The position numbers and the translations under genes are program-made. A stretch of 64,000 nt of DNA from Hyphomicrobiales bacterium (lineage in GTDB: Bacteria; Pseudomonadota; Alphaproteobacteria; Rhizobiales; Rhizobiaceae). The stretch covers positions 1 to 64,000 of the forward strand of contig UEGQ01000004.1 in the NCBI GenBank assembly GCA_900466005.1, given 5' to 3'. Of the stretch, positions 1 through 64,000 are shown piece after piece. Positions within the stretch are counted from its first letter, which is position 1. Each line of letters opens with the position of its first letter. The notes under the pieces were generated by a model. The model was not told the origin of the DNA. It saw only the letters and a program-made list of their open reading frames with translations, and made no database searches.

Positions 1-702
1 TCGGATTTCGATCTTCTGGTTGTTGTGAACAATCGCAAGTTCACCGACTTTGCCGCCTACTGGAACAAGGCAGCCGATCGGCTGATGCGGGATCCCGGCA
101 TCAGCACGCCGGTCAGCTTCATCGTTCATTCGCGTAGGGAGGTGAATACCTATCTGAGGGAGGGACAGTATTTCTTCTCGGATATTCGCAAGGAAGGCAT
201 CGTTCTCTACGAGCTCGACGACGAGCCCTTTGCCGAACCGAAGCCGCTGAAGCCTGCCGATCGTCTGCGGGTGGCGAAGGAGCATTTCGGCGAGCGATCA
301 TTGCTATCGGTGACCTTCTTGAAAGGTGCTCGCTTCTATCTCAGCGAAGGGCACGTACGCGTCGCTGCATTTGAGCTTCATCAGGCGCTTGAACAAGCCT
401 ATTCCTGCGTTCTCCTGACCCTCACCAATTACGGCCCGCCGTCGCACAACATCAAGTTCCTCCGCTCACTTGCCGAGGATCAGGACCAGCGTCTGGCGGA
501 CGCCTTTCCCCGCGATCAGCATCGGGAACGCGCCTGGTTCAACACCATCAACGAGGCCTATGTGAAGGCGCGGTACTCGAAGCATTTCGAGATCGGCGAA
601 GAAGCGCTTGCGTGGCTTCTGGAGCGGACGGCAATCCTGCTCGATCTGGTCAAGGCTGCGTGTTCCGAACACCTGGAACGGTTGGAGCGGGAGGTCAGAT
701 AG
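1..702 (+). CDS. Nucleotidyltransferase-HEPN fusion protein, 5' end outside the window
   Basis: The frame is open from base 1, so the gene starts upstream; 233 residues are visible. The first residues read SDFDLLVVV, the end of the minimal nucleotidyltransferase motif, where the aspartates would bind metal. The second half is helical and contains RYSKH, which fits the HEPN R-X4-6-H signature. Stand-alone MNT and HEPN proteins form toxin-antitoxin pairs in which the MNT partner AMPylates the HEPN RNase; here both are in one chain. The stop at 700-702 and the direct start of non-coding DNA afterwards define the 3' end. A GTG at 25 could pose as a start, but it would remove the catalytic motif. 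The target is unknown. Confidence 0.72.
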   Translation, partial: SDFDLLVVVNNRKFTDFAAYWNKAADRLMRDPGISTPVSFIVHSRREVNTYLREGQYFFSDIRKEGIVLYELDDEPFAEPKPLKPADRLRVAKEHFGERSLLSVTFLKGARFYLSEGHVRVAAFELHQALEQAYSCVLLTLTNYGPPSHNIKFLRSLAEDQDQRLADAFPRDQHRERAWFNTINEAYVKARYSKHFEIGEEALAWLLERTAILLDLVKAACSEHLERLEREVR

Positions 703-930
703 TCGGCCGCTGTGGATTTCCTGAAGGCCGTCCACCTGCTCCTTGGTCAATATTGAGACGATCCTTTGCGCGCTCGCGCGAGCATCACTTTTGGTGCTTT
801 CGTCGACGACTCGGTGATTTCTGGATCGTGAGCAGAAAGCGCGATAAGGCAATCTTATCAGTCGTTTTATGTTGAAGACGGGCGGTGCGGTTTGGCGTCC
901 AAACTCCGGATAAAAGCGCTCCACACCGAT

Positions 931-1131
931 TCAGGCCAGCCAGGGATCGACGACAATTACGCCGGTTCCTTCGAAGTCCCTCTAAAGTCCGTTAGGTTAC
1001 GAACCAGAGCTGTGGAGGCAATCAGCGCGTCAGCTTCAACGCGTCCCGCGGAAACATGACACTGGGATCAACCTTGCCATCTCGATCTTGCAAAGCTCGG
1101 AGATGGGGTTGGTATCGAGCAGGTAGTTCAA
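931..1131 (-). pseudogene. Remnant of a VapC-type PIN toxin, internally deleted and frameshifted
   Basis: On the minus strand a TTG codon at 1131-1129 overlaps the stop of the Phd-like antitoxin and opens NYLLDTNPISEL, the N-terminus of a PIN domain with its first metal-binding aspartate. The frame ends after about 30 residues. A second frame encodes ADALIASTALVRN, the region around the third acidic residue, and a third gives DFEGTGVIVVDPWLA before a stop at 931-933, the usual VapC tail. The middle of the domain is missing; a normal VapC has about 130-140 codons. A short near-duplication (GGACTTTAGAGG / GGACTTCGAAGG) at the second break may mark the lesion. The toxin cannot be functional as read. 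Confidence 0.7.
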
Positions 1132-1382
1132 GTCAGATCGACCTCTCGGGGCTCGATCGCGATCCGCGCGGACGCGCGCTCGATTTCGGAGAGACCGGGC
1201 ATGGAAAGAGCAACGGCAAGGCTTCGGCGCTTGCCGGAAAGCCGCTCGAATTCGTCATAAGTCATCAGCACATGCGAGGGCTTGCCGCGATCCGTAATGA
1301 TCACGGGCCCGTTCTGCGCGGCCTTCTTGGCGCTGCTGACATCGCGGTCGAGCTCACGGCTCGAAAGGGTCGTGACGGTCAC
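1128..1382 (-). CDS. Phd/YefM-family antitoxin, now without an intact toxin
   Basis: The 84-residue product begins MTVTTLSSRELDRDVSSAKK and continues with GPVIITDRGKPSHVLMTYDEFERL, the Phd/YefM fold that binds operator DNA as a dimer. The C-terminal part (about residues 50-84) would be the segment that wraps the toxin. Length and motif order are normal. Its stop codon overlaps the TTG start of the decayed VapC remnant, so the pair was once translationally coupled. In an intact module this protein neutralises the PIN RNase and represses its own operon. Here it is an orphan that could still repress or act against a related VapC elsewhere. Confidence 0.78.
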   Translation of the reverse strand: MTVTTLSSRELDRDVSSAKKAAQNGPVIITDRGKPSHVLMTYDEFERLSGKRRSLAVALSMPGLSEIERASARIAIEPREVDLT

Positions 1383-1652
1383 CGCTCACTCCAACGTAGG
1401 TACCGCATATTGCGCATTTGCCTGCTATGAGCAGAGATTGTTGATACTCGCGTTTGCCGTCGCCGGAGTAGAGGCGCCCACATGTTCACTCCGTAATGGA
1501 TCTCGTTTGCTTGCTGACTGACATGCCCTTGTTACACGCCGACGCATCACCAGCGTCATAAACGGCGCCCCCAACCCGCCGGGATGTACCGGCGACGGGG
1601 CAGTGAAATGCGCATGTTTCAGGCTTTTCAAACGCGGTGTGAGGAGATCTCG

Positions 1653-1976
1653 TCACGCCAGCATCTGCAGTCCGTGCTTTTGTATAAGCGACAGGAGCTT
1701 GAGCGCCGGCCCGCTCGGCCGTTTGGCGCCGGTTTCCCACTTCTGAACCGTCGACGGACTCGTGTTGAGATACCGGGCAAAGACTGGCTGGCTGACATGG
1801 TTGTTCTCGCGCAGCGCCTTGATTTCGCCGGGCGACAGTGCCTGCGGGATGACAAGGCAATCTTCATCGAAGGTCCGCATCGTTTCCTTGTCGATGGTCC
1901 CAGCTGCAAACATGCCCTCGACCGCACTATGGATCGCCTCGAAGGCGTCGCTCTTGAACTTCCGTTTAGTCGCCAT
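1653..1976 (-). CDS. higA: HigA-like helix-turn-helix antitoxin
   Basis: The 107-residue protein has an Xre-type helix-turn-helix in its second half: LSPGEIKALRENNHVSQPVF, then ARYLNTSPSTVQKWETGAKRPSG, with the recognition helix at about residues 70-80. This arrangement is typical of antitoxins paired with RelE/HigB-type toxins. The start overlaps the end of the toxin gene by 11 bases, so translation is probably coupled. The toxin-first order is characteristic of higBA. It should bind the palindrome before the toxin gene. The symbol reflects family and gene order, not a specific orthologue. Confidence 0.8.
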   Translation of the reverse strand: MATKRKFKSDAFEAIHSAVEGMFAAGTIDKETMRTFDEDCLVIPQALSPGEIKALRENNHVSQPVFARYLNTSPSTVQKWETGAKRPSGPALKLLSLIQKHGLQMLA

Positions 1977-2325
1977 GGTCTATCTCCAACAGTGCGCCGC
2001 TCTCGATTTCCGCTTCGAGGTCGGCATTCGTTTTGCGGCGGTAGAGATCGGCGAGCTTCCGGAATGCCAGAAGCTCGTCGTCTTCGATGTTCGCTCGATC
2101 CTTCCTGCAAAGAGATATGCGAACACGTGAGAACTCTCCGGCCTTTGCCAGAACGATTGAACGATGCATGTTGTCGTTGAGCCGCTTCTTGAAGACGCCA
2201 CCGCCGAGATCGTCGGCCTGACCGAGGGCAACCTGATGGATTGCCTTCGCCAGGGCATTGTCGGAGATCCGCGCCTTCTTAGCCGCCTTGGCGAACCACG
2301 CTGTCTTGAACACTCGTTCTGTCAT
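1966..2325 (-). CDS. higB: RelE/HigB-type mRNA interferase toxin
   Basis: The 119-residue product starts MTERVFKTAWFAKAAKKA and contains LGGGVFKKRLNDNMHRSIVLAK and LCRKDRANIEDDELLAFRKLA. This is the RelE-like toxin family in which basic residues of a beta-sheet cleave mRNA on the ribosome. I chose the ATG at 2325 over an upstream TTG at 2343, because the TTG lies inside the operator and the -10 element at 2331-2336 ends only five bases before the ATG. It is the first gene of the operon, with higA overlapping its end. Expression is expected to be repressed by the toxin-antitoxin complex at 2332-2352. Confidence 0.78.
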   Translation of the reverse strand: MTERVFKTAWFAKAAKKARISDNALAKAIHQVALGQADDLGGGVFKKRLNDNMHRSIVLAKAGEFSRVRISLCRKDRANIEDDELLAFRKLADLYRRKTNADLEAEIESGALLEIDHGD

Positions 2326-2330
2326 CGGAA

Positions 2331-2359
2331 TATATAGCACCAAGTGCTATATCCATCAA
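2331..2359 (-). promoter_or_regulatory. Promoter and palindromic operator of the higBA-type module
   Basis: Read on the minus strand, TTGATG (2359-2354) and TATATA (2336-2331) are separated by 17 bases, a good sigma-70 promoter. A perfect 9-bp inverted repeat with a 3-bp centre (ATATAGCAC at 2332-2340 and GTGCTATAT at 2344-2352) fills the spacer and part of the -10 box. A repressor bound there would block RNA polymerase. The predicted start point falls at or within a few bases of the toxin ATG and no Shine-Dalgarno sequence is visible, so the mRNA may be leaderless. Confidence 0.7.
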
Positions 2360-2374
2360 GGTTTGAAGGGAACG

Positions 2375-3382
2375 CTATGCTGCCTCCCATACCTGATTCA
2401 GAATTCGGGCAGCAAGGGCGGCCTTGTCCTGGGGCAAGAAGCGGCCGTAGTGCTGCTGCACCACGTCCGGGGTATCCTGGATCGCATAGCTTGCCTGTTC
2501 ATACGACCCGGTCTGCTTGAGGATATGGGTGGCCAAAATATCTCGGAGATTGTGAGGGCCGTGCGGCAGCAGGCCCTTGATGGCGCCGCGGTCGGTATAG
2601 GGATTGTAGATCCCATAACGCTGGATCACCGTCCGCCAAGCCTCGTAGAATTTGGCGGAGTCGTATGCCGCGTCCAGGCTGGTCGTCTTCACCGTCTTGA
2701 CGAAAAGCGTGCCGGGATCCTTTGCCGGGCCGAGCAGCACACCGCGGTGGCGATCGATGTACGCTTCGAGGTATTTGTAGAGATCGAGCAGGTCCGGCAG
2801 GATCAGTCTAAAGGGCTTTTGCCCGAAGAAGGACGAACCAGAGTTCTTGAAGGCAACCGACGGGATGAGCACCTCCCATCCTCCGTCGCGATCGCTCCAG
2901 CGCAACTCGCCGCATTTCATGTCTTCCAGCCGTCGCTCTGACGTTGGGAAATGGCCACGAGGGCAGACGCGAAGCTGGCGGAGATTCTTCTGCCGAAGTC
3001 CCAGATGCAGGCCGAGCCGAAGCAGCAGGAAGGATCGCACAGCCTCCGCGGCCGCCCGAGGGTAGCGGTCTTCATCCGGCATGCGCTTCACGATCTCGTC
3101 GGTGATCTTGCGATACTCCGCCAATGGGCTGTCCGCCTCCAGGATGCACATGATCGGCTCGAAGGGATCACGATGCACGCGCATCACCCGCTGGATTTCC
3201 TTGGAGCGGTTCGCGGCGTGCCGATGGAAGGCGTCGCAGGCGCCGTGCCAGTCATTGAGGGCAAACTCGATCTCCTCTGGCGCTATCAAGCCTTCGATCG
3301 GTCGGACATTGTTCACGAGTTCGGGATGCTGGCGAATCCAGCCAACTTCTGAACGCGTCAGGGCCTGCGCCACCATCAACAT
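2375..3382 (-). CDS. Tyrosine recombinase (integrase-like), possibly truncated at the N-terminus
   Basis: The catalytic domain fills the last 220 residues of this 335-residue protein. LGLHLGLRQKNLRQL carries the first catalytic arginine (about R130), HNLRDILATH the H-x-x-R pair (H277, R280) and VVQQHYGRF the nucleophilic tyrosine (Y312). The LGH box is replaced by IQDTPD, as in some plasmid-borne rhizobial recombinases. Such enzymes cut and rejoin DNA through a phosphotyrosine link. The N-terminal part is short and shows no clear core-binding domain, so 5' truncation is possible. It lies between toxin-antitoxin genes and decayed genes, consistent with a mobile-element remnant. Confidence 0.72.
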   Translation of the reverse strand: MLMVAQALTRSEVGWIRQHPELVNNVRPIEGLIAPEEIEFALNDWHGACDAFHRHAANRSKEIQRVMRVHRDPFEPIMCILEADSPLAEYRKITDEIVKRMPDEDRYPRAAAEAVRSFLLLRLGLHLGLRQKNLRQLRVCPRGHFPTSERRLEDMKCGELRWSDRDGGWEVLIPSVAFKNSGSSFFGQKPFRLILPDLLDLYKYLEAYIDRHRGVLLGPAKDPGTLFVKTVKTTSLDAAYDSAKFYEAWRTVIQRYGIYNPYTDRGAIKGLLPHGPHNLRDILATHILKQTGSYEQASYAIQDTPDVVQQHYGRFLPQDKAALAARILNQVWEAA

Positions 3383-3504
3383 GTCCTCTTACGGTGACCG
3401 CTTTGCAGAGAGCGGAGTAAGTCGTTCCTTTTTATCCTGGTTTTGTCAGAATTTGAGCCTCTCGGCGATCCGACATAAGGGAAAACAACAAGATAGGAGG
3501 TCAA

Positions 3505-3702
3505 ATGCAGGACGGCTTATATCATCTCGTAAGCGGGATGGCCCTTTTGGGTCCGCCCGTTGTTGCCGAAACGATCATTACGCGGCGGTCTCCAATATCT
3601 ACATGGGCTGCAGCCCAACGTCGACGGCGAACTGCAGGCCGCATGATAGATGGGTCACATTCATACATCGAGGGGCCGCCCAGCGGCGGCCCTGCTCGTT
3701 AG
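3505..3702 (+). CDS. Doubtful 65-residue ORF with a strong ribosome-binding site
   Basis: AGGAGG at 3495-3500 stands four bases before an ATG, the best Shine-Dalgarno sequence in the neighbourhood. The product starts MQDGLYHLVSGMALLGPPVV, then becomes arginine- and serine-rich and low in complexity, and its end overlaps a perfect hairpin. I recognise no family. It may be the start of a gene whose remainder was lost, or a chance ORF. It runs opposite to its neighbours. Confidence 0.28.
   Translation: MQDGLYHLVSGMALLGPPVVAETIITRRSPISTWAAAQRRRRTAGRMIDGSHSYIEGPPSGGPAR
3673..3692. terminator. Perfect GC-rich hairpin without a U tract
   Basis: GGGCCGCC at 3673-3680 pairs fully with GGCGGCCC at 3685-3692 around a CAGC loop. 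It lies downstream of the small membrane ORF on the minus strand and inside the end of the 65-codon ORF on the plus strand. There is no T run on either side, so termination is only a possibility. Confidence 0.35.
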
Positions 3703-3704
3703 CT

Positions 3705-3794
3705 TCACCTGCGGGAGCGCAGCTGCAAGATCGCAACTAACAAAGCGGTGACAGCCACGGCAAGCGAGATATATTCGTACAATCCGACGCTCAT
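3705..3794 (-). CDS. 29-residue single-span membrane peptide
   Basis: AAGGAG lies seven bases before the ATG at 3794. The peptide begins MSVGLYEYISLAVAVTALL and ends with a basic LRSRR tail: a polar start, one hydrophobic span and a positive C-terminus. This layout, including the M-S-V-x-Y/F-E-x-x-S start, resembles the small holin-like toxins described mainly in Firmicutes, and other type I toxin peptides. The similarity is by eye and the peptide is short. It starts a few bases after the stop of the winged-helix gene on the same strand, so the two may be co-transcribed. No antisense RNA promoter was identified. Confidence 0.45.
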   Translation of the reverse strand: MSVGLYEYISLAVAVTALLVAILQLRSRR

Positions 3795-3805
3795 CCTCCC
3801 TCTCC

Positions 3806-4303
3806 TTAGGCTGCTTTCGCGCGGTTGCGTGCGCCTGGCCGCACCGCTTTCCGCTTGGCCTGGTCCGCCTCTTCCTTGGCTTTCGCCATGTCGACCGAGA
3901 TTGACTTGATCCGCTCGACCAGCGGCGAGAGGTCGTATTCGTTCGAGATGCGCCTTCCGTTTTGAAACCGGTCGACCCTCTTCAACAGTTTCTCTTCCTC
4001 TAGTCTGGCAATCGACCGCTGCACAGTCTTCGGAGTAACCGCGAGCCGTTCGGCAATTCGAGCCTTCTTGGGCCACGGCATCTCACCCGGCCTCCACCAA
4101 TGCTCGATGAGGTGGATGAGGACGGCAAGGTCGGTCGCATTGATCTTCAACCGCGCCTGACCCTGCAAGAGTGCTTTCGGCAGGACGGTGTAGCCGACGT
4201 CGATCGCCTCCTTGCCCCATTTCTTAATAAGGACCTTGTCGTCCTTCTTGTCTGTCTCGTGATTTTGAACGATTACTGCGTTTGCTTCGGTTTCGTCAGT
4301 CAC
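3806..4303 (-). CDS. Winged helix-turn-helix DNA-binding protein
   Basis: The 165-residue protein has a central wHTH (about residues 55-112): INATDLAVLIHLIEHWW, then KKARIAERLAVTPKTVQRSI and ARLEEEKLLKRVDRF. This MarR/GntR-like core is followed by a Lys/Ala-rich tail. Proteins of this type occur on rhizobial plasmids as regulators or replication accessories; the exact role is unknown. Length and frame are intact. The start at 4303 is followed upstream by an unusual set of GTGGACA repeats (4379-4533), likely targets of this or a related protein. The small membrane ORF follows immediately downstream. Confidence 0.65.
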   Translation of the reverse strand: MTDETEANAVIVQNHETDKKDDKVLIKKWGKEAIDVGYTVLPKALLQGQARLKINATDLAVLIHLIEHWWRPGEMPWPKKARIAERLAVTPKTVQRSIARLEEEKLLKRVDRFQNGRRISNEYDLSPLVERIKSISVDMAKAKEEADQAKRKAVRPGARNRAKAA

Positions 4304-4378
4304 ATTGGCCTCCTATGGCTTGTTTGTGACCTGTATTTCGGGCATAAATGGCTGGAAATAAAGGGTGTCACCCAGGAT

Positions 4379-4533
4379 CACGTATGGACATATGAGGGCA
4401 TACGTGTGGACATTCAAGACCCGGTCGGCTCTGGGCAGGAATGTCCACTGATGTAGAACACTGCTGTGATGTAGGATCAGCGGAAGCAGGATGCTGGAGC
4501 ATAGCCAAGTGACCCGGACAATTTTGTCCACAC
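4379..4533. repeat. Cluster of four GTGGACA-type motifs with an inverted repeat
   Basis: ACGTATGGACAT (4380-4391) and ACGTGTGGACAT (4402-4413) are direct repeats 22 bp apart, two helical turns. ATGTCCAC at 4441-4448 and TGTCCACAC at 4525-4533 are inverted copies. CACGTATG (4379-4386) and CATACGTG (4399-4406) form a perfect inverted repeat across the first pair. The cluster lies just upstream of the winged-helix gene, as expected for an operator array or iterons. Confidence 0.5.
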
Positions 4534-5203
4534 AAATCGGGTGATTTTGCTGTCCTCGCCGCGTTGGGTCCTGGGCTTCGAGTGCGGAAGAAGCCGCTTA
4601 TGCGGCTGTGCCGTACGGAACATGGCGATCTTGCGGATCGAGGACACGAGGATCTGGGTCGAGCTTCAAGCCGATATTCCCCAGATAGACGGCTTTGACC
4701 CGCTGGCCTTGAGCTTTCGGGACTGCTTGATTTCGGCGATGAACGGCATCGTCTGCTTTGCCATAACTCCTCCAAGCGCCGAACCGCCGGACAACTTTAT
4801 CGCCAAGTGGTTTCGCTGCAAGCGGGGTCGTGCTCAAGGTGTTATCGATGTGCAAAGTCACTGGTGGTAGCGTGCATAGGGGACCTCAGCGACCGCTTGG
4901 AGCAGTTCGGGAGGGCTGAAAGCTGGCCGCCATTGCCGTATGCCTCTCCTTGACGACAGGGCTCCATCCGTGCCTCGATGAGGCAGGTCTGGCTGGAGAA
5001 CGGCTTAGCCTTCGGCATGAGATCAGTGCGGGCCACATGTCTCACGAGCGCAGTGGGCGATCCCGGTAGCGGAGCTGCTGTGTCCTCATTAGCTGGCGAG
5101 CTGAAACAAGCACAGCGCCAGTCACAGATCGTCTCTTTTCGGCAGCTAAGCGCCTTACTCATCAGGGGATACGTGACGCGGGAGTGTATAAGGGAAGGGA
5201 TCG

Positions 5204-5280
5204 TTGGGTCGATTCCTTTGCAACCGCAAACGATTGTGAAATAGCGGGATCGTCGGTTCGATTCCTTTCAAGACCAATAA
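5204..5280 (+). repeat. Two tRNA T-arm-like fragments
   Basis: GTCGATTCCTTTGCAACCGC (from 5209) and GGTTCGATTCCTTTCAAGAC (from 5255) lie about 46 bases apart. Related sequences occur at 7995-8020 and 19472-19500; the first copy shares the tail GCAAACGAT with the one at 19492-19500. None has a matching acceptor or anticodon arm. They look like decayed tRNA 3' ends, the usual attachment sites of integrases. Confidence 0.4.
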
Positions 5281-5312
5281 CCCAAGCAATTTAAGCTGCG
5301 GCGTATATCCCA

Positions 5313-5341
5313 TTGACATATCCTTTGAGACTCACTAATTT
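5313..5341 (+). promoter_or_regulatory. Sigma-70-type promoter of vapBC with flanking repeats
   Basis: TTGACA at 5313-5318 and TAATTT at 5336-5341 have a 17-base spacer. The repeat TATATCCCATT (5304-5314) and GATATCCCATC (5346-5356) flanks the promoter, a placement that suits the VapBC autorepressor. Confidence 0.6.
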
Positions 5342-5379
5342 CAGGGATATCCCATCTGTAGATGCCAGAGGAGCGTGTC

Positions 5380-5610
5380 GTGGAACAGGGTGCCGTATTC
5401 CAGAGTAATCGTAGCCAGGCCATCCGGCTGCCGAAGGCAGTTGCTCTGCCTGATGATGTAAAGCGTGTCGATATAGTGGCCGTCGGGCGTACTCGAATTA
5501 TTACCCCTGCAGGTGAGGCCTGGGACAACTGGTTTGATGGCGCCGCTGCAACGTCCGATTTCATGAGCGACCGCGATCAGCCTGCGTTGCAGGAGCGCGA
5601 GGCATTCTAA
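5380..5610 (+). CDS. vapB: VapB antitoxin (AbrB-like fold)
   Basis: The 76-residue protein contains GAVFQSNRSQAIRLPKAVALP, the swapped-hairpin DNA-binding motif of VapB, and a C-terminal segment ending EREAF that would bind VapC. I chose the GTG at 5380 because GAGGAG stands six bases before it (5368-5373); an in-frame ATG at 5362 has no Shine-Dalgarno sequence and would make GAGGAG coding. The stop overlaps the ATG of vapC by one base. VapB neutralises VapC and, with it, represses the promoter at 5313-5341. Confidence 0.85.
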   Translation: MEQGAVFQSNRSQAIRLPKAVALPDDVKRVDIVAVGRTRIITPAGEAWDNWFDGAAATSDFMSDRDQPALQEREAF

Positions 5611-6011
5611 TGCTGAAATACATGTTGGACACCAACATCTGCATTTTCACCATCAAGAACAAACCACAACAGGTGCGCGACGCGTTCAATCGCCACCATG
5701 GGCAGCTCTGCATGAGTTCCGTAAGCTTGATGGAGCTCATATATGGTGCAGAGAAGTCGGCAAGCCCAGAACGCAACCTCGCAGTCGTTGAGGGGTTCGC
5801 GGCTCGCCTGGAGGTGCTATCTTACGACGAGATAGCAGCCACCCATACTGGCCAATTGCGTGCTGAACTTGCACGGAACGGAACGCCCATTGGTCCATAC
5901 GATCAACTGATCGCCGGACACGCCCGCTCGCGTGGACTGATCATCGTTACAAACAACCGCCGCGAGTTTGACCGCGTGCCCGGCTTACGCATCGAGGACT
6001 GGACCGTCTAA
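5610..6011 (+). CDS. vapC: VapC toxin, PIN-domain RNase
   Basis: The 133-residue PIN protein has its acidic residues in place: D7 (MLDTNI), E42 (SSVSLMELIYG) and D98 (IGPYDQLIAGHA), followed by TNNRREFDRVPGL. VapC of this subgroup cleaves initiator tRNA in the anticodon stem-loop in enterobacteria; the target here is inferred. The gene is complete and coupled to vapB. In contrast to the VapC remnant at 931-1131 it shows no defect, so it is the working addiction module of this stretch. Confidence 0.9.
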   Translation: MLKYMLDTNICIFTIKNKPQQVRDAFNRHHGQLCMSSVSLMELIYGAEKSASPERNLAVVEGFAARLEVLSYDEIAATHTGQLRAELARNGTPIGPYDQLIAGHARSRGLIIVTNNRREFDRVPGLRIEDWTV

Positions 6012-6026
6012 CTCATTCCGCTGCTC

Positions 6027-6553
6027 CTAACCGATTGTCCAACCCAGCGAGTCTGGAGAGGGATTTACTGGGTCAGCCGTCGGTGCGCTTCGCAGCATGG
6101 CCGTGGTCGCTGCATCCATGCGCTGCACAAGCGCCTCGTTGAGTGCCTCGTTGTCCGGTCCCACCGCCGAGCTGTAGAGGGCGCGAGTCACATCTGCGTT
6201 CGGTCTTGGCCCGCCAATAGGCCGTGGCGAGCGCGTCGATCATCGCTTTCGTGGATTGCCCCATTTTGCGCAAGAAGGGCCAGCTCCATCCGTTCCGCCA
6301 GCCGTTCGGGATAACGTTCGTTGACGGTGTAAAGCAAAGCCTGCTTGCGCGGGAAATACCAGTACATGGTGCCGACCGAAACACCTGCGCGCGCCGCAAC
6401 CCGCGTTGTCGTCAGGCGGTGTGTTCCCTCCTTGATCAGAACCTGGATGGTCGCCTCGAAAATTGCATCGATCGTCGAGGCGGAACGGGCCTGACGCGGC
6501 TTTTTCCGGGCTTGAAGGTGGCGCGGTGGGGAGACGTCCATATGCGAATCCAA
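6027..6553 (-). pseudogene. TetR-family regulator broken by two frameshifts and C-terminally truncated
   Basis: The first frame encodes a good TetR DNA-binding domain: STIDAIFEATIQVLIKEG, then TTTRVAARAGVSVGTMYWYF at about residues 50-69. Near 6270 the homologous reading moves to another frame (GQSTKAMIDALATAYWRAKT) and near 6190 to the third (VTRALYSSAVGPDNEALNEA), ending at a stop at 6027-6029. Joined together the pieces give about 170 residues, shorter than the usual 190-220, so the end is also lost. The gene converges on vapC. Confidence 0.7.
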
Positions 6554-6608
6554 AAGGCGAATGATCCTTCATATGGCCCTGGTTGCGACACACTATGCGG
6601 ATGCGAAG

Positions 6609-7082
6609 CTATTCAGCCCTCGTCTCGCTCCGCTCAGCGGGCAAGGCGCTGCCGCAGGTCCGCGGTAACGCCTTTGCCTGCGACGGCATCAATTGATCCA
6701 GCGTCACCTGCCCAAACCGCTCCATCAACAGGCTTTCCGCTTGCCGCATCGTCTCCGCCAGCGCGGCATTGACGGTCCCTTCGATCCTGCATTCGGGATG
6801 CCTCCCACGCGAGCCGATGGCAAAGAGCGTCGGCCGCTCCAGCGCTTCATAAATGGCTAGTAGCGTGATCTCCTCAAGGGGCCGCGCGAGTTGCCAGCCC
6901 CCGCCATGACCCTTGCCCGAGATGACGTGGCCCGCGCGACGCAAGCCCGCCATCGTCCTGCGGAACACGGCCGGGTTGGTGCCCATGCTTCGGGCAAGAA
7001 CCTCCGAGGTTAGCGGCTCCTTCACCTGCGCCATGTGCAAGAGCACATGCAGCACGTCAGACAGTCTCGTATCCTTGTTCAT
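6609..7082 (-). CDS. Rrf2-family transcriptional regulator
   Basis: The 157-residue protein has an Rrf2 winged helix (LSDVLHVLLHMAQ, SEVLARSMGTNPAVFRRTMA, LRRAGHVISGKGHGGGWQL). It contains one Cys near residue 98 and one near residue 142, not the three-Cys cluster of iron-sulfur Rrf2 proteins such as IscR or NsrR, so it is closer to the YwnA/CymR-like branch. It is divergent from a SAM-dependent methyltransferase gene, and two TGATACA repeats lie between them. The likely target is that methyltransferase promoter; the signal is unknown. Confidence 0.85.
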   Translation of the reverse strand: MNKDTRLSDVLHVLLHMAQVKEPLTSEVLARSMGTNPAVFRRTMAGLRRAGHVISGKGHGGGWQLARPLEEITLLAIYEALERPTLFAIGSRGRHPECRIEGTVNAALAETMRQAESLLMERFGQVTLDQLMPSQAKALPRTCGSALPAERSETRAE

Positions 7083-7134
7083 TGCTCGCCCGGTTCATTC
7101 GGTCTTCTTCCTGCCGCTCTTCATGTAGCATCAC

Positions 7135-7186
7135 TTGATACAAGAAGCCAAACCGTGTTACGCATCTTTAACTGATACATAAGAAG
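7135..7186. promoter_or_regulatory. TGATACA direct repeats between the Rrf2 and methyltransferase genes
   Basis: TTGATACAAGAAG (7135-7147) and TGATACATAAGAAG (7173-7186) are near-identical direct repeats about 37 bases apart in the divergent promoter region. The second runs into the AAGAAGG ribosome-binding site of the methyltransferase gene. They are candidates for the Rrf2 operator. Confidence 0.4.
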
Positions 7187-7193
7187 GTTCGTC

Positions 7194-7871
7194 ATGAGCG
7201 GCAATCCCAATCCATTCTCAGATCCGGCAGCCGTGACCGACTATGTCCGCGAAACGCCGCGCAAGGTGCCAGGGCTCGCAGACCTTCACAAAATGACGAC
7301 GCTGCTTCTTGCCGAACGGGCGCCGGGCGCCGCGGACGTGCTGGTCGTGGGTGCCGGCGGCGGCCTGGAGATCAAGGCCATGGCTGAGATGCGGCCGGAC
7401 TGGCGATTTACCGGTGTCGATCCCTCGCCTGCCATGCTCGACATCGCCCGCAAAACCACGTCGCGTTGCGTCGAGCGTACGCATCTTATTCACGGAACGG
7501 CGGTGGATGCACCTGATGGTCCCTTCGATGGGACGGTGTGCCTCCTGACACTGCACTTCCTCGAATGGCACGAGCGGCTGGAGACTCTCCGGGAGATCCG
7601 CAGGCGTCTCAAACCGGGCGGCGTTCTTGTTGCCGCCCATCACACCCAGATCGATGGACAAGCGGATCTCTGGCTGGCGAGATCTGCGACATTTGCCGCA
7701 GGCCCGACTTCGGCGCCTCGCCATGCCGCAACGCCCGCCAGGGCCATGGCAGAGCGGCTGCCGCTGCTTTCGCCAGATCAGGAAGAAGCGTCCTTTCGCG
7801 AAGCGGGCTTCCGGCAACCAAGCCTGTTCTACGCCGCCCTTTCATTTCGCGGCTGGGTCATGACCGCCTGA
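7194..7871 (+). CDS. Class I SAM-dependent methyltransferase
   Basis: The 225-residue protein has a Rossmann methyltransferase core: VLVVGAGGGLEIKAMAE is motif I (about residues 47-63), followed by FTGVDPSPAMLDIARK with the acidic residue for the SAM ribose. LLTLHFLEWHERLETLREI and RLKPGGVLVAAHH are later motifs. The substrate is not evident; small-molecule methylation (type 11/12 families) is most likely. AAGAAGG six bases before the ATG is a good ribosome-binding site. The divergent Rrf2 gene probably controls it. Confidence 0.82.
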   Translation: MSGNPNPFSDPAAVTDYVRETPRKVPGLADLHKMTTLLLAERAPGAADVLVVGAGGGLEIKAMAEMRPDWRFTGVDPSPAMLDIARKTTSRCVERTHLIHGTAVDAPDGPFDGTVCLLTLHFLEWHERLETLREIRRRLKPGGVLVAAHHTQIDGQADLWLARSATFAAGPTSAPRHAATPARAMAERLPLLSPDQEEASFREAGFRQPSLFYAALSFRGWVMTA

Positions 7872-7994
7872 TGCTCAGCGCAAGGCATTCGGTTTGATGG
7901 GGCAGACGGGAGTTTGCTTTTAAGGTGCAGCCCGTTGTTGCCATGTGCTCAAGTGGCTGAGTCACATTGCAGGTGGTCATTTGGGATGACCGGA

Positions 7995-8020
7995 GGCTGG
8001 TTCGATTCCTGTCAAGGCCA
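7995..8020 (+). repeat. tRNA T-arm-like fragment
   Basis: GCTGGTTCGATTCCTGTC resembles the T arm of a tRNA, with the TTCGATT loop and a weak stem. No cloverleaf can be built around it. It belongs to the same dispersed motif set as 5204-5280 and 19472-19500. Confidence 0.35.
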
Positions 8021-8031
8021 TTAAAGAGCTG

Positions 8032-8062
8032 AGTGGCGATCCATTGTTGCCGGATCGCCACT
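8032..8062. terminator. Bidirectional hairpin between convergent genes
   Basis: AGTGGCGATCC (8032-8042) pairs perfectly with GGATCGCCACT (8052-8062) across a 9-base loop, and TTCTATATT follows on the plus strand. It lies between the rightward methyltransferase and the leftward hydrolase. Confidence 0.65.
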
Positions 8063-8075
8063 TTCTATATTGGGG

Positions 8076-8828
8076 CTAGAGCGCTTCCGCTGCGCTTTCG
8101 ATGACGTCGGCAACCTTTTCGGGCTGCGAGGCGAAGACGGCGTGGCTGGATTTGATCTCGGTCACGCTGCTGCCGGCGCGCCTGGCCATTTCACGCTCCA
8201 GATCGGGATTGATGGAGCGATCTTCGGTCGCCACAATGGACCAGCTCGGTTTCGTCTTCCAAGCGGGATCCTCTATCTTGGCTGAGAACGCATCTTTCGA
8301 GGCGAAGACCTGCGATCTTGCCAGAAACGCCGCATCGTCTTTCGGCAGGTCCGCCGCGAAGTCGTTCGCGAAAGCGGCGGGGTCGAGATAGAGATATTTC
8401 CCGTCCTTCGTCTCGCGGATATTCATGCCGCCGGCAGGCTTCGAACTTGCGAGGCTGAGAAGGCTTTCCCCCTTGTCCGGCTGGAAGGCCGCGACATACA
8501 CGAGACCAGCGACAACGGGGTTGTGGCCAGCCTCGGTGATTACCATTCCGCCATAGCTGTGACCGACGAGAAGCGTCGGGCCGTCCTGCAGATCGAGCAC
8601 CCGGTTGGTGGCGGCGATATCGTCGGCGAGCGACGTGATCGGCTCCTGAACGATCGTCACATTGAACCCGCGCTGGACAAGGATATCGGATGCCTTGCGC
8701 CAGCCCGATCCGTCGGCGAGTGCGCCATGGACGATGACGATGTTTTTGAGTTCGGCGGCCTGCGCCGAAAAAGCGATGATGCTGGTGGCGAAGGCAAGTG
8801 CGAGGATCGAGATGGAATGCCGGTTCAT
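8076..8828 (-). CDS. Secreted alpha/beta hydrolase
   Basis: The 250-residue protein begins with a Sec signal peptide (MNRHSISILALAFATSIIAF, cleavage likely after SAQA). The hydrolase core has NIVIVHGALADGS near residue 30 (oxyanion loop), the nucleophile elbow GHSYGG, an acidic segment near IVATEDRSINPDLE, and a histidine in SSHAVFASQPEKV. This fits the small periplasmic hydrolases of the RsbQ/esterase type; the substrate is unknown. The ATG at 8828 has AGGAG a few bases before it; an earlier ATG at 8930 would hide the signal peptide. It follows dipZ on the same strand after 46 bases, so the two are probably one operon. Confidence 0.85.
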   Translation of the reverse strand: MNRHSISILALAFATSIIAFSAQAAELKNIVIVHGALADGSGWRKASDILVQRGFNVTIVQEPITSLADDIAATNRVLDLQDGPTLLVGHSYGGMVITEAGHNPVVAGLVYVAAFQPDKGESLLSLASSKPAGGMNIRETKDGKYLYLDPAAFANDFAADLPKDDAAFLARSQVFASKDAFSAKIEDPAWKTKPSWSIVATEDRSINPDLEREMARRAGSSVTEIKSSHAVFASQPEKVADVIESAAEAL

Positions 8829-8874
8829 GCGTCTTACTCCTGTTGTCGTGGGTGGTTTGGTGGGGAAAAGGGTT

Positions 8875-10650
8875 TCAGCCGAAGGTGAAGGCGTAGGCTT
8901 CGAGGCCCGGATCGAGGAAGCGGATTTCAAATGTCCGTTCCTTCACCTGGCCCGACTGACGGACGAGCTGGTAGAGCCTGGTGGAGTCTATGAGGCCGTG
9001 GCCGTCGGAATCGGTATCCGCGCCATGGTCGAACCCAGGCGCCTTGCCGTCGATCGTCACCTGGAAGCGAACGGGTTTGCCGGTCGCTCCGGGTCCGAGC
9101 ACTAGATGCAGATCGCGCGCGCTGAAGCGATAGACGATGCTGCCATCCGGTCGGTCCAGCACGGCGCGCTCGGCGCCGATCGTCCAGGTTCCGGAAAGGC
9201 CCCATTCATTGAGAGCGGGTCTGTCGACGGAATATACCTTGGCGACATCCGCGCGCAGGCCTTCCGGAGAGACAAAGCCTGCGGCGCGCTCATAGCCGAG
9301 ATAGCTCTCGCCGGAGCGGACGTTCTTGAGGTCTGGGCTCGCCTCGGCGCCCTTGGCATCGGGCGTCACCGTTGTGGTCGCCGCCAGGTCGTTGCCGGCT
9401 TCGCGCAACAGGTCCTGGATCGCCTGCTCGGTCTGTCGGTAGCTGCCTTCGCCGAAGTGATGGTAACGGATCTGACCCTTCGCATCGATCAGGTAATGCG
9501 CCGGCCAGTAGCTGTTTTCGAAGGCGCGCCAGATCTTGTAGTCGTTGTCGATCGCAACCGGATAACCGATCTTGAAATCGTCGATCGCCTTTCTGACGTT
9601 GTCGATCTTCTTCTCGAAGGCGAATTCCGGGGCGTGCACGCCGATCACGACGAGGCCCTGTTCCTTGTATTTTTCGGCCCAGGCGCGAACATAGGGGATG
9701 GTCCGGATGCAGTTGATGCAGGAATAGGTCCAGAAATCGATGAGGACGACCTTGCCGCGAAGCTGTTCCCTCGTCAGCGGCGGCGAGTTCAGCCATTCGA
9801 CGGCGCCGTTCAGCGACGGCGCCTCGCCCTCGACAGACAATTTGCTCCGGAACGGCCGATCCGCATCGCGGACGGTAGCCGCGACGTTGTTGCTCGCGAT
9901 CTCGTGAAAGGCGTCCGCGGCCGGTCTCGCCTGCAGTCGGTCAAGCACGGCCTGCTCCAATGTGGCCGTGCTGGCATAGGAAAGCCGCGCGAGGAGGCCG
10001 GTGTCGAGACCGAGCGCGATGACGGCGACGCCAAACAGAACTGCGGCGCCCAGCGCCTGGCGAATACGTTCGCTGATGCCGAGCGATCGCTTCATGCCGG
10101 TGAAGATCCTGCCCCCGGCAGCTAAGGCGACAGCAAGCGATGTCGCAGCGCCCGCGGCATAAGCGACGAGAAGAAATGTCGTCTGCAGATTGGCGCCATT
10201 CAACGCCGCACCCGTCAGCAGAAGGCCGAGGATGGGACCGGCGCATGGCGCCCAGAGCAGCCCGGTCGCGACACCGAGAATGAAGGAGCTTGCGGCAGTC
10301 GGCACAGAACCGGGTCTGCCCGAGGCGTTCAGCAATCTGTTGCCGGAATCGACGAGCGGCTGTGAGATGATGCTCGCAATGCGCGGCGATAAAAGGCTGA
10401 GGCCGAAGACAGCGAGCAGCAGGATTGCGGCGAGACGCCCGTATTCATTGGCATGGATCGCCCAGCTCCCGCCGACCGCGGCAAGCGTCGCCACCAGTGC
10501 GAAGGTGACGCTCATGCCAATCAGCATGGGCAGCGTGCTTCGGAGAAATGGTTGTCCGGCCCGGGCAAAGACGAAGGGGAGAATGGGAAGGATGCAGGGG
10601 CTGAGGATCGTCAGCGCCCCTCCGAGATAGGCAATGATGATCAGCGTCAT
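8875..10650 (-). CDS. dipZ: DipZ-like thiol-redox protein: CcdA membrane domain fused to thioredoxin and C-terminal domains
   Basis: The 591-residue protein has three parts. Residues 1-230 are a CcdA/DsbD-beta membrane domain with the paired cysteines C19 (LSPCILP) and C136 (WAPCAGP) that carry electrons across the inner membrane. Residues 270-430 are a TlpA-like thioredoxin fold with the unusual C311-I-N-C314 active site. The rest is a beta-rich domain found in DipZ proteins. The family moves reducing power to periplasmic thiols. The ATG at 10650 is preceded by CAGGAGACGACG. A hydrolase gene follows, and a divergent hydrolase, a two-component pair and ohr lie nearby, suggesting an envelope oxidative-stress unit. 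Confidence 0.88.
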   Translation of the reverse strand: MTLIIIAYLGGALTILSPCILPILPFVFARAGQPFLRSTLPMLIGMSVTFALVATLAAVGGSWAIHANEYGRLAAILLLAVFGLSLLSPRIASIISQPLVDSGNRLLNASGRPGSVPTAASSFILGVATGLLWAPCAGPILGLLLTGAALNGANLQTTFLLVAYAAGAATSLAVALAAGGRIFTGMKRSLGISERIRQALGAAVLFGVAVIALGLDTGLLARLSYASTATLEQAVLDRLQARPAADAFHEIASNNVAATVRDADRPFRSKLSVEGEAPSLNGAVEWLNSPPLTREQLRGKVVLIDFWTYSCINCIRTIPYVRAWAEKYKEQGLVVIGVHAPEFAFEKKIDNVRKAIDDFKIGYPVAIDNDYKIWRAFENSYWPAHYLIDAKGQIRYHHFGEGSYRQTEQAIQDLLREAGNDLAATTTVTPDAKGAEASPDLKNVRSGESYLGYERAAGFVSPEGLRADVAKVYSVDRPALNEWGLSGTWTIGAERAVLDRPDGSIVYRFSARDLHLVLGPGATGKPVRFQVTIDGKAPGFDHGADTDSDGHGLIDSTRLYQLVRQSGQVKERTFEIRFLDPGLEAYAFTFG

Positions 10651-10970
10651 CGTCGTCTCCTGAAAACCGGTTGGTCGGGTTCTGGACGGCGATGGGCGCG
10701 ACCAGAAACGAGGCCAATCTGGTCGGAGCGAGGTATCCCGGATGTGTCGGCTTTCCGTCGAAAATGTACCGCAGTGTAGAACCGCGCCTATCTGCGACAG
10801 GCCGATACAATTTGCCGTCACGCCGGGTCGGCAGGTGGTGCAGATTGTATCAGACTGTATCGCAAGCGCCTGAGGCTACATCCGCATGCAATTTCCGCCT
10901 TGACGGGACACATGCGAGATACGCGCAGTCGGCTTTCTTTTCATCACGATCAATCGAGATGGAGAGAACG
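10651..10970. promoter_or_regulatory. Divergent regulatory region between dipZ and a secreted hydrolase gene
   Basis: These 320 bases contain no gene. TGTATC at 10846-10851 and again at 10856-10861 are direct repeats 10 bp apart, the spacing used by OmpR-family dimers, and an inverted copy GATACAATT starts at 10804. The same GATACAATT occurs at 14181-14189 before ohr. The nearby OmpR-type regulator is the natural candidate to bind. Confidence 0.45.
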
Positions 10971-12005
10971 ATGTCCCCGCAAGTGAACCACCAGCGCCGC
11001 CGCTTCTTCGGTATCGCCGCCATGACCGTCGCTGCCGCCGAATTCGGCATGAGCGCAATCGCCAATGCACAGACCCCCGCGCCAGCCGCGTCGAAGGCGG
11101 GAGGACACACGTCCTTCACAGCGCTCAGGCAGATCAAGGCAGGCGTCCTCGACATCGGATATGCGGAAGCCGGTCCGGCGGATGGTCCCGTTGTCCTGCT
11201 CGTTCACGGCTGGCCATATGACATCCATAGCTATGTCGATGTCGCGCCGATCCTGGCCGACGCAGGCTACCGCGTGCTTATTCCCTATCTGCGTGGCTAC
11301 GGGACGACGCGTTTCCTTTCGGACAAGAGCCTGCGAAACGGCCAGCAGGCGGCGTTGGCTGTCGACATGATTGCCTTCATGGATGCGCTCGGCGTCCAAA
11401 AGGCGATCCTGGGCGGATATGACTGGGGCGCGCGGACCGTCAATATCATGGCGGCTCTCTGGCCGGATCGCTGCCGGGCGATGGTCTCCGTCAGCGGCTA
11501 TCTCATCGGCAGCCAGGCCGCCAACAGCAAGCCGCTGCCGCCGGCCGCGGAACTCTCCTGGTGGTACCAGTTCTATTTCGCCACCGAGCGGGGGCGGCTC
11601 GGCTATGCCGCCAACACGCATGAGTTTGCCAAGCTCATCTGGCAGACGGCGTCACCCATCTGGACCTTTGACGATGAGACCTTCGCTCGTTCCGCCGCCG
11701 CCCTCGACAATCCGGACCATGTCGACATCACCATCCACAATTATCGTTGGCGGCTTGGCCTTGCCGAAGGCGAAGCGGCATACGACGCCTTCGAGAAGCA
11801 ACTCGCCATGGGGCCGGTCATCACCATTCCGACGATCACCATGGAAGGCGATGCCAACGGCGCGCCCCATCCGCAGCCATCGGCCTATGCAAAGAAGTTC
11901 TCCGGAAGATACGAGCATCGGAATGTGCATGGGATCGGGCACAATCTGCCACAGGAGGCACCGCAGGCTTTCGCTCAGGCCATTATCGATGTCGCGAAAA
12001 TCTGA
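10971..12005 (+). CDS. Tat-exported alpha/beta hydrolase, epoxide-hydrolase-like
   Basis: The 344-residue protein starts with a twin-arginine signal (RRRFFGIAAMTVAAAEFGMS, followed by a cleavable AxA-like NAQ). The core has LLVHGWPYDIHSY (the HGWP oxyanion motif), GGYDWGARTVNIMA with the aspartate nucleophile typical of epoxide hydrolases and haloalkane dehalogenases, and a late GIGHNLPQE histidine. The aspartate instead of serine in the elbow (G-x-D-x-G) is the best clue to chemistry. GGAGAGAACG precedes the ATG at 10971. It is divergent from dipZ; a strong hairpin separates it from the response regulator downstream. Confidence 0.85.
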   Translation: MSPQVNHQRRRFFGIAAMTVAAAEFGMSAIANAQTPAPAASKAGGHTSFTALRQIKAGVLDIGYAEAGPADGPVVLLVHGWPYDIHSYVDVAPILADAGYRVLIPYLRGYGTTRFLSDKSLRNGQQAALAVDMIAFMDALGVQKAILGGYDWGARTVNIMAALWPDRCRAMVSVSGYLIGSQAANSKPLPPAAELSWWYQFYFATERGRLGYAANTHEFAKLIWQTASPIWTFDDETFARSAAALDNPDHVDITIHNYRWRLGLAEGEAAYDAFEKQLAMGPVITIPTITMEGDANGAPHPQPSAYAKKFSGRYEHRNVHGIGHNLPQEAPQAFAQAIIDVAKI

Positions 12006-12011
12006 TGTCGG

Positions 12012-12046
12012 GACTGCCGTGAAAAACTTCTTTACTCACGGCAGTC
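12012..12046 (+). terminator. Perfect 11-bp hairpin after the hydrolase gene
   Basis: GACTGCCGTGA (12012-12022) pairs completely with TCACGGCAGTC (12036-12046) around a 13-base A/T-rich loop. No T run follows, so it may be a Rho-assisted or partial terminator that lowers read-through into the response-regulator gene. Confidence 0.55.
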
Positions 12047-12094
12047 AACGCGGAAACTGATGTCGGCTGGATGCGGATGTCTGAAAGGCCACGG

Positions 12095-12835
12095 ATGGAC
12101 CATATCGACCATATTCTGATTGTCGATGACGACCGCGAAATTCGCGAGCTGGTGTCGAGCTATCTGAAAAAGAACGGTCTTCGCACGACTGTTGCTGCCG
12201 ACGGCCGGCAGATGCGCAATTTCCTCGAAGCCAGCACAGTCGACTTGATCGTGCTCGACGTGATGATGCCGGGCGATGATGGACTGGTGTTGTGTCGCGA
12301 ACTACGCGCCGGCAAGCACAAGGCGACGCCCGTCATCATGTTGACGGCGCGCGACGATGAGATGGACCGTATCATCGGGCTGGAAATGGGCGCAGACGAC
12401 TATCTGCCGAAGCCGTTTGCGGCACGGGAGCTTCTGGCGCGCATCAAGGCGGTGCTGCGGCGAACCCGTATGCTGCCGCCGAACCTGCAGATCAGCGAGG
12501 CGGGACAACTGTTGACGTTCGGAGATTGGCGGCTCGACACTGTCGGCCGGCATCTTCTTGACCGGGAGGGAACGGAAATAGCCTTGAGCGGCGCCGAATA
12601 CCGGCTGCTGCGCGTGTTCATCGATCATCCGCAACGCGTGCTCAATCGCGACCAGATCCTCAACCTGACGCAGGGCCGTGACGCCGAGCTGTTCGACCGC
12701 TCGATCGACCTTCTGGTCAGCCGGCTTCGCCAGCGGCTCGGTGATGATGCGCGTGAGCCGACCTATATCAAGACGGTGCGGGCCGAAGGTTACGTGTTCA
12801 CCGTACCGGTCGAGATTTCGGCGCCGCGGTCATGA
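12095..12835 (+). CDS. OmpR-family response regulator
   Basis: The 246-residue protein has a receiver domain with the acidic pocket DDD (residues 11-13), phosphoacceptor D55 (VLDVMMPGDDG) and the PKPF lysine, then an OmpR-type winged helix (about residues 145-240) with LLDREGTEIALSGAEYRLLR and YIKTVRAEGYVF. I chose the ATG at 12095 (MDHIDHILIVDDD), preceded by GAAAGG; ATGs at 12071 and 12077 are possible alternatives. The stop overlaps the kinase start by four bases. Targets probably include dipZ, the two hydrolases and ohr, judging from shared TGTATC/GATACA sites. Confidence 0.9.
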   Translation: MDHIDHILIVDDDREIRELVSSYLKKNGLRTTVAADGRQMRNFLEASTVDLIVLDVMMPGDDGLVLCRELRAGKHKATPVIMLTARDDEMDRIIGLEMGADDYLPKPFAARELLARIKAVLRRTRMLPPNLQISEAGQLLTFGDWRLDTVGRHLLDREGTEIALSGAEYRLLRVFIDHPQRVLNRDQILNLTQGRDAELFDRSIDLLVSRLRQRLGDDAREPTYIKTVRAEGYVFTVPVEISAPRS

Positions 12836-14151
12836 GAAGAAGCGGCAAGTTTCGCTTTGGCTGGTGGCCGGCCACGCTTCGCTCGCGATTGTTCCTGATC
12901 CTGTTGTCCGGACTGACGGTCGCCTATGGCCTGTCCTTCAGCATTCTGTTTGTCGAACGCTACATGTCGGCCAAGGCCGTCATGCTGGGAACATTGGAAA
13001 GCGATCTGGCAACATCGATCGCCGTTCTCGACCGGCTTCCCGCCGATGAGCGGCCCGCCTGGCTGGACCGTCTGAGCCGCGGCAGCTATCGCCTTGTTCT
13101 CGGACCGGGACTTCCCGGCGTGCCCGACCTGTCGGGCCGCGGCGCGGAGATCGCGAACCGGATTAGCCAGGCGGCCGGCAACAGGTTTGCGATCCGGGTC
13201 GAGGCCATTCCGGGCGATCACATGCGGCTACAGGGGCATCTGACGCTGTCGGACGGCTCGCCGCTGACCATTGATGTGACCCCGCGCGGGGTAATGCCCT
13301 TGGCCGAGTGGCTGCCCTATGTCTTCGCGGCGCAGATGGTTCTGCTCATTCTTTGCACCTGGTTTGCGGTGCGTCTCGCAATTCGTCCGCTGGGCGATCT
13401 CGCTGCCGCTGCCGATGCACTCGATCCCGGCAGGAAGGGTTCCCCCCTGAACGAGGGTGGACCGAGCGAGGTGGCCCATGCGGCGCGCGCCTTCAACGCC
13501 ATGCGCGAGCGTATCGCCCATTACCTGGAAGAACGGGTGCAGATCCTCGCAGCAATCTCGCACGATCTGCAGACGCCGATCACGCGCATGCGGCTTCGCG
13601 CCGACATGGCGGACGACAGTCCTGAAAAAGACAAGCTGGTCAACGACCTGCGTGAGATCGAAAGGCTTGTGCAGGACGGTGTCGCCTATGCGCGCAGTTC
13701 GCATGGCAATGGCGAAAAAAGCGCGCGCATCGACCTTGCATCCTTCATCGACAGCATTGCCTACGACTACCAGGATACCGGCAAGGCGGTGTCGTTGACC
13801 GGCGTCGTCCAGGGCACGGCCGTGACGAAGCCGCATGCATTGCGGCGTATCCTGACCAATTTCATCGACAACGCCCTGAAGTTTGCCGGTTCTGCGGAGA
13901 TCAGCGTCGAACGATCGGATGAGGGCAATATCGTCATTGCGGTCAAGGACCATGGGCCGGGCATTCCCGCCGACAAGCTGGAATCCGTCATGCAACCATT
14001 CTACCGGCTGGAGTCATCCCGCAATCGGGACACGGGCGGCACGGGGCTCGGGCTGGCGATCGCCCAGCAGCTTGCTCTTTCCGTCGGGGGAACGCTGCGG
14101 ATCTACAATCGCGACGGCGGCGGGCTTGCCGCGGAAATAAAGCTGCCCTGA
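12832..14151 (+). CDS. EnvZ-like sensor histidine kinase
   Basis: The 439-residue kinase has an N-terminal membrane helix (about residues 18-40), a periplasmic domain, a second helix near residues 160-185, a HAMP segment, the phosphoacceptor H244 in AAISHDLQTPITRMRL, and an ATPase domain with N (FIDNALKFAG), G1 (VKDHGPGIP) and G2 (GGTGLGLAIA) boxes. This is the EnvZ/RstB class paired with OmpR-like regulators. It is co-translated with the upstream regulator. The ligand is unknown; the redox and hydroperoxide genes around it suggest an envelope stress signal. Confidence 0.9.
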   Translation: MRRSGKFRFGWWPATLRSRLFLILLSGLTVAYGLSFSILFVERYMSAKAVMLGTLESDLATSIAVLDRLPADERPAWLDRLSRGSYRLVLGPGLPGVPDLSGRGAEIANRISQAAGNRFAIRVEAIPGDHMRLQGHLTLSDGSPLTIDVTPRGVMPLAEWLPYVFAAQMVLLILCTWFAVRLAIRPLGDLAAAADALDPGRKGSPLNEGGPSEVAHAARAFNAMRERIAHYLEERVQILAAISHDLQTPITRMRLRADMADDSPEKDKLVNDLREIERLVQDGVAYARSSHGNGEKSARIDLASFIDSIAYDYQDTGKAVSLTGVVQGTAVTKPHALRRILTNFIDNALKFAGSAEISVERSDEGNIVIAVKDHGPGIPADKLESVMQPFYRLESSRNRDTGGTGLGLAIAQQLALSVGGTLRIYNRDGGGLAAEIKLP

Positions 14152-14180
14152 CAACGCCCGACCTGCAGCCTCTACGTTGC

Positions 14181-14189
14181 GATACAATT
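14181..14189 (+). promoter_or_regulatory. GATACAATT motif upstream of ohr
   Basis: GATACAATT here repeats the sequence at 10804-10812 in the dipZ/hydrolase promoter region. It lies about 95 bases before ohr and may be a half-site of the adjacent OmpR-type regulator. Confidence 0.3.
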
Positions 14190-14281
14190 CCGACCTTTCC
14201 GAAAACATGCCGGATACCTGGATGCGGCAAAACACTCCCGTCAACCGCGTCGTCTCATGCGACGCAATGAAGGAGTGTTCC

Positions 14282-14698
14282 ATGACGAAGATTGACAAGG
14301 TTCTCTATACCGCCAGGACCCATACCACCGGCGGACGCGACGGCGCGGCGCGCAGTGACGATGGGCAGCTTGACGTGAAGCTTTCGCCTCCGGGCAGCGG
14401 CAAGCCCGGAACCAATCCCGAGCAGCTGTTTGCGGCCGGCTGGTCCGCCTGCTTCATCGGCGCCCTTGGCATAGCCGCGGGCAAGCGCAAGGTGGCGCTT
14501 CCTGCCAATACGGCTGTCGACGCTGAGGTCGATCTCGGCATGACGGACGGCGCCTATTTTCTGCAAGCCCGGCTGAATGTCAGCCTTCCGGGGCTGGATG
14601 CCGGCCTTGCCCGGGCGCTGATCGACGAAGCCCACCAGACCTGCCCCTATTCCAAGGCGACACGGGGCAACATCGCCGTCGAACTCATGGTCAAATGA
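14282..14698 (+). CDS. ohr: Ohr, organic hydroperoxide resistance protein
   Basis: The 138-residue protein is a complete OsmC/Ohr domain with both redox cysteines: C57 in AAGWSACFIGAL and C121 in AHQTCPYSKATRGN. Ohr reduces organic and fatty-acid hydroperoxides in the cytoplasm, with lipoylated partners as electron donors. AAGGAG occurs a few bases before the ATG at 14282; the frame is open further upstream, but family length supports this start. An OhrR (MarR-type) gene, the usual neighbour, is missing; the two-component pair just upstream may be the regulator. Confidence 0.92.
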   Translation: MTKIDKVLYTARTHTTGGRDGAARSDDGQLDVKLSPPGSGKPGTNPEQLFAAGWSACFIGALGIAAGKRKVALPANTAVDAEVDLGMTDGAYFLQARLNVSLPGLDAGLARALIDEAHQTCPYSKATRGNIAVELMVK

Positions 14699-14726
14699 GT
14701 CGTTCCGCAGTCTCACGGAGTGCCTT

Positions 14727-14852
14727 ATGAAACGCCTGATCATTGGCATATTGGCGCTCGCGGTTCTTGCTGCGCCTTGCGTCTACGACGTGTTTTCCGA
14801 CGAACCGTCGCCTTTGGCGGCCATCGCCACAGCGGCCGGCCTTCAAAAGTAG
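14727..14852 (+). CDS. Small exported protein of 41 residues
   Basis: CACGGAG precedes the ATG at 14727 by a normal distance. The product begins MKRLIIGILALAVLAAPCVY and continues for about 20 polar residues ending in a stop at 14850-14852. The start is a signal peptide or membrane anchor. It begins 28 bases after ohr and before the hairpin at 14869, so it is the last gene of that transcript. I know no family for it. Confidence 0.5.
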   Translation: MKRLIIGILALAVLAAPCVYDVFSDEPSPLAAIATAAGLQK

Positions 14853-14868
14853 CCATAACGGAAAACAG

Positions 14869-14902
14869 GAGAGGGGCGGCTGCGAAGCAGTCGCTCCCTC
14901 TC
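14869..14902. terminator. Long bidirectional hairpin between ohr operon and TetR gene
   Basis: GAGAGGG + GCGGCTGC pairs with GCAGTCGC + CCCTCTC through a GAA loop, giving a 15-bp stem with one bulged T and one G-T pair. It stands between the rightward small ORF and the leftward TetR gene. This is one of the strongest hairpins in the window. Confidence 0.65.
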
Positions 14903-14910
14903 GTCTTCGA

Positions 14911-15552
14911 TCACCTTGACCCGGGCGCCATGGCAGTCTGGAAAATGATCCATCTTCCTTCGAAGATCCGAAGGCGGCGGGCTTCATCGGGACTGTCATC
15001 CGGGCCAAGGCGAATGCGATTGTTGGCGCCTTCCAGCAGATCGACGAGGACACCGCACATCTCTGATGCGTCGCCCTCAACGAGAGCGCCCGTTCGCTGA
15101 GCGGCGACAATCGCATCGACCATCGGTTCCAGCGCGGTGCTCGACCAGACGGCAAGCCTTTCTCGAAGGGACGCCGACAGCGCGGCCTCTGCCGTGACCG
15201 ACAGATAGAAGGCCGAATAGTCCCTGTCCGCGCCGAACAGAAAATAGCGAAAGGCGATTGCACGAAGCGCGAGCAGGGGATCGTCATGCGGCATTGCCGC
15301 CTGCGCGAGCGCAGCACGAAACCGAATGAGATCGCGCTCGACCACGGCTTCCAGAAGCGCCTGCTTGCTCGGGTATCGGCGATACAGAGTGTGTTTGGAT
15401 ATTGCACGGAGCGCTGCGATTTCCTCCATCGTGGCGGCTGCAACTCCCTTTTTTGCAAAGGTCGCGCGAGCGTCGTTCAGGATATGTCCGGTGAGGGTCT
15501 CCGCCTCCTGGCGTGTCGGTCGCCCGCCGGCGCGTGCCTGCGCGGTCTTCAT
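14911..15552 (-). CDS. TetR-family repressor of the adjacent ABC-F gene
   Basis: The 213-residue protein has a TetR DNA-binding domain (about residues 20-66: ILNDARATFAKKGVAAATME, ALRAISKHTLYRRYPSKQAL) and a C-terminal TetR-C ligand domain with a hydrophobic pocket. It is transcribed divergently from an ABC-F ATPase; a perfect 24-bp palindrome lies between the two starts. The arrangement predicts autorepression and repression of the ABC-F gene, relieved by an unknown ligand, perhaps a ribosome-targeting compound. Confidence 0.88.
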   Translation of the reverse strand: MKTAQARAGGRPTRQEAETLTGHILNDARATFAKKGVAAATMEEIAALRAISKHTLYRRYPSKQALLEAVVERDLIRFRAALAQAAMPHDDPLLALRAIAFRYFLFGADRDYSAFYLSVTAEAALSASLRERLAVWSSTALEPMVDAIVAAQRTGALVEGDASEMCGVLVDLLEGANNRIRLGPDDSPDEARRLRIFEGRWIIFQTAMAPGSR

Positions 15553-15617
15553 GCTGCCTCGTAACGTTGAATGGGCGGATTCCGGCGACTGCCATTGTCC
15601 TTTCCGCGTTTCTTTGA

Positions 15618-15641
15618 TAACAGCACGATATCGTGCTGTTA
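15618..15641. promoter_or_regulatory. Perfect 24-bp palindrome, TetR operator
   Basis: The half-site TAACAGCACGAT (15618-15629) is followed directly by its exact reverse complement (15630-15641). It is 23 bases before the ABC-F start and 66 bases before the TetR start, which fits an operator controlling both. Confidence 0.8.
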
Positions 15642-15663
15642 ATTTTGACGCAACAGGATTGAG

Positions 15664-17256
15664 ATGTCTTCGATCGTGCTTTCAGGGCTTTCCTGGGCAA
15701 AGCCGGATGGCGACAAGGTGTTCGAGGGTCTCGACCTGTCGTTCGGACCGGAACGCACCGGTTTGGTCGGCCGAAACGGCGTAGGAAAAACGACCCTGCT
15801 CAACATTGTCGCCGGGCTCCTTTCACCCTCCGCAGGGTCCCTGTCCGTGGAGGGCAGGGTGGTGCTCGTCCGGCAGATGCTGGATGCGCACCGCCAGGAG
15901 ACTCTGGCCGATCTTTTTGGCGCCAGGCAGGCTATCGAGTTGCTCGCCCGGGCAGAAGGCGGAACCGCTAGCCTGGAGGACCTGGCGGAGGCAGATTGGA
16001 CAGTGCGGGAGCGTATGCTTTCGGCTTTGGCCCGCTTCGGGCTGGTCGCCGAGCCGGATACGCTGCTCATGCACCTTTCGGGTGGACAACGCACGCGCGC
16101 TGCTCTTGCGGCGGCTCTCTTCAAGGAGCCGGATTTCCTTCTTCTCGATGAACCGACCAACAATCTGGACAGAGACGGACGGCACGCGGTTCTCGACCTT
16201 CTCGGCAGATGGAAAGGCGGAGCCATCGTCATCAGCCATGATCGTGGCCTGCTTGAACATATGGACGCCATTGTCGAATTGACCACACTTGGGGCAAAAC
16301 GCTACGGCGGCAACTGGAGCGCCTATCAATCGGCAAAGGCAATCGAGTTGAACGCCGCCGAACAGAGCCTGGCCCATGCCCAGAAGACTGCCGAGGAAAT
16401 CGACCGCAAGGCACAGGGCCTGGCGGAACGACAGGACAGGCGGAGCGCATCGGGCGCCCGCAAGGCAGAAAAAGGAGACATGCCGAAGATTCTCCTCGGT
16501 CGGCGCAAGAGCAATGCAGAGGCCAGCCGGGGCAAGGTGACGGAACTTGCCGAACGCCAGCGCGCCGATGCGTTGGATGCGGTCGCTTCCGCCAAGGCGC
16601 GGATCGAGGTGCTCCAGCCGTTCTCCGTTCATCTTCCTGCAACGAAGCTGCCTGCCGGCAAGGCGGTTCTGTCGCTCGATCATGTCACCGCAGGCTATGA
16701 TCACGGACATCCGATTTTCCGGGATCTATCCTTCTCGATCGTGGGGCCGCAACGTACAGCGCTTGCCGGCCCAAACGGGTCCGGCAAGACGACGCTGCTG
16801 AAAGTGATCGCAGGTGAGATTGCGCCTATCGACGGCAAGGTCACGGTCTCCGTCCCTTCGACGATGCTCGACCAGAGTGTCAGCCTTCTCGATCGTAGCG
16901 AGACGATCCTCGACAATTTCAAGCGACTGAACCCCGGAGCGACGGAAAATGCCTGCCGGGCGACTTTGGCCAGCTTTCGTTTTCGCGCGGATGCCGCCCT
17001 TCAGCGCGTGGAAACGTTGAGCGGAGGGCAGATCCTGCGCGCCGGCCTTGCCTGCGTGCTCGGCGGCGCCACGCCGCCATCCCTGTTGATCCTGGATGAG
17101 CCCACCAATCATCTCGACATCGAGTCCATCGAGACGATAGAGGCCGTGCTGAGGGCCTATGACGGCGCATTGCTGATCGTCAGCCACGATGACGCCTTTC
17201 TCGAAAATATCGAGATAGACGGGCGGCTGGAACTCGATGACCTCCCGGCAAATTAG
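15664..17256 (+). CDS. ABC-F family ATPase (ribosome-associated)
   Basis: The 530-residue protein has two ABC domains on one chain and no membrane segment. Each has Walker A (GRNGVGKTTLL near residue 37; GPNGSGKTTLL near residue 375), a signature (LSGGQRTRA; LSGGQILRA) and Walker B (LLLDEPTNNLD; LILDEPTNHLD). The linker of about 90 residues, rich in Lys and Glu with coiled-coil character, is the P-site tRNA interaction motif that defines ABC-F factors. Members relieve translation stalls or protect ribosomes from antibiotics. Divergent TetR control suggests an inducible protection role. Exact subtype cannot be assigned by eye. Confidence 0.9.
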   Translation: MSSIVLSGLSWAKPDGDKVFEGLDLSFGPERTGLVGRNGVGKTTLLNIVAGLLSPSAGSLSVEGRVVLVRQMLDAHRQETLADLFGARQAIELLARAEGGTASLEDLAEADWTVRERMLSALARFGLVAEPDTLLMHLSGGQRTRAALAAALFKEPDFLLLDEPTNNLDRDGRHAVLDLLGRWKGGAIVISHDRGLLEHMDAIVELTTLGAKRYGGNWSAYQSAKAIELNAAEQSLAHAQKTAEEIDRKAQGLAERQDRRSASGARKAEKGDMPKILLGRRKSNAEASRGKVTELAERQRADALDAVASAKARIEVLQPFSVHLPATKLPAGKAVLSLDHVTAGYDHGHPIFRDLSFSIVGPQRTALAGPNGSGKTTLLKVIAGEIAPIDGKVTVSVPSTMLDQSVSLLDRSETILDNFKRLNPGATENACRATLASFRFRADAALQRVETLSGGQILRAGLACVLGGATPPSLLILDEPTNHLDIESIETIEAVLRAYDGALLIVSHDDAFLENIEIDGRLELDDLPAN

Positions 17257-17379
17257 CCAAATAGCGGGCGGGCGAGCGCTGCCTTCCTGACATCTCGAGG
17301 CGTGAACCTCATCAGGTCTCAACCAGTCCGCAACCGGCGACCCGGCGGTTTTGCCCAGAGAGCTGTCAACAACCCCATT

Positions 17380-18309
17380 TCAGGGTGGCGGATGGCTGGT
17401 CGGCGATCCGCTCCGAAGAGCGCGGCCGTCCGTTGCGGGTGAGGCGCCGTACATCCGCTTGTATTCGCGGCTGAACTGCGAGGGACTTTCGTAACCCACC
17501 TCATAGGCGATCTGTGCGACCTCTTCGGCCGAGGCAATCATTCGCGCGCGCGCTGCATGCAGCCTCAACTGTTTCTGATACTGGATCGGCGTCATGGTTG
17601 TGATGATGCGAAAATGTCGGTGAAACGACGTCTCGCTCATGCCCGCAATTTCCGCCAGCCTGCTGATGCGGATTGGCTCGGCAAAATGCGCCCGCAACCA
17701 CCGAAGCACGCGCGATATGCGCGTGGCGTGGCTGTCGGCGAGACCGATCTGGCTCAGAGCATCCCCCTGTGGCGTATTCAGCAATCGCCACAGGATTTCA
17801 CGTTCGATTGCCGGGGCAAGAACCGGGATGTCGGCGGGCGTATCGAGAAGCCGCAATAGCCGAACGACGGCATCCAGGAGAGCCTCCGCGAGGTCAGAGG
17901 TGGTGATTGCCGCCCGGCGCGGGTTCCGCGCGTGTCCGGCCGGGTGCTCCAGGAGAAGCGAGGCGATGGTTTGTGGCTGAAGGCGCAAACCGACGCCAAG
18001 GAAAGGTCGTGTAGCCGACGCTTCGATCACATAGGCGCTCATCGGCATTTCGACCGAAACGATCATGCCTTGTCCGGGACCATAGACGAAATTCTGCTCG
18101 CCGGCCTCAATTCGTTTCCTGCCCTGAACGATCAGGGAAAAGACAGGATCGGCCACATAGAAGCAAGGCGGCGTCGGACCCGTTTCGCAGCCCAGAATGA
18201 GATTTGGCAGCGGGCGAAGAGGAGCGCCCGACTGGACGATGTGACGGGAAATCAAATCGCCAAGCTCATCCAGAAGGTGGTTCTGCATAGCGCTCAACAC
18301 TCGCTTCAC
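17380..18309 (-). CDS. AraC-family regulator with AraC_N domain
   Basis: The 309-residue protein has an N-terminal AraC_N sensing domain (about residues 20-180; PCFYVADPVFSLIVQGRKRI) and a C-terminal double helix-turn-helix: ISRLAEIAGMSETSFHRHFR and VAQIAYEVGYESPSQFSREY, then the AraC signature ending KRMYGASP. Relatives pair with oxidoreductases or hydrolases induced by aldehydes or small aromatics. It is divergent from the hydrolase at 18434, probably its target, with an inverted repeat in between. Confidence 0.88.
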   Translation of the reverse strand: MKRVLSAMQNHLLDELGDLISRHIVQSGAPLRPLPNLILGCETGPTPPCFYVADPVFSLIVQGRKRIEAGEQNFVYGPGQGMIVSVEMPMSAYVIEASATRPFLGVGLRLQPQTIASLLLEHPAGHARNPRRAAITTSDLAEALLDAVVRLLRLLDTPADIPVLAPAIEREILWRLLNTPQGDALSQIGLADSHATRISRVLRWLRAHFAEPIRISRLAEIAGMSETSFHRHFRIITTMTPIQYQKQLRLHAARARMIASAEEVAQIAYEVGYESPSQFSREYKRMYGASPATDGRALRSGSPTSHPPP

Positions 18310-18351
18310 CGTTAGGTGTCGTGCTCATTCGTAGCGCCGTTGGCAGGAATA

Positions 18352-18366
18352 GGCAATTGATTTGCC
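18352..18366. promoter_or_regulatory. GGCAA-N5-TTGCC inverted repeat
   Basis: GGCAA (18352-18356) and TTGCC (18362-18366) flank TTGAT in the region between the AraC gene and the hydrolase it probably controls. A short site, suggestive only. Confidence 0.3.
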
Positions 18367-18433
18367 GTTTGATGATACCGTCTCGCGGCGGGGCCGTGGC
18401 ACAGATATCGCATCACCAGACAGGAGAATGAAC

Positions 18434-19333
18434 ATGCGAACCGACGTCACGTTTCTCAGCGCGGGCCTGAAGATTGCGGCCCATTTTTATACCCCGCAAA
18501 CGCCCAATGGCAGGACCATTGTCATCGGCCATCCGGGCTCTTCGATCAAGGAACAGTCGCCGGCGCTTTACGCGCGAAAGCTCGCCGACAACGGCTTCCG
18601 CGTCCTGACCTTCGATGCGGCCTACCAGGGTGAGAGCGAGGGGCTGCCCCGGTTTCTCGAAAACCCGGCGCAGCGCGTCGAAGACTTCAAGTCTGCCACC
18701 TCATTTCTGTCCAACCGACCTGACGTCGATCCGGAAAGACTGGGAATTCTGGGAATCTGCGCTTCCGGCGGCTATGTCGTGTCAGCCGCTGCCGGCGATC
18801 GCCGCATCAAGGCGGTGGCGACAGTCGCTGCCGTCGATGTCGGCCTGCAGATCCGCGCAGGCGCGGATGGAAAGCAAGACCCGTCGGTGCTCGATGCGCT
18901 GCTGGAGACCGCCGCCAGGGAGCGAAGCAAGGCGTATGGCGGAGATGAAATGGGTGGCTTCCCGATCTTTCCGGCCAGCGAGGAAGAGGCCCGCGCCGGC
19001 TCTCTGCACCTCTTCGAAGGCTGGGAATATTATTGCACGCCGCGTGCCTGCAATGAGCGCTCGGCCAAAACGCTGACCTGGGACAGCATTGATCGCCTGG
19101 CGACGTTCGATGCCTTTCGCTTCATCGACCTGATTTCGCCTCGTCCGCTTCTCATGATCACGGCGGAAAATGCAGTCACGGCCTGGATGACGCATGACGC
19201 ATTTGCCAGAGCTAAAGAACCCAAGGCGCTTCACACCGTGATGGGCGCCACACATGTCGACCTCTACGATCGCGAACGCGCCGTGAATGATGCGGTGGAG
19301 CAGGTCGCAGACTTCTTCAATCGCGCGCTTTAG
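18434..19333 (+). CDS. Alpha/beta hydrolase, dienelactone-hydrolase/YcjY-like
   Basis: The 299-residue cytoplasmic protein contains IVIGHPGSSIKEQSP near residue 35, LTFDAAYQGESEGLPRF, the nucleophile elbow GICASGGYV near residue 115, an acidic residue region PRPLLMITAENAV and the histidine in MGATHVDLYD. This pattern matches the YcjY/DLH-like hydrolases, often found next to AraC_N regulators. The elbow reads G-x-C-x-S-G-G, the usual GxSxG shifted as in that family. AGGAG seven bases before the ATG at 18434 favours it over the ATG at 18428. Substrate unknown. Confidence 0.83.
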   Translation: MRTDVTFLSAGLKIAAHFYTPQTPNGRTIVIGHPGSSIKEQSPALYARKLADNGFRVLTFDAAYQGESEGLPRFLENPAQRVEDFKSATSFLSNRPDVDPERLGILGICASGGYVVSAAAGDRRIKAVATVAAVDVGLQIRAGADGKQDPSVLDALLETAARERSKAYGGDEMGGFPIFPASEEEARAGSLHLFEGWEYYCTPRACNERSAKTLTWDSIDRLATFDAFRFIDLISPRPLLMITAENAVTAWMTHDAFARAKEPKALHTVMGATHVDLYDRERAVNDAVEQVADFFNRAL

Positions 19334-19709
19334 GGTGGCGGCAGGGCGCGCGAAGCTGTCATGCCAACTGGAGGCAAAGGGCCTCCTGTTGGCAAGCCGA
19401 GTTCGGACAAGGCACGACAACGGGTGGGCACGGGGCTTGGTCGTATACGGTATTGTCGCGGACAGGATCGATGGTTCGATTCCCTTCAACTGCAAACGAT
19501 AGCGGAAGAACGGCATCGCTGGTTTGTTTGCTTTCAAGAGCTCTGGCATACGTTTCCGCAACCAGGTCGGCCTCGACTTAAGGGAAGGGAAGGCAATAGG
19601 TCTATCAAGACCGCCGCCTTCCCAGAGGGGGCGCTTGATCTGCCGCACACACTCCCGTTTCAGGGCACAGTCACCGTCGGAACGAGCAAGCGCCTGCGTC
19701 CATCGGCGT
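19334..19709. other. Intergenic stretch with a tRNA-like fragment
   Basis: These 376 bases contain no credible gene; short open frames on both strands lack recognisable motifs. The only structure is the T-arm-like repeat at 19472-19500. Confidence 0.4.
19472..19500 (+). repeat. tRNA T-arm-like fragment sharing its tail with the copy at 5209
   Basis: GGTTCGATTCCCTTCAACTG followed by CAAACGAT matches the copy at about 5209-5234 almost base for base, although 14 kb away. I could not build a cloverleaf on either strand. It may be a decayed tRNA end or an old attachment site. Confidence 0.4.
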
Positions 19710-20699
19710 TCACTTGATATCCCCGCCTTCTCCATCTGAGTAGTTCACCGGCATCCAGCTGAAGTGTTTGCCTTCTGCCAGGACGTTGCCGATGCCGGGG
19801 AATGCGATGTGGGCGCCGGCAACGAGATGGCCGTTCGCCACGGCCTCAGTGAAGGCTTGCTTGCGGGACAGCACCGCCATCGGTCGATCGACGTCGAACT
19901 CGATAGTGACGTCCGGCTGCTCGAACTGGACGATATCGCCGTGCGTGATATCGCCCCAGAACACCAGCTTCCTGCCGCCACTTTCGATCACGATGGAGCT
20001 GTGGCCTGGGGTATGTCCAGGGCGCAAGATCGATTGGAAACCCGATATCACTTCTTCATCATCCTGGAAGACTTCAACCCGGCCCCGCTGCAGATATGGC
20101 CGCAGGCACTCCTCTGCCTCCTGGAACAATTGCTGGTTCAAGCCTTCCGGTCGCGCGTCCGCCATGGTCTTCAACCAGAATTCGAGTTCACGCGCGGGAA
20201 CATGCACGGTAGCGTTCTCGAAGACGAGTTTTCCGTCCCGGATCAGGCCACCGGAGTGGTCCGTGTGGACATGGGTCAGAATGACATGATCGATCTGAGA
20301 GGCCTTGTAGCCCGATGCTTCAAGGTTCGAAACCAGATGTCCGACCTCCTTGCCGAGATAGTGCCCCGTTCCGGCATCGATGAGAACGAGACGCTCGCCG
20401 TCGTTGACCAGGAACGCGTTGACGGATGTGTCGGTCGGGATGTCGCGATAGGCTCCTTGGAGCAGTCGAGCGGCCTCCTCGGCAGTGACGTCGCGATACA
20501 TCTCCGGAAGCGGAAGGGGCAAGGTGCCATCCAGAAGTGCCGTGATTTCCAGATCTCCCAGCGCCATTCGATAGAAACCAGGCGATTGAAAGTGCTGCTT
20601 CGGGGCAGCTGCGAAGGTGAGAGACGGGACTCCCGCGATAGCCGCTGCTGTGGCCATCGAAGCACCCTTGAGGACGTTTCGTCTTGTTACGTTGGTCAT
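19710..20699 (-). CDS. Tat-exported metallo-beta-lactamase-fold hydrolase
   Basis: The 329-residue protein begins with a twin-arginine signal (TRRNVLKGASMATAAAIAGV). The fold has the zinc motif ILTHVHTDHSGG (HxHxDH, about residues 142-148), LRPGHTPGHSSIV with the next histidine, FWGDITHGDIVQ and a late HIAFPGIG. Relatives include N-acyl-homoserine lactonases and other MBL hydrolases, but none of the specific lactonase residues can be confirmed. The LysR gene upstream on the same strand, 157 bases away, may control it. Confidence 0.83.
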   Translation of the reverse strand: MTNVTRRNVLKGASMATAAAIAGVPSLTFAAAPKQHFQSPGFYRMALGDLEITALLDGTLPLPLPEMYRDVTAEEAARLLQGAYRDIPTDTSVNAFLVNDGERLVLIDAGTGHYLGKEVGHLVSNLEASGYKASQIDHVILTHVHTDHSGGLIRDGKLVFENATVHVPARELEFWLKTMADARPEGLNQQLFQEAEECLRPYLQRGRVEVFQDDEEVISGFQSILRPGHTPGHSSIVIESGGRKLVFWGDITHGDIVQFEQPDVTIEFDVDRPMAVLSRKQAFTEAVANGHLVAGAHIAFPGIGNVLAEGKHFSWMPVNYSDGEGGDIK

Positions 20700-20856
20700 G
20701 ATAATCCTTCATCCAACTGCGCCGCTCAGCGCTAGATCCATACGTGCGGCGCTTACGGGGCGAAGGTAAGTGGCACCCGTTCGAGTGATTAGACCCCGAA
20801 CTTCGATCGTGCTGTCAGCGATCTGGCTACAATGAGGGCTGGCGCAGATACGCCTC

Positions 20857-21771
20857 TCAGGTCAGCCGTAGTACGTTTTCGAGGTGCGACGTCAGGTAGT
20901 CGATGAAAGCTCTCACCTTGAGAGGCTGGACGCGCCCACCGGCTCTGACGGCGTACAAAGTGGCGCTGGGTCCGGACCATTCGGGCAGTATGCGGACGAC
21001 CTCGCCGGATTCCACAGCGGTGTGAACGAGGTGGGGATTGGTAAGCTGAATGCCTTGTCCCCGGATCAGGAATTCAAACAAAGCCTCCGGGTCCGTGGCG
21101 ACAACCGCCGGATTGATCGGATAATCGACAACCTCGCTCTGCCTTGTCAGCGGCCATGAGTGTTCGAGCCGGCCGTAGAACAATTGAGTCACGAGGCAGG
21201 CATGGTCTTTCAACTGCGACGGGTGTTCTGGAACTCCGTGCTGTTGAAGGTATTTCCTGGACGCGTAAAGGCCCGTCTGAATGTCAGCCAGGCGACGGGC
21301 GGCGAGGTTGGAATCGGGCATCGGGCCGTTCCAGAGGCGGCATGCTACGTCGATGTCCTCCTGCACGATGTTCTTGACATCGTGGTCGAGCAGCAGCTGC
21401 AGCTTGACTTCCGGATAGGCTTCGCGAAATCCAACCAGAAGAGGGGCGATGGCTTTGGTGACCAGCCAGTGCGGCGCCGTCACTCTCAACCATCCAGAGG
21501 GTTTGCCATGCACCTGTTCGACGGCATTCTCTGCGTCGCCAATGAGACGGGCGAGATCGCGACAGCGCTCGAAATAAATCGAACCTACCTCTGTCAGGCG
21601 GATGTTTCGCGTCGTTCGGTGGAGGAGCTTCACGCCCAGCCTTTGCTCCAGATCCTGGACCTTCTTGCTGACCCGTGCCTTGGAGGTCCTCAGGCTCTCG
21701 GCCGCAGCGGTGAAGCTGCCTCGCTGGACAACTTCAACGAATGCCAGCGTGTCACTCATGTCTCGAAGCAT
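20857..21771 (-). CDS. LysR-family transcriptional regulator
   Basis: The 304-residue protein has the LysR helix-turn-helix near residues 15-55 (GSFTAAAESLRTSKARVSKK, then VQDLEQRLGVKLLHRTTR) and a substrate-binding domain from about residue 90. It resembles the CrgA/AaeR-like subgroup that controls single nearby genes. It stands upstream of the MBL-fold gene on the same strand, an unusual arrangement for LysR, which is normally divergent from its target. The inducer is unknown. Confidence 0.88.
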   Translation of the reverse strand: MLRDMSDTLAFVEVVQRGSFTAAAESLRTSKARVSKKVQDLEQRLGVKLLHRTTRNIRLTEVGSIYFERCRDLARLIGDAENAVEQVHGKPSGWLRVTAPHWLVTKAIAPLLVGFREAYPEVKLQLLLDHDVKNIVQEDIDVACRLWNGPMPDSNLAARRLADIQTGLYASRKYLQQHGVPEHPSQLKDHACLVTQLFYGRLEHSWPLTRQSEVVDYPINPAVVATDPEALFEFLIRGQGIQLTNPHLVHTAVESGEVVRILPEWSGPSATLYAVRAGGRVQPLKVRAFIDYLTSHLENVLRLT

Positions 21772-21878
21772 CAGACTATCTCCTCGGCCTTCCCGGCTCC
21801 GCGATGAACGCTGGCATGCCCGAGATCGGGATGGATGTGCTTACTTTTGGCAAGTGAGCCCGTTCGCACTGGCGTAGA

Positions 21879-22658
21879 TCAAGCCTCGCCCAAAACCTGC
21901 TTGCGAATCTCGTCGGCAACCGGATGCAAAGCGTCCGAAGGAAGAGAGCCGACGAGGCTATAGCCCATTCCGTTCGATGCCCAGCTCCAGCCGTCAACAT
22001 CGCCTTGAGAATGGGGTGTCATCGTTCGCGTCTGATCCACCGCCATAGGCCTCGTCAACATGACAAGGCGTGTGCCTTGGTCATTGTCATACATCAGCAT
22101 CAGGCCGGCGCCATGAGGCGTGGAGATGACCCGCCCTCCCATCAGCCGGTATCCGGACGTGGACAGGTCCGGCAGAACAGGCTTCCGGCCCATCCGCTCG
22201 GTCGCCCAATCAACCAGCTCGACCATATTGTCGGACCGAAGCTCGACTGGCCTGATCTTGTCGGCCGCATAGGTGGCGAAACTGTCAGAGGCTTCTCGGG
22301 CGAGGGCGACCACGCCTTCGGAGGGAGGGGTCATCATACCGTGCAGGTACCAGCCACCGGAGCCGCCTACGAACAAAAACACCATTGCGCCCGCTGCGGT
22401 ACGCTGCCAGGCGGAGACACGGCTTTGCCGTCTTGTGGCGATCATATGGTTGAGGTTCAACCGGGTAGGGATTGGATTTTCGGCAACAGGATCCAGCGTC
22501 TCACATAACGCGGTGCGCTGAGAAGCGTAGGCGGAGAAGCGGCTGGCGACATCCGGGTGCTTCTCCAGATATGCCGAGACCTCGGCGCTACGGGCATCGT
22601 CGAGCCGGCCGTCGATGTAGGCGTGGAGATCGTCTTCCGTGATGGGCTTCTCGGTCAT
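21879..22658 (-). CDS. Membrane anti-sigma factor
   Basis: The 259-residue protein starts with a cytoplasmic anti-sigma domain (ITEDDLHAYIDGRLDDARSA, then VSAYLEKHPDVASRFSAYAS), one transmembrane helix near residues 88-108 (AAGAMVFLFVGGSGGWYLHG) and a periplasmic domain of about 150 residues. It lacks the HxxxCxxC zinc motif of ZAS-type anti-sigma factors. The start overlaps the sigma gene by four bases, so the two are coupled. It should hold the ECF sigma factor inactive until an envelope signal is sensed. Confidence 0.85.
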   Translation of the reverse strand: MTEKPITEDDLHAYIDGRLDDARSAEVSAYLEKHPDVASRFSAYASQRTALCETLDPVAENPIPTRLNLNHMIATRRQSRVSAWQRTAAGAMVFLFVGGSGGWYLHGMMTPPSEGVVALAREASDSFATYAADKIRPVELRSDNMVELVDWATERMGRKPVLPDLSTSGYRLMGGRVISTPHGAGLMLMYDNDQGTRLVMLTRPMAVDQTRTMTPHSQGDVDGWSWASNGMGYSLVGSLPSDALHPVADEIRKQVLGEA

Positions 22659-23179
22659 TTCACTCTCCGCAAGTGCAGTCCCGGTCTAGCGTCGGTGGCA
22701 GGGTTTTCCAAGATCTGTCGCAGGCGCTCTCGCCCGCGCGACAGCCGCGACATGACGGTTCCGACAGGGATCCCCAACACCTTGGCGACCTGGGTATAGG
22801 AAAGATCCTCCACCGAGACCAGCAGAAGCACGCTGCGCTGTTCCTCCGGCAATAGCTGAATCGCCGACATGACGTCGGCTTTCGTAAGTGCATCTTCCTG
22901 TGTCGGCCTGTGCGCCATAAGGCCTTCGCCGACATCCTGGATCGCGACATGCTGTCCGCGCCGGGCAACCTGTCTGAAACGGTTGATTGCAAGGTTGTGC
23001 AGGATCGTGAACACCCATGTGCGGGCGTCCTCGTTTCGCCGCCGGTGCCAATGGGAGATCACCCGCTCGAGACAGTCCTGCACGAGATCGTCAGCCGCGA
23101 CCGCGTCGTGGACAAGGCCGCGAGCATAGCGTCGCAGCGCCGGAATCATCGGTTCGACCTGAGAGAGGAGATCATCCAT
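22655..23179 (-). CDS. ECF-type RNA polymerase sigma factor
   Basis: The 174-residue protein has sigma region 2 (IPALRRYARGLVHDAVAADD, DLVQDCLERVISHWHRR, TWVFTILHNLAINRFRQ) and region 4 (LLPEEQRSVLLLVSVEDLSY, VAKVLGIPVGTVMSRLSRGR). It is the RpoE-like group common in rhizobia. It follows the YVTN protein and is co-translated with the anti-sigma factor. A GGAATAA / GTCTA promoter-like pair before the first gene of the cluster suggests self-activation. Confidence 0.9.
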   Translation of the reverse strand: MDDLLSQVEPMIPALRRYARGLVHDAVAADDLVQDCLERVISHWHRRRNEDARTWVFTILHNLAINRFRQVARRGQHVAIQDVGEGLMAHRPTQEDALTKADVMSAIQLLPEEQRSVLLLVSVEDLSYTQVAKVLGIPVGTVMSRLSRGRERLRQILENPATDARPGLHLRRVK

Positions 23180-23229
23180 GACGCACCCGCTGGAGGAGGG
23201 CCCGCCGCGCGTGCGGCGGACCGGTATGC

Positions 23230-24684
23230 CTAGTCGGCCTGAACCTGCACAACCTCGCCCGGCTGACCATCGGCCGAGGTCGCAACGACCAGATAACGCC
23301 TCTCATCCTTATGCCTGGCCTCGACGATCTGGCGGATCGGACCGACGGCATTGACGATGGCCGAACCGGCAGGACTGGTCTTGAAGGCCGACAGGCTCTG
23401 GAGCTGTCCGCTGCCGTCGGGCTCGTCCGACAGAGCCAGCATGTACGGCTTCTTGGGGTCGAGACCGGTGACAGCAGCCTGCAGGACTTGCGTCAGCCCC
23501 TGATTGAAGAGGGTCACGCTCGTCGATTGCTTCTTGTCCTTGTCTCCCCTCGCTGCAAGCTTCAGATGGGTGGTCTCACCCGCGACGCCGAGCGGCACGA
23601 GGTTTTGCATGCCGTCGCCCTCGGGTACCGCGTTCGGGACATAGGCAACTGCCTGCGGCGCCTGGCCAACCGGAATATTGGCAATGACCTTGTTGGTCAA
23701 TGTATCGATGACGGCAAACTGATCGGCATTTTCGAGCCCGACATAGATCCGCGTACCGTCACCGGAGGGCCAGATGCCATGCGGGAGGTTGCCGACAGGG
23801 ATTGTGGCGACCTGCTCGAAATCATCCGTCCGGAACACCTTCACCTCGTTCAGGCCGCCGACCGTCACATAGGCGAAGCTGCCGTTCCTGTTGATGACAA
23901 GATTGACGTGGTTGGTGATCGGCCCGGTCTCGATGGTTTTGATAGGGTTAAAAGGAGCCTGCGCGTTGAAGACCTGGACCTTGCCGATATCCTTCAGCGT
24001 GAACCAGACCTGTTTGCCGTCCGCCGAGGCCGCAATGTCCGGGCAGAAAGGGCTTTCCTGCTTCACATGGCCGACGATCTGGTGGTCGGCCACTGTCACG
24101 ACAGCGACATCCGGATTGAAGGACGAGCAGATATAGCCGTACTTTCCGTCAGGGGAGAAGATCTGCATTCCGGGACCGGGGGCGACCTTAATGCGGGTCT
24201 TCTCTTGATACGTGACGGCGTCGATCACGGAAATATAGTCCTCCCCGCGCACGGTGACCCACAGCTCCTTGCCGTCCGGAGTGTAAAATGCCTCATGCGG
24301 CGAACGGCCGACATAGGTCGTGTGCTTGACGGCATTGGTTGCCGTGTCGATGAAAGTGACCGAGTTCGACCCGATGGAAACCACGGCGAGCGTCTTGTGG
24401 TCGGGCGAGAAGCCCATGCCATGGACGAGAACCTGCCCCTTGTAGAGCGGGCTCAGATTGCCGGGCTGCGGATCGCCGAGCTTGATGACGCCGAGGAGCC
24501 TGTTGTCGACCGGATCGGATACCGACACGGTGTTGGAGAATTGCTCCGCCGCGTAGATGCGATCCTTGTGGCTGATCGGAATGTCGGGATCACTCGCCAG
24601 TCCAGGTGCCTGGCCGGCGAAAGTCGCCATGGGGGCAAGCACCGTACCTGCAAGAAGAGCAAGGATCTTCAGGTTGGTTCTCAT
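23230..24684 (-). CDS. Periplasmic YVTN beta-propeller protein
   Basis: The 484-residue protein has a signal peptide (MRTNLKILALLAGTVLAPMA, cleavage after TFA) and repeated propeller blades of the YVTN/YncE type: DPVDNRLLGVIKLGDPQ, DTATNAVKHTTYVGRSPHEA, DAVTYQEKTRIKVAPGPGMQ, FEQVATIPVGNLPHGIWPSG and DTLTNKVIANIPVGQAPQAV. The last 120 residues are a separate beta-rich domain. Function is unknown; such propellers often bind metals or partner proteins. It sits 13 bases after the DUF305 gene and 50 bases before the sigma gene, in one operon. Confidence 0.85.
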   Translation of the reverse strand: MRTNLKILALLAGTVLAPMATFAGQAPGLASDPDIPISHKDRIYAAEQFSNTVSVSDPVDNRLLGVIKLGDPQPGNLSPLYKGQVLVHGMGFSPDHKTLAVVSIGSNSVTFIDTATNAVKHTTYVGRSPHEAFYTPDGKELWVTVRGEDYISVIDAVTYQEKTRIKVAPGPGMQIFSPDGKYGYICSSFNPDVAVVTVADHQIVGHVKQESPFCPDIAASADGKQVWFTLKDIGKVQVFNAQAPFNPIKTIETGPITNHVNLVINRNGSFAYVTVGGLNEVKVFRTDDFEQVATIPVGNLPHGIWPSGDGTRIYVGLENADQFAVIDTLTNKVIANIPVGQAPQAVAYVPNAVPEGDGMQNLVPLGVAGETTHLKLAARGDKDKKQSTSVTLFNQGLTQVLQAAVTGLDPKKPYMLALSDEPDGSGQLQSLSAFKTSPAGSAIVNAVGPIRQIVEARHKDERRYLVVATSADGQPGEVVQVQAD

Positions 24685-24697
24685 GTCTTGGTCCTTT

Positions 24698-25201
24698 TCA
24701 GTTGGCAGGTTTCATTGTCATCTGCATGGCCGGGGCCTTCGATGATGTCTCTTCGTCAGAGCTCCGCATTGTCGTTGCCCCGATAGATTCGACCTGCGTC
24801 GGCACGGCATCGGAAGGGGGCAGCGGATCGCCGAGCGCCATGCGCATGGCGGCGATTTCCTGTTGCTGGGCGACGATGATCTCCTGCGCGAGGCGCTTGA
24901 GCTGCTCGTTGCTCCCGTAGCGCAAATAGGCCACGGCCATGTCGATCGCGCCCTGATGATGCGGGATCATCATTTCCGCGAAATCGCGATTGACATCGCC
25001 CGTCGGCTTGACGGCCATGGCGTTCATCATCTTCACCATGGCGGCGTCATTTTCTCGTAGAAACGGACTCTCGGCCTCCAAGCGAGATGCGGCTTCGTGA
25101 TGGCTGTGGCCCGGTGCGTCCTGGGCGAAGGCCGACACGGAAACGACGGCAAGCAGGGATGTCGCCAAGAGAAAGGGGGAACTACGAAGGAAGGCGGTCA
25201 T
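24698..25201 (-). CDS. Periplasmic DUF305 protein
   Basis: The 167-residue protein has a signal peptide (MTAFLRSSPFLLATSLLAVV, cleavage after SAFA) and a DUF305 domain: ENDAAMVKMMNAM, RDFAEMMIPHHQGAIDMA and EIIVAQQQEIAAMRMAL. The His and Met residues of this ferritin-like fold suggest metal (copper) binding, as proposed for other DUF305 proteins. AGGAGAC precedes the ATG at 25201. It heads the operon DUF305 - YVTN - ECF sigma - anti-sigma, the order expected if the sigma factor responds to metal or oxidative stress in the envelope. Confidence 0.85.
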   Translation of the reverse strand: MTAFLRSSPFLLATSLLAVVSVSAFAQDAPGHSHHEAASRLEAESPFLRENDAAMVKMMNAMAVKPTGDVNRDFAEMMIPHHQGAIDMAVAYLRYGSNEQLKRLAQEIIVAQQQEIAAMRMALGDPLPPSDAVPTQVESIGATTMRSSDEETSSKAPAMQMTMKPAN

Positions 25202-25625
25202 GCTTGTCTCCTGAATTTTCGACGAGTTCAGGAGGGTAGACAGCGTGCTTCTCAAATTATTCCGGACAGAGCCGAATTTTTCGGAGATTGACTTTCGAAG
25301 CGGGTTTCCGCCCAAGCAGGTTACGTCCTCATTGCGCAGCTCGCCCAGTTGGCGTTGTCCGCGAAGGGAGGCGTGCTGTCAGAGCTGATGGGCAGATGCA
25401 CGGGGGTCATTTTACTGAGGGAATCGAGTGCCACGGCGCGGCCCTGCCGGCGGGATAGCTATTCCGTCAAGGCAAAGCAGATTGGCGGCGCGCCGACACT
25501 CAATGATGGTTCCGCGTGGCCACTTTGCCGCGCGCAGTGCGCCCGCTCGCGCCCACTTCCTTTATACTGGCCCTGACGATGCCCACGCTTGGCGGAGGAG
25601 AGGGAGCATCTTTTGGGAGGCGGTC
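25202..25625. other. Intergenic region upstream of the DUF305 operon
   Basis: Apart from the ECF-type promoter at 25235-25265 the stretch shows no gene, strong repeat or hairpin. Confidence 0.4.
25235..25265 (-). promoter_or_regulatory. ECF-type promoter of the DUF305-sigma operon
   Basis: Read on the minus strand, CCGGAATAA (25265-25257) and GTCTACC (25241-25235) are separated by 15 bases. GGAAT-like -35 and GTCTA-like -10 elements are typical of ECF sigma factors. The -10 element is 34 bases before the DUF305 start, so the operon may be switched on by its own sigma factor. Confidence 0.55.
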
Positions 25626-26018
25626 ATGTTTTCACATTCCGACCATATCCGCGAATTCGAGAGCGTCGGCCGAGGTCTGCCTGTTAGCAGTAACGATGTC
25701 GATGTGAGATCCTGGCTGCGCTGTCTCAAGCATCACCGGCTCGACCCGGCGCAGACGCTCGCGACGTGTCGTATCGGATTCGTGGATGAGGCTCTCCCAC
25801 GAAGTTCTGGAGCCCGGAACCACGGCCAGCAGACCTTTCAACGTGAACAGGTGGGGCCCAGCGCAACGCGCAACGCCGCTCGGCGATCAGCAGACCCGAC
25901 AGAAACGGGTCCAGCCTTGGTACCTGGCATGGCGCAGCCCATCGCGCCGGAGAATGGATGGATCGCGACGGCAAAAATGAGCCGAGCGGTTAGCCGCCGT
26001 CATTCCCGCGTCATGTAA
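25626..26018 (+). pseudogene. N-terminal fragment of an AcoR-like sigma-54 activator
   Basis: An ATG at 25626, three bases after GGGAGGCGG, opens HIREFESVGRGLPVSSNDVD and VRSWLRCLKHHRLDPAQ, the characteristic start of GAF-domain AcoR-type regulators. After about 50 residues the similarity stops; the open frame continues for 80 residues of Arg/Ser/Pro-rich sequence with no match to the family, ending at 26018. The full-length protein would be about 600 residues. Either a large deletion or a recombination event removed the rest. Confidence 0.45.
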
Positions 26019-26174
26019 CCCAACTAGATGCCGGAACGTGCCACGGCGGTATGCCGGTTCATTTTGACGTCCACGAGTGCAGTTGCGGTAAAGGCGGAAT
26101 CGAGGCCGCCGGCTAACTCGATGATGCTCGGTCGTACTTCAGTGGTGCTCGCGACAGCTTGGAGCAGTGGGCTA

Positions 26175-27179
26175 GTGAAGAATCATCTGACGATTGAAGA
26201 TCTGTCCGTCTCATTCGGGCATGTTCCTATCCTGCACGGTGTCAATCTGACGATCGGCTCGGGCGATACGGTCGGTCTTGTCGGCGAGTCCGGTTCGGGC
26301 AAATCGGTGACCTGGCTTGCGGCGCTCGGCCTGCTGCCCGGCAAGGCACGGGTCACCGGTCGAGTCATGATGGATGGCAGGAACCTTGTCGGGATGACGC
26401 ATTCCGAGCTGTCCGGAATTCGCGGCGGCAGGATTGCTATGATTTTCCAAGATCCAGCAAGCGCGCTCAATCCCATGCTCACGATTCGGCGGCAGATCGG
26501 AGAGACGCTGGTACTTCATCGCGGCCTTTCGGGCCGAGAAATTGCCTCCGAGGCTCGTCGTCTGCTCGATCTGGTCGGCATTCCCGACGCAGCAAACCGG
26601 CTCAACGCTTATCCGCATGAATTCTCTGGCGGGCAGAACCAGCGCGTCATGATCGCCATGGCGCTCGCTGGAGAGCCGGACCTGCTGATAGCCGACGAGC
26701 CGACGACCGCGCTCGATGTCACCATCCAGGCGCAGATCCTTGACCTGCTGGCACAAGTACAACGCGAGACAGGCATGGGGCTGGTGCTGATTAGCCATGA
26801 CCTCGGTGTGGTGTCGCAGACCTGTGACCGAGTGGCGGTCATGTATGCAGGGCGGATTGTAGAGGAGGCTTCCGCAAGCCAACTCTTCGCGGCGCCGGCG
26901 CATCCATACACGCGTGGGCTGATCGATGCCCTGCCGGTGATCGGCGGACCGCGCCGGCGTCTGGTGGAGATAGGCGGGCAGGTGCCCGACCCTCGCAACA
27001 TGCCCCCAGGCTGCTCCTTCGCACCGCGCTGCGCCCACATGCGCTCGGAATGCAACAGATCGATCCCCGCCCTTTCCGGAATCGGGCAGGGACGCAGCAC
27101 CGCCTGCTTCCTCGACCGCAGGGTATTGCGCTCAAATACCTCCACTGCGAACCTCCGGCTGGAGAACGCCGGAGTATGA
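26175..27179 (+). CDS. Peptide/opine-type ABC importer ATPase, DppD-like
   Basis: The 334-residue protein has Walker A ([11 protein letters not shown] near residue 41), the signature [13 protein letters not shown], Walker B ([12 protein letters not shown]) and the C-terminal oligopeptide ABC tail with three cysteines ([17 protein letters not shown]) that marks the DppD/OppD group. I chose the GTG at 26175, which gives [15 protein letters not shown]; the frame is open upstream to 26028, but the extra residues match nothing. The stop overlaps the next ATPase by four bases. First gene of an operon that ends at 34686. Confidence 0.85.
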
Positions 27180-28198
27180 GCGAGCCGCTGCTGACAGTAA
27201 CGGGCCTGGCAAGGTCCTATGAAATGCATCGCGGGCTGTTCGGCGGAACCTCGACGGTACGGGCGGTGGATGATGTTTCCTTTTCCATTGCCCCGGGCGA
27301 GACACTCGGCATCGTCGGGGAATCCGGTTCCGGCAAGTCGACCACCGGACGGGTCGTGCTCGGCCTTGAGCCGCCAAGCGCTGGTGAAGTGCTGTTCGAG
27401 AGCAGGGTGCTCCCGCCGAAGGGCAGCCTGGAATGGCGGCGCCTGCGCACCCGCATGCAGATAGTATTCCAAGATCCGCTCGGCGCGCTCGACCGCCGAC
27501 TGCCGGTGGCTACCCAAGTACGCGAGCCGCTCGACATTCATGACATCGGCACGCGTGCAGAACGGGACGAACGCGTCGGGGAATTGCTCTCCTCCGTAGG
27601 CCTTTCGCGCAGCATCGGCGCACGCTATCCACACGAGCTTTCCGGCGGCCAGCGGCAACGCGCGGTACTGGCGCGCGCGTTGATCACGCGGCCGGCACTT
27701 CTCGTCTGCGACGAGCCGGTATCCGCGCTCGACGTTTCGATCCAGGCACAGGTAGTCAATCTGCTCTGCGATCTGCAGGCAGACCTCGGCGTCGCAATGC
27801 TGTTCATCAGCCATGACCTCCGGGTTGTTCGCCAGATCAGCCATCGCATTGCGGTCATGTATCTCGGCCGGATTGTCGAAGAGGGCGAAGCCGACGATCT
27901 ATTTGCCGAGCCGGTCCACCCCTATACCCGCGCCCTCGTCGCCGCCGCTCCTCTTCCAGGCAGGAAGCCGACCGGGCAGGCAATGTTGCAGGGCGAACCG
28001 CCCAATCCGGCGAACCGGCCTACCGGCTGCGTCTTCCATCCCCGTTGCGCCATGGCAGTCGATCGCTGCCGAAGCGAGGTGCCGGCGCTTGCAAGCCTCG
28101 GCAACGGGCGCCGGGCGGCTTGCCATCTTGCCGGCCAGCCGATTGACGCCATTCCGACCGGCTCGGTGGCAGTTCAGCAGGAGATATTGGCGAAATGA
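27176..28198 (+). CDS. Peptide/opine-type ABC importer ATPase, DppF-like
   Basis: The 340-residue protein has Walker A ([12 protein letters not shown] near residue 48), signature [15 protein letters not shown], Walker B ([12 protein letters not shown]) and the oligopeptide C-terminal domain [20 protein letters not shown]. The MHRGLFGG segment near the start is usual for DppF. ATGA overlaps at both ends couple it to the DppD-like and DppB-like genes. The pair of ATPases should form the asymmetrical dimer that drives import. Confidence 0.9.
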
Positions 28199-29145
28199 CC
28201 GTGGCCACCCTCAAGGCGATCGGCTTCCGCGCTTTGCGCTCCGTCGTTACCCTGCTCTTGTGCGTCACGCTGGTGTTCGTCGTCCTTCGTACGGCGGGTG
28301 ATCCGGTGGACCAGCTGCTGCCGGCGGAGACACCGCCCTCCGTTCTCGAGGAGTACCGCATCGCCTGGGGTCTCGACCGGCCGCTTTACGTTCAGTACTG
28401 GTCCTTCGTGTCGCGCGCCGTAACTGGAGATTTCGGCAAATCCTTTGCCAGTAACCTTCCGGTGCTCGACGTTGTGCTCGAAACCATGCCCAGAACCCTG
28501 CTTCTCGGCTTCTCGGCACTTCTGCTCGCCTCCTTGATCGGCCTTTCTCTTGGGATTCTGGGCGCTGTCCGGCGCGGAACCGGCGTCGACCGGGCAGCAA
28601 TGGGCGTCGCGGTGCTCGGTTATTCGATGCCGATCTTCTTTCTCGGCATCGTGCTGATCCTGCTTTTCTCGCTGCAGCTGCGACTGCTGCCATCTTCGGG
28701 CGCCTCGTCGCTCATGCATCTAATCCTGCCAACCGTCACGCTAGCCTTGCCGCTTGCCGGTCGTATCGCCCGTTTTGCGCGAACCGCGACGCTCGAGGTA
28801 ATGGGAAGGCAGTTCATCCGTACCGCTCATGCCAAGGGCGCCGGTCGTCTACGGGTGCTGCTGCAGCACGCTTTTCCGAACGCGATGGTGCCGCTCCTGA
28901 TGTTCTACGGGATCGAAATCGGGTTGATCCTTTCCGGCGCCGTGGTGGTGGAGACAATCTTTGCCTGGCCGGGGCTCGGACGACTGCTGGTCTCCTCGGT
29001 TTCCATGCGCGACCTTCCGCTAGTCCAAGGCGTTATTCTGACAATCACGCTGGTCATCGTGCTGTCCAATCTTTTCGTGGATATTCTACATGCGCTGCTC
29101 GATCCAAAGGTCAGTCTGGCGCGGACGCTCGGAGGTGCCGGATGA
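28195..29145 (+). CDS. ABC importer permease, DppB-like
   Basis: The 316-residue protein has the DppB/OppB topology: an N-terminal helix (LLLCVTLVFVVLRTAGDPVD), a conserved loop PGDP-like segment, five further helices and the EAA loop (RTAHAKGAGRLRVLLQHAFP near residues 200-225). The last segments, GAVVVETIFAWPGLGRLLV and DLPLVQGVILTITLVIVL, are typical. Overlaps of four bases with both neighbours show one operon. Confidence 0.92.
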   Translation: MTVATLKAIGFRALRSVVTLLLCVTLVFVVLRTAGDPVDQLLPAETPPSVLEEYRIAWGLDRPLYVQYWSFVSRAVTGDFGKSFASNLPVLDVVLETMPRTLLLGFSALLLASLIGLSLGILGAVRRGTGVDRAAMGVAVLGYSMPIFFLGIVLILLFSLQLRLLPSSGASSLMHLILPTVTLALPLAGRIARFARTATLEVMGRQFIRTAHAKGAGRLRVLLQHAFPNAMVPLLMFYGIEIGLILSGAVVVETIFAWPGLGRLLVSSVSMRDLPLVQGVILTITLVIVLSNLFVDILHALLDPKVSLARTLGGAG

Positions 29146-30011
29146 GCAGCGTTGAACGCAGTGAAACCAAGGCGCAGCTGGTTGCCGACCTTCCGCCGGT
29201 CATCATGCTGTGCCTGCTTTGGCTTGCCATCGTGGTGGTGGTCGCCGTTTTCGCAGATCTCTTTGCTCCGGCCCACTACACGACCCAGGATCTGTTGGCG
29301 CGTTTCCGGCCTCCGGTCTTCCTGGGCGGCGACTGGGACCATGCGCTGGGCACAGACCACCTCGGCCGCGACATTCTCAGCCGTATCATCTACGCGCTGC
29401 GCACCTCGATCCTGATCGCCGTTTTGGGCACACTGATCGGCGCGATCGGCGGAACGCTGGCGGGGTTGGCGGCAGGGCGCCTGCGCGGCCCCGTCGACCT
29501 TTCCGTGATGATGCTGACCGACGTGCAGACAGCGCTGCCGTCGCTGTTCATCGCGCTCACATTTCTCGCATTCTTCGGCAATAATATCTTTCTTTTCATC
29601 ATCCTCGTCAGCCTCGAAGGCTGGGAGCGCTATGCGCGGCTCGCCCGCGGCCAAGTGATCTCCGAGCAATCGGCCGATTATGTCAAGGCGGTGGAAGCGC
29701 TCGGCGCAGGACCGGGTCGGATAGTTTTCCGCCACCTCCTGCCGAATATCGCCGCCTCACTGGTGGTGCAGGCGACGCTCAATTTTCCGGGCACGATCCT
29801 TCTCGAGACCTCCCTTTCCTTTCTCGGCCTTGGCATCCAGCCCCCAGGCACCTCGCTGGGGCTGATGCTGGGCGAAGGGCGCGGCTATCTTCTCAATGCA
29901 TGGTGGATCGCGGTCCTGCCGGGTATCGTCATCTTCCTGACGACGCTGGCCATGAGCCTGTTCGGCGACTGGCTGCGCGACCGCCTCGACCCGACCGTGG
30001 AACGAGATTGA
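29142..30011 (+). CDS. ABC importer permease, DppC-like
   Basis: The 289-residue protein has the DppC/OppC order: an N-terminal cytoplasmic stretch, one helix (VIMLCLLWLAIVVVVAVFAD), the periplasmic HYTTQDLLARFRPP segment, LGTDHLGRDILSRIIYALRT, the EAA loop (DYVKAVEALGAGPGRIVFRH) and the C-terminal GDWLRDRLDP. All membrane segments are present. It follows the DppB-like gene with a four-base overlap. Confidence 0.92.
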   Translation: MSSVERSETKAQLVADLPPVIMLCLLWLAIVVVVAVFADLFAPAHYTTQDLLARFRPPVFLGGDWDHALGTDHLGRDILSRIIYALRTSILIAVLGTLIGAIGGTLAGLAAGRLRGPVDLSVMMLTDVQTALPSLFIALTFLAFFGNNIFLFIILVSLEGWERYARLARGQVISEQSADYVKAVEALGAGPGRIVFRHLLPNIAASLVVQATLNFPGTILLETSLSFLGLGIQPPGTSLGLMLGEGRGYLLNAWWIAVLPGIVIFLTTLAMSLFGDWLRDRLDPTVERD

Positions 30012-30018
30012 CAGAACC

Positions 30019-30801
30019 ATGAACGACATTCTCGGAAAGACCGGTTCGATCTGGTCTTCAGCGCATCCGGCCGGTCAGGTGACCTTTATAGGCGGCCATC
30101 GCGGTTCCAGCATCGGAGCAATGGAAAACACCCTCGCCGCCGTCAAACTGGCGATCGCTGAAAGCGCGGATTTCGTCGAGACCGATCTGCGGCTGACGCG
30201 GGACGGAATTCCGGTCGCTTTTCACGACGCCAACCTGGAACGCCTTCATGACGATCCGCGCTCCGTCGCCGAACTCGATCTGGCGGAACTTCGCGCTATC
30301 CATCCACAAACGATGACCATCGCCGATGTGCTGTCGGTGGCCGCCGGACACGTTTCGGTGCTGTTAGACACAAAGATCGGCGAGCCGCATGCCCTTCGCC
30401 GCAGCATTGAGGTTCTCGGGCCCTGGCTCGGCGACGGCACCGTCGCTTTCGGCACGCGTTCGACCGCAACAAGCGAACTCATCCGTCAGGAGCTTCCCGA
30501 CTGTCCGATCTTGGGCCTATATGAAAATTATGCCGACTATCCGGTATTGGCCGCAATGGGCGGGCTGTGGGCGCGGCTCTGGGAAGAGGACGCATCGGCC
30601 AGGACGATCGCCGAACTGCAGGAACTCGGACTTAAGGTGATCGTCATGGCCGGCAGGCGCAGTGCAGACGCAGTCGGCCTGATCTCGCGCGATGCGCTCG
30701 CCACACTGTTGGAATGGCGTCCCGACGCGGTGATGCTCAACGATGTGAAAACCGGCGTCGCAGTCCGCGACACCGCCATCCATCAGTCCATTTTCACTTA
30801 A
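30019..30801 (+). CDS. Glycerophosphodiester phosphodiesterase family enzyme (GDPD)
   Basis: The 260-residue protein shows the TIM-barrel GDPD signature: GGHRGSSIGAMENTLAAV (catalytic His-Arg near residue 30), VETDLRLTRDGIPVAFHDAN (metal-binding Glu and Asp, second catalytic His) and LLDTKIGEPHALRRS. Standard enzymes release glycerol 3-phosphate from deacylated lipids. The same family includes AccF, the agrocinopine phosphodiesterase of Agrobacterium, which acts on sugar phosphodiesters. Here it lies between the permease and the binding-protein gene of the importer, so its substrate is probably what the importer brings in. No signal peptide is seen, so it acts in the cytoplasm. Confidence 0.88.
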   Translation: MNDILGKTGSIWSSAHPAGQVTFIGGHRGSSIGAMENTLAAVKLAIAESADFVETDLRLTRDGIPVAFHDANLERLHDDPRSVAELDLAELRAIHPQTMTIADVLSVAAGHVSVLLDTKIGEPHALRRSIEVLGPWLGDGTVAFGTRSTATSELIRQELPDCPILGLYENYADYPVLAAMGGLWARLWEEDASARTIAELQELGLKVIVMAGRRSADAVGLISRDALATLLEWRPDAVMLNDVKTGVAVRDTAIHQSIFT

Positions 30802-30858
30802 AATTCATAGTAGGGTCACGGAACCGTCAACAGCAGCGCCTAAAGAACTGCGCTATGC

Positions 30859-30876
30859 AAACCGGTTTAAACGGTT
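30859..30876 (+). promoter_or_regulatory. Candidate operator before the binding-protein gene
   Basis: AAACCGGTTT (30859-30868) is a perfect 10-bp palindrome, followed at once by AAACGGTT (30869-30876). Sequences of this kind are typical LacI-family half-sites. They lie about 32 bases before the ATG of the solute-binding protein, so this gene could have its own control inside the operon. Confidence 0.4.
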
Positions 30877-30907
30877 GCTCCCTCTTCCCGGAAACACGGA
30901 GTGGACC

Positions 30908-32476
30908 ATGTTCGAAATCAACCGCCGTCGATTGTTGCAGGGCGCAGCCATTGCCCCGTTCGCGTTCAGTGCCATCCCCTCCTTCGCGGCCGCGGGAAAC
31001 CGCCCGGACTTCACCGTTGCCGTTGCCGGCCTGCCCCCGACGCTGGAGCCCGCACGCGAGCTTTCCAATGTCGGCACGCGCGTTACCTACTCGATCTTCG
31101 ACACGCTGATCCGTCGCGACTTCCTCGGCTCCGAGGACGGCGGCGGCTCTGAACTCAAGCCGCATCTGGCCGAATCCTGGGAACGCGTCAGCGCCTCGGA
31201 ACTCATCGTCAAGCTGCGCAAGGGCGTCAAGTTCCATAATGGTGACGAACTGACAGCGGACGACGTCGCCTATACGTTCCGCGACGGCCGCCTTTGGGGC
31301 GAAAAGGCGGAGATCCCGTCCGGCAAGCCCTATTTCGGCATCCTCGCCGGCTGCGAAGCGATTGATCCCTATACCGTGCGCTTCACGACCAAGGTTGCCG
31401 ACGTCCTTCTCGAGCAGCGCCTTGCCTCGTGGTGCGCCTGGATCGTCAACAAGCGCGCGTATGAAGAACTGGGCTTCGAGGGCTATTCGCGCACCCCGAT
31501 CGCAACCGGACCTTACAAGGTCGTCTCACACAGCCAGAACGACGCGACCGTACTTGAAGCCTTCGATGACTATTTCCTCGGCGTGCCGACGGCCAAGCGT
31601 GTTATCTTCCGCGCCGTTCCGGAACTGGCTGCGCGCGTTGCCGGCCTCGTCTCCGGCGAATTCGATCTGATCACGAATGTGCCCCCTGATCAGGTCGCCA
31701 TCATCGGTGCCTATGACGATATCGACATCCGCTCCGTCGTTCTCGCCAACAGCCATACGCTGGTATTCGACAACCACGATCCTCTCCTCGCCGACAAGCG
31801 CATCCGCCAGGCTCTCGCCAACGCCATCGACCGCCAGAAGCTGGTCGACACGCTGTGGCTCGGCAAGGCGAAGGTTCCGGCCAGCCACAACTATCCGGAA
31901 TATGGCCAGATGTTCGTCGAAGGCCGCGAGCTGCCCTACAACCCGGAAAAGGCCAAGGCGTTGCTGGCCGAAGCCGGCTACAAGGGCGAGAAGATCGTCT
32001 ATCGTACCCAGGCCTCCTACTACACCAACGCGCTCGAGGCCGCCCAGGTGCTGACCGAGATGTGGAAGGCTGTCGGCATCAATGCCGAACTGCAGGTGGT
32101 CGAAACGTCGGCCCAGATGCGCGGCGAAGGCGCCCAGATCTTCAACTGGTCGAACTCGACCCGCCTCCCCGACCCGCTCGGCGCCCTGTGGGTCGCCTGG
32201 GGTCCCGGCGGAGAAATCCAGGCCAAGAACACCTGGGCTCCGGAATCCTCGAAGGCCTTCAACGAATACGGTCAGGCACTGGAAGCCGAGACAGATCCGG
32301 CCAAGCGCAAGGAACTGTTCGTCAAGATGCTGGACGAGTGGGAACAGGAAGCCCCCGGCACGATCCTCTACCAGCCGTTCGAAGCCTATGCGATCAAGCG
32401 TTCGATCCAGTGGCGTCCGACGACCTTCTACTTCATGGACCTGCGTCCGGATAACCTGATCTTCCCGCAGGCCTGA
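30908..32476 (+). CDS. Tat-exported ABC solute-binding protein, family 5
   Basis: The 522-residue protein starts with NRRRLLQGAAIAPFAF, a twin-arginine signal, and has the family 5 (DppA/OppA-like) layout: VTYSIFDTLIRRD, HLAESWERVSASELIVKLRK, GVKFHNGDELTADDVAYTF and KRIRQALANAIDRQKLVDTL. Length and type are those of AccA, the agrocinopine-binding protein, and of dipeptide-binding proteins; by eye they cannot be told apart. It captures the ligand in the periplasm for the DppBCDF-like importer. Confidence 0.88.
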   Translation: MFEINRRRLLQGAAIAPFAFSAIPSFAAAGNRPDFTVAVAGLPPTLEPARELSNVGTRVTYSIFDTLIRRDFLGSEDGGGSELKPHLAESWERVSASELIVKLRKGVKFHNGDELTADDVAYTFRDGRLWGEKAEIPSGKPYFGILAGCEAIDPYTVRFTTKVADVLLEQRLASWCAWIVNKRAYEELGFEGYSRTPIATGPYKVVSHSQNDATVLEAFDDYFLGVPTAKRVIFRAVPELAARVAGLVSGEFDLITNVPPDQVAIIGAYDDIDIRSVVLANSHTLVFDNHDPLLADKRIRQALANAIDRQKLVDTLWLGKAKVPASHNYPEYGQMFVEGRELPYNPEKAKALLAEAGYKGEKIVYRTQASYYTNALEAAQVLTEMWKAVGINAELQVVETSAQMRGEGAQIFNWSNSTRLPDPLGALWVAWGPGGEIQAKNTWAPESSKAFNEYGQALEAETDPAKRKELFVKMLDEWEQEAPGTILYQPFEAYAIKRSIQWRPTTFYFMDLRPDNLIFPQA

Positions 32477-32484
32477 GGTAAGCA

Positions 32485-33384
32485 ATGGCCGAAAGGCTGA
32501 CCATCGTACAGGTGTCCGACACGCACCTGTCTCGCACGCACGCGTGGTTTACGGGCAACTGGCCCGTATTCCTCGACGAGATGCATGTCCTGTCGCCGGA
32601 CTTCGTCGTCAATTCGGGCGACCTGTCCTTCAATGGCCCCGATCAGGCGGACGACCTGGCCTATGCAGCCGCCTGTCACGACCAGTTGCCCTGCCGCTGG
32701 CAGGCGGTTGCTGGTAATCATGATGTCGGGGAGGCTCAGGTCGCATCACGCCTGAACCAGCATGTCAATGATGTGCGGCTCGCAGCCTGGCGTGACCACG
32801 TCGGCCCGTCATGGTGGTCGGTGGATCTCGGGGAAGGGGTACTGCGGCTGCGCCTGATCGGTCTCGACACGGCCCTGATGGGGAGCGGCCACACGGACGA
32901 AGCCGCGCAGACGGCCTTCTTCGAGACGTCACTCAACGAACGGGACGATGCCCCGGTTGTCGTGTTCACCCATATGCCACCTTTCATCGACGATCCGCAC
33001 GAAGAGCGGATAACAACACAGTGCATTCTGCCGGAGCCCCGGCACTGGTTGCTCGACCGCTGCCTTTCGGCGGGGGTGATCGCGATCGCTTCCGGTCATA
33101 TCCACCGTTATACGGTACAGGACTATCGCGGCCTGTCGATCGTGACAGCGCCGGCAACCTCGTTCGTCAATATGCCGAAAGCACCTCCGGCAGACATATC
33201 GCACATGCGCACTGGCTACCTAGCATGGCATTTTGACGCCGATGGCCTTCGCCACCAAATGGTTCGACCGCGGCTCTTCATGACCGTCGATGCCAGCAAC
33301 TGGGCGGAGACGGCTCGCACGACGACCAATCTCCCGCCGCGCCCGCTGAACGCGCCGACAACGGAACGCTTACAGAATTCATGA
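32485..33384 (+). CDS. Metallophosphoesterase, CpdA-like
   Basis: The 299-residue protein has the calcineurin-like motifs: QVSDTHLSRTH (D and H ligands, near residue 11), NSGDLSFNGP, VAGNHDVGE (Asn/His), VVVFTHMPPF and ASGHIHRY. This order is found in class III cyclic nucleotide phosphodiesterases (CpdA) and glycerophosphodiester enzymes such as GpdQ. The gene lies nine bases after the binding-protein gene. With the GDPD before and the alkaline-phosphatase-type enzyme after it, it makes a three-enzyme phosphoester set. Confidence 0.88.
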   Translation: MAERLTIVQVSDTHLSRTHAWFTGNWPVFLDEMHVLSPDFVVNSGDLSFNGPDQADDLAYAAACHDQLPCRWQAVAGNHDVGEAQVASRLNQHVNDVRLAAWRDHVGPSWWSVDLGEGVLRLRLIGLDTALMGSGHTDEAAQTAFFETSLNERDDAPVVVFTHMPPFIDDPHEERITTQCILPEPRHWLLDRCLSAGVIAIASGHIHRYTVQDYRGLSIVTAPATSFVNMPKAPPADISHMRTGYLAWHFDADGLRHQMVRPRLFMTVDASNWAETARTTTNLPPRPLNAPTTERLQNS

Positions 33385-33414
33385 AATTGCCTTCTCAGTA
33401 TAAGGATTCTACGC

Positions 33415-34686
33415 ATGGCGCATCCAATGGTTGTTACGGTAATCTGCGACGGCAACAGGCCCGATTTCATCACCGATGCCACGACACCGGCTATGGCCGC
33501 GCTCAAGCGCGCCGGCACGTGGTTCGCCAATCAGCGCGGCATCTTCCCCTCGGCCACGCGCGCCTCCTCGGCCTCGATCGCGACCGGCAGCCATCCCATT
33601 TCGCACGGCCTTCGTGGAAACTGCATGGGCCTGCCGATTCCCGGAGGCTTTGAATTCCATGACGCCGGCAAGCCGGAATTCTTCGATACCTATCGGCGGC
33701 ACTATGGCCGCATGTTGGCTCGACCGGCGTTGGCTGAACGCGTCGCGGACCTTCAAGGGGCAGTCATGTCCGCAAATGTCTCTCCGGGTGCGGCCTTCTT
33801 TCACGACAGCTATGGTCATGCCCACATGTATCACCGTGAGCTCTGTTACGGACCGGGACGCGTGCCAACGGGCGAAAAAATCGCTTCGCCTTCGGGTGGA
33901 GAGGGCGATGCGATCATGACGCGCAGGTTCATCGAAGCACTCATGGAAAAGCGACCTTCGACAGCCACTCTCTGGCTTTCGGAACCGGACGTATCGATGC
34001 ATGCCGCACCACTCGGCAGCGATGTTCATCTGAAGGCCCTCGCGGGTGCCGACAGGATGGTCGCAGATGTTGCCGAAGCCGTTGACCGACTGCGTGACGA
34101 GGGACACGACGTTCTGCTAATGGTCGGTTCAGATCACGGCCACGAGTCCGTGACGGATGCGATCCCGGTCGAGCGCCGCCTGTTCGAGGCGGGCTTCAAG
34201 AAGGAGCTCGACGGTCCCGAGATCGTCGTGGCGCCGCAGGGTTGCGCGGCCTTTATCCATTTCGGTGGAGATGCCGCTTCCCGGCGTGTCGAGGCGGCCG
34301 AGTGGCTTCGCCAACAGGATTGGGTCGAAGACGTTTTCATGGGCGAGGATCTCGCCCGGCTTGGACAGATCCCCGGTGACGATCTGATCGCGATCGACAT
34401 GGCCAAGGCTGAGGGAGCCAATATCAACCGCGTGCCCGGCCTCTCCGCCATGGCGGTCCGCTTTGACGAAGAGGTCGGAGAAATTCGCCGCCATTGCGGC
34501 ATGCATGGCGGACGGGGTCGATACGAGACGAACCCTGCGCTGTTTGCCGTCGGGCGCGGCTTTGAAGCCGGGCGGGAGATCTTCAGTGAGACGTCAATTA
34601 CCGATATCGCGCCGACGGCTCTCAGCCATCTGGGCCTCGAAGTTAGCGGCCTGGACGGTTCGGCACTCCAGGGGCGGAGTTCCTAA
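33415..34686 (+). CDS. Alkaline-phosphatase-superfamily phosphodiesterase/phosphatase
   Basis: The 423-residue protein belongs to the type I phosphodiesterase/nucleotide pyrophosphatase group. CDGNRPDFITDATTPAM supplies a metal-binding Asp near residue 10, FPSATRASSASIATG the nucleophile (Thr/Ser) and its basic neighbour, LWLSEPDVSMHAAP a middle metal site, and VGSDHGHESV plus GMHGGRGRY the second site. No signal peptide is seen. It is the last gene of the operon, 30 bases after the metallophosphoesterase. It may act on the monoester left by the other two enzymes or on a further diester. Confidence 0.85.
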   Translation: MAHPMVVTVICDGNRPDFITDATTPAMAALKRAGTWFANQRGIFPSATRASSASIATGSHPISHGLRGNCMGLPIPGGFEFHDAGKPEFFDTYRRHYGRMLARPALAERVADLQGAVMSANVSPGAAFFHDSYGHAHMYHRELCYGPGRVPTGEKIASPSGGEGDAIMTRRFIEALMEKRPSTATLWLSEPDVSMHAAPLGSDVHLKALAGADRMVADVAEAVDRLRDEGHDVLLMVGSDHGHESVTDAIPVERRLFEAGFKKELDGPEIVVAPQGCAAFIHFGGDAASRRVEAAEWLRQQDWVEDVFMGEDLARLGQIPGDDLIAIDMAKAEGANINRVPGLSAMAVRFDEEVGEIRRHCGMHGGRGRYETNPALFAVGRGFEAGREIFSETSITDIAPTALSHLGLEVSGLDGSALQGRSS

Positions 34687-34802
34687 ACCAATGCACGGTG
34701 TCTTCGCCATTGCAGGTGCGGTGGGCAGCGCGACGGCGCAAGGCTCCGATAACACACGGCCCTAGAAGCCAGCTTTCGTAGTCCAAAGCCGGAGCGGATA
34801 GC

Positions 34803-35891
34803 CTACCGAATTCGCACTCCGCCCGCGTCGAAGAGGAAACACTTTCCGAGGGCAAGTCCCACTGTCAGCTGGTTGCAGTCCTGTTCAAACCGGAATCCTT
34901 CCTGCTCGACGATGATCCGTTCATCGGCCGAAAGGTCGGCGTAGATGTAGCTCGTGTTGCCGAGATGCTCGGCCACGTCGACATCGATCGTCAGGTCGGC
35001 GTCGCCTTCGCCGGCGGGAAGGAAATGTTCCGGCCGGATACCGAGGCTCACCTCCTCGCCGACGGCAACCTCGTTCGAGCGGACGGGAACGTCGAACCGC
35101 ACGTCGGGCCGGCTTGCAAGCGCAACCGTGACATGGCCCTCACCGACTGCGGCGACGCGGCCTTTCAGGAAGTTCATCCGCGGGGAGCCGATGAAGCCGG
35201 CGACGAAGGTATTGGCGGGGTCATCGTAGAGTTCGAGCGGCGCTCCCACCTGTTCGACGACGCCAGCCCGCAGGACGACGATCTTGTCTGCGAGCGTCAT
35301 CGCTTCCACCTGGTCGTGGGTGACGTAGATGATGGTCGACTTCAGTGCCTTGTGCAGCTTCGCAATCTCGACGCGCATGTGCACGCGGAGTTCCGCGTCG
35401 AGGTTCGAGAGCGGCTCGTCGAAGAGGAAGACGTCCGGATGGCGCACGATCGCGCGACCGATGGCGACGCGCTGGCGCTGGCCGCCGGAAAGTGCCTTCG
35501 GCTTTCTGTCCATCAAGGGGCCGAGCTCGAGGATGCGGGCCGCCTCGTCGACGCGCCGGTCGATCTCCTGCCTTTCCATGCCCGCGAATTTCAGGGCAAA
35601 GCCCATGTTCTCGCGCACCGTCATGTGCGGATAGAGCGCGTAGGACTGGAAGACCATGGCGATGCCGCGTTTCGACGGATCGACGTCGTTCATCACGGTG
35701 CCGCCGATGGTGAGCTCGCCGGAGGTGATGTCTTCGAGCCCGGCGATCATGCGCAGCAATGTCGACTTGCCGCAGCCGGACGGGCCGACGAAGACGACGA
35801 ACTCGCCCGCGCCGATCGTCAGGTCGACGCCCTTGATGATTTCCAGGGCGCCGAAACGCTTGCGTATGTCGGTGAGACGAACATCGGCCAT
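34803..35891 (-). CDS. ugpC: Sugar ABC importer ATPase, UgpC/MalK type
   Basis: The 362-residue protein has Walker A ([13 protein letters not shown] near residue 38), signature ([15 protein letters not shown]), Walker B ([12 protein letters not shown]) and a C-terminal TOBE/MalK regulatory domain from about residue 240. This is the CUT1 class for sugars. It lies 9 bases after the GH2 gene and is the last gene of the operon that begins at the binding-protein gene (41237). The ugpC symbol marks the family; the substrate need not be glycerol phosphate. Confidence 0.88.
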   Translation of the reverse strand: MADVRLTDIRKRFGALEIIKGVDLTIGAGEFVVFVGPSGCGKSTLLRMIAGLEDITSGELTIGGTVMNDVDPSKRGIAMVFQSYALYPHMTVRENMGFALKFAGMERQEIDRRVDEAARILELGPLMDRKPKALSGGQRQRVAIGRAIVRHPDVFLFDEPLSNLDAELRVHMRVEIAKLHKALKSTIIYVTHDQVEAMTLADKIVVLRAGVVEQVGAPLELYDDPANTFVAGFIGSPRMNFLKGRVAAVGEGHVTVALASRPDVRFDVPVRSNEVAVGEEVSLGIRPEHFLPAGEGDADLTIDVDVAEHLGNTSYIYADLSADERIIVEQEGFRFEQDCNQLTVGLALGKCFLFDAGGVRIR

Positions 35892-35900
35892 GGCGGGACC

Positions 35901-38147
35901 TCAGCTGACGGTGAAGGTGACGGATTGAGGTGCGAAGCGGCGGCTCGCGACAACAAGTTCGATGCTGCCCTGCTCGTCGCCGGCCTCCATCCAGAATCCG
36001 GTCGCGCCACCCTTCAACGTATGGTCCGCGGGGCCGATGATACGGCCCGGACCCGAAAGGGCAAGCGAGACCGGCTCCTCGAAATAGGGAAGCAGGTTGC
36101 CACACTGGTCAAGGGCGCGGACGACGACGCGCACCGCATCCTTTTCACCGGCGCGCAGCGCTGTGTCGTCCGCCTTGACCTCCAGGGTCGCGGGAACCGG
36201 ATCGGCAGGCAGAACCAGCGTCTTGACCACCTTCCCGTCGAGATAGCCGGTGATCGTTCCCTCGCGCCAGACGCGGCCCCAGGATCCGAATTCCTCCTGC
36301 GTGACGGTCCGCAGGTCGAAGACGACCGGCGGGTGGGGAAGGTGTGGGTAGTTTTCCCTGTCCGGATAGACGCGCTTTGCCGGCCATTCGCCGAACTTGA
36401 CGTCGACATAGTCGCAATTGGTGAGGATGATCAGCGGCAGCACGCCGCCGATATTGCGTTCGCCGCGGGCCCAGAAGGTGACCGGCTGCAGGACGACGTC
36501 CTTTGCCGGGTCGCCCTGGCTTGCATAGGCATAGGCCGCCAGTTTCGGGATGCGGTACATGTCGAGGACGCCGTGATAGCAGATGCGGTCGCCCGAGCCG
36601 AAATCCTTGTGGGTGTTGTAGTCGAACATGCACCAGCCGGTGGACCCGGAGATGTTGCCGTCACCCGCGGCTGCGTTGAGTACCAGCAGATGGCGCGTCA
36701 CGTGCTCGGCCTGGCGTTGCTCCTGATCGAAGCGCTTGGTCGGGTACATGTGGCCGTTATATTCGGTGATCATGTAGGGGATCGGACGGGTGATGCCGGT
36801 CGTCTCCACCCTGTCCCGCAGAACGACCCGCCCGCGGTTGTTGCCGGGTAGCTCCTCGTTGCCGAGGATGAAGTCGTTCATCGTGTAGACGTCTTCGAGC
36901 AGCTCCGAATTGGTGATGAAGCGCACGCCGCCGGTCTGGCGCGTCGGGTCGAGTTCGCGGGCGAGCCGGTTCGTTTCGGCGTAGAAATCGTGATTGTCCT
37001 GGCTCTCGTTGATGCGAACGCCCCAGATGATGATCGAGGGATGGTTCCAGTCGCGCTCGATCATGCGGCGGACATTCTCGATCGACTCCTGCTGCCAGGC
37101 CTTGCCGCCGATATGCTGCCAACCGGGGATTTCCTCGAAGACGAGGAGGCCGATCTCGTCACAGCGATCGAGGAACCACTTCGACTGGGGATAGTGCGAG
37201 GTGCGCACGATGTTGCAGGCAAGCTCGTGTTTCAGGATGTCGGCATCCTTCTCCTGGGCGCGCCGGCCCATGGCATAGCCCGTGTGCGGCCAGGATTGAT
37301 GGCGGTTGAGCCCGCGCAGCTTCAGCGGCTTGTCGTTCAGCAGGAAGCCGTCCGGCGTGAAGCGGGCGGTACGGAAGCCGAAGCGCTGTGCGAACGTGTC
37401 CTTGCCGTGCTCTGTCTCGAGCGACAGGGAGAGCGTGTAGAGCGTCGGATTGTCGATGTCCCAGAGCGCGATGCCGGCGAGATCGGAGAAGGTGAGGAGC
37501 GCTTCTTTGCCGTCCAGTGCAACAGACGCAGACGCGATCTCGGTTCCGCTCCTGTCGGCGATGGTCGCGGCAATGGCGCCGGAGAAGGACCGATCTTCCG
37601 GATTGGCGAGGAAGACGCGCGCGGTGACGCTCTTCTTGTCCGCGAGCGCATCCGGCGTCTCGATCTTGACGTTCCCGATCGCGACGGGGCTTGCGACCTT
37701 CAGCCAGACGTCGCGATAGATGCCGGCATAGCAGAGATAGTCGATCTGGCCGCCGAAGGGCGGGATTTCCGGGTTCTCCGAACCATCGACCTTGACGGTG
37801 ATGAGGTTGTCACCCTGCACGAGGTGGGAGGTGAGCCGTGCCTCGAAGGGTGTGTAGCCGTCCTTGTGGGCGACGATCTCGCGCCCGTTCAGGTAGACCA
37901 CGCTGTCGGCCATGGCGGCATCGAAGACCAGGGAGACCTCACGGCCCTCGAATTCCGGCCGCCAGGCGAGGACCTTCTGGTAGGTGAACGGCTTCTGGTA
38001 TTCGGTTTCGTCGAAGTAGTTGTAGGGGAGTTCGACGGCGCTGTGCGGCAGGCGGACGGTCTCGCCCTCCTGCAGGGCGGAGACGCGCGCCGGCTCGAAG
38101 CCATGGCGAAAGAGCCAGTTGCCGTTGAAGTTCTCGATGATGCGCAT
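35901..38147 (-). CDS. Glycoside hydrolase family 2 enzyme
   Basis: The 748-residue protein has the GH2 layout: an N-terminal sugar-binding jelly roll (1-165), an immunoglobulin-like domain, the TIM barrel from about residue 270 and C-terminal beta domains. GFLLNDKPLKLRGLNRHQSW starts the barrel. The acid/base Glu lies in IIWGVRINESQDNHDFY, and the nucleophile Glu in PYMITEYNGHMYPT. Beta-galactosidase or beta-glucuronidase chemistry is likely. No signal peptide is present, so it cleaves an imported oligosaccharide in the cytoplasm. It sits inside the sugar ABC operon. Confidence 0.88.
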   Translation of the reverse strand: MRIIENFNGNWLFRHGFEPARVSALQEGETVRLPHSAVELPYNYFDETEYQKPFTYQKVLAWRPEFEGREVSLVFDAAMADSVVYLNGREIVAHKDGYTPFEARLTSHLVQGDNLITVKVDGSENPEIPPFGGQIDYLCYAGIYRDVWLKVASPVAIGNVKIETPDALADKKSVTARVFLANPEDRSFSGAIAATIADRSGTEIASASVALDGKEALLTFSDLAGIALWDIDNPTLYTLSLSLETEHGKDTFAQRFGFRTARFTPDGFLLNDKPLKLRGLNRHQSWPHTGYAMGRRAQEKDADILKHELACNIVRTSHYPQSKWFLDRCDEIGLLVFEEIPGWQHIGGKAWQQESIENVRRMIERDWNHPSIIIWGVRINESQDNHDFYAETNRLARELDPTRQTGGVRFITNSELLEDVYTMNDFILGNEELPGNNRGRVVLRDRVETTGITRPIPYMITEYNGHMYPTKRFDQEQRQAEHVTRHLLVLNAAAGDGNISGSTGWCMFDYNTHKDFGSGDRICYHGVLDMYRIPKLAAYAYASQGDPAKDVVLQPVTFWARGERNIGGVLPLIILTNCDYVDVKFGEWPAKRVYPDRENYPHLPHPPVVFDLRTVTQEEFGSWGRVWREGTITGYLDGKVVKTLVLPADPVPATLEVKADDTALRAGEKDAVRVVVRALDQCGNLLPYFEEPVSLALSGPGRIIGPADHTLKGGATGFWMEAGDEQGSIELVVASRRFAPQSVTFTVS

Positions 38148-38159
38148 GAACCGATATTC

Positions 38160-38975
38160 CTATTTCACTGAGCCCAGCATGCCCTGCACGAACTGGCGCT
38201 GCATGAGGAAGAAGATGATCAGGGTGGGAAGGGTGGCGAGGATCGTACCGATCATGACTACGCCGTAGTCGGGGTAATAGGCGGAGGCGAGCGAGGAGAC
38301 GACGAGGGTGATTGTCTTGGTTTCGTTCGACTGCAGCACGATCAGCGGCCAGAGATAGCTGTTCCAGTTGGTCATGAAGACGATGACGAGGGCGGCGGCA
38401 TAGGTGGAGCGCATCACCGGCACGTAGATGTAGAGGAAGATCTGCCATTCCTTGAGGCCGTCCACTTTCGCGGCGTCGCGCAGTTCCGTCGGGAAGGCCT
38501 TGGTCGACTGACGGAAGTAGAAGATGATGAAGGCCGAGGCGACGGTCGGCAGTACGATCGCGATATGCGTGTTGATGAGGCCGGTCTTCGCCATCATCAT
38601 GAAGAGTGGGATCATCAGCGCCGCAAAGGGTACCATCAGCGTCAGGAGCACGAGCGAATAGATCCGGTCACGCGCCTTCGACTTGAACATCTCGAAACCG
38701 TAACCGGCCATCGACGAGACGATGATGGTCAAAAGCGTGGCGAGGACGGCTACCTTGGTCGAATTCCAGAAGACGAGCGGCACGTCGACGAGCGTGAAGA
38801 AGTTGGTGACGTTGGTCGCGAATGCGCCACCGAGACTCGTCTTGCCGCCGATGATGTCGATCGACGTGTTGGTCGCGCTGATCATCATCCAGAAGAACGG
38901 GAAAAGCGAGAGAAAGGCGGCGACGCCGAGAAAGGCGTATTGCAGCGTGGCTGCACCAAGGCGCGAGACGTTCAT
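38160..38975 (-). CDS. Sugar ABC permease, UgpE/MalG type
   Basis: The 271-residue protein has six membrane helices and the EAA loop in the region ELRDAAKVDGLKEWQIFLYI. LSLFPFFWMMISATNTS and MVPFAALMIPLFMMMAKTGL are typical of the second CUT1 permease, and it ends MQRQFVQGMLGSVK, the standard C-terminus. I placed the start at the ATG at 38975, which overlaps the upstream permease by four bases. Confidence 0.9.
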   Translation of the reverse strand: MNVSRLGAATLQYAFLGVAAFLSLFPFFWMMISATNTSIDIIGGKTSLGGAFATNVTNFFTLVDVPLVFWNSTKVAVLATLLTIIVSSMAGYGFEMFKSKARDRIYSLVLLTLMVPFAALMIPLFMMMAKTGLINTHIAIVLPTVASAFIIFYFRQSTKAFPTELRDAAKVDGLKEWQIFLYIYVPVMRSTYAAALVIVFMTNWNSYLWPLIVLQSNETKTITLVVSSLASAYYPDYGVVMIGTILATLPTLIIFFLMQRQFVQGMLGSVK

Positions 38976-39868
38976 GAACGATCCCTCGCGGCATAGAATT
39001 GCAGGAAGGAGAAAAGCGCCACCATGATGACGATGACATAGGAGATCGTCGCCGCGTAGCCGAAGCTCGGCATGAAGCGGAAGGTGAGATTGTAGATGTA
39101 GAGCGAGAGCGTCAGCGTCGCGTTCGCGGGACTGCCGCGGCCCTCGGTCAGGTTGTAGACCTCGTCGAAGAGCTGGATTGTGCCGATCGTCGAGATGATC
39201 GTCGTGAAGAGGATCACCGGCTTCAGCATCGGCACGGTGATGTAGAGGAAGCGCGCCCATGCCGGCACGCCGTCGATCCGCGCGGCCTCGTAGATCGACC
39301 TGTCGATGTTCTGGAGGGCCGCGAGATAGAAGATCATGTTGTAGCCCGTCCAGCGCCATGTGATGGCCAGAATGACGAGCACCTTTGCCCAGAAGGGCTC
39401 TGTCAGCCAGCCGATCGGCGCGTCGGCCAGGTGAAGTGCCATCAGCGCCTGGTTCACCACCCCGTCGACGGAAAACATGCTCTTGAACAGAACGGAATAG
39501 GCAACCAGCGAGGCGACGCAGGGCAGGAAGATCGCGGTGCGGAAGAAGCCGATGAATTTCAGCCGGTCGTTGTTGAGCACGGCGGCGAGCAGCAGCGCAA
39601 GCACGATCATGATCGGCACCTGCACCACGAAGAAGGTGATCGTATTGGTGAGCGCCTGGAGGAAGACGGGGTCGCTCGAAAGGCGTACCACGTTTCCGAA
39701 ACCGGCAAACTTCATCATCATGCCCTTGCCGGAGAAGAAGGACAGATAAAGCGAGCGCAGGATCGGATAGACGAGGAAAATCGAGATGAGCAGGATCGAC
39801 GGGGCGATGAACAGCCAGCCGTTCAGATCGTGATAGCGTTTCAATCCGCCTGCTTTTCCGGCAGCCAT
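38972..39868 (-). CDS. Sugar ABC permease, UgpA/MalF type
   Basis: The 298-residue protein has the first-permease features of CUT1 importers: IAPSILLISIFLVYPILRSL, a helix set with VAYSVLFKSMFSVDGVVNQAL, and the EAA loop YEAARIDGVPAWARFLYITV. The gene is separated from the binding-protein gene by 100 bases that hold a stable hairpin, and it overlaps the second permease by four bases. Confidence 0.9.
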   Translation of the reverse strand: MAAGKAGGLKRYHDLNGWLFIAPSILLISIFLVYPILRSLYLSFFSGKGMMMKFAGFGNVVRLSSDPVFLQALTNTITFFVVQVPIMIVLALLLAAVLNNDRLKFIGFFRTAIFLPCVASLVAYSVLFKSMFSVDGVVNQALMALHLADAPIGWLTEPFWAKVLVILAITWRWTGYNMIFYLAALQNIDRSIYEAARIDGVPAWARFLYITVPMLKPVILFTTIISTIGTIQLFDEVYNLTEGRGSPANATLTLSLYIYNLTFRFMPSFGYAATISYVIVIMVALFSFLQFYAARDRS

Positions 39869-39897
39869 GGGAATACCTTCATCGCCAAAGACAAGGG

Positions 39898-39932
39898 CCG
39901 GAACATCCCTTCACGAGGAAAGGACGTTCCGG
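39898..39932 (-). terminator. Stem-loop between binding-protein and permease genes
   Basis: CCGGAAC (39898-39904) pairs with GTTCCGG (39926-39932), with TCC/GGA continuing the stem after one mismatch. Such stem-loops after a binding-protein gene keep its mRNA more abundant than the permease part. A second short GC stem, GGGCGG/CCGCCC, follows around 39940-39957. No T run. Confidence 0.5.
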
Positions 39933-39968
39933 AAGGTCGGGCGGTGTCCGCCGCCCACCGGGGAGGAA

Positions 39969-41237
39969 CTACTGGATCTGGCCCTCTGCCTGGCTCTGGA
40001 TGGCCTTCAGGATTTCGTCCACATTGGCGCCCTTGGCGAGATCGGGAAGATGGGCGGTCACGGCCGTGTCCACCTCGTTGGTGAAAATGCCGTAGTTGAC
40101 GGAGGGAACCTTTGCCAGCCAGTCGGAGAAGCTCTGCCAAACCTTCTCTCCGCCGAAGAAGCCATCGGCCTCGCCATAGGCCGGACCCGTGCGGGCGGCA
40201 AGGAGCGATCCGACGGCGCCGCGCTCGGTCAGGATCTTCTGGTAAAAGTCGATGTCCTTGGCATAGATTTCGTTGAGGAAGTCGATCGCTTCGTCCTTCT
40301 CGGCCGAGCTGTCGATGACATACCAACTGGAGCCGCCGAGGTTGGAGGCATTCGAGGCGCCCTCGACGTTGAGCTTCGGAATGGGAGCAATGCCCCACTT
40401 GCCGGCCTGGTCGGCCTGCGCCTTGACCGTGCCGGTGATCCAGACGCCGGTGGTGACGGTTGCGACATCGCCGGAGGTGAAGGTCGAGACCCATTCCGTC
40501 CAGCCGGCGGCGGGCTTGTGGAGATTGGCCTGAAGGATCTTCTGCTCGGTTTCGAGCGCGGCCTTCAGCGCTGCGTTGCCTTCGATTGCAAGATTGCCGT
40601 CCTTGTCGAAATACCAGCTGCCGGCCGACTGCATGAGGATGCGCACGAAACCGGCGTCATTGACGTCGAGGCCGAGCATCTTCTTGCCGGTCTTTGCCTC
40701 GACAGCCTTTCCGATCTCGATGAAGCGGTCCCAGGTGAGATCCTGCATGTCCTCCGGCTTGAAGCCGGCCTGTTCGAGATAGTCCTTGCGATAGTAGAGA
40801 CCGGTGACCCCGGAATCAAAGGGGACGCCGTAGACCGCGCCGTCGAGCGTCATCAGTTCGACCTTGTAGGGCGCAAAGCCCGCATAGTCGATTTTGTCGG
40901 AAAGGGCGGCAAAGGCGCCGGGGAAGGATTGCAGATATTTCTGCGCGCCGTAATCCTCGATCAGCACGATGTCCGGCAGGGCGTCGGTGGTGCCGGAAGA
41001 GAGCGCCGTCTGGAGCTTCTGCTCCACGTCTGCCTTGGCGAAGTCGACGACGTTGAAAGTGGTCTCGGGGTGTTTTGCGGTGTAGCGCGCGCCGGCTTCC
41101 TTCATGATCGCGACGTTGAAGTTCGGGTCCCAGCACCAGATGGTGATTTCGCCGGCGAAGGCCGCGGTGGATGCCAGAAGGCTCGCGCCGGCGAGCGCGC
41201 CGGCCGCAAAGCGAGACAGAATCGTCCTGTTGTCCAT
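39969..41237 (-). CDS. Sugar ABC solute-binding protein (family 1)
   Basis: The 422-residue protein begins with a signal peptide (FAAGALAGASLLASTAAFAG, cleavage after FAG/AFA) and has the CUT1 binding-protein pattern: EITIWCWDPNF, GVPFDSGVTGLYYRKDYLEQ and KLNVEGASNASNLGGSSWYV. It starts at the ATG at 41237. It is the first gene of the sugar operon (binding protein, two permeases, GH2, ATPase). The 19-bp putative LacI operator lies 88 bases upstream. Confidence 0.9.
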   Translation of the reverse strand: MDNRTILSRFAAGALAGASLLASTAAFAGEITIWCWDPNFNVAIMKEAGARYTAKHPETTFNVVDFAKADVEQKLQTALSSGTTDALPDIVLIEDYGAQKYLQSFPGAFAALSDKIDYAGFAPYKVELMTLDGAVYGVPFDSGVTGLYYRKDYLEQAGFKPEDMQDLTWDRFIEIGKAVEAKTGKKMLGLDVNDAGFVRILMQSAGSWYFDKDGNLAIEGNAALKAALETEQKILQANLHKPAAGWTEWVSTFTSGDVATVTTGVWITGTVKAQADQAGKWGIAPIPKLNVEGASNASNLGGSSWYVIDSSAEKDEAIDFLNEIYAKDIDFYQKILTERGAVGSLLAARTGPAYGEADGFFGGEKVWQSFSDWLAKVPSVNYGIFTNEVDTAVTAHLPDLAKGANVDEILKAIQSQAEGQIQ

Positions 41238-41324
41238 TGTTTCCTCCCAAGAAACGCTTGCGGCAGGTTCCCTCTCTGCCGTCAACGCAAGATTTACCGA
41301 AATCGGAGGGCTGCGCAAGGAAAA

Positions 41325-41343
41325 TTTAGTAAATATTTATCGC
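41325..41343. promoter_or_regulatory. LacI-type operator before the sugar operon
   Basis: TTTAGTAAATATTTATCGC here is identical to the sequence at 42474-42492. Its core TAAATATTTA is a perfect palindrome. It is upstream of the binding-protein gene and just past the end of the LacI gene. Confidence 0.7.
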
Positions 41344-41371
41344 GACCGCAAATGGCGCAAATCGCCCGGAT

Positions 41372-42412
41372 TCACCGGGGCTTGCGGCAGCTGTCGCGCC
41401 AGATCAGCTCGGTCGCGATGCGCACCTGCTTGCCGTAATTGCGGCCGGAAAGGCGCTCGAGCAGCAGGTCGACGGCGGTCTCGCCGATGTGTTCGCTGTG
41501 GATGCGAACGGTGGTGAGCGGCGGGGTGAGGAACTGGGCGACGGGAATGTCGTTGAAGGAGACGACGGCGATATCGTTCGGAATGGAAAGCCCTGCCTCC
41601 TGGAATGCCCGGTAGGCGCCGATCGCCATGTTGTCGTTCGAGGTCACGATGACGTCCGGCGGTTGCTTCAGCGCCAGCAACTCGTGAGCGAGCCGATAGC
41701 CGGTTTCGAGCCGCAGGCTCTGTCCTGTGGAGCAGTCGGCGAGGGCGAGCAGGTCCGGCTCGAAGGTGCCGTTTCGTCTCTGCCAGTCGATATAGGCCGC
41801 GCAACGTTTTTCGGCGAAGCGCTGCACGCTGTCGTTCAGTCTCTCATGACTGCCGATGAAGCCGATGCGGTTATAGCCGCCGGCCTTAAGGGCGTCGAGG
41901 ATCTTCATCGTCGCGAGTTCCACGTCGGAGAAGACGCTGTCGAGTGCGTCGTCCTTCGGATCGAAGTCGGCAAAGACGAGGTGCCGCGCGTGCTCTCTCA
42001 GCCAGGCAATCTCATGGTCGGAATGCTTGCCGATGACGATGACGCCGGACGCGCCAGAGAGCAATCCGGCCTCGGGCAGGGCATCGGAGTGGAAGACCTT
42101 GACGATCTCCGTCCGGAGATCGCGGCAGCGCGTCTCGATCCCGAGACGCACGCCGATGTAGTAGGGGTCGGCAATTTCGTCGGAAGGCTCGAGGAAGTGC
42201 ACGATGACGAGCTTGGTGAGCAGGCTGGGCGCGGTCTGGGTCGTCGCCTTGTTGCGGTTGCGCGGCGTCTCGTAGTTCAGCGCCTCGGCCGTTTCGATGA
42301 TCGCCTGCCGCTTGGCGGGGGAGATCGACAGGGCAGGGTCGTAATTCAGCACCCGCGACACGGTCGCGGAGGAGACGCCCACGGCCTTGGCGATTTCCTT
42401 GATCGTTACCAT
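41372..42412 (-). CDS. LacI-family repressor of the sugar operon
   Basis: The 346-residue protein has the LacI DNA-binding headpiece at its start (VTIKEIAKAVGVSSATVSRV, LNYDPALSISPAKRQAIIET) and a periplasmic-binding-protein-like ligand domain (residues 65-340) with VIVTSNDNMAIGAYRAFQEA and FNDIPVAQFLTPPLTTVRIH. The bound sugar is probably the product of the GH2 or the imported oligosaccharide. Identical 19-bp sites lie before this gene and before the binding-protein gene, so autorepression together with control of the operon is likely. Confidence 0.92.
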   Translation of the reverse strand: MVTIKEIAKAVGVSSATVSRVLNYDPALSISPAKRQAIIETAEALNYETPRNRNKATTQTAPSLLTKLVIVHFLEPSDEIADPYYIGVRLGIETRCRDLRTEIVKVFHSDALPEAGLLSGASGVIVIGKHSDHEIAWLREHARHLVFADFDPKDDALDSVFSDVELATMKILDALKAGGYNRIGFIGSHERLNDSVQRFAEKRCAAYIDWQRRNGTFEPDLLALADCSTGQSLRLETGYRLAHELLALKQPPDVIVTSNDNMAIGAYRAFQEAGLSIPNDIAVVSFNDIPVAQFLTPPLTTVRIHSEHIGETAVDLLLERLSGRNYGKQVRIATELIWRDSCRKPR

Positions 42413-42473
42413 TCTGTTTTTCAGTTCCTTTCGGGCGTGCGACCCGGCATCGTAACGCAGCCTCCAACATTGT

Positions 42474-42492
42474 TTTAGTAAATATTTATCGC
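42474..42492. promoter_or_regulatory. LacI-type operator before the lacI gene
   Basis: Second copy of TTTAGTAAATATTTATCGC, 62 bases before the LacI start. Exact identity over 19 bases, A/T-rich in a GC-rich region, is very unlikely by chance. Confidence 0.7.
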
Positions 42493-42806
42493 AGAAAATG
42501 CAATGACGGGTTTGCAGAGGTGAGCGGTGACCGTGGGGATACTGCTATAGCCAACGGGCGGATCCCTCTCAAGATGCACGGGAAATGCGTTTTGCACCGT
42601 AAATGGCTCATTGAACCCTCACGCCGGGCAGTTGTTTCGTCTTCTCGGTTGAGCAGCCACATTCTGTCGTTCTCTCGCCCAGCGCGGCGCCGACTGCACG
42701 TCGGATCGGACGATGGCGTGTGCGGTGGGGCGAGCTGAACCACACCCTGCCCGCCACACGCCGGCATCGGGCCTATTGCTCGCCAGTAAGCCCGATCCTG
42801 GCACCG
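42493..42806. other. Intergenic stretch without recognised content
   Basis: This 314-base stretch between the LacI operator and the DsbA-like gene shows no gene with a known motif, no strong hairpin and no repeat. Open frames of 60-90 codons exist on both strands but have no good ribosome-binding site. Confidence 0.4.
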
Positions 42807-43424
42807 TCATCCCGCCTTTGCTGCCCGGGCTTCGGTGATCGCCCCCTTCAGGCCCTTTTCGTCGAGAACGCCGCCGAAGGTCGTGCGTCCGATGACGAAT
42901 GAGGGCGTGCCGACGAAATTGAAGGCGAGCGCCTGGTTGTAGTTACGGTCGAGCAGGCCGGAAATCTTGCTCGTGTGCTTGTTGACCGAGGCGGCGATCT
43001 CCTTCATCGACAGGCCGGCGCCTGTCAGAACCTCTTCGACCTCGTCATTCGTGAGCTTGCCCACCGTCTTCATCAGCGCTTCCATCGCAACTTCGTACTT
43101 GCCGATCTGGGCGGCGCCTAGAACGGCCTGCGCGGCGAAGATCGATGCATCGCCGAAGACCGGCCAATCCTTCATGACCAGACGGACCTTACCGTCTTCC
43201 TTGATCACCTTCTCCACCGTCGGATGGATCTTCTTGCAATACGGGCACTGATAATCGAAGAACTCCACCACGGTGACGTCGCCCTTGGGATTGCCGAGAA
43301 CCGGCGCGTCGGGGTCGAAGAAGACGGTCCTTTCGGTGATTTCCTGGCTGAGGGCGAGGCTGGGTGCCAGCGTCACGAAGGCGCCGGCGCCGGCGGCGGT
43401 GAGCAGGTTTCTGCGGGTGATCAT
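42807..43424 (-). CDS. DsbA-family periplasmic thiol oxidoreductase
   Basis: The 205-residue protein begins with a signal (MITRRNLLTAAGAGAFVTLA, with a twin-arginine-like pair) and has a DsbA/Com1-like thioredoxin fold: EFFDYQCPYCKKIHPTV with C60-P-Y-C63, a helical insertion, and the cis-proline region VGTPSFVIGRTTFGG. C-P-Y-C is the motif of Com1/DsbA-like oxidases. It is one base from the L,D-transpeptidase gene on the same strand, so both are in the DsbD operon. Confidence 0.87.
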   Translation of the reverse strand: MITRRNLLTAAGAGAFVTLAPSLALSQEITERTVFFDPDAPVLGNPKGDVTVVEFFDYQCPYCKKIHPTVEKVIKEDGKVRLVMKDWPVFGDASIFAAQAVLGAAQIGKYEVAMEALMKTVGKLTNDEVEEVLTGAGLSMKEIAASVNKHTSKISGLLDRNYNQALAFNFVGTPSFVIGRTTFGGVLDEKGLKGAITEARAAKAG

Positions 43425-43425
43425 C

Positions 43426-44130
43426 TCATATTTCTCCTTTTCCTGATTCTTCCGGGCCCAGCACCACGACCTTCGAACCTTTCGGCACGCGGCGATGCAG
43501 GTCGATGATGTCGTGGTTCAGCAGGCGGATGCAGCCGGACGAAACCGACTTGCCGATCGACCACGGCTCGTTGGTGCCGTGGATGCGGTAGAGCGTGTCT
43601 CTGCCGTCCTGATAGAGATAGAGCGCGCGGGCACCGAGAGGGTTCTTGATGCCGCCCGGCAGGCCGGCCGCCAAAGGGGCGTAGCGTTCCGGATCTCGCT
43701 TGATCATGCTCTGGGTCGGGACCCAGCCGGGCCACTGCGCCTTGCGCGCAATGTCCGCCTCGCCCCGGAATTCCATGCCGGCCTTAGCGACGCCGACGCC
43801 GTAGCGCATCGCCTTGCCATTCTCCATGACGAGGTAAAGAAAGCGGGCGTAAGGGTCGACGACGATGGTCCCCGGCGGATAGCCTGTCTTGTAGTCCACG
43901 ACCTGGCGGACGTTCTTCGGATCCATCTTCGAGACGTCGATACCGGGCACCGTCTCCTCGCCGTCCTGCATGGGCGCATACATGCCGACGACGCTTTCAG
44001 CCACCTTCGGTGCTTCGATTTTCCGGCGCACCGGGTCTGTCTGCGCGCAGGCGGATATGCCTGCGGTGAGCAGCAAGATGGTCCCGAGCCGCAACCCCCG
44101 TCGGCTGGGGGTGGCATTGGCAGGTGTCAT
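43426..44130 (-). CDS. L,D-transpeptidase lipoprotein (YkuD domain)
   Basis: The 234-residue protein starts with a lipoprotein signal ([14 protein letters not shown], lipobox Cys C28) and carries a YkuD catalytic domain with [20 protein letters not shown], ending in the catalytic C200 and R202, and H184 upstream. Such enzymes make 3-3 peptidoglycan cross-links or attach proteins to peptidoglycan. The catalytic cysteine must be kept reduced in an oxidising periplasm. The neighbouring TlpA-like and DsbD genes could do that. The start at 44130 overlaps the previous gene by four bases. Confidence 0.87.
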
Positions 44131-44942
44131 TGCAGGTTTCCTTCCCGGTCTGTCAGTTGTTCGATCTTCTGGATGAGAACCTCGCGCGAGATCTCGCCGA
44201 GATGGGAGGCCACAACGGTCCCGTCTTCTGCGAGAAAGAGGGTCGCGGGCAGTCCGACCGCGCTGTAATGGCGGCTGAGCATCAGCTGCGGATCGAGAAC
44301 GACCTCGCGGAGCATCAGACCCTGTCTGCGGAGATAGGTGTCCACTTGCGCCGTCTGCTCCCCCTGATTGGCAAAGAGGAAATCGACTTCCGTCGCCGCT
44401 TCGGCAATCTCTGCCATCATCGGCAGTTCGCGACGGCATGGCGGACACCAAGTGGCCCAAAGGTTGAGAACGATCGGCCGGCCTTCGCCGCCGACTGCGA
44501 CCTGATCTCCCGTGAGGTTCGGCAATGTGACGCCCAGGGGTGAAACATCCGTCCGGGAGAACGTCAGGAAGGCGGTCACCCCCGTGATCGTCACTCCCGC
44601 AATGACGCTGGCCGCACCCCAGGCAAAGAGCTGTCGATCCCGGACGAACAGGATGACGATCATGGCCGCAACGGCCGCGGCGCCTCCGGCCCAGGAAAAG
44701 CCGCCCTGCCAGAGAGCGAAGATCCGCCACGGCTCGAAGAAAAAACCGTCGATGTGCTGAACGACGTGTACTGCCCGCGCTCCGGCCACGCCGGCAAAGG
44801 CGGTCCATGTCGACCAGCGGGCGAGTCTGTCGTCCACGCGCCAGGCGAGAAAAGACGTCAAGGCGAGAAAGGCGACCAGACCTGCGATGGCGGCGAGACG
44901 TTCGGCATCGAAGGCGAGCGGACCGATGGCGACGGCATTCAT
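44127..44942 (-). CDS. TlpA-like thioredoxin with an Lgt-like membrane domain
   Basis: The 271-residue protein has two halves. Residues 1-125 form a membrane domain with four hydrophobic helices; the segment [20 protein letters not shown], then QGGFSWAGG resembles a core part of prolipoprotein diacylglyceryl transferase. Residues 140-271 are a thioredoxin fold with C166-P-P-C169 in [14 protein letters not shown]. Fusions of this kind are described as TlpA/DsbE-like reductases. The gene overlaps dsbD and the L,D-transpeptidase gene by four bases each. Confidence 0.82.
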
Positions 44943-46795
44943 GGCGCGCGTTCCCTGACCGCCGCCGCCGAGGCGACGACCGCCTCTGAGGAAATCTCGC
45001 CGACGAGACGCGTCGAGGGCATTTCACGGCGGTCTTTCGAAAGGAACAGCATTGTCGGCGGGCCGACGATCTGCAGCTCGTTCATCAGGGATCGCTTCTC
45101 GTCCGTGAGGTCCGTCAGATCGACGGAGACGAGACGGACATTTCGCAGGGCGCTCGCAACCGCGGGCGCCGGAAGGACGGACCGCTCGATCGCCCTGCAG
45201 GTGACGCACCAGCCGGCCGTGAAGTAGACGAGCGTTGGCTTTGCCGCAGCACCGGTATCCCGCGCGAGGAGCGATGACAGTTCGGTGGTAGAGCCGACCT
45301 TCTGAAAGGAAGCCTTGCTGATCTCTTTCGGTTCGGACAGGGCTTCAGCCGGTCTTGTCGTGAAGGCTGCCAACGGCCTCAGAGGATCCGTCGAGCCTGA
45401 AGCGGCACCAACAGCAAGCAGGAGGCCATAGAGCCCGGCAAGAACGCCTGCGGACTTGGCAAGTCGCGGACCGCTTCCGGCATCCGGCGCCAGTTGATCG
45501 AAGGTTCCGATGAAGACCGCGAAGGTGATGAGCAGCACCGACCACAGTGCCAGTCCAATGCCGGGGGACAGCAGGCGATCGATGAACCAGAGGGCAGTTC
45601 CAAGAAGGATGAATCCGAAGGCGTGGCGAATTCGCTCCATCCATCGCCCGGCGCGCGGCAAAAGGCCCGGGCCGAACGTCCCCATGAGGATCAGCGGGAC
45701 TCCCTTGCCGATCCCAAGTGCAAAGAGAGCGGCGGCACCGAGTGCCACGTCGCCGGTTTGGGCAATATAGAGGAGGGCGCCGGCGAGCGGTGCGGTCACG
45801 CACGGCCCGATGACGAGAGCGGAGGAGAATCCGAGGACCGCTGACGATACGAGGGGACTCCTGCCCGTGCGCCGTTGTCCAAACGCACGTCTTACGGATG
45901 CCGGAAGCTGAAGTTCGAACAGCCCGAAGCACGACAATGCGAGCGCCACGAAGATGGCGGCCAGCAGAATGGCTGCGCTCGTCGATTGGAGCGCGGCCTG
46001 AAAGTTCCGACCGGACCATGCCGCGGCGACCCCGAAGAGGCTGAAGGCCGCGGCGAGCGCGAGGACGTAGCTCAACGACAGTGCAAAACTGCGGCCAGCC
46101 GAGAGCCTCTCACCCTCGCGCGCGAGCGTGGCGGCGAGGATCGGGTACAGGGGAAAGACGCACGGGGTGAACGCCAGGAGGACCCCGAATCCGAGGAACC
46201 CGGCAAGAACCAGAAGAATCCCGCCCCGGCCGAGAAGGGCGCCGACCATGCCACCCGCCGGAGCCTCGGCCACGCGAATACCCGCCCCGGTGGGCGGGGA
46301 TAGCGGAACATCGGGTTTCGGTTGAAAAACGGCCTTCGTTTGCGGTACCGAGCTTGCCAGTTCTCGATCCGGATCGTTGGTCGAGGCTGAAACCGGAAGG
46401 GCCGCCGGGTCGAGCTCGACGGAGGTCGGAGGATAGCAGAGACCTCCGTCCTGACAGCCCTGATACGTCACCTTCAACATGCTGGCGGGAGGCCCGACGA
46501 CCGTTGCAGTCGCCTTGCCGTAATAGACCTCGGTGCTTCCGAAGCCCGGATCATCCTTGATAACGCCCGATGGCGTTTCCACCTGAGGTGACACGCCGTC
46601 GGCTGTGACCGTCAGGTATTCACGGTAGAGATAGTAGCCGTCCTCGATTTGCCAGTTGAGCACGACGTTGCCACGATCGCGATGTGCGCTGAACTGGAAG
46701 GCCCGGTCCATGGGCAAGGGTGCCCCGACCGGACTTGCGAGCGCCGCGGTGACGAATGCGATGACAAGACATGAAACCGACAGAAGAACGCGCAA
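44939..46795 (-). CDS. dsbD: DsbD, thiol:disulfide interchange protein
   Basis: The 618-residue protein has the three DsbD parts: a periplasmic N-terminal domain (residues 25-140) with [13 protein letters not shown], a membrane domain of about eight helices with the two cysteines in [10 protein letters not shown] and [11 protein letters not shown], and a C-terminal thioredoxin domain with [13 protein letters not shown]. It carries electrons from cytoplasmic thioredoxin to periplasmic proteins. I placed the start at a TTG at 46795, seven bases after GGAG; no ATG in a suitable position precedes the signal peptide ([20 protein letters not shown]). The PmrA-type box is 47 bases upstream. Confidence 0.9.
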
Positions 46796-46840
46796 ACTCT
46801 CTCTCCGTTGCTGATGTGCGGAGGCGGTCTCCCCCGCCAA

Positions 46841-46859
46841 CCTTAAGGCAGCCTTAAGG
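46841..46859. promoter_or_regulatory. PmrA-type box between dsbD and the response regulator
   Basis: CCTTAAGG at 46841-46848 and again at 46852-46859, 11 bp apart, contain CTTAAG-N5-CTTAAG, the published consensus of the PmrA box in enterobacteria. It lies in the 105-base region between the divergent dsbD and response-regulator starts. Confidence 0.72.
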
Positions 46860-46900
46860 TGGAAGGTGCACGGACGCCGGAGAACGAGAACGAGGATCGA

Positions 46901-47563
46901 ATGCGTCTGCTGGTCGTTGAAGATGACGAAATCCTGCTGGATGGGCTCAAGGTGGGCCTGCAACTGTGCGGATTCACGGTCGATGCCGTGACCACGGCTG
47001 CCGACGCCGAGGCCGCCGTCGCCGCCGACACGTTTGATGCGGTGATCCTTGACCTGATGCTTCCGGACGGTTCGGGGCTGGATGTCCTTTCGACGATGCG
47101 TAACGCGAAGGATCGCACGCCCGTCCTTCTCCTGACTGCAAAGGACGAGGTGAGGGATCGGATCGAAGGACTGGACGCGGGCGCCGACGACTATCTCGGC
47201 AAGCCGTTCGATCTCGACGAGGTGGCCGCACGACTGCGGGCCATCGTTCGTCGCGGCCAGGGGAGAGCGGAAAGCACTCTTAACTGGAACGGCTTGGCGC
47301 TCGATCCGGCACGAATGATCGCCACCAGGGACGGCTCGAGCATCTCGCTCTCCCGTCGGGAGTTCGTCATCCTTCAGGCGCTCATGGAGGCGCCCGGTGT
47401 GATCCAGTCGAAGTCCCTGCTGGAGCAGAAACTCTATGGCTGGCAGGAAGACGTGGAGAGCAACACGATCGAGGTTCACGTGCACAAGCTGCGGTCCAAA
47501 CTGGGCGCGGGCTTCATAGAGACCGTCCGAGGTGCCGGGTATCGCCTGAGGGCGATCCGATGA
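46901..47563 (+). CDS. PmrA/QseB-like response regulator
   Basis: The 220-residue protein has a receiver domain with acidic pair E7-D8/D9, phosphoacceptor D51 (ILDLMLPDGSG) and the KPF lysine, then a winged helix with YGWQEDVESNTIEVHVHKLR and FIETVRGAGYRL. The DDGLxxGL...HVHKLRSKLG pattern is that of the PmrA/QseB/BasR group. I chose the ATG at 46901; a longer start at 46859 would reach into the PmrA box. The stop overlaps the kinase gene by four bases. Confidence 0.9.
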   Translation: MRLLVVEDDEILLDGLKVGLQLCGFTVDAVTTAADAEAAVAADTFDAVILDLMLPDGSGLDVLSTMRNAKDRTPVLLLTAKDEVRDRIEGLDAGADDYLGKPFDLDEVAARLRAIVRRGQGRAESTLNWNGLALDPARMIATRDGSSISLSRREFVILQALMEAPGVIQSKSLLEQKLYGWQEDVESNTIEVHVHKLRSKLGAGFIETVRGAGYRLRAIR

Positions 47564-48984
47564 ACTCGATGCGGATCCGGCTTTTCTCCATATTGCTTGC
47601 GACTACCAGTGCCGTCTGGCTCTTTGCCGCGGCCTGGATCTATGCCAGCACCCAGGCCGAGGTCGAGCGGGTGCTCGACGCTCGGCTGATGGAGGCGGCC
47701 CGGATGGTGAGTTCGCTCATCTCCGACTACAGGGTCGATGCGGCCGCGGCGGCGGGCGCCGCCACGGGAGAGCCGCTTCCGGCTCCCTTCGAAAAAGCGG
47801 GGAGCAGTTACAGCCGCCAACTGTCCTGCCAGATCTGGTCGCTCGAGGGCAGTCTCGTCAGCCGGTCCGAAAGTGCCCCCGAGAGCTCTTTGGCCGACCA
47901 CACCAGCGGCTTCAAGCAGACCGAGATCGACGGCCAGCGATGGCGCGTATACGCGGTGGTGAACCCGGCACTTGGCGTCCGGGTGCTTGTCGGTGACAGT
48001 CTGGAGATCCGCGAGCGCCTGATTGGCGACGTCATCAAGGGTCTCCTCTTGCCGGGAGTTGTCATTCTGCCCGTTCTCGCCTTGCTGATATGGCTGAGCG
48101 TCGGTCGCGGTCTGGCGCCGCTCACGCGCATCGCCACAGGCCTGTCCGGGCGATCGGCGACCGAACTGCATCCGATCGACGACAAGGCTGCCCCGAGCGA
48201 GATCCGGCCCTTCCTCCGTTCCCTCAACAGTCTGTTCGGGCGGGTTGCGGAGGCGCGCGAGCGAGAGCGGAGCTTCACGGCCTATGCCGCACATGAGCTG
48301 AAGACGCCGCTTGCCGGGTTGAAGACACAGGCGCAGGTCGCCCTGCGGACAGACGATCCGAAAGTCCAGCGCGATGCCCTTTCCAGGATATCGACGAGTG
48401 TCGATCGCACGAGCCGAATGGTCCGCCAGCTCATCGATCTCGCCGCGGTCGACTCCGCGGTGACGGCGCCTGAGGACGAAACTGTCGATCTCCATTCACT
48501 GTCCAGCGAGATTGCGTCGGAGCTGGAGCCTCTCCTGACCGCAAGCGAGGCTCATGTCGCCCTCGCATGCGGCGAGCAGGATCGCGTGGCAGCCACGGTG
48601 AAAGCGGATCGCACGTTGGTCCGGCTGGCGCTTCGCAACGTTCTGGAGAATGCAATCCAGCATTCACCACGCGGGGGTGAGGTCAGTTGCAGGATTGTCG
48701 GCAGCGAAGGCGATGTCGTGGTCGAAATCACGGACCAGGGCGGCGGGATCTCCGCCTCGGAGGAGACACGTGTGACGGAGCGCTTCTTCAGGGGATCGCA
48801 TGCCACCGGCCATGGAAGCGGTCTCGGGCTGTCGATTGTTCAGATGGCACTTGACCGATTGGGCGGCAGCCTGGCGTTCGAGAAGACCGCCGAGGGTTTC
48901 GTCGTCAGGATGCGCCTCCCGCGTGATCGGCAGGCGTCCGCTCCTGGACCCGGTCGGCGGGGACCTGCCGGCGAGAATGTCTAG
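47560..48984 (+). CDS. PmrB/QseC-like sensor histidine kinase
   Basis: The 474-residue kinase has an N-terminal membrane helix (residues 9-28), a periplasmic domain of about 120 residues, a second helix near 160-185, the phosphoacceptor H245 (AAHELKTPLAGLKTQ), N box (NVLENAIQHS), G1 (EITDQGGGIS) and G2 (GHGSGLGLSIV). The 2CSK-N-type periplasmic region is usual for the QseC/TctE group. The pair probably controls the dsbD-LDT operon transcribed from the other side of the PmrA box. Confidence 0.9.
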   Translation: MNSMRIRLFSILLATTSAVWLFAAAWIYASTQAEVERVLDARLMEAARMVSSLISDYRVDAAAAAGAATGEPLPAPFEKAGSSYSRQLSCQIWSLEGSLVSRSESAPESSLADHTSGFKQTEIDGQRWRVYAVVNPALGVRVLVGDSLEIRERLIGDVIKGLLLPGVVILPVLALLIWLSVGRGLAPLTRIATGLSGRSATELHPIDDKAAPSEIRPFLRSLNSLFGRVAEARERERSFTAYAAHELKTPLAGLKTQAQVALRTDDPKVQRDALSRISTSVDRTSRMVRQLIDLAAVDSAVTAPEDETVDLHSLSSEIASELEPLLTASEAHVALACGEQDRVAATVKADRTLVRLALRNVLENAIQHSPRGGEVSCRIVGSEGDVVVEITDQGGGISASEETRVTERFFRGSHATGHGSGLGLSIVQMALDRLGGSLAFEKTAEGFVVRMRLPRDRQASAPGPGRRGPAGENV

Positions 48985-49068
48985 TTGTCCCGCCGCGCGC
49001 GGACGCATCGTGGCGGGTGTCGAAGATGTGACGGGCCCGGACGAGCCGGGCACCACCACACCATCTCG

Positions 49069-50445
49069 TCAGCGGCCGAGCACACTGCCGATCGCGTCCG
49101 CCGTCGCCTTCACGACGGTATCGGCCTCCTCGCGTGTCAGGCAGAGCGGCGGGGCAAAGCCGAGAATGTCGCCTTCCGGCATGGCGCGGCCGATGACGCC
49201 GCGCTCGAGGAGAGCCGCCGCCACTTGCGGGCCGACTTTCGCTGCCGGATCGAAGAACTTGCGGTCGTCGCGGTCCTCGACGAATTCGACGGCAGCCATC
49301 AGGCCGTCACCGCGGACCTCCCCGACGTTGCGGTGGTCGCCGACGGCCTTCTGCAATTCGGCACGGAAATAGGCGCCGGTCGAACCGGCATTCTCCACAA
49401 GGTCGAGCTCGTCGATGAGTTCGAGATTGGCAACGGCGGCCGCGGCGCAGATCGGATGCGCCGAATAGGTCCAGCCGTGGCCGATCGGCCCCAGCTCGTC
49501 CGAGCCCTTCACCAGCACCTGCCAGACCTTGTCCGACACGATCGTGCCGGAGAGCGGTGCGTAGGCCGAGGTCAGGCCCTTGGCGATCGTGATGAGATCG
49601 GGCGTGATGCCGTAATGGTCCGAGCCGAACATGGTGCCGAGGCGACCGAAGCCGGTAACGACCTCGTCGGCGACCAGCAGGATGTCGTATTTGCGAAGGA
49701 CCGCCTGGATTTTCTGCCAGTAGCCCTTCGGTGGCGGCACGATGCCTCCGGTGCCGAGGATCGGCTCGCCGATGAAGGCGGCGATCGTGTCGGGACCTTC
49801 CGCAAGGATCATCTCTTCCAGTCTGTCGGCGCAGTATTGCGCAAACTGCTCCTCGCTCATCGAACGATCAGGGCGGCGGAAGTAATAGGGTGCCTCCGTG
49901 TGCAGGATCGGCGCACGCGGCAGGTCGAAGGCGTTGTGGAAGAGCCGGAGCCCCGTCAGCGAACCGGTCATCACACCTGAACCGTGATAGCCGCGCCAGC
50001 GCGAGATGATCTTCTTCTTCTCGGGGCGGCCGAGAATATTGTTGTAGTACCAGATCAGCTTGATGTTGGTTTCGTTGGCGTCTGAACCGGAAAGCCCGAA
50101 ATAGACCCGGCTCATGCCCTGCGGCGCCCGGTCGATGATCATCTTGGCAAGGCGGATCGATGCCTCCGTGCCGTGTCCGACATAGGCGTGATAGTAGGCG
50201 AGGTTCTTCGCCTGCTCGGCGATCGCGTCGGTGATCTTTTCGCGTCCGTAGCCGACATTGACGCAGTAGAGGCCGGCAAAGGCATCGAGGCTGCGCTTTC
50301 CGTCTGTGTCGGTGATGTAGACGCCCTCTCCGCCGCCGATGACGCGGGTCGGGGTCTCTCCCCGCGCATGCATGCCCATGTGGGTAGAGGGGTGGAAAAA
50401 GTGATCGCGGTCCCAGGCGGTGAGTTCGTTGCTTCTGGTGAGCAT
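49069..50445 (-). CDS. doeD: Class III aminotransferase of ectoine catabolism
   Basis: The 458-residue enzyme has the omega-aminotransferase layout: GLYCVNVGYGREKITDAIAE, GLSGSDANETNIKL, IFISRWRGYHGSG-like segment (KKIISRWRGYHGSG), VADEVVTGFGRLG and TIAKGLTSAYAPLSG, with the PLP lysine at K289. In the ectoine pathway it would convert L-2,4-diaminobutyrate into aspartate semialdehyde. It is 23 bases after the dehydrogenase gene, so the two should be co-transcribed. The start at 50445 is preceded by AAAGGAAAG. Confidence 0.85.
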   Translation of the reverse strand: MLTRSNELTAWDRDHFFHPSTHMGMHARGETPTRVIGGGEGVYITDTDGKRSLDAFAGLYCVNVGYGREKITDAIAEQAKNLAYYHAYVGHGTEASIRLAKMIIDRAPQGMSRVYFGLSGSDANETNIKLIWYYNNILGRPEKKKIISRWRGYHGSGVMTGSLTGLRLFHNAFDLPRAPILHTEAPYYFRRPDRSMSEEQFAQYCADRLEEMILAEGPDTIAAFIGEPILGTGGIVPPPKGYWQKIQAVLRKYDILLVADEVVTGFGRLGTMFGSDHYGITPDLITIAKGLTSAYAPLSGTIVSDKVWQVLVKGSDELGPIGHGWTYSAHPICAAAAVANLELIDELDLVENAGSTGAYFRAELQKAVGDHRNVGEVRGDGLMAAVEFVEDRDDRKFFDPAAKVGPQVAAALLERGVIGRAMPEGDILGFAPPLCLTREEADTVVKATADAIGSVLGR

Positions 50446-50468
50446 GGTCTTTCCTTTCGTGGTCCGGT

Positions 50469-51965
50469 TCAAGCGGCGGTGTCGATGCAGAGGTATTTGA
50501 GCTCGGTGAAGGCCTCCATGCCGTGACGGGAGCCCTCGCGGCCGAGGCCGGACTGTTTCCAGCCGCCGAAGGGGATCGATCCTCCGGTGATCTTCACCCG
50601 GTTGATCGCCACCATGCCGTATTCGAGCGCGCGGGCGAGACGCATCTGGCGGGCCCCGCTTTCGGTGACGACATAGGCGATGAGGCCGTATTCGGTGTTG
50701 TTTGCGCGGGCGATCACCTCGTCCTCGGTATCGAAGGCGCTGACGGCGGCCACAGGGCCGAACGTCTCTTCCCACATGATGAGGGCGTCGTCGGACACAT
50801 CGGTCAGCAGCGTCGGCTGGAAGAAGAGCGGCCCCGCGGGATGGCGCTTGCCGCCGACGGCAAGCGTCGCGCCTCTTTTCAGCGCGTCGGCTACGTGTTC
50901 TTCCACCTTGGCGATCGCACGCTCATGCATCAGCGGTCCGATATCGGTGTCTGGCTCCAGGCCTGAACCCGTCTTGAGGCGCGCGATCCGCGTGGCAAAC
51001 GCCTCCTGGAAAGCCTTGAGAATGGGGCGCTCGACATAAATGCGGTTGGCGGCGAGGCAATCCTGCCCGGAGGTCGCAAATTTGGCGGTAATGGCGATGT
51101 CGGCCGCCCTTTCCACATCGGCATCGGCGAAGACGATCAACGGAGCGTGTCCGCCGAGTTCCATGACGAGGCGCTTCATGGTCGGTGCGCACTGGCCTGC
51201 AATCAGCCTGCCGATCTCGGTCGATCCGGTGAAGCTCATCGCGCGAACCCGCGCATCCTGGCTCATGCATCCGACAATCGTGGCGGCATCGCCGGTGACG
51301 ACGTTGAAGACCCCGGCCGGAAGGCCCGCCCGTTCACCGAGCTGCGCGAGGGCGAGTGCGGAGAGCGGTGTCTCGGAGGACGGGTGCGCGACGACGGTAT
51401 TGCCGGCGGCAAGCGCTGCGGCCGCCTTGCGGGTGATCATCGCGGACGGGAAGTTCCAGGGGGTGACGATCCCGACGACGCCGAGTGCCTCCCTGCGGAC
51501 GATCATCTCGGCTCCGGGGAGGTGACTCGTCACGCTTTCGGCGTTGAGGCGCTTTCCCTCCTCGCCATACCATTCGAGGAAGGAGGCGGCATAGTCGATC
51601 TCGCCGCGCGATTCAGCCAGTGGCTTGCCCTGTTCGAGCGTCATCAGCAGCGCGAGATCGTCCTTGGCGGCATGCATCAGGTCGTGCCACCGGCGCAGGA
51701 TTGCGGCGCGTGCCTGCGGGAGCATGTCGCGCCAGGACTTGAAAGCCTTTTCTGCAGCGTCGACGGCCTCCGATACCTGGGCGCCGTCGAGTGCCGCGAC
51801 GAAAGCGAGTGTTGCGCCGGTCGAAGGGTCGCGGACCTCCCGCGTCCTGCCGCCTTCGCCGGCGACCCAGCGTCCACCGACATAGGCGAGTTCCCGCAGC
51901 AATTGCGGGTCGCTCAGGTGTTTCAGAGCATCGTGAAAGGCTGTGCGCGCAAAGATGGCGGTCAT
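50469..51965 (-). CDS. doeC: Aldehyde dehydrogenase of ectoine catabolism (aspartate-semialdehyde to aspartate)
   Basis: The 498-residue enzyme is a succinate-semialdehyde-type dehydrogenase: N171 (VTPWNFPSAMITRK), catalytic E269 (LVMELGGHAP), C303 (TSGQDCLAANRIYVE), and later EETFGPVAAV and GGWKQSGLGREGSRHG. Family members oxidise short semialdehydes with NAD(P). GAGGAG precedes the ATG at 51965. Position between the asnC-type regulator and the aminotransferase fits the final step to L-aspartate. The rhizobial name for this gene is ssd. Confidence 0.85.
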   Translation of the reverse strand: MTAIFARTAFHDALKHLSDPQLLRELAYVGGRWVAGEGGRTREVRDPSTGATLAFVAALDGAQVSEAVDAAEKAFKSWRDMLPQARAAILRRWHDLMHAAKDDLALLMTLEQGKPLAESRGEIDYAASFLEWYGEEGKRLNAESVTSHLPGAEMIVRREALGVVGIVTPWNFPSAMITRKAAAALAAGNTVVAHPSSETPLSALALAQLGERAGLPAGVFNVVTGDAATIVGCMSQDARVRAMSFTGSTEIGRLIAGQCAPTMKRLVMELGGHAPLIVFADADVERAADIAITAKFATSGQDCLAANRIYVERPILKAFQEAFATRIARLKTGSGLEPDTDIGPLMHERAIAKVEEHVADALKRGATLAVGGKRHPAGPLFFQPTLLTDVSDDALIMWEETFGPVAAVSAFDTEDEVIARANNTEYGLIAYVVTESGARQMRLARALEYGMVAINRVKITGGSIPFGGWKQSGLGREGSRHGMEAFTELKYLCIDTAA

Positions 51966-52152
51966 CTCGTATCTCCTCGAACTTGGTGCGGGAAGACTGC
52001 CACGGTCGGCGCGAGAGATTGTCCAATCAGGTACGCCTGCGAAGAGACTTTGGCCAAAGTTGCCGGGATCGGAAGAGAGATCGTCTGGACACGAGAGGCG
52101 CAGGTCACGTGTGAGGCCGTCGCCGTCAGTCCTGTTCGACGCTCGGCCGAGC

Positions 52153-52635
52153 CTACCCGGCTTGCGGCAAGAGCGTGGCGAGCGGCAGGATCGTTTCGTC
52201 TTTCACGGTCTTCGTGACGATGTAGGTGAAATAGCGGTCGATGCCGAGTTCGCGCGCCAGCAGTTCGTCGACCAGCCGCTGATAGGCGTCGATGTCCGGG
52301 GTCATGCACTTCATGATGTAGTCGACGCCACCACCGACCGACCAGCAGGCGACGATTTCGGGGATTGCCGCGACGGCGCGCTCGAAACGATCGAAATCGG
52401 CCTGGCGATGATTGGCGAGCGTGATCTCCATCATGACATTGGCGACGGGCGCAATCCGACGCACGGCAACGCGCGCGTGGTAGCCGGTCACGATACCGGC
52501 CTTTTCGAGTTTCCGAAGCCGCATCCAGCAGGGCGTCGGCGACAGGCCGACGCGTTCGGCGAGCGCCAGCTTGGTGATCCGCCCGTCTGCCTGGATCGCC
52601 TCGAGGATGCGCAGATCGATCGCGTCGAGTTTCAT
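52153..52635 (-). CDS. Lrp/AsnC-family regulator
   Basis: The 160-residue protein has an Lrp/AsnC helix-turn-helix (LDAIDLRILEAIQADGRITK, LALAERVGLSPTPCWMRLRK) and an AsnC ligand domain (RAM fold; YHARVAVRRIAPVANVMMEI, VTKTVKDETILPLATLLPQA). The Lrp member next to ectoine genes (DoeX in Halomonas, AsnC in rhizobia) is held to sense pathway metabolites. I chose the ATG at 52635; the frame is open to 52671 upstream. It is divergent from enuR across about 107 bases. Confidence 0.85.
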   Translation of the reverse strand: MKLDAIDLRILEAIQADGRITKLALAERVGLSPTPCWMRLRKLEKAGIVTGYHARVAVRRIAPVANVMMEITLANHRQADFDRFERAVAAIPEIVACWSVGGGVDYIMKCMTPDIDAYQRLVDELLARELGIDRYFTYIVTKTVKDETILPLATLLPQAG

Positions 52636-52740
52636 TCGGGGGTGCCTTCCATCGAGCATCGGTCGCGTCAAAGTCAGGGAAAAGACATTGGGTGTTCACT
52701 TTTGCGTTGTCAATTGAGCTGATTTTTATCACTGTTGAAA

Positions 52741-52750
52741 TCATGACAAA
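52741..52750. promoter_or_regulatory. ATCATGACAA site at the enuR start codon
   Basis: ATCATGACAA (52741-52750) is the reverse complement of TTGTCATGAT found at 54164-54173. It spans the enuR ATG, a good position for autorepression by a MocR-type regulator. Confidence 0.4.
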
Positions 52751-54128
52751 TTGGACGCCTGACACAACACTCCTGCGCCGCCCCGCCTACCTCTCCCTGG
52801 CCGATCAGTTTGCTCGTGCCATCCAGGAAGGAAAGCTTCAGAATGGCGCGCGACTTCCGACCCACCGCAAGCTCGCCGACGACCTGAAGCTCTCGGTTCA
52901 GACGGTGAGCCGAGCCTACGACGAACTCATTCGGCGAGGACTGATCTCCGGCGAAATCGGCCGCGGGAGCTTCGTGCAGACCCGCCCGCGCGAGCCCGAG
53001 CCGCCGTATCTCCCGGAGCGCCTTGGCGAACTGATCGATCTTTCGATTCTCAAGCCGGTCTGCGAACAGATCCATCTCGAAAAGATGCGGCAGGGATTTG
53101 CCTGGCTCGCCGAGAACCTGCCGGCGAGCTCGGCACTTTCCTTCCGGCCGAACATGGTGTTCCCGCGCCATCGCAATGTGGCCGCGCAATGGCTGTCGTA
53201 TTGCGGGCTCGACATCTCGCCGCTCAACATCAATCTCACCAACGGCGCGACATCTGCCATGACGGTGGCGCTGATGAGCGTTGCGCCGCCGGGCTCGACG
53301 ATTGCCACGGAGGCTATCAGCCACCATACGCTGGTGCCGCTCTCGAGCTATCTCGGCATTCACCTCCAGGGTTTGCCGATCGACGACGACGGCATGATCC
53401 CGGAGGCGCTCGACGAGGCTTGCCGGAAAGGCGTCATTCGCGCGATCTTCCTGCAGCCCTCGGTCATAAATCCGACCGCGACACTGATGAGTGTCGAGCG
53501 CCGTGCGGCGCTTGCCGAGGTGGCACGACGGCACGACCTGGCCATCATCGAAAACGACATCCTCGGTCCGCTGGTGGAGGAACGCTTGCCTCCGGTCGCG
53601 GCACTCGCGCCGGAACGAACGCTTTATGTGACCAGTTTCACGAAGATCACCGTGCCGGGCTTGCGGATCGGCTATCTGGCGGCGCCGGATCGCTACATGG
53701 CCGCCGTAGCCAACCGGCACCTCGTCTCGAACTGGATGGCGACGCCGTCGATCGCCGAAATTGCGACACGCTGGGTGAGCGACGGCACGGCGATGGAACT
53801 CGTGAAGTGGCAGCGCCGGGCGCTGGCCGCTCGCCACGCGATCGCGAAGGAGACGCTGGGCAGACTTCCCCACCGCAGTCATCCGCAGGGCCTGCACGTC
53901 TGGTTGCCGCTTCCGCAGGGCCATCTGGAAGATGCATTCGTCTCCCAGGCGAGACTTCGAGGTGTTGCGATCGCTCCCGGTGCCTCGTTCCGGACGGCCG
54001 ACAGTGGTTGGCACCCCGCCGTCCGGATTTCGCTCGGCTCGACGACGGAACAGGAACTGAGGACCGGTCTGGGTATTATCGCATCACTGGCCCTCGGTGA
54101 TCCGGAAGCGCTGTTGCTTGCGATTTGA
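52743..54128 (+). CDS. enuR: EnuR, MocR-type regulator of ectoine catabolism
   Basis: The 461-residue protein has a GntR winged helix at the start (LADQFARAIQEGKLQNGARL, KLADDLKLSVQTVSRAYDEL) and an aminotransferase-like domain (residues 110-460) with the PLP lysine at K301 in SFTKITVPGLRIGYL. MocR regulators with this layout (EnuR) repress ectoine catabolic genes until an intermediate such as N-alpha-acetyl-diaminobutyrate reacts with PLP. I chose the ATG at 52743; the preceding GTG frame (52692) adds a hydrophobic stretch with no homology. It precedes ehuA by 123 bases. Confidence 0.9.
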   Translation: MTNWTPDTTLLRRPAYLSLADQFARAIQEGKLQNGARLPTHRKLADDLKLSVQTVSRAYDELIRRGLISGEIGRGSFVQTRPREPEPPYLPERLGELIDLSILKPVCEQIHLEKMRQGFAWLAENLPASSALSFRPNMVFPRHRNVAAQWLSYCGLDISPLNINLTNGATSAMTVALMSVAPPGSTIATEAISHHTLVPLSSYLGIHLQGLPIDDDGMIPEALDEACRKGVIRAIFLQPSVINPTATLMSVERRAALAEVARRHDLAIIENDILGPLVEERLPPVAALAPERTLYVTSFTKITVPGLRIGYLAAPDRYMAAVANRHLVSNWMATPSIAEIATRWVSDGTAMELVKWQRRALAARHAIAKETLGRLPHRSHPQGLHVWLPLPQGHLEDAFVSQARLRGVAIAPGASFRTADSGWHPAVRISLGSTTEQELRTGLGIIASLALGDPEALLLAI

Positions 54129-54132
54129 CTTT

Positions 54133-54196
54133 GACGCCCATGATTTGGGCGTCGTCGCAATAATTGTCATGATATTATTATTGCAATTGACATGAT
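54133..54196 (+). promoter_or_regulatory. Hairpin and EnuR-like operator repeats before ehuA
   Basis: GACGCCCA (54133-54140) and TGGGCGTC (54146-54153) form an 8-bp hairpin just after enuR. Downstream, TTGTCATGAT (54164-54173) and TTGACATGAT (54187-54196) are direct repeats 23 bp apart in an A/T-rich block. They should be the regulatory sites of the ehu-eut operon. Confidence 0.5.
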
Positions 54197-54251
54197 TTGA
54201 GAGGCGCATCATCGTTAGGTCATCATCTGTCTCAGAGGGAGAGAGACACGA

Positions 54252-55037
54252 ATGCCCGAGCCGATTATCCGCATCGACAATATCGTGAAGAGATACGGTC
54301 ACCTGACGGTGCTGGACGGGCTGTCGATGGAGGTCATGCCGGGTGAAAAACTCGCGCTGATCGGCCCCTCCGGTTCGGGCAAGACGACGATTCTGCGGAT
54401 CCTGATGACGCTCGAGAGCATCAGCGGCGGCTTCATCCAGGTCGAGGGCGAGCAGCTTTATCACATGACGAAGGGGGATCGCCTCGTTCCGGCCGACGAG
54501 CGCCACCTGCACAAGATGCGCGAGAAGACCGGCATGGTCTTCCAGCACTTCAATCTCTTTCCCCACAAATGCGTGCTCGACAACGTGACGCTCGCGCCGA
54601 TGCTGACCAAGGGCGTTGCGCGGGCCGATGCCGAAAGGCGGGCGATGGAGCTTCTCGACATGGTGGGGCTGGCCGACAAGGCCAAAAGCATGCCGGCGCA
54701 ACTGTCCGGCGGGCAGAAACAGCGTGTTGCGATCGCCCGCGCACTGGCGCTTTCCCCGAAGATCATGCTGTTCGACGAGGTGACCTCCGCACTCGATCCC
54801 GAGCTCGTCGAGGAGGTGCTGAACGTCATGCGCAAGCTCGCCGAGGAGACGGACATGACGATGCTGCTCGTGACCCACGAGATGGGGTTTGCCCATGACT
54901 TTGCCGATCGGGTGCTCTTCTTCGACCGTGGCAAGATCGTCGAGCAGGGAAAGCCCGAGGACATCTTCCGGCAGCCGACCCAGGAACGCACCCAGGCCTT
55001 CCTGCGCAAGATCATCGCGGCAGGGCATCGCGTCTGA
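54252..55037 (+). CDS. ehuA: EhuA, ATPase of the ectoine ABC importer
   Basis: The 261-residue ATPase is of the polar-amino-acid type: Walker A ([13 protein letters not shown]), DDEK...[17 protein letters not shown], signature ([15 protein letters not shown]) and Walker B ([14 protein letters not shown]). In S. meliloti this gene begins the ehuABCD-eutABCDE operon. GAGGGAGAG precedes the ATG at 54252. Confidence 0.92.
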
Positions 55038-55099
55038 GCATCAACTCAGCGCCTGCCGCACGCATGAACACCAAGACAACAACAGAGGAGACGGGAACA

Positions 55100-55951
55100 A
55101 TGAAACTGAGAGACTGGATTTCTGTCGCGGCAGGCGCGACCGCCTTGATGGCAGTGGCGGCGGCAATGCCCGCTGCAGCGGACGAAAACAAGCTGGAGGA
55201 ATTGAAGGCGCAGGGCTTCGCGCGCATTGCCATCGCCAACGAGCCGCCGTTCACGGCCGTCGGTGCCGACGGCAAGGTCTCCGGGGCTGCGCCGGACGTC
55301 GCGCGCGAAGTCTTCAAGCGCCTCGGCGTTGCCGACGTCGCTGCCTCGATTTCGGAATATGGCGCAATGATCCCGGGCCTCCAGGCCGGGCGTCACGATG
55401 CCATCACAGCGGGGCTCTTCATGAAGCCGGAACGTTGCTCGGCCGTTGCCTATTCCGAACCGATCCTTTGCGACGCGGAAGCCTTTGCCCTCAAGAAGGG
55501 TAATCCGCTGGGTCTGAAGAGCTACAAGGATATCGCCGACAACCCCGATGCGAAGATCGGTGCGCCTGGCGGCGGCACCGAGGAGAAACTGGCGCTCGAA
55601 GCTGGCGTGCCGCGTGACCGTGTCATCGTCGTGCCGGACGGGCAGAGCGGCTTGAAAATGCTTCAGGACGGTCGCATTGACGTCTATTCGCTGCCGGTCC
55701 TCTCCATCCACAGCCTTCTCGAGAAGGCCAACGATCCGACGCTTGAAGTCGTGGCGCCGGTCGAAGGTGCGCCGGTCTACTGCGATGGCGCGGCCTTCAG
55801 GAAGGGCGACGAGGCCCTGCGCGACGCCTTCGACGTCGAGCTCGCGAAGATGAAGGAATCGGGCGAGTTCGCGAAGATCATCGAGCCCTACGGCTTCTCG
55901 GCGAAGGCGGCGATGTCGACGTCGCGCGAAAAGCTCTGTGCAGCCAAATAG
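55100..55951 (+). CDS. ehuB: EhuB, ectoine/hydroxyectoine-binding protein
   Basis: The 283-residue protein has a signal peptide (LRDWISVAAGATALMAVAAA, cleavage after AAA/AAD) and a family 3 binding fold: GFARIAIANEPPFTAVGADG, AAPDVAREVFKRLGV, GLQAGRHDAITAGLFMKPER and VVAPVEGAPVYCDGAAF. EhuB of S. meliloti binds ectoine and hydroxyectoine through aromatic and acidic residues. I chose the ATG at 55100; AGGAG lies 12 bases before it. The next gene is EhuC. Confidence 0.9.
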   Translation: MKLRDWISVAAGATALMAVAAAMPAAADENKLEELKAQGFARIAIANEPPFTAVGADGKVSGAAPDVAREVFKRLGVADVAASISEYGAMIPGLQAGRHDAITAGLFMKPERCSAVAYSEPILCDAEAFALKKGNPLGLKSYKDIADNPDAKIGAPGGGTEEKLALEAGVPRDRVIVVPDGQSGLKMLQDGRIDVYSLPVLSIHSLLEKANDPTLEVVAPVEGAPVYCDGAAFRKGDEALRDAFDVELAKMKESGEFAKIIEPYGFSAKAAMSTSREKLCAAK

Positions 55952-56051
55952 TCGGTGCTCTCAGCATCGGCAGCCTTCTCTCCGCCCCGGCGGAGGGAAG
56001 GCGCTCGGTGCCGCCAATGGCAAAACCGAATTCGACGGGAACGTTTGAACA

Positions 56052-56711
56052 ATGATCGACTGGTCCGGTTACATCGGATTGATCCTCGAGGGCGCATGGG
56101 TGACAGTGCAACTGACGCTCATGGGTTCGGCACTCGCCCTCGTGGCGGCCTTTGCGGCCGGGCTCGGGCGGCTCAGCCGTTTCATGGCGGTGCGTGCGCT
56201 CGCCACCACCTATATCGAGTTCTTTCGCGGCACCTCGATCTTCGTCCAGCTTTTCTGGGCCTATTTCGTGCTTCCGTTTGCCGGCATCACGCTGACACCG
56301 CTTCAGGCCGGCGTGCTGGCGCTCGGGCTCAATGTCGGCGCCTACGGGGCCGAGGTGGTGCGCGGCGCGGTGAAGGCGATCGGACGCGAGCAGCGGGAGG
56401 CGTGCATCGCGCTCAATCTCACGCGCCGCCAGGCGATGCGGCACGTGATCCTGCCGCAGGCCTTGCCGCTGATGCTGCCGACCTTCGGCAACAACGCGAT
56501 CGAACTCTTGAAGGGCACCGCCGTCGTCTCGCTGATCTCGCTGACGGACATGACTTTCCAGGCCCAGGTGGTGAGGGCACAGACCGGCAGCACGCTGATC
56601 CCGTTCGCGACCATCCTGGTGCTCTACTTCATCATGGCATCGGTCATTTCGTTCGGCATGCGCTGGCTCGAGCGGCGAGCCGCCCGCGGTCTCGACGGTG
56701 TGAGGGCCTGA
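56052..56711 (+). CDS. ehuC: EhuC, permease of the ectoine ABC importer
   Basis: The 219-residue protein has the polar-amino-acid permease topology: WVTVQLTLMGSALALVAAFA, TTYIEFFRGTSIFVQLFWAY and the EAA region QREACIALNLTRRQAMRHVI-LPQALPLMLP. It is 100 bases after ehuB. All helices are present. The stop and the ehuD start are separated by two bases. Confidence 0.92.
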   Translation: MIDWSGYIGLILEGAWVTVQLTLMGSALALVAAFAAGLGRLSRFMAVRALATTYIEFFRGTSIFVQLFWAYFVLPFAGITLTPLQAGVLALGLNVGAYGAEVVRGAVKAIGREQREACIALNLTRRQAMRHVILPQALPLMLPTFGNNAIELLKGTAVVSLISLTDMTFQAQVVRAQTGSTLIPFATILVLYFIMASVISFGMRWLERRAARGLDGVRA

Positions 56712-56713
56712 CC

Positions 56714-57376
56714 ATGGAATGGGATTGGGAATTCGTCCGCCAGATCATGCCGACCCTTCTCGAAGGCGCAAAGATCACCGTCCTTGCGACCGTTCTCGGC
56801 GCGGCCGTCGCTGCGATGCTCGGGCTTCTCTTCGCGGTGCTGCGGATGGCCGCGCCGGCGCCGGTCGCACGCGTCACCAGTTTTGCCGTCGAGTTCATTC
56901 GCGGAACGCCGCTGCTCGTGCAACTCTATTTCATCTTCTATGTCCTGCCGGACATCGGCATCCGCCTGCCGGCGCTGCTGGCCGGCGTCATCGGCCTCGG
57001 CATTCATTACGGCACTTATGCCGCGGAGGTCTATCGGGCGGGAATCGAGAACGTTCCGCGCGGCCAGTGGGAGGCGGCCAAGGCGACGAACCTGACGGAG
57101 CGCCAGACCTGGATCCACGTGATCCTGCCGCAGGCGATACCGCCGATGATCCCGGCGCTCGCGAACTACCTGATTGCGATGTTCAAGGAGACACCGCTCC
57201 TTTCCGCAATCACGGTGCTGGAGCTCATGAACCAGGCGAAAAGCATCGCCAACAGCAACTATCGCTACATCGAACCGATGACTCTGGTCGGCGTGTTTTT
57301 CCTGATCATAAGCCTGATCTCGGTCGTCTTCCTCCGCTTTCTGGAAGAACGCTACGCACGAGTGGAGGAACGCTGA
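56714..57376 (+). CDS. ehuD: EhuD, permease of the ectoine ABC importer
   Basis: The 220-residue protein is the second permease: GAKITVLATVLGAAVAAMLG, VEFIRGTPLLVQLYFIFYVL, EAA region GQWEAAKATNLTERQTWIHV-ILPQAIPPMIP and MFKETPLLSAITVLELMNQA. The stop shares a base with the eutA start (57374-57376 and 57376-57378). EhuC and EhuD form the heterodimeric channel driven by EhuA. Confidence 0.92.
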   Translation: MEWDWEFVRQIMPTLLEGAKITVLATVLGAAVAAMLGLLFAVLRMAAPAPVARVTSFAVEFIRGTPLLVQLYFIFYVLPDIGIRLPALLAGVIGLGIHYGTYAAEVYRAGIENVPRGQWEAAKATNLTERQTWIHVILPQAIPPMIPALANYLIAMFKETPLLSAITVLELMNQAKSIANSNYRYIEPMTLVGVFFLIISLISVVFLRFLEERYARVEER

Positions 57377-58161
57377 TGATGAACCCGGTTTCGATTTCTC
57401 TTGCCACGCGTCCGCCTCGGCTTGATCCACGGCCGCTCGACAAGCGCGTCGGCCTCATCATCCTGGCAACGGATCACACGACCGAAGTGGATTTCCAGCG
57501 CCTGGTCGCGTCCGACCGCATCGGCGTCTATGTTGCCCGCATTCCCTACGCCAATCCGGTGACGCCGGAGAACCTCAGGGCGATGCAGCCCTCGCTGACG
57601 GCGGCGGCAGGTCTGATCCTTCCCGACGAGACGCTCGATGTCGTCATGTATTCCTGCACCTCGGCTTCCGTGGTCATCGGCGATGCGGAAGTTGCCGCGG
57701 CCATCAATGCCGCCAAGCCCGGCACCGCCGTGGTCACGCCGACCGCCGCCGCCGTGCGGGGTCTGAAGGCTCTCGGTGCCAAACGGATATCGGTGCTGAC
57801 GCCCTATACGGTCGAGACAAGCCGGCCGATGGCGGAGTATTTCTCCGCGCTCGGCTTCGAGATCGACCGGTTCGCCTGTCTCGGGCTCGCCGACGACAGG
57901 GAGATGGCGCGCATCGCGCCGTCCGAGATCGTGGCGTTCGCGGAGGAGGCGATGGCGCCCGAGTCGGACGCACTTTTCATCTCGTGCACGGCTGTTCGCG
58001 CTGCCGGCGTCATCGCTGAAATAGAGGCGGCGATCGGCAAGCCCGCCGTCAGCAGCAATTATGCAACCGCGTGGGCATGCCTTCGCCTCTGCGGCGACGA
58101 TGGGGCTCGTCCTCAACTTGGCCGGCTGATGGCGTTGCCGCTCGATGGAGTCTGGACATGA
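57376..58161 (+). CDS. eutA: EutA, hydroxyectoine utilisation protein (Asp/Glu racemase-like)
   Basis: The 261-residue protein belongs to the maleate isomerase / Asp-Glu racemase-like group, with cysteines in the two active-site positions: C94 (VMYSCTSASVVIG) and C204 (LFISCTAVRAAG). It acts with EutB and EutC in converting 5-hydroxyectoine to ectoine; its chemical step is described as a stereochemical inversion. No universal-stress gene lies between ehuD and eutA. Overlaps of one base with ehuD and four with eutB couple the genes. Confidence 0.88.
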   Translation: MMNPVSISLATRPPRLDPRPLDKRVGLIILATDHTTEVDFQRLVASDRIGVYVARIPYANPVTPENLRAMQPSLTAAAGLILPDETLDVVMYSCTSASVVIGDAEVAAAINAAKPGTAVVTPTAAAVRGLKALGAKRISVLTPYTVETSRPMAEYFSALGFEIDRFACLGLADDREMARIAPSEIVAFAEEAMAPESDALFISCTAVRAAGVIAEIEAAIGKPAVSSNYATAWACLRLCGDDGARPQLGRLMALPLDGVWT

Positions 58162-59162
58162 ATGCCGCTCTTCCCGTGGGCATCGAGGAAATCGAGGCTG
58201 CTGCCCGGCGCATTGCCGGCCGGGTGCTTCGCACGCCGCTCGTCGCTTCGGCGGCGCTCGGCGAGCGCTGCGGCGTACCGGTCGGTTTGAAGCTCGAGCA
58301 TCACCAGAGGACCGGCAGCTTCAAACTGCGCGGCGCGACCAATGCGGTGCTTTCGCTTTCGCACGACGAGCGGGCGCGCGGTGTTGTTGCCGCGTCGACC
58401 GGCAATCACGGCAGGGCGCTTGCGCATGCGGCGAAGGCGGAAGGCTCGGTCGCTACGATCTGCATGTCGCACCTCGTCCCGGAGAACAAGGTCTCCGAAA
58501 TCCGCCGCCTCGGCGCCGATGTCAGAATTGTCGGAAAATCCCAGGACGAGGCCCAGGAGGAGGTCGAACGGCTGGTCGCCCAAAGGGGTCTCGTGATGGT
58601 TCCACCCTTCGACCACCCGGCCGTAGTAGCAGGACAGGGGACGCTCGGACTTGAGATCGTCGAGCAGATGCCGGACCTGACGACCGTGCTCGTGCCGCTC
58701 TCAGGCGGTGGTCTGGCTGCCGGCGTTGCGGCCGCGGTCAAGGCTCGCAAGCCGACGGCGCGGGTGATCGGGATCACCATGGAACGCGGTGCTGCGATGA
58801 AGGCGAGCCTCGAGGCCGGAAAGCCGGTTCTCGTCGAGGAATATCCAAGTCTCGCGGATTCGCTCGGCGGCGGCATCGGGCTCGACAATCACGTGACCTT
58901 TCGCATGTGCCGCGAACTGCTCGACGACATCGTCCTGCTGACCGAGGCGGAAATCGCCGCCGGGATGCGGCATGGCTACGTGCAGGAACGTGAAGTCGTC
59001 GAAGGTGCTGGAGCCGTCGGCATTGCGGCAATTCTCGCAGGAAAGATCGAAATCGACGGACCGATCGGGGTCATCCTCTCCGGTCGCAATGTCGACATGG
59101 ACCTGCACCAGCGGGTGATGAACGGGCAAGACGATCCGTTCCGCAAGGAGGCAGCTGCATGA
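58158..59162 (+). CDS. eutB: EutB, PLP-dependent hydroxyectoine-utilisation dehydratase
   Basis: The 334-residue enzyme is of the threonine dehydratase / serine racemase fold, with K56 in RTGSFKLRGATNAV as PLP lysine, STGNHGRALAHAAK and the phosphate-binding VPLSGGGLAAGVAA. It should remove the hydroxyl-bearing group during conversion of hydroxyectoine. ATGA overlaps couple it to eutA and eutC. Confidence 0.9.
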   Translation: MNAALPVGIEEIEAAARRIAGRVLRTPLVASAALGERCGVPVGLKLEHHQRTGSFKLRGATNAVLSLSHDERARGVVAASTGNHGRALAHAAKAEGSVATICMSHLVPENKVSEIRRLGADVRIVGKSQDEAQEEVERLVAQRGLVMVPPFDHPAVVAGQGTLGLEIVEQMPDLTTVLVPLSGGGLAAGVAAAVKARKPTARVIGITMERGAAMKASLEAGKPVLVEEYPSLADSLGGGIGLDNHVTFRMCRELLDDIVLLTEAEIAAGMRHGYVQEREVVEGAGAVGIAAILAGKIEIDGPIGVILSGRNVDMDLHQRVMNGQDDPFRKEAAA

Positions 59163-60148
59163 CACGCATCAGGATTCTGACGGAGGCGGAGTTGAGGACG
59201 ATCGTGCCGCTCGACCGCGAAGCTGTCGCCTGTGTCGAAAATGCTTTCCACGCGCTTGCAACCAAGGCGGTGGCGATGCCGCCGATCCTTAGGCTCGATA
59301 TTCCCGAGCATCGCGGCGAGGTTGACGTGAAGACCGCCTATGTCCCCGGCCTCGATAGTTTTGCGATCAAGATCAGCCCTGGCTTCTTCGACAACCCGAA
59401 GGTTGGCCTGCCGAGCACCAACGGCATGATGGTGCTGCTGTCGAGCCGAACCGGCCTGGTCGAGGCGCTGCTGCTCGACAACGGCTACCTCACCGACGTG
59501 CGGACGGCTGCGGCGGGGGCGGTTGCTGCAAGGCATCTCGCCCGGGCGGATGCGGCCGTGGCGACAATCTTCGGCGCCGGCATGCAGGCCGCGCTGCAGC
59601 TCGAAGCTCTGACCCTCGTTCGCCCGATCCGCGAGGCGCGTGTCTGGGCTCGTGACAAGGGGAAGGCCGAAGCCGCCGCACGCGCGCTTACCGGGAGGCT
59701 CGCGATTCCGGTGCGCGCTGAGACCGATCCTGAAGCGGCAGTCCACGGTGCCGACATCATCGTCACCACCACGCCGTCGGACATCCCGGTTCTGAGAGCA
59801 GAATGGTTGCAGCCGGGGCAACACGTCACGGCCATGGGCTCCGATGCGGAACACAAGAATGAACTGGATCCGCGGGCGATCACCCGCGGTCTCTATTTTG
59901 CCGACAGCCTGAAACAGACGCGCCGGCTCGGCGAATTGCATCATGCCATTGAAGCGGGTTTCGCGGCGCCCGAGGCGGAATTCGCCGAGCTCGGACAGGT
60001 GATCGCAGGTCTTAGGCCCGGGCGCACGAGGGACGACGACATCACAATTGCCGACCTGACGGGGACCGGCATCCAGGACACCGCCATTGCCACGCTGGCC
60101 TTTGCGCGCGCGAGTGCCGCAGGTGCTGGGACGACATTCGAGAGCTGA
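59159..60148 (+). CDS. eutC: EutC, ornithine-cyclodeaminase-family enzyme
   Basis: The 329-residue protein is of the ornithine cyclodeaminase / mu-crystallin family: IVPLDREAVACVENAFHALA, FAIKISPGFFDNPKVGLPST, a Rossmann motif ATIFGAGMQAALQLEAL and GADIIVTTTPSDIPVLRAEW. In the ectoine cluster it acts after EutB to restore the imine or ring in ectoine formation. The product is NAD-binding by fold. It precedes eutD by 32 bases. Confidence 0.9.
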   Translation: MTRIRILTEAELRTIVPLDREAVACVENAFHALATKAVAMPPILRLDIPEHRGEVDVKTAYVPGLDSFAIKISPGFFDNPKVGLPSTNGMMVLLSSRTGLVEALLLDNGYLTDVRTAAAGAVAARHLARADAAVATIFGAGMQAALQLEALTLVRPIREARVWARDKGKAEAAARALTGRLAIPVRAETDPEAAVHGADIIVTTTPSDIPVLRAEWLQPGQHVTAMGSDAEHKNELDPRAITRGLYFADSLKQTRRLGELHHAIEAGFAAPEAEFAELGQVIAGLRPGRTRDDDITIADLTGTGIQDTAIATLAFARASAAGAGTTFES

Positions 60149-60180
60149 ACAACGGCGTTGCCGGACAAGAGGGACGAGAC

Positions 60181-61362
60181 ATGACCCAGGCGAGACTGAA
60201 ATTTTCCCTTGCGGAATACGAGGCGCGGCTGCGCAAAACGCGTGAAGCCATGGAGGCGAAGGGCGTCGACCTGCTGATCGTCAGCGATCCGTCCAACATG
60301 GCCTGGCTCACGGGTTACGACGGCTGGTCGTTCTACGTCCATCAGGCGGTGATCGTGCCGCCGTCCGGCGAGCCGATCTGGTTCGGTCGCGGACAGGATG
60401 CCAACGGAGCCAAGTTGACGGCCTACCTCAAGCACGAGAACATCATCGGCTATCCGGACCATTACGTGCAGTCGACCGAGCGGCACCCGATGGACTACCT
60501 CTCGGGAATACTCTCCGACCGGGGCCTCGGTGCGCTCAGGATCGGGGTCGAGATGGACAATTACTGGTTTTCGGCCGCCGCTTTCGCCTCGTTACAGAAA
60601 CATCTGCCGAATGCGCGCTTCATCGATGCGACGGCGCTGGTCAACTGGCAGCGCGCCGTCAAGAGCGAGACGGAGATCAGGTATATGCGCAACGCCGCCC
60701 GGATCGTCGAGGCGATGCACCAGCGCATCTTCGACAAGATCGAAGTCGGCATGCGCAAATGCGATCTCGTCGCCGAGATCTACGACGCGGGCACACGCGG
60801 CGTCGATGGCATCGGCGGCGACTATCCGGCGATCGTTCCACTCCTGCCTTCGGGGGTGGAGGCATCCGCGCCACACCTGACCTGGGACGACAGGCCGATG
60901 AAGCGCGGGGAGGGGACCTTCTTCGAGGTCGCGGGCTGTTACAATCGTTACCATGTACCGCTGTCGCGCACGGTCTTTCTCGGCAAACCCACACAAGCCT
61001 TCCTCGACGCCGAGAAGGCGACGCTCGAAGGCATGGAGGCGGGGCTTGCCGTCGCCAAGCCCGGCAACACCTGCGAGGATATTGCCAATGCCTTCTTCTC
61101 CGTTCTGAAGAAGTACGGCATCGTGAAAGACAACCGCACCGGCTATCCGATTGGGCTTTCCTATCCGCCGGACTGGGGTGAGCGCACGATGAGCCTTCGT
61201 CCCGGTGACAAGACCGAACTGAAGCCCGGCATGACCTTCCATTTCATGACCGGCCTATGGCTCGAGGACATGGGGTTCGAGACGACCGAGAGCATTCTGA
61301 TCACCGAGAGCGGAGTTGAATGCTTCGCCTCGGTACCGCGCAAGCTGATGGTCAAGGACTGA
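60181..61362 (+). CDS. eutD: EutD/DoeA, ectoine hydrolase
   Basis: The 393-residue protein is of the M24 creatinase/aminopeptidase P fold: an N-terminal domain (residues 1-160) and a pita-bread domain with KSETEIRYMRNAARIVEAMH, GEGTFFEVAGCYNRYHVPLS and GMTFHFMTGLWLEDMGFETT. EutD/DoeA opens the ectoine ring to N-alpha- or N-gamma-acetyl-L-2,4-diaminobutyrate. As in other EutD proteins, the metal-binding residues of M24 peptidases appear to be changed (H/D motifs absent). It starts the catabolic half and is followed by eutE after four bases. Confidence 0.9.
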   Translation: MTQARLKFSLAEYEARLRKTREAMEAKGVDLLIVSDPSNMAWLTGYDGWSFYVHQAVIVPPSGEPIWFGRGQDANGAKLTAYLKHENIIGYPDHYVQSTERHPMDYLSGILSDRGLGALRIGVEMDNYWFSAAAFASLQKHLPNARFIDATALVNWQRAVKSETEIRYMRNAARIVEAMHQRIFDKIEVGMRKCDLVAEIYDAGTRGVDGIGGDYPAIVPLLPSGVEASAPHLTWDDRPMKRGEGTFFEVAGCYNRYHVPLSRTVFLGKPTQAFLDAEKATLEGMEAGLAVAKPGNTCEDIANAFFSVLKKYGIVKDNRTGYPIGLSYPPDWGERTMSLRPGDKTELKPGMTFHFMTGLWLEDMGFETTESILITESGVECFASVPRKLMVKD

Positions 61363-61366
61363 GTTC

Positions 61367-62374
61367 ATGGGCATACAGCATTTGCGGCCATCGCCGATCA
61401 GCGCCACGGTCGACTTCGACGCGCACGGGGTGCAGCACGGCTTCCTTCGCCTGCCCTACAGCCGGGACGATTCCGCCTGGGGCTCGGTGATGATCCCGGT
61501 CACCGTCGTCAGCAACGGAGAGGGGCCGACCGCCCTTCTGACTGGTGGCAATCACGGTGACGAATATGAAGGGCCGGCCGCGCTCTTCGACCTTGCTCGC
61601 AGGCTGGAGGCGGACGAGGTTCGCGGCAGGGTGATCATCGTCCCGGCGATGAACTATCCCGCCTTCCTGGGAGGTACCCGAACCTCGCCGATCGACAGGG
61701 GGAACATGAACCGCAGCTTTCCCGGCAGGCCGGACGGAACCGTCACCGAGAAGATCGCGGACTATTTCCAGCGCGTGCTTCTGCCGCTCGCGGACGTCGT
61801 GCTCGACTTCCATTCGGGCGGCAAGACGTTGGATTTCCTTCCCTTCTGTGCGGCGCATGTTCTGCCGGACAAGCTACAGGAGGCCAAGGCCTTCGACCTC
61901 GTTCGGGCGTTCGGTGCGCCCTATTCCATGAAGATGCTCGAGATCGATGCGGTCGGCATGTTTGACACCGCCGCCGAGAACATGGGCAAGGTCTTCATCA
62001 CGACGGAGCTCGGCGGCGGCGGCACGGCGACGGCAAGGAGCATCGGCATCGCCAAGGCCGGCGTCGCCAACGTGCTGAAGGCGTCCGGCATTATGAAAGG
62101 AAGTGCCGCACCGGCAGAGACCATTTGGCTCGACATGCCGAACGGCGACTGCTTCGCCTTCGCCGAGGACGGAGGGCTCATTGAGCCGGTGGTCGATCTC
62201 GGAGACCAGGTGGAGGCCGGCGACGTCGTCGCACGCATCTACCCCGTCGGCCGGACCGGTGCCGCGCCCTCGGAGATCCGCGCGAAGATGAGCGGCATCC
62301 TGTGCGCCCGTCATTTCCCCGGCTTGGTCAAGGCGGGCGACTGCGTGTCGGTCATCGCGGTCGTGGTCAGCTGA
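61367..62374 (+). CDS. eutE: EutE/DoeB, N-acetyl-diaminobutyrate deacetylase
   Basis: The 335-residue enzyme is of the succinylglutamate desuccinylase / aspartoacylase family: GGNHGDEYEGPAAL (zinc His and Glu near residues 64-67), NMNRSFPGRPDGTVTEKI, LDFHSGGKTLDF (third ligand) and ITTELGGGGTATARS (catalytic Glu). It removes the acetyl group from N-alpha-acetyl-diaminobutyrate to give diaminobutyrate. Last gene of the operon. The product then enters the aminotransferase at 49069-50445. Confidence 0.9.
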   Translation: MGIQHLRPSPISATVDFDAHGVQHGFLRLPYSRDDSAWGSVMIPVTVVSNGEGPTALLTGGNHGDEYEGPAALFDLARRLEADEVRGRVIIVPAMNYPAFLGGTRTSPIDRGNMNRSFPGRPDGTVTEKIADYFQRVLLPLADVVLDFHSGGKTLDFLPFCAAHVLPDKLQEAKAFDLVRAFGAPYSMKMLEIDAVGMFDTAAENMGKVFITTELGGGGTATARSIGIAKAGVANVLKASGIMKGSAAPAETIWLDMPNGDCFAFAEDGGLIEPVVDLGDQVEAGDVVARIYPVGRTGAAPSEIRAKMSGILCARHFPGLVKAGDCVSVIAVVVS

Positions 62375-62425
62375 CCTGCTTGAAGCCGGCACCGGCCGCA
62401 GGGCCGCATGCCGGACCCAAATCGA

Positions 62426-63511
62426 TTACCGCGCGGTTTCGATGCGCAGCCCCTCTTCGTCAAAGAGGTGGATCGGGGCGCTGGCGAAGGAGAGATCGAT
62501 CACTGCCCCGGGGGTGACGGCATGCTGACCCGGTGCGACGACGAGGATCTTCTGGCTGGCGAGATCGGCATGCAGCACCGTTTCGGCGCCGAGCGCTTCA
62601 ACGAGTGTCAGTTTCGCCGAGACGCTGCTTTCGCTGCGACCGAGCGTGATGTGCTGGGGACGCACGCCGACGGTCACGCGGGAGCCTTCCTTGCCGCTCA
62701 TTTCTGCCAAAGGCAGTTCCAGCCGCTGACCGCCGGCGAGGGAAATGACGGTTCGCCCGGGACCGGCCGCTTCGACGGTTCCGTCGAGGAAGTTCATGTG
62801 CGGTGAGCCGATGAAGCCGGCGACGAAGCGGTTTGCTGGGCGATTGTAGAGCTCGAGCGGCGTGCCGACCTGCTCGATGCGGCCGGCACGCAGCACGACG
62901 ATACGGTCGGCGAGCGTCATCGCCTCGACCTGATCGTGCGTCACGTAGATCATCGTCGCCGAAAGGCGCGCATGGAGCGCGGCAAGCTCGGCGCGAGTGG
63001 AACCGCGCAGCTCGGCGTCGAGGTTCGATAGTGGCTCGTCGAGCAGGAAAGCGACGGGGCGGCGCACAATGGCGCGGCCGATGGCGACACGCTGGCGCTG
63101 GCCGCCTGAAAGCTGACCCGGGCGGCGATCGAGGTAGGCCTCGATTTCCAGCATGCGCGCGGCTTCGGTGATGCGCTCGGCGATCTCGGCTTTCGGCATG
63201 CGGGTGTTTTCAAGGCCGAAGGCGAGGTTCTGCCGCACGCTCATGTGTGGATAAAGCGCATAGGACTGGAAGACCATGGCAAGGCCACGGTCGGCGGCGG
63301 GCACGGTGTTGACGACCTTGCCGTCGATTGCGAGTTCCCCGCTCGATGGCCGGTCAAGGCCGGCGATCATGCGCAGGAGGGTCGATTTTCCGCAACCCGA
63401 GGGACCGACGAAGACGACGAACTCGCCGTCCGCGATCTCCAGGTTGATGTCCTGGATCACGTCGACGGCGCCGAAGGACTTCTTCACGTTGGTGAGCCTG
63501 ATATGTCCCAT
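62426..63511 (-). CDS. ugpC: Sugar ABC importer ATPase, UgpC type (second copy)
   Basis: The 361-residue ATPase has Walker A ([13 protein letters not shown]), signature ([15 protein letters not shown]), Walker B ([13 protein letters not shown]) and the MalK-type C-terminal domain. It is a paralogue of the protein at 34803-35891. It follows a permease gene (63521 to the window end) by nine bases and is the last gene of a leftward operon whose start lies outside the window. The substrate is unknown. Confidence 0.9.
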
Positions 63512-63520
63512 GATGCTCCC

Positions 63521-64000
63521 CTATTTCAGTCCGGTGCCGGCGATGCCGGTGGTGATGAAGCGCTGCAGAAAGATGAAGACCAGCACGACCGGGATCATGG
63601 TCACGACGGTCATGGCGAGGATGAAGTGCCACTGCACGTTCAGTTCGCCCGAATAGATGCTGAGGCCCACCTGAAGGGTGTAGAGTTCCTTACGCGAGAG
63701 GACGATCAACGGCCACAGGAAGTCGTTCCAGCGCCATACGACGGAGAAGATCGCGAGCACCGCGAGTGCCGGCGCCGTCAGCGGCAGGATGATGCGCCAG
63801 TAGATCTGCCATTCCGATGCCTTGTCCATCCGCGCGGCGTCGACCAGCTCGTCGGGAATGGTCAGCATGTACTGGCGCAGGATGAAGACGCCTGTCGGGG
63901 TGGCGACGGTCGGGAGGATCACGCCCCAGAGGCTGTTGAAGAGGCCGAGTGCAGAAACGATCGAGTAGAGCGGCACCATGATGACGGAGAGCGGCACCAT
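63521..64000 (-). CDS. Sugar ABC permease, UgpE/MalG type, partial
   Basis: The visible 159 C-terminal residues contain the EAA region (DELVDAARMDKASEWQIYWR), IILPLTAPALAVLAIFSVVW and the terminal LQRFITTGIAGTGLK. This is the standard second permease of a CUT1 importer. Its start lies beyond base 64000. It precedes the second UgpC-type ATPase. Confidence 0.85.
   Translation of the reverse strand: MVPLSVIMVPLYSIVSALGLFNSLWGVILPTVATPTGVFILRQYMLTIPDELVDAARMDKASEWQIYWRIILPLTAPALAVLAIFSVVWRWNDFLWPLIVLSRKELYTLQVGLSIYSGELNVQWHFILAMTVVTMIPVVLVFIFLQRFITTGIAGTGLK

Follow-up and report, generated by a model that had tools for sequence, protein, structure and literature searches.

What does a peptide-type ABC importer carry when its operon also encodes three phosphoesterases? 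The question is raised by a stretch of 64,000 nucleotides from a Hyphomicrobiales bacterium of the Rhizobiaceae (contig UEGQ01000004.1, positions 1 to 64,000), here called the window. We propose, with a probability of roughly 70%, that the locus is an organophosphorus scavenging operon, which would take up an intact phosphodiester under phosphate starvation and cleave it in the cytosol.

Organization of the operon

Eight tightly spaced genes are open in one direction on the + strand in the region 26175-34686, as read from the frames of the window. They encode two ABC importer ATPases, the first of DppD/OppD type (26175-27179, +; PF00005, 94 bits; oligo_HPY, 76 bits), with an uncertain start at GTG 26175 or at an in-frame ATG at 26028 or 26121, and the second of DppF type (27176-28198, +; PF08352, 65 bits; NF008453, 363 bits against a cut-off of 408); PF00005 and PF08352 match both. 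Two permeases follow, of DppB/NikB type (28195-29145, +; PF00528, 133 bits) and DppC/NikC type (29142-30011, +; PF00528, 93 bits), then a GDPD-family phosphodiesterase (30019-30801, +; PF03009, 83 bits), an AccA-family solute-binding protein with the twin-arginine signal NRRRLLQG (30908-32476, +; PF00496, 261 bits), a calcineurin-like metallophosphoesterase of Rv0805/GpdQ/CpdA type (32485-33384, +; PF00149, 41 bits) and an NPP-like enzyme of the alkaline phosphatase superfamily (33415-34686, +; PF01663, 87 bits). The first three junctions are 4-base ATGA-type overlaps, and the others are gaps of 7, 106, 8 and 30 bases. Frames, spacing and families bear out the original prediction of a one-direction operon combining an importer, a GDPD, a Tat-exported binding protein and two more phosphoesterases; it had spoken of nine products, where we count eight genes.

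The clustering of phosphoesterases is not due to chance, since three of the ~20 genes of these families detected in the 5.0 Mb genome lie within 4.7 kb here (Poisson ~1e-6), and the complete eight-gene set occurs in five other records (L001-L004 and L084). The figure of 20 consists of 18 distinct places plus two metallophosphoesterases absent from the whole-genome PF00149 list, which is incomplete and missed the operon's own metallophosphoesterase; the clustering statistics took 16 other family 5 genes, whose full number is 17. Of 297 sampled Rhizobiaceae genomes just 1, the source genome itself, has a close homologue of the NPP-like enzyme at E 1e-60 or better, so the operon is sporadic in that family.

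The binding protein and its pocket

Among PDB chains, the best solved relative of the binding protein is AccA, with 395 bits over residues 47-530 (379-396 bits across AccA chains), and the next non-AccA chain scores 123 bits. PMC4526662 names N54, N284, S419, Y375 and Y376 as the AccA residues that hold O1 and the phosphate. In our alignment (AccA numbering) the binding protein keeps all five. Across 97 family proteins, a count that excludes C58 AccA and one duplicate fragment, N54 is retained in 95/96, N284 in 93/97, Y375 and Y376 each in 97/97 and S419 in 96/97. None of the 16 non-AccA family 5 proteins of this genome that could be aligned has the full set; the 17th (in L122) was missed by the family HMM and stands outside the residue comparison, its neighbourhood being scanned all the same. 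A second AccA-family protein of this genome has L instead of N at position 284. We assign the binding protein to the AccA family; it may bind pyranose-2-phosphate ligands.

Agrocinopine itself is an unlikely ligand because the sugar-side pocket residues differ: where AccA has W423, T430, E434 and E510, the binding protein has R, A, A and Y. W178 is kept, which leaves only one half of the W178/W423 gate and no E510 as fourth O1 anchor. E510 is present in only 3/97 AccA-family relatives and so marks agrocinopine AccA, not the whole family. In a quick tree, computed without bootstrap and with several long branches flagged by the program (C58 AccA and L079 among them), the binding protein falls on a branch separate from C58 AccA. 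We regard agrocinopine AccA as one specialised offshoot within a wider importer family. Newer AccA structures (8c6u, 8ch1 and others) are among the matched PDB entries, and we found no paper on them in the open-access literature.

Comparison with acc operons

Agrobacterium accABCDEFG shares with the operon an AccA-family family 5 binding protein with its phosphate anchors, a Dpp-type importer and a GDPD-family enzyme within the operon. However, gene order differs, four sugar-side pocket residues are changed, the GDPD is only remotely related to AccF, two phosphoesterases are extra, and accR and accG are lacking, with no match in the window to K84 AccR (DeoR-type) or AccG (IMPase-type). A nearer counterpart is the second, acc-like operon of pAtK84b (Arad_14137-14145, CP000630.1), a plasmid that also holds the canonical acc set. 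It has the same importer type, a binding protein with 55.9% identity to that of the window across 92% of the latter's length, and a gdpD nearer to the operon GDPD than AccF is; unlike the window's operon, it has a divergent histidine phosphatase (PF00300) and a PF04198 sugar-binding regulator, and no metallophosphoesterase or NPP-like enzyme is annotated in it.

The presence of both operon kinds on one plasmid, the acc-like one with a binding protein this similar to the window's, would favour an operon genuinely for agrocinopine (crown-gall opine) catabolism, as would the GDPD in the operon and AccA as nearest solved relative. We nonetheless hold this to be very improbable, and reject it on the pocket changes and the lack of accR and accG; the separate branch from C58 AccA in the quick tree also speaks against it. 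Close relatives, among the matches listed, come from Chelatococcus, Bosea and Methylobacterium and, as a chromosomal copy, from a Rhodobacteraceae strain (L004, CP023454.1), and we know of no link between these bacteria and crown gall. Because pocket residues differ and relatives, the chromosomal copy included, lie in such bacteria, neither agrocinopine nor another crown-gall opine, which had been offered as a substrate, is indicated.

The three phosphoesterases

No signal peptide is apparent by eye in the GDPD, which we place in the cytosol on that ground. Its residues H27, R28, E36, E54, D56, H69 and K119, presumably catalytic, are invariant in 33/33 operon-linked GDPDs. It matches gdpD of the second pAtK84b operon with 61 bits over 193 aa (31% identical), and AccF more weakly and over a shorter stretch (47-52 bits over 58-73 aa).

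The metallophosphoesterase contains all the metal motifs common to GpdQ, Rv0805 and CpdA (DxH, GD, GNH, H and GHxH), with D12, H14, D46, N78, H79, H163, H205 and H207 invariant (29 of the 120 listed homologues were aligned), but its profile scores are only ~42-44 bits (Rv0805, 44; the phosphohydrolase 2dxl, which we take to be GpdQ, 42). By these motifs it would be a class III/GpdQ-type enzyme, probably cytosolic, with a reaction that so weak a homology does not fix.

The NPP-like enzyme exceeds the PF01663 cut-off and has the full set of conserved metal and nucleophile positions. D12, T48, N69, D192, H196, D240, H241 and H364 are invariant in 31/31 operon-linked members, and H196 is present in 90% or more of 36 alignment rows (35 of the 120 listed homologues were aligned). 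Its conserved D, T, N and H, which we take to be metal ligands and nucleophile, align with those of NPPs, although the best profile score, to ENPP4, is only 55 bits (ENPP1, 48; bacterial NPP 2gsn, 44), and it forms a separate bacterial subfamily. We regard it as probably a phosphodiesterase, likewise apparently cytosolic. Phosphonoacetate hydrolase (PhnA) was rejected as its identity, at 31 bits versus 55 for ENPP4 and 44 for the bacterial NPP. Neither this enzyme nor the metallophosphoesterase has an NCBIfam family at 1e-5, nor have two TIM-barrel neighbour genes at 1e-10.

The final phosphatase of acc had been thought replaced by two phosphoesterases. The window indeed has no AccG homologue and the operon has two other enzymes, but this is not a simple swap, because the NPP and GpdQ/Rv0805 families are known above all as cleaving phosphodiesters. 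The classical substrates of GDPD, GpdQ/Rv0805-like and NPP-like enzymes are glycerophosphodiesters, cyclic nucleotides and nucleotides, and the profile matches of the two extra enzymes would suit a Dpp-type importer engaged in ordinary glycerophosphodiester or (cyclic) nucleotide scavenging. Glycerophosphodiesters, however, are served by UgpB-type importers. The AccA anchors are described for pyranose-2-phosphates in PMC4526662, and we judge such scavenging quite improbable.

Recurrence with phosphoesterases

In Alphaproteobacteria and Firmicutes alike there are AccA-family relatives, and the phosphoesterases that accompany them are interchangeable. One of five enzyme kinds lies within 8 kb of 69/85 family loci, the window included, in a sample that contains the best 80 of more than 80 matches and is not a random draw; the same holds for 15/25 further loci, taken from 397 drawn genomes of the order, duplicates between the two samples having been removed only by exact 500-base match. 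None of the five was found at 16/85 and 10/25 loci, some of which end at contig ends. With the same models, 0/17 of the other family 5 genes in the source genome have a phosphoesterase within 8 kb, and no GDPD, PF01663, PF00149 or PF00884 place found genome-wide falls within that distance of them. Since the HMMs derive from AccA-family loci, enzymes are more readily detected there, and some control neighbourhoods span less than 8 kb per side owing to contig ends or adjoining stretches fetched separately (L111, L113, L115, L119/L120).

This recurrent linkage to phosphoesterases of different folds, against none among the genome's other family 5 genes, bears on whether a di- or oligopeptide importer is merely co-transcribed with phosphoesterases. 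The generic Dpp/Opp homology of the ATPases and permeases would fit such an importer, but we reject a plain peptide importer on the AccA-type binding protein with its kept anchors, and give the idea a negligible chance.

To our knowledge, no natural substrate is known for PehA/phosphonate monoester hydrolase (PDB 2vqr and 2w8s). Four PehA loci were examined out of 24 found, and in all four the PehA gene adjoins an AccA-family importer; one of these genes encodes the Rhizobium enzyme that was crystallised. The 85-locus set includes nine PehA-type loci, of which L053 alone was compared with NF045661 and PDB. As in the operon, an alkaline-phosphatase-superfamily phosphoesterase stands immediately beside the importer; PehA, however, is of sulfatase type and lies upstream of the binding protein, whereas the operon's enzyme is NPP-type (PF01663) and lies two genes downstream.

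Regulation and phosphonate genes

A PhoB-box-like site, CCGTCAT-N4-GCGTCAT (25997-26014, +), matches 11/14 consensus bases (3 mismatches) and stops 13 bases short of the first in-frame ATG that could start ATPase 1; when the upstream region is shuffled, 0.5% of the shuffles equal it. Neorhizobium L005 has a 2-mismatch site upstream of ATPase 1, and 15/16 sister-clade loci have one (<=3 mismatches) upstream of permease 1, while no site better than shuffles was found in 5/7 operons of the window's clade (L001, L002, L003, L004 and L084). The acc operon is phosphate-controlled according to PMC4086400, and on pAtK84b a perfect Pho box ends 65 bases before annotated accR. No sigma-70-like promoter was found upstream of the first gene (one in the region, located elsewhere; 2.0 expected).

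The binding-protein gene had been credited with its own regulatory site. The 106-base gap before it contains a near-palindrome, AACCGGTTTAAACGGTT (30860-30876, no strand assigned), the only such site in the 64 kb at <=3 mismatches (0.06 expected), but no full copy was seen by eye in the upstream stretches of nine relatives, and the site is a possible operator at most.

Some AccA-family loci, but not all, have Pho-box-like sites or phn genes next to them. The complete operon is directly preceded by phnC-D-E-E-phn_thr in L001 and by PhnF in L002 and L003, and L079 has a phn-cluster gene downstream; phn genes above 60 bits are present at these four loci, with more distant ones at L029 and L166 and weaker PhnF-like genes at L170, L173 and L180. 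A degraded PhnF gene was sought upstream of the window's operon and not found in 22001-27000 (best match E 0.026, antisense). Such neighbours, PhnJ among the phn genes of the source genome and PehA as partner enzyme in other branches would fit import of a phosphonate monoester, such as methylphosphonate esterified to a sugar, from which esterases would free a phosphonate for C-P lyase to break. PEH itself acts on phosphonate monoesters and phosphodiesters, as stated in PMC5649143. Yet phn genes adjoin few family loci, those of the source genome lie on another contig than the operon, and C-P lyase linkage can reflect merely a shared P-starvation regulon; we consider this route unlikely.

Proposed function and wider meaning

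The genes, their operon-like spacing and homology, the conserved catalytic and ligand-anchoring residues and the recurrence with phosphoesterases are observed. Closeness to AccA and the kept phosphate/O1 anchors favour acc-like uptake of an intact phosphodiester followed by intracellular cleavage, as first predicted. In the phosphodiester-scavenging operon that we prefer, phosphate limitation would switch the importer on through PhoB (in some relatives through the phn regulator PhnF). The Tat-exported binding protein would capture in the periplasm an intact phosphodiester whose phosphate neighbours a free hydroxyl on a sugar or polyol ring, and the ABC transporter, presumably working inward, would bring it in whole. 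The GDPD, NPP-like and GpdQ-like enzymes would open the diester in the cytosol, in an order we can only presume, and the NPP-like or GpdQ-like enzyme would probably remove phosphate from the remaining monoester, yielding Pi and a usable sugar or alcohol.

More broadly, it is an even bet that AccA-type binding proteins represent a wide, unrecognised class of importers for intact phosphodiesters, perhaps also phosphonate monoesters, in phosphorus nutrition, with a constant recognition core (phosphate next to a free ring hydroxyl) and swapped cleaving enzymes of at least five kinds, namely AccF/GDPD, NPP, GpdQ, PehA/PMH and AccG (IMPase) type, in one case a histidine phosphatase. Such a family would explain where several orphan phosphoesterases work, and would supply the physiological partner, hence also the class of substrate, of PehA/PMH, a promiscuous model enzyme for whose natural substrate the AccA-family linkage gives a testable handle. 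The agrocinopine system, usually seen as a crown-gall peculiarity, would take its place in a general environmental family, with the agrocin 84 sensitivity of crown-gall strains as one consequence of the importer class. In the open-access literature, in part among the top matches of 44 to 745, we found no paper linking AccA-type importers to NPP-, GpdQ- or PehA-type enzymes.

Glycerophosphoinositol, with a ring phosphate next to a free OH, was considered as a candidate ligand. Downstream of accG on pAtK84b there is a gene annotated 'myo-inositol catabolism protein'.

Results

The operon under study comprises eight genes at 26175–34686, all read in a single direction in the window, and we think that it works like the acc operon of Agrobacterium, with an AccA-family binding protein, yet is not an agrocinopine operon. 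Family searches assign genes 1–4 to two DppD/F-type ATPases and two DppB/C-type permeases, gene 5 to a GDPD-family enzyme, gene 6 to a family 5 binding protein with a twin-arginine signal, gene 7 to a calcineurin-like metallophosphoesterase and gene 8 to an alkaline-phosphatase-superfamily enzyme of PF01663 (AP enzyme). The first four genes are joined by four-base ATGA-type overlaps, and the sole sizeable gap is the 106 bases before the binding-protein gene. The original prediction had the coordinates of the operon right, and its nine products become eight genes on our count. After the operon, a separate unit on the minus strand (34803–38147) holds genes that may encode a sugar-type ABC ATPase and a protein resembling glycoside hydrolase family 2.

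When all solved structures were searched, the best matches of the window binding protein were chains of AccA, the agrocinopine-binding protein, at 379–396 bits over the mature protein, and the next-best solved protein scored 123 bits; by sequence similarity, it is a member of the AccA family. El Sahili et al. (PMC4526662) describe an O1 hydroxyl held by N54, N284, S419 and E510, a phosphate held by N54, S419, Y375 and Y376, and a gate formed by W178 and W423 (AccA numbering). We aligned the AccA chain with family proteins from 80 genome-contig loci (the best among the matches listed), four plasmid loci and the window. Residues were counted in 97 proteins, with C58 AccA and a duplicate fragment of the window protein excluded. 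Y375 and Y376 are each present in 97/97, S419 in 96/97, N284 in 93/97 and N54 in 95/96. Among the variable, sugar-facing positions, 510 is Tyr or Phe in 87 of the 97 and Glu in 3, 423 is Arg in 55, and 430 and 434 also differ between proteins. The window protein carries N54, Y145, W178, N284, Y375, Y376 and S419, together with Q372, R423, A430, A434 and Y510, and the N54/N284/Y375/Y376/S419 set occurs in none of the 16 alignable among the 17 other, non-AccA family 5 proteins of the same genome. Because of this residue pattern, the window pocket is predicted to retain the core that holds the phosphate and the neighbouring hydroxyl, with a remainder unlike agrocinopine AccA. The same genome encodes a second AccA-family binding protein (L123, G000:C14:1–2070; 410 bits), its gene truncated where contig C14 begins and followed by a metallophosphoesterase gene; Y375, Y376 and S419 are kept, position 284 is Leu and position 54 lies outside the covered part.

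The acc-like mode proposed in the original prediction is supported and gains an AccA-family binding protein, but we reject an agrocinopine operon, since the window operon lacks the accR and accG found in acc and its binding protein differs from agrocinopine AccA at four ligand-side residues. Plasmid pAtK84b (L082, CP000630.1) has a second, non-canonical acc-like operon at 17948–25890 with gdpD and an importer, whose binding protein is 56% identical to that of the window; it differs in having a divergent histidine phosphatase (PF00300) and a PF04198 regulator, whose annotations read ‘mannopine synthesis-like’ and ‘SmoC-like’. Two other pAtK84b proteins annotated AccA (27337–31914) are only 32–33% identical to C58 AccA over aligned columns, and their pocket differs from that of C58 AccA. 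AccF, AccG and AccR of a Ti plasmid are 77–80% identical to their pAtK84b counterparts.

The same eight-gene set is found in Rhizobium sp. RU36D (L001), two Rhizobiales isolates (L002, L003), a Rhodobacteraceae chromosome (L004) and an Allorhizobium megaplasmid (L084), and in a quick tree these binding proteins group with that of the window (SH-aLRT 94). Rhizobium sp. RU36D and Allorhizobium pseudoryzae are examples of non-pathogenic carriers of the operon. Next to this group come a Neorhizobium locus with GDPD only (L005) and then 16 Bosea/Chelatococcus-type loci, where GDPD is present and a convergent ATPase-ATPase-AP unit is seen in 15 of 16 (the exception, L019, is truncated by its contig); C58 AccA forms a separate long branch. 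In a first set of 85 loci, window included, of which the 80 genome-contig loci are the best among the matches listed and not a random draw, 69 have at least one of five kinds of phosphoesterase within 8 kb of the binding-protein gene (GDPD at 43, AP at 32, metallophosphoesterase at 21, PehA at 9, AccG at 3). A second sample of 397 genomes from the window’s order contained 29, the window’s own included, with a family member at E 1e-100 or better; these gave 25 loci absent from the first set, 15 of them with a phosphoesterase of the five kinds. The same models found a phosphoesterase at none of the 17 other family 5 binding-protein genes of the window’s genome (Fisher p 4e-10 for the first set and 5e-5 for the second sample, computed with 16 controls). 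Because these models were trained on AccA-family loci, we added a genome-wide Pfam search (GDPD, PF01663, PF00149, PF00884), and the places it listed, in searches of which one was incomplete, are all more than 8 kb away from the 17 control genes.

The three operon enzymes look intact, judging by their conserved positions: H27, R28, E36, E54, D56, H69 and K119 are invariant in 33/33 operon-linked GDPDs, every metal motif is invariant in the operon-linked metallophosphoesterases, and D12, T48, N69, D192, H196, D240, H241 and H364 are invariant in 31/31 AP-type enzymes, including the Bosea type, which is only about 28% identical. In profile searches the metallophosphoesterase matched Rv0805 and the 2dxl phosphohydrolase (42–44 bits), and the AP enzyme matched ENPP4 (55 bits), ENPP1 (48) and bacterial NPP (44). 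A phosphonoacetate hydrolase was rejected for the latter, at 31 bits versus 44–55 for NPPs. No signal peptide is apparent by eye in any of the three, and they should therefore act after import.

Discussion

We think that the window operon serves phosphate-starvation import of an intact phosphodiester and its cleavage inside the cell. Phosphate starvation would activate the operon, the importer would take in a sugar- or polyol-type phosphodiester whole, and cleavage would follow in the cytoplasm. The acc operon is activated by phosphate limitation, as stated in PMC4086400 citing Kim et al. (2008), and pAtK84b has a perfect Pho box ending 65 bases before the annotated accR. The window has a Pho-box-like site with 3 mismatches of 14, ending 13 bases before the earliest possible start, whose score is matched by 0.5% of shuffles, and 15 of 16 sister-clade loci have a site with at most 3 mismatches 32–47 bases upstream of permease 1. 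Five of seven operons of the window’s own clade have no Pho-box-like site better than shuffles. In L001, phnC, phnD, phnE, phnE and phn_thr-fam (1015–5321) lie directly upstream of the operon, with which they look like one transcription unit; the L002 and L003 operons come after PhnF, and L004 and L084 showed neither such a site nor upstream phn genes or PhnF. PhnJ and other phn genes of the window’s genome are on contig C25. The most interesting alternative is that the ligand is a phosphonate ester.

At nine of the first 85 loci (L029, L030, L053, L056, L057, L058, L061, L065, L068), the partner enzyme belongs to the PehA cluster, PehA being the phosphonate monoester hydrolase/phosphodiesterase whose structures are PDB 2vqr and 2w8s (L053 checked). 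Because these had been found via the binding protein, we also searched in reverse, starting from PehA, which was above cut-off in 2/397 genomes of the window’s order and in 22 plasmid records at E 1e-100 or better (20 from Rhizobium; for two of the 22, identity is only about 40%). Of these 24 places, we inspected both genomes, Pseudoroseomonas pL11-C and pRL9 of Rhizobium johnstonii (leguminosarum) 3841; in all four the next gene encodes an AccA-family binding protein (744–762 bits) with N54, N284, Y375, Y376 and S419. PehA genes adjoin AccA-family importers at L185 (pRL9, NC_008379.1, 9007–12219), L186, L187 and L188, as they do at the nine loci listed above. In strain 3841, pehA is RL_RS26995 and the neighbouring binding-protein gene is RL_RS26990. 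The pRL9 product aligns with 2vqr, which PDB calls pRL90232, along the full 514 residues; the printed alignment shows one mismatch, a C that is A in the chain, and this identifies the pRL9 gene as that of the crystallised enzyme. This adjacency gives a starting point for finding what PehA, a promiscuous model enzyme, acts on in nature. More widely, AccA-type importers may be a general class with interchangeable phosphoesterases, PehA’s partner included, a claim based only on gene neighbourhoods and residues.

Xylose-isomerase-like TIM-barrel genes lie near 22 of the 85 AccA-family loci (for example L023, L027, L040, L051, L060, L077 and L078), with PF01261 in the two neighbours tested, and could possibly process the released sugar.
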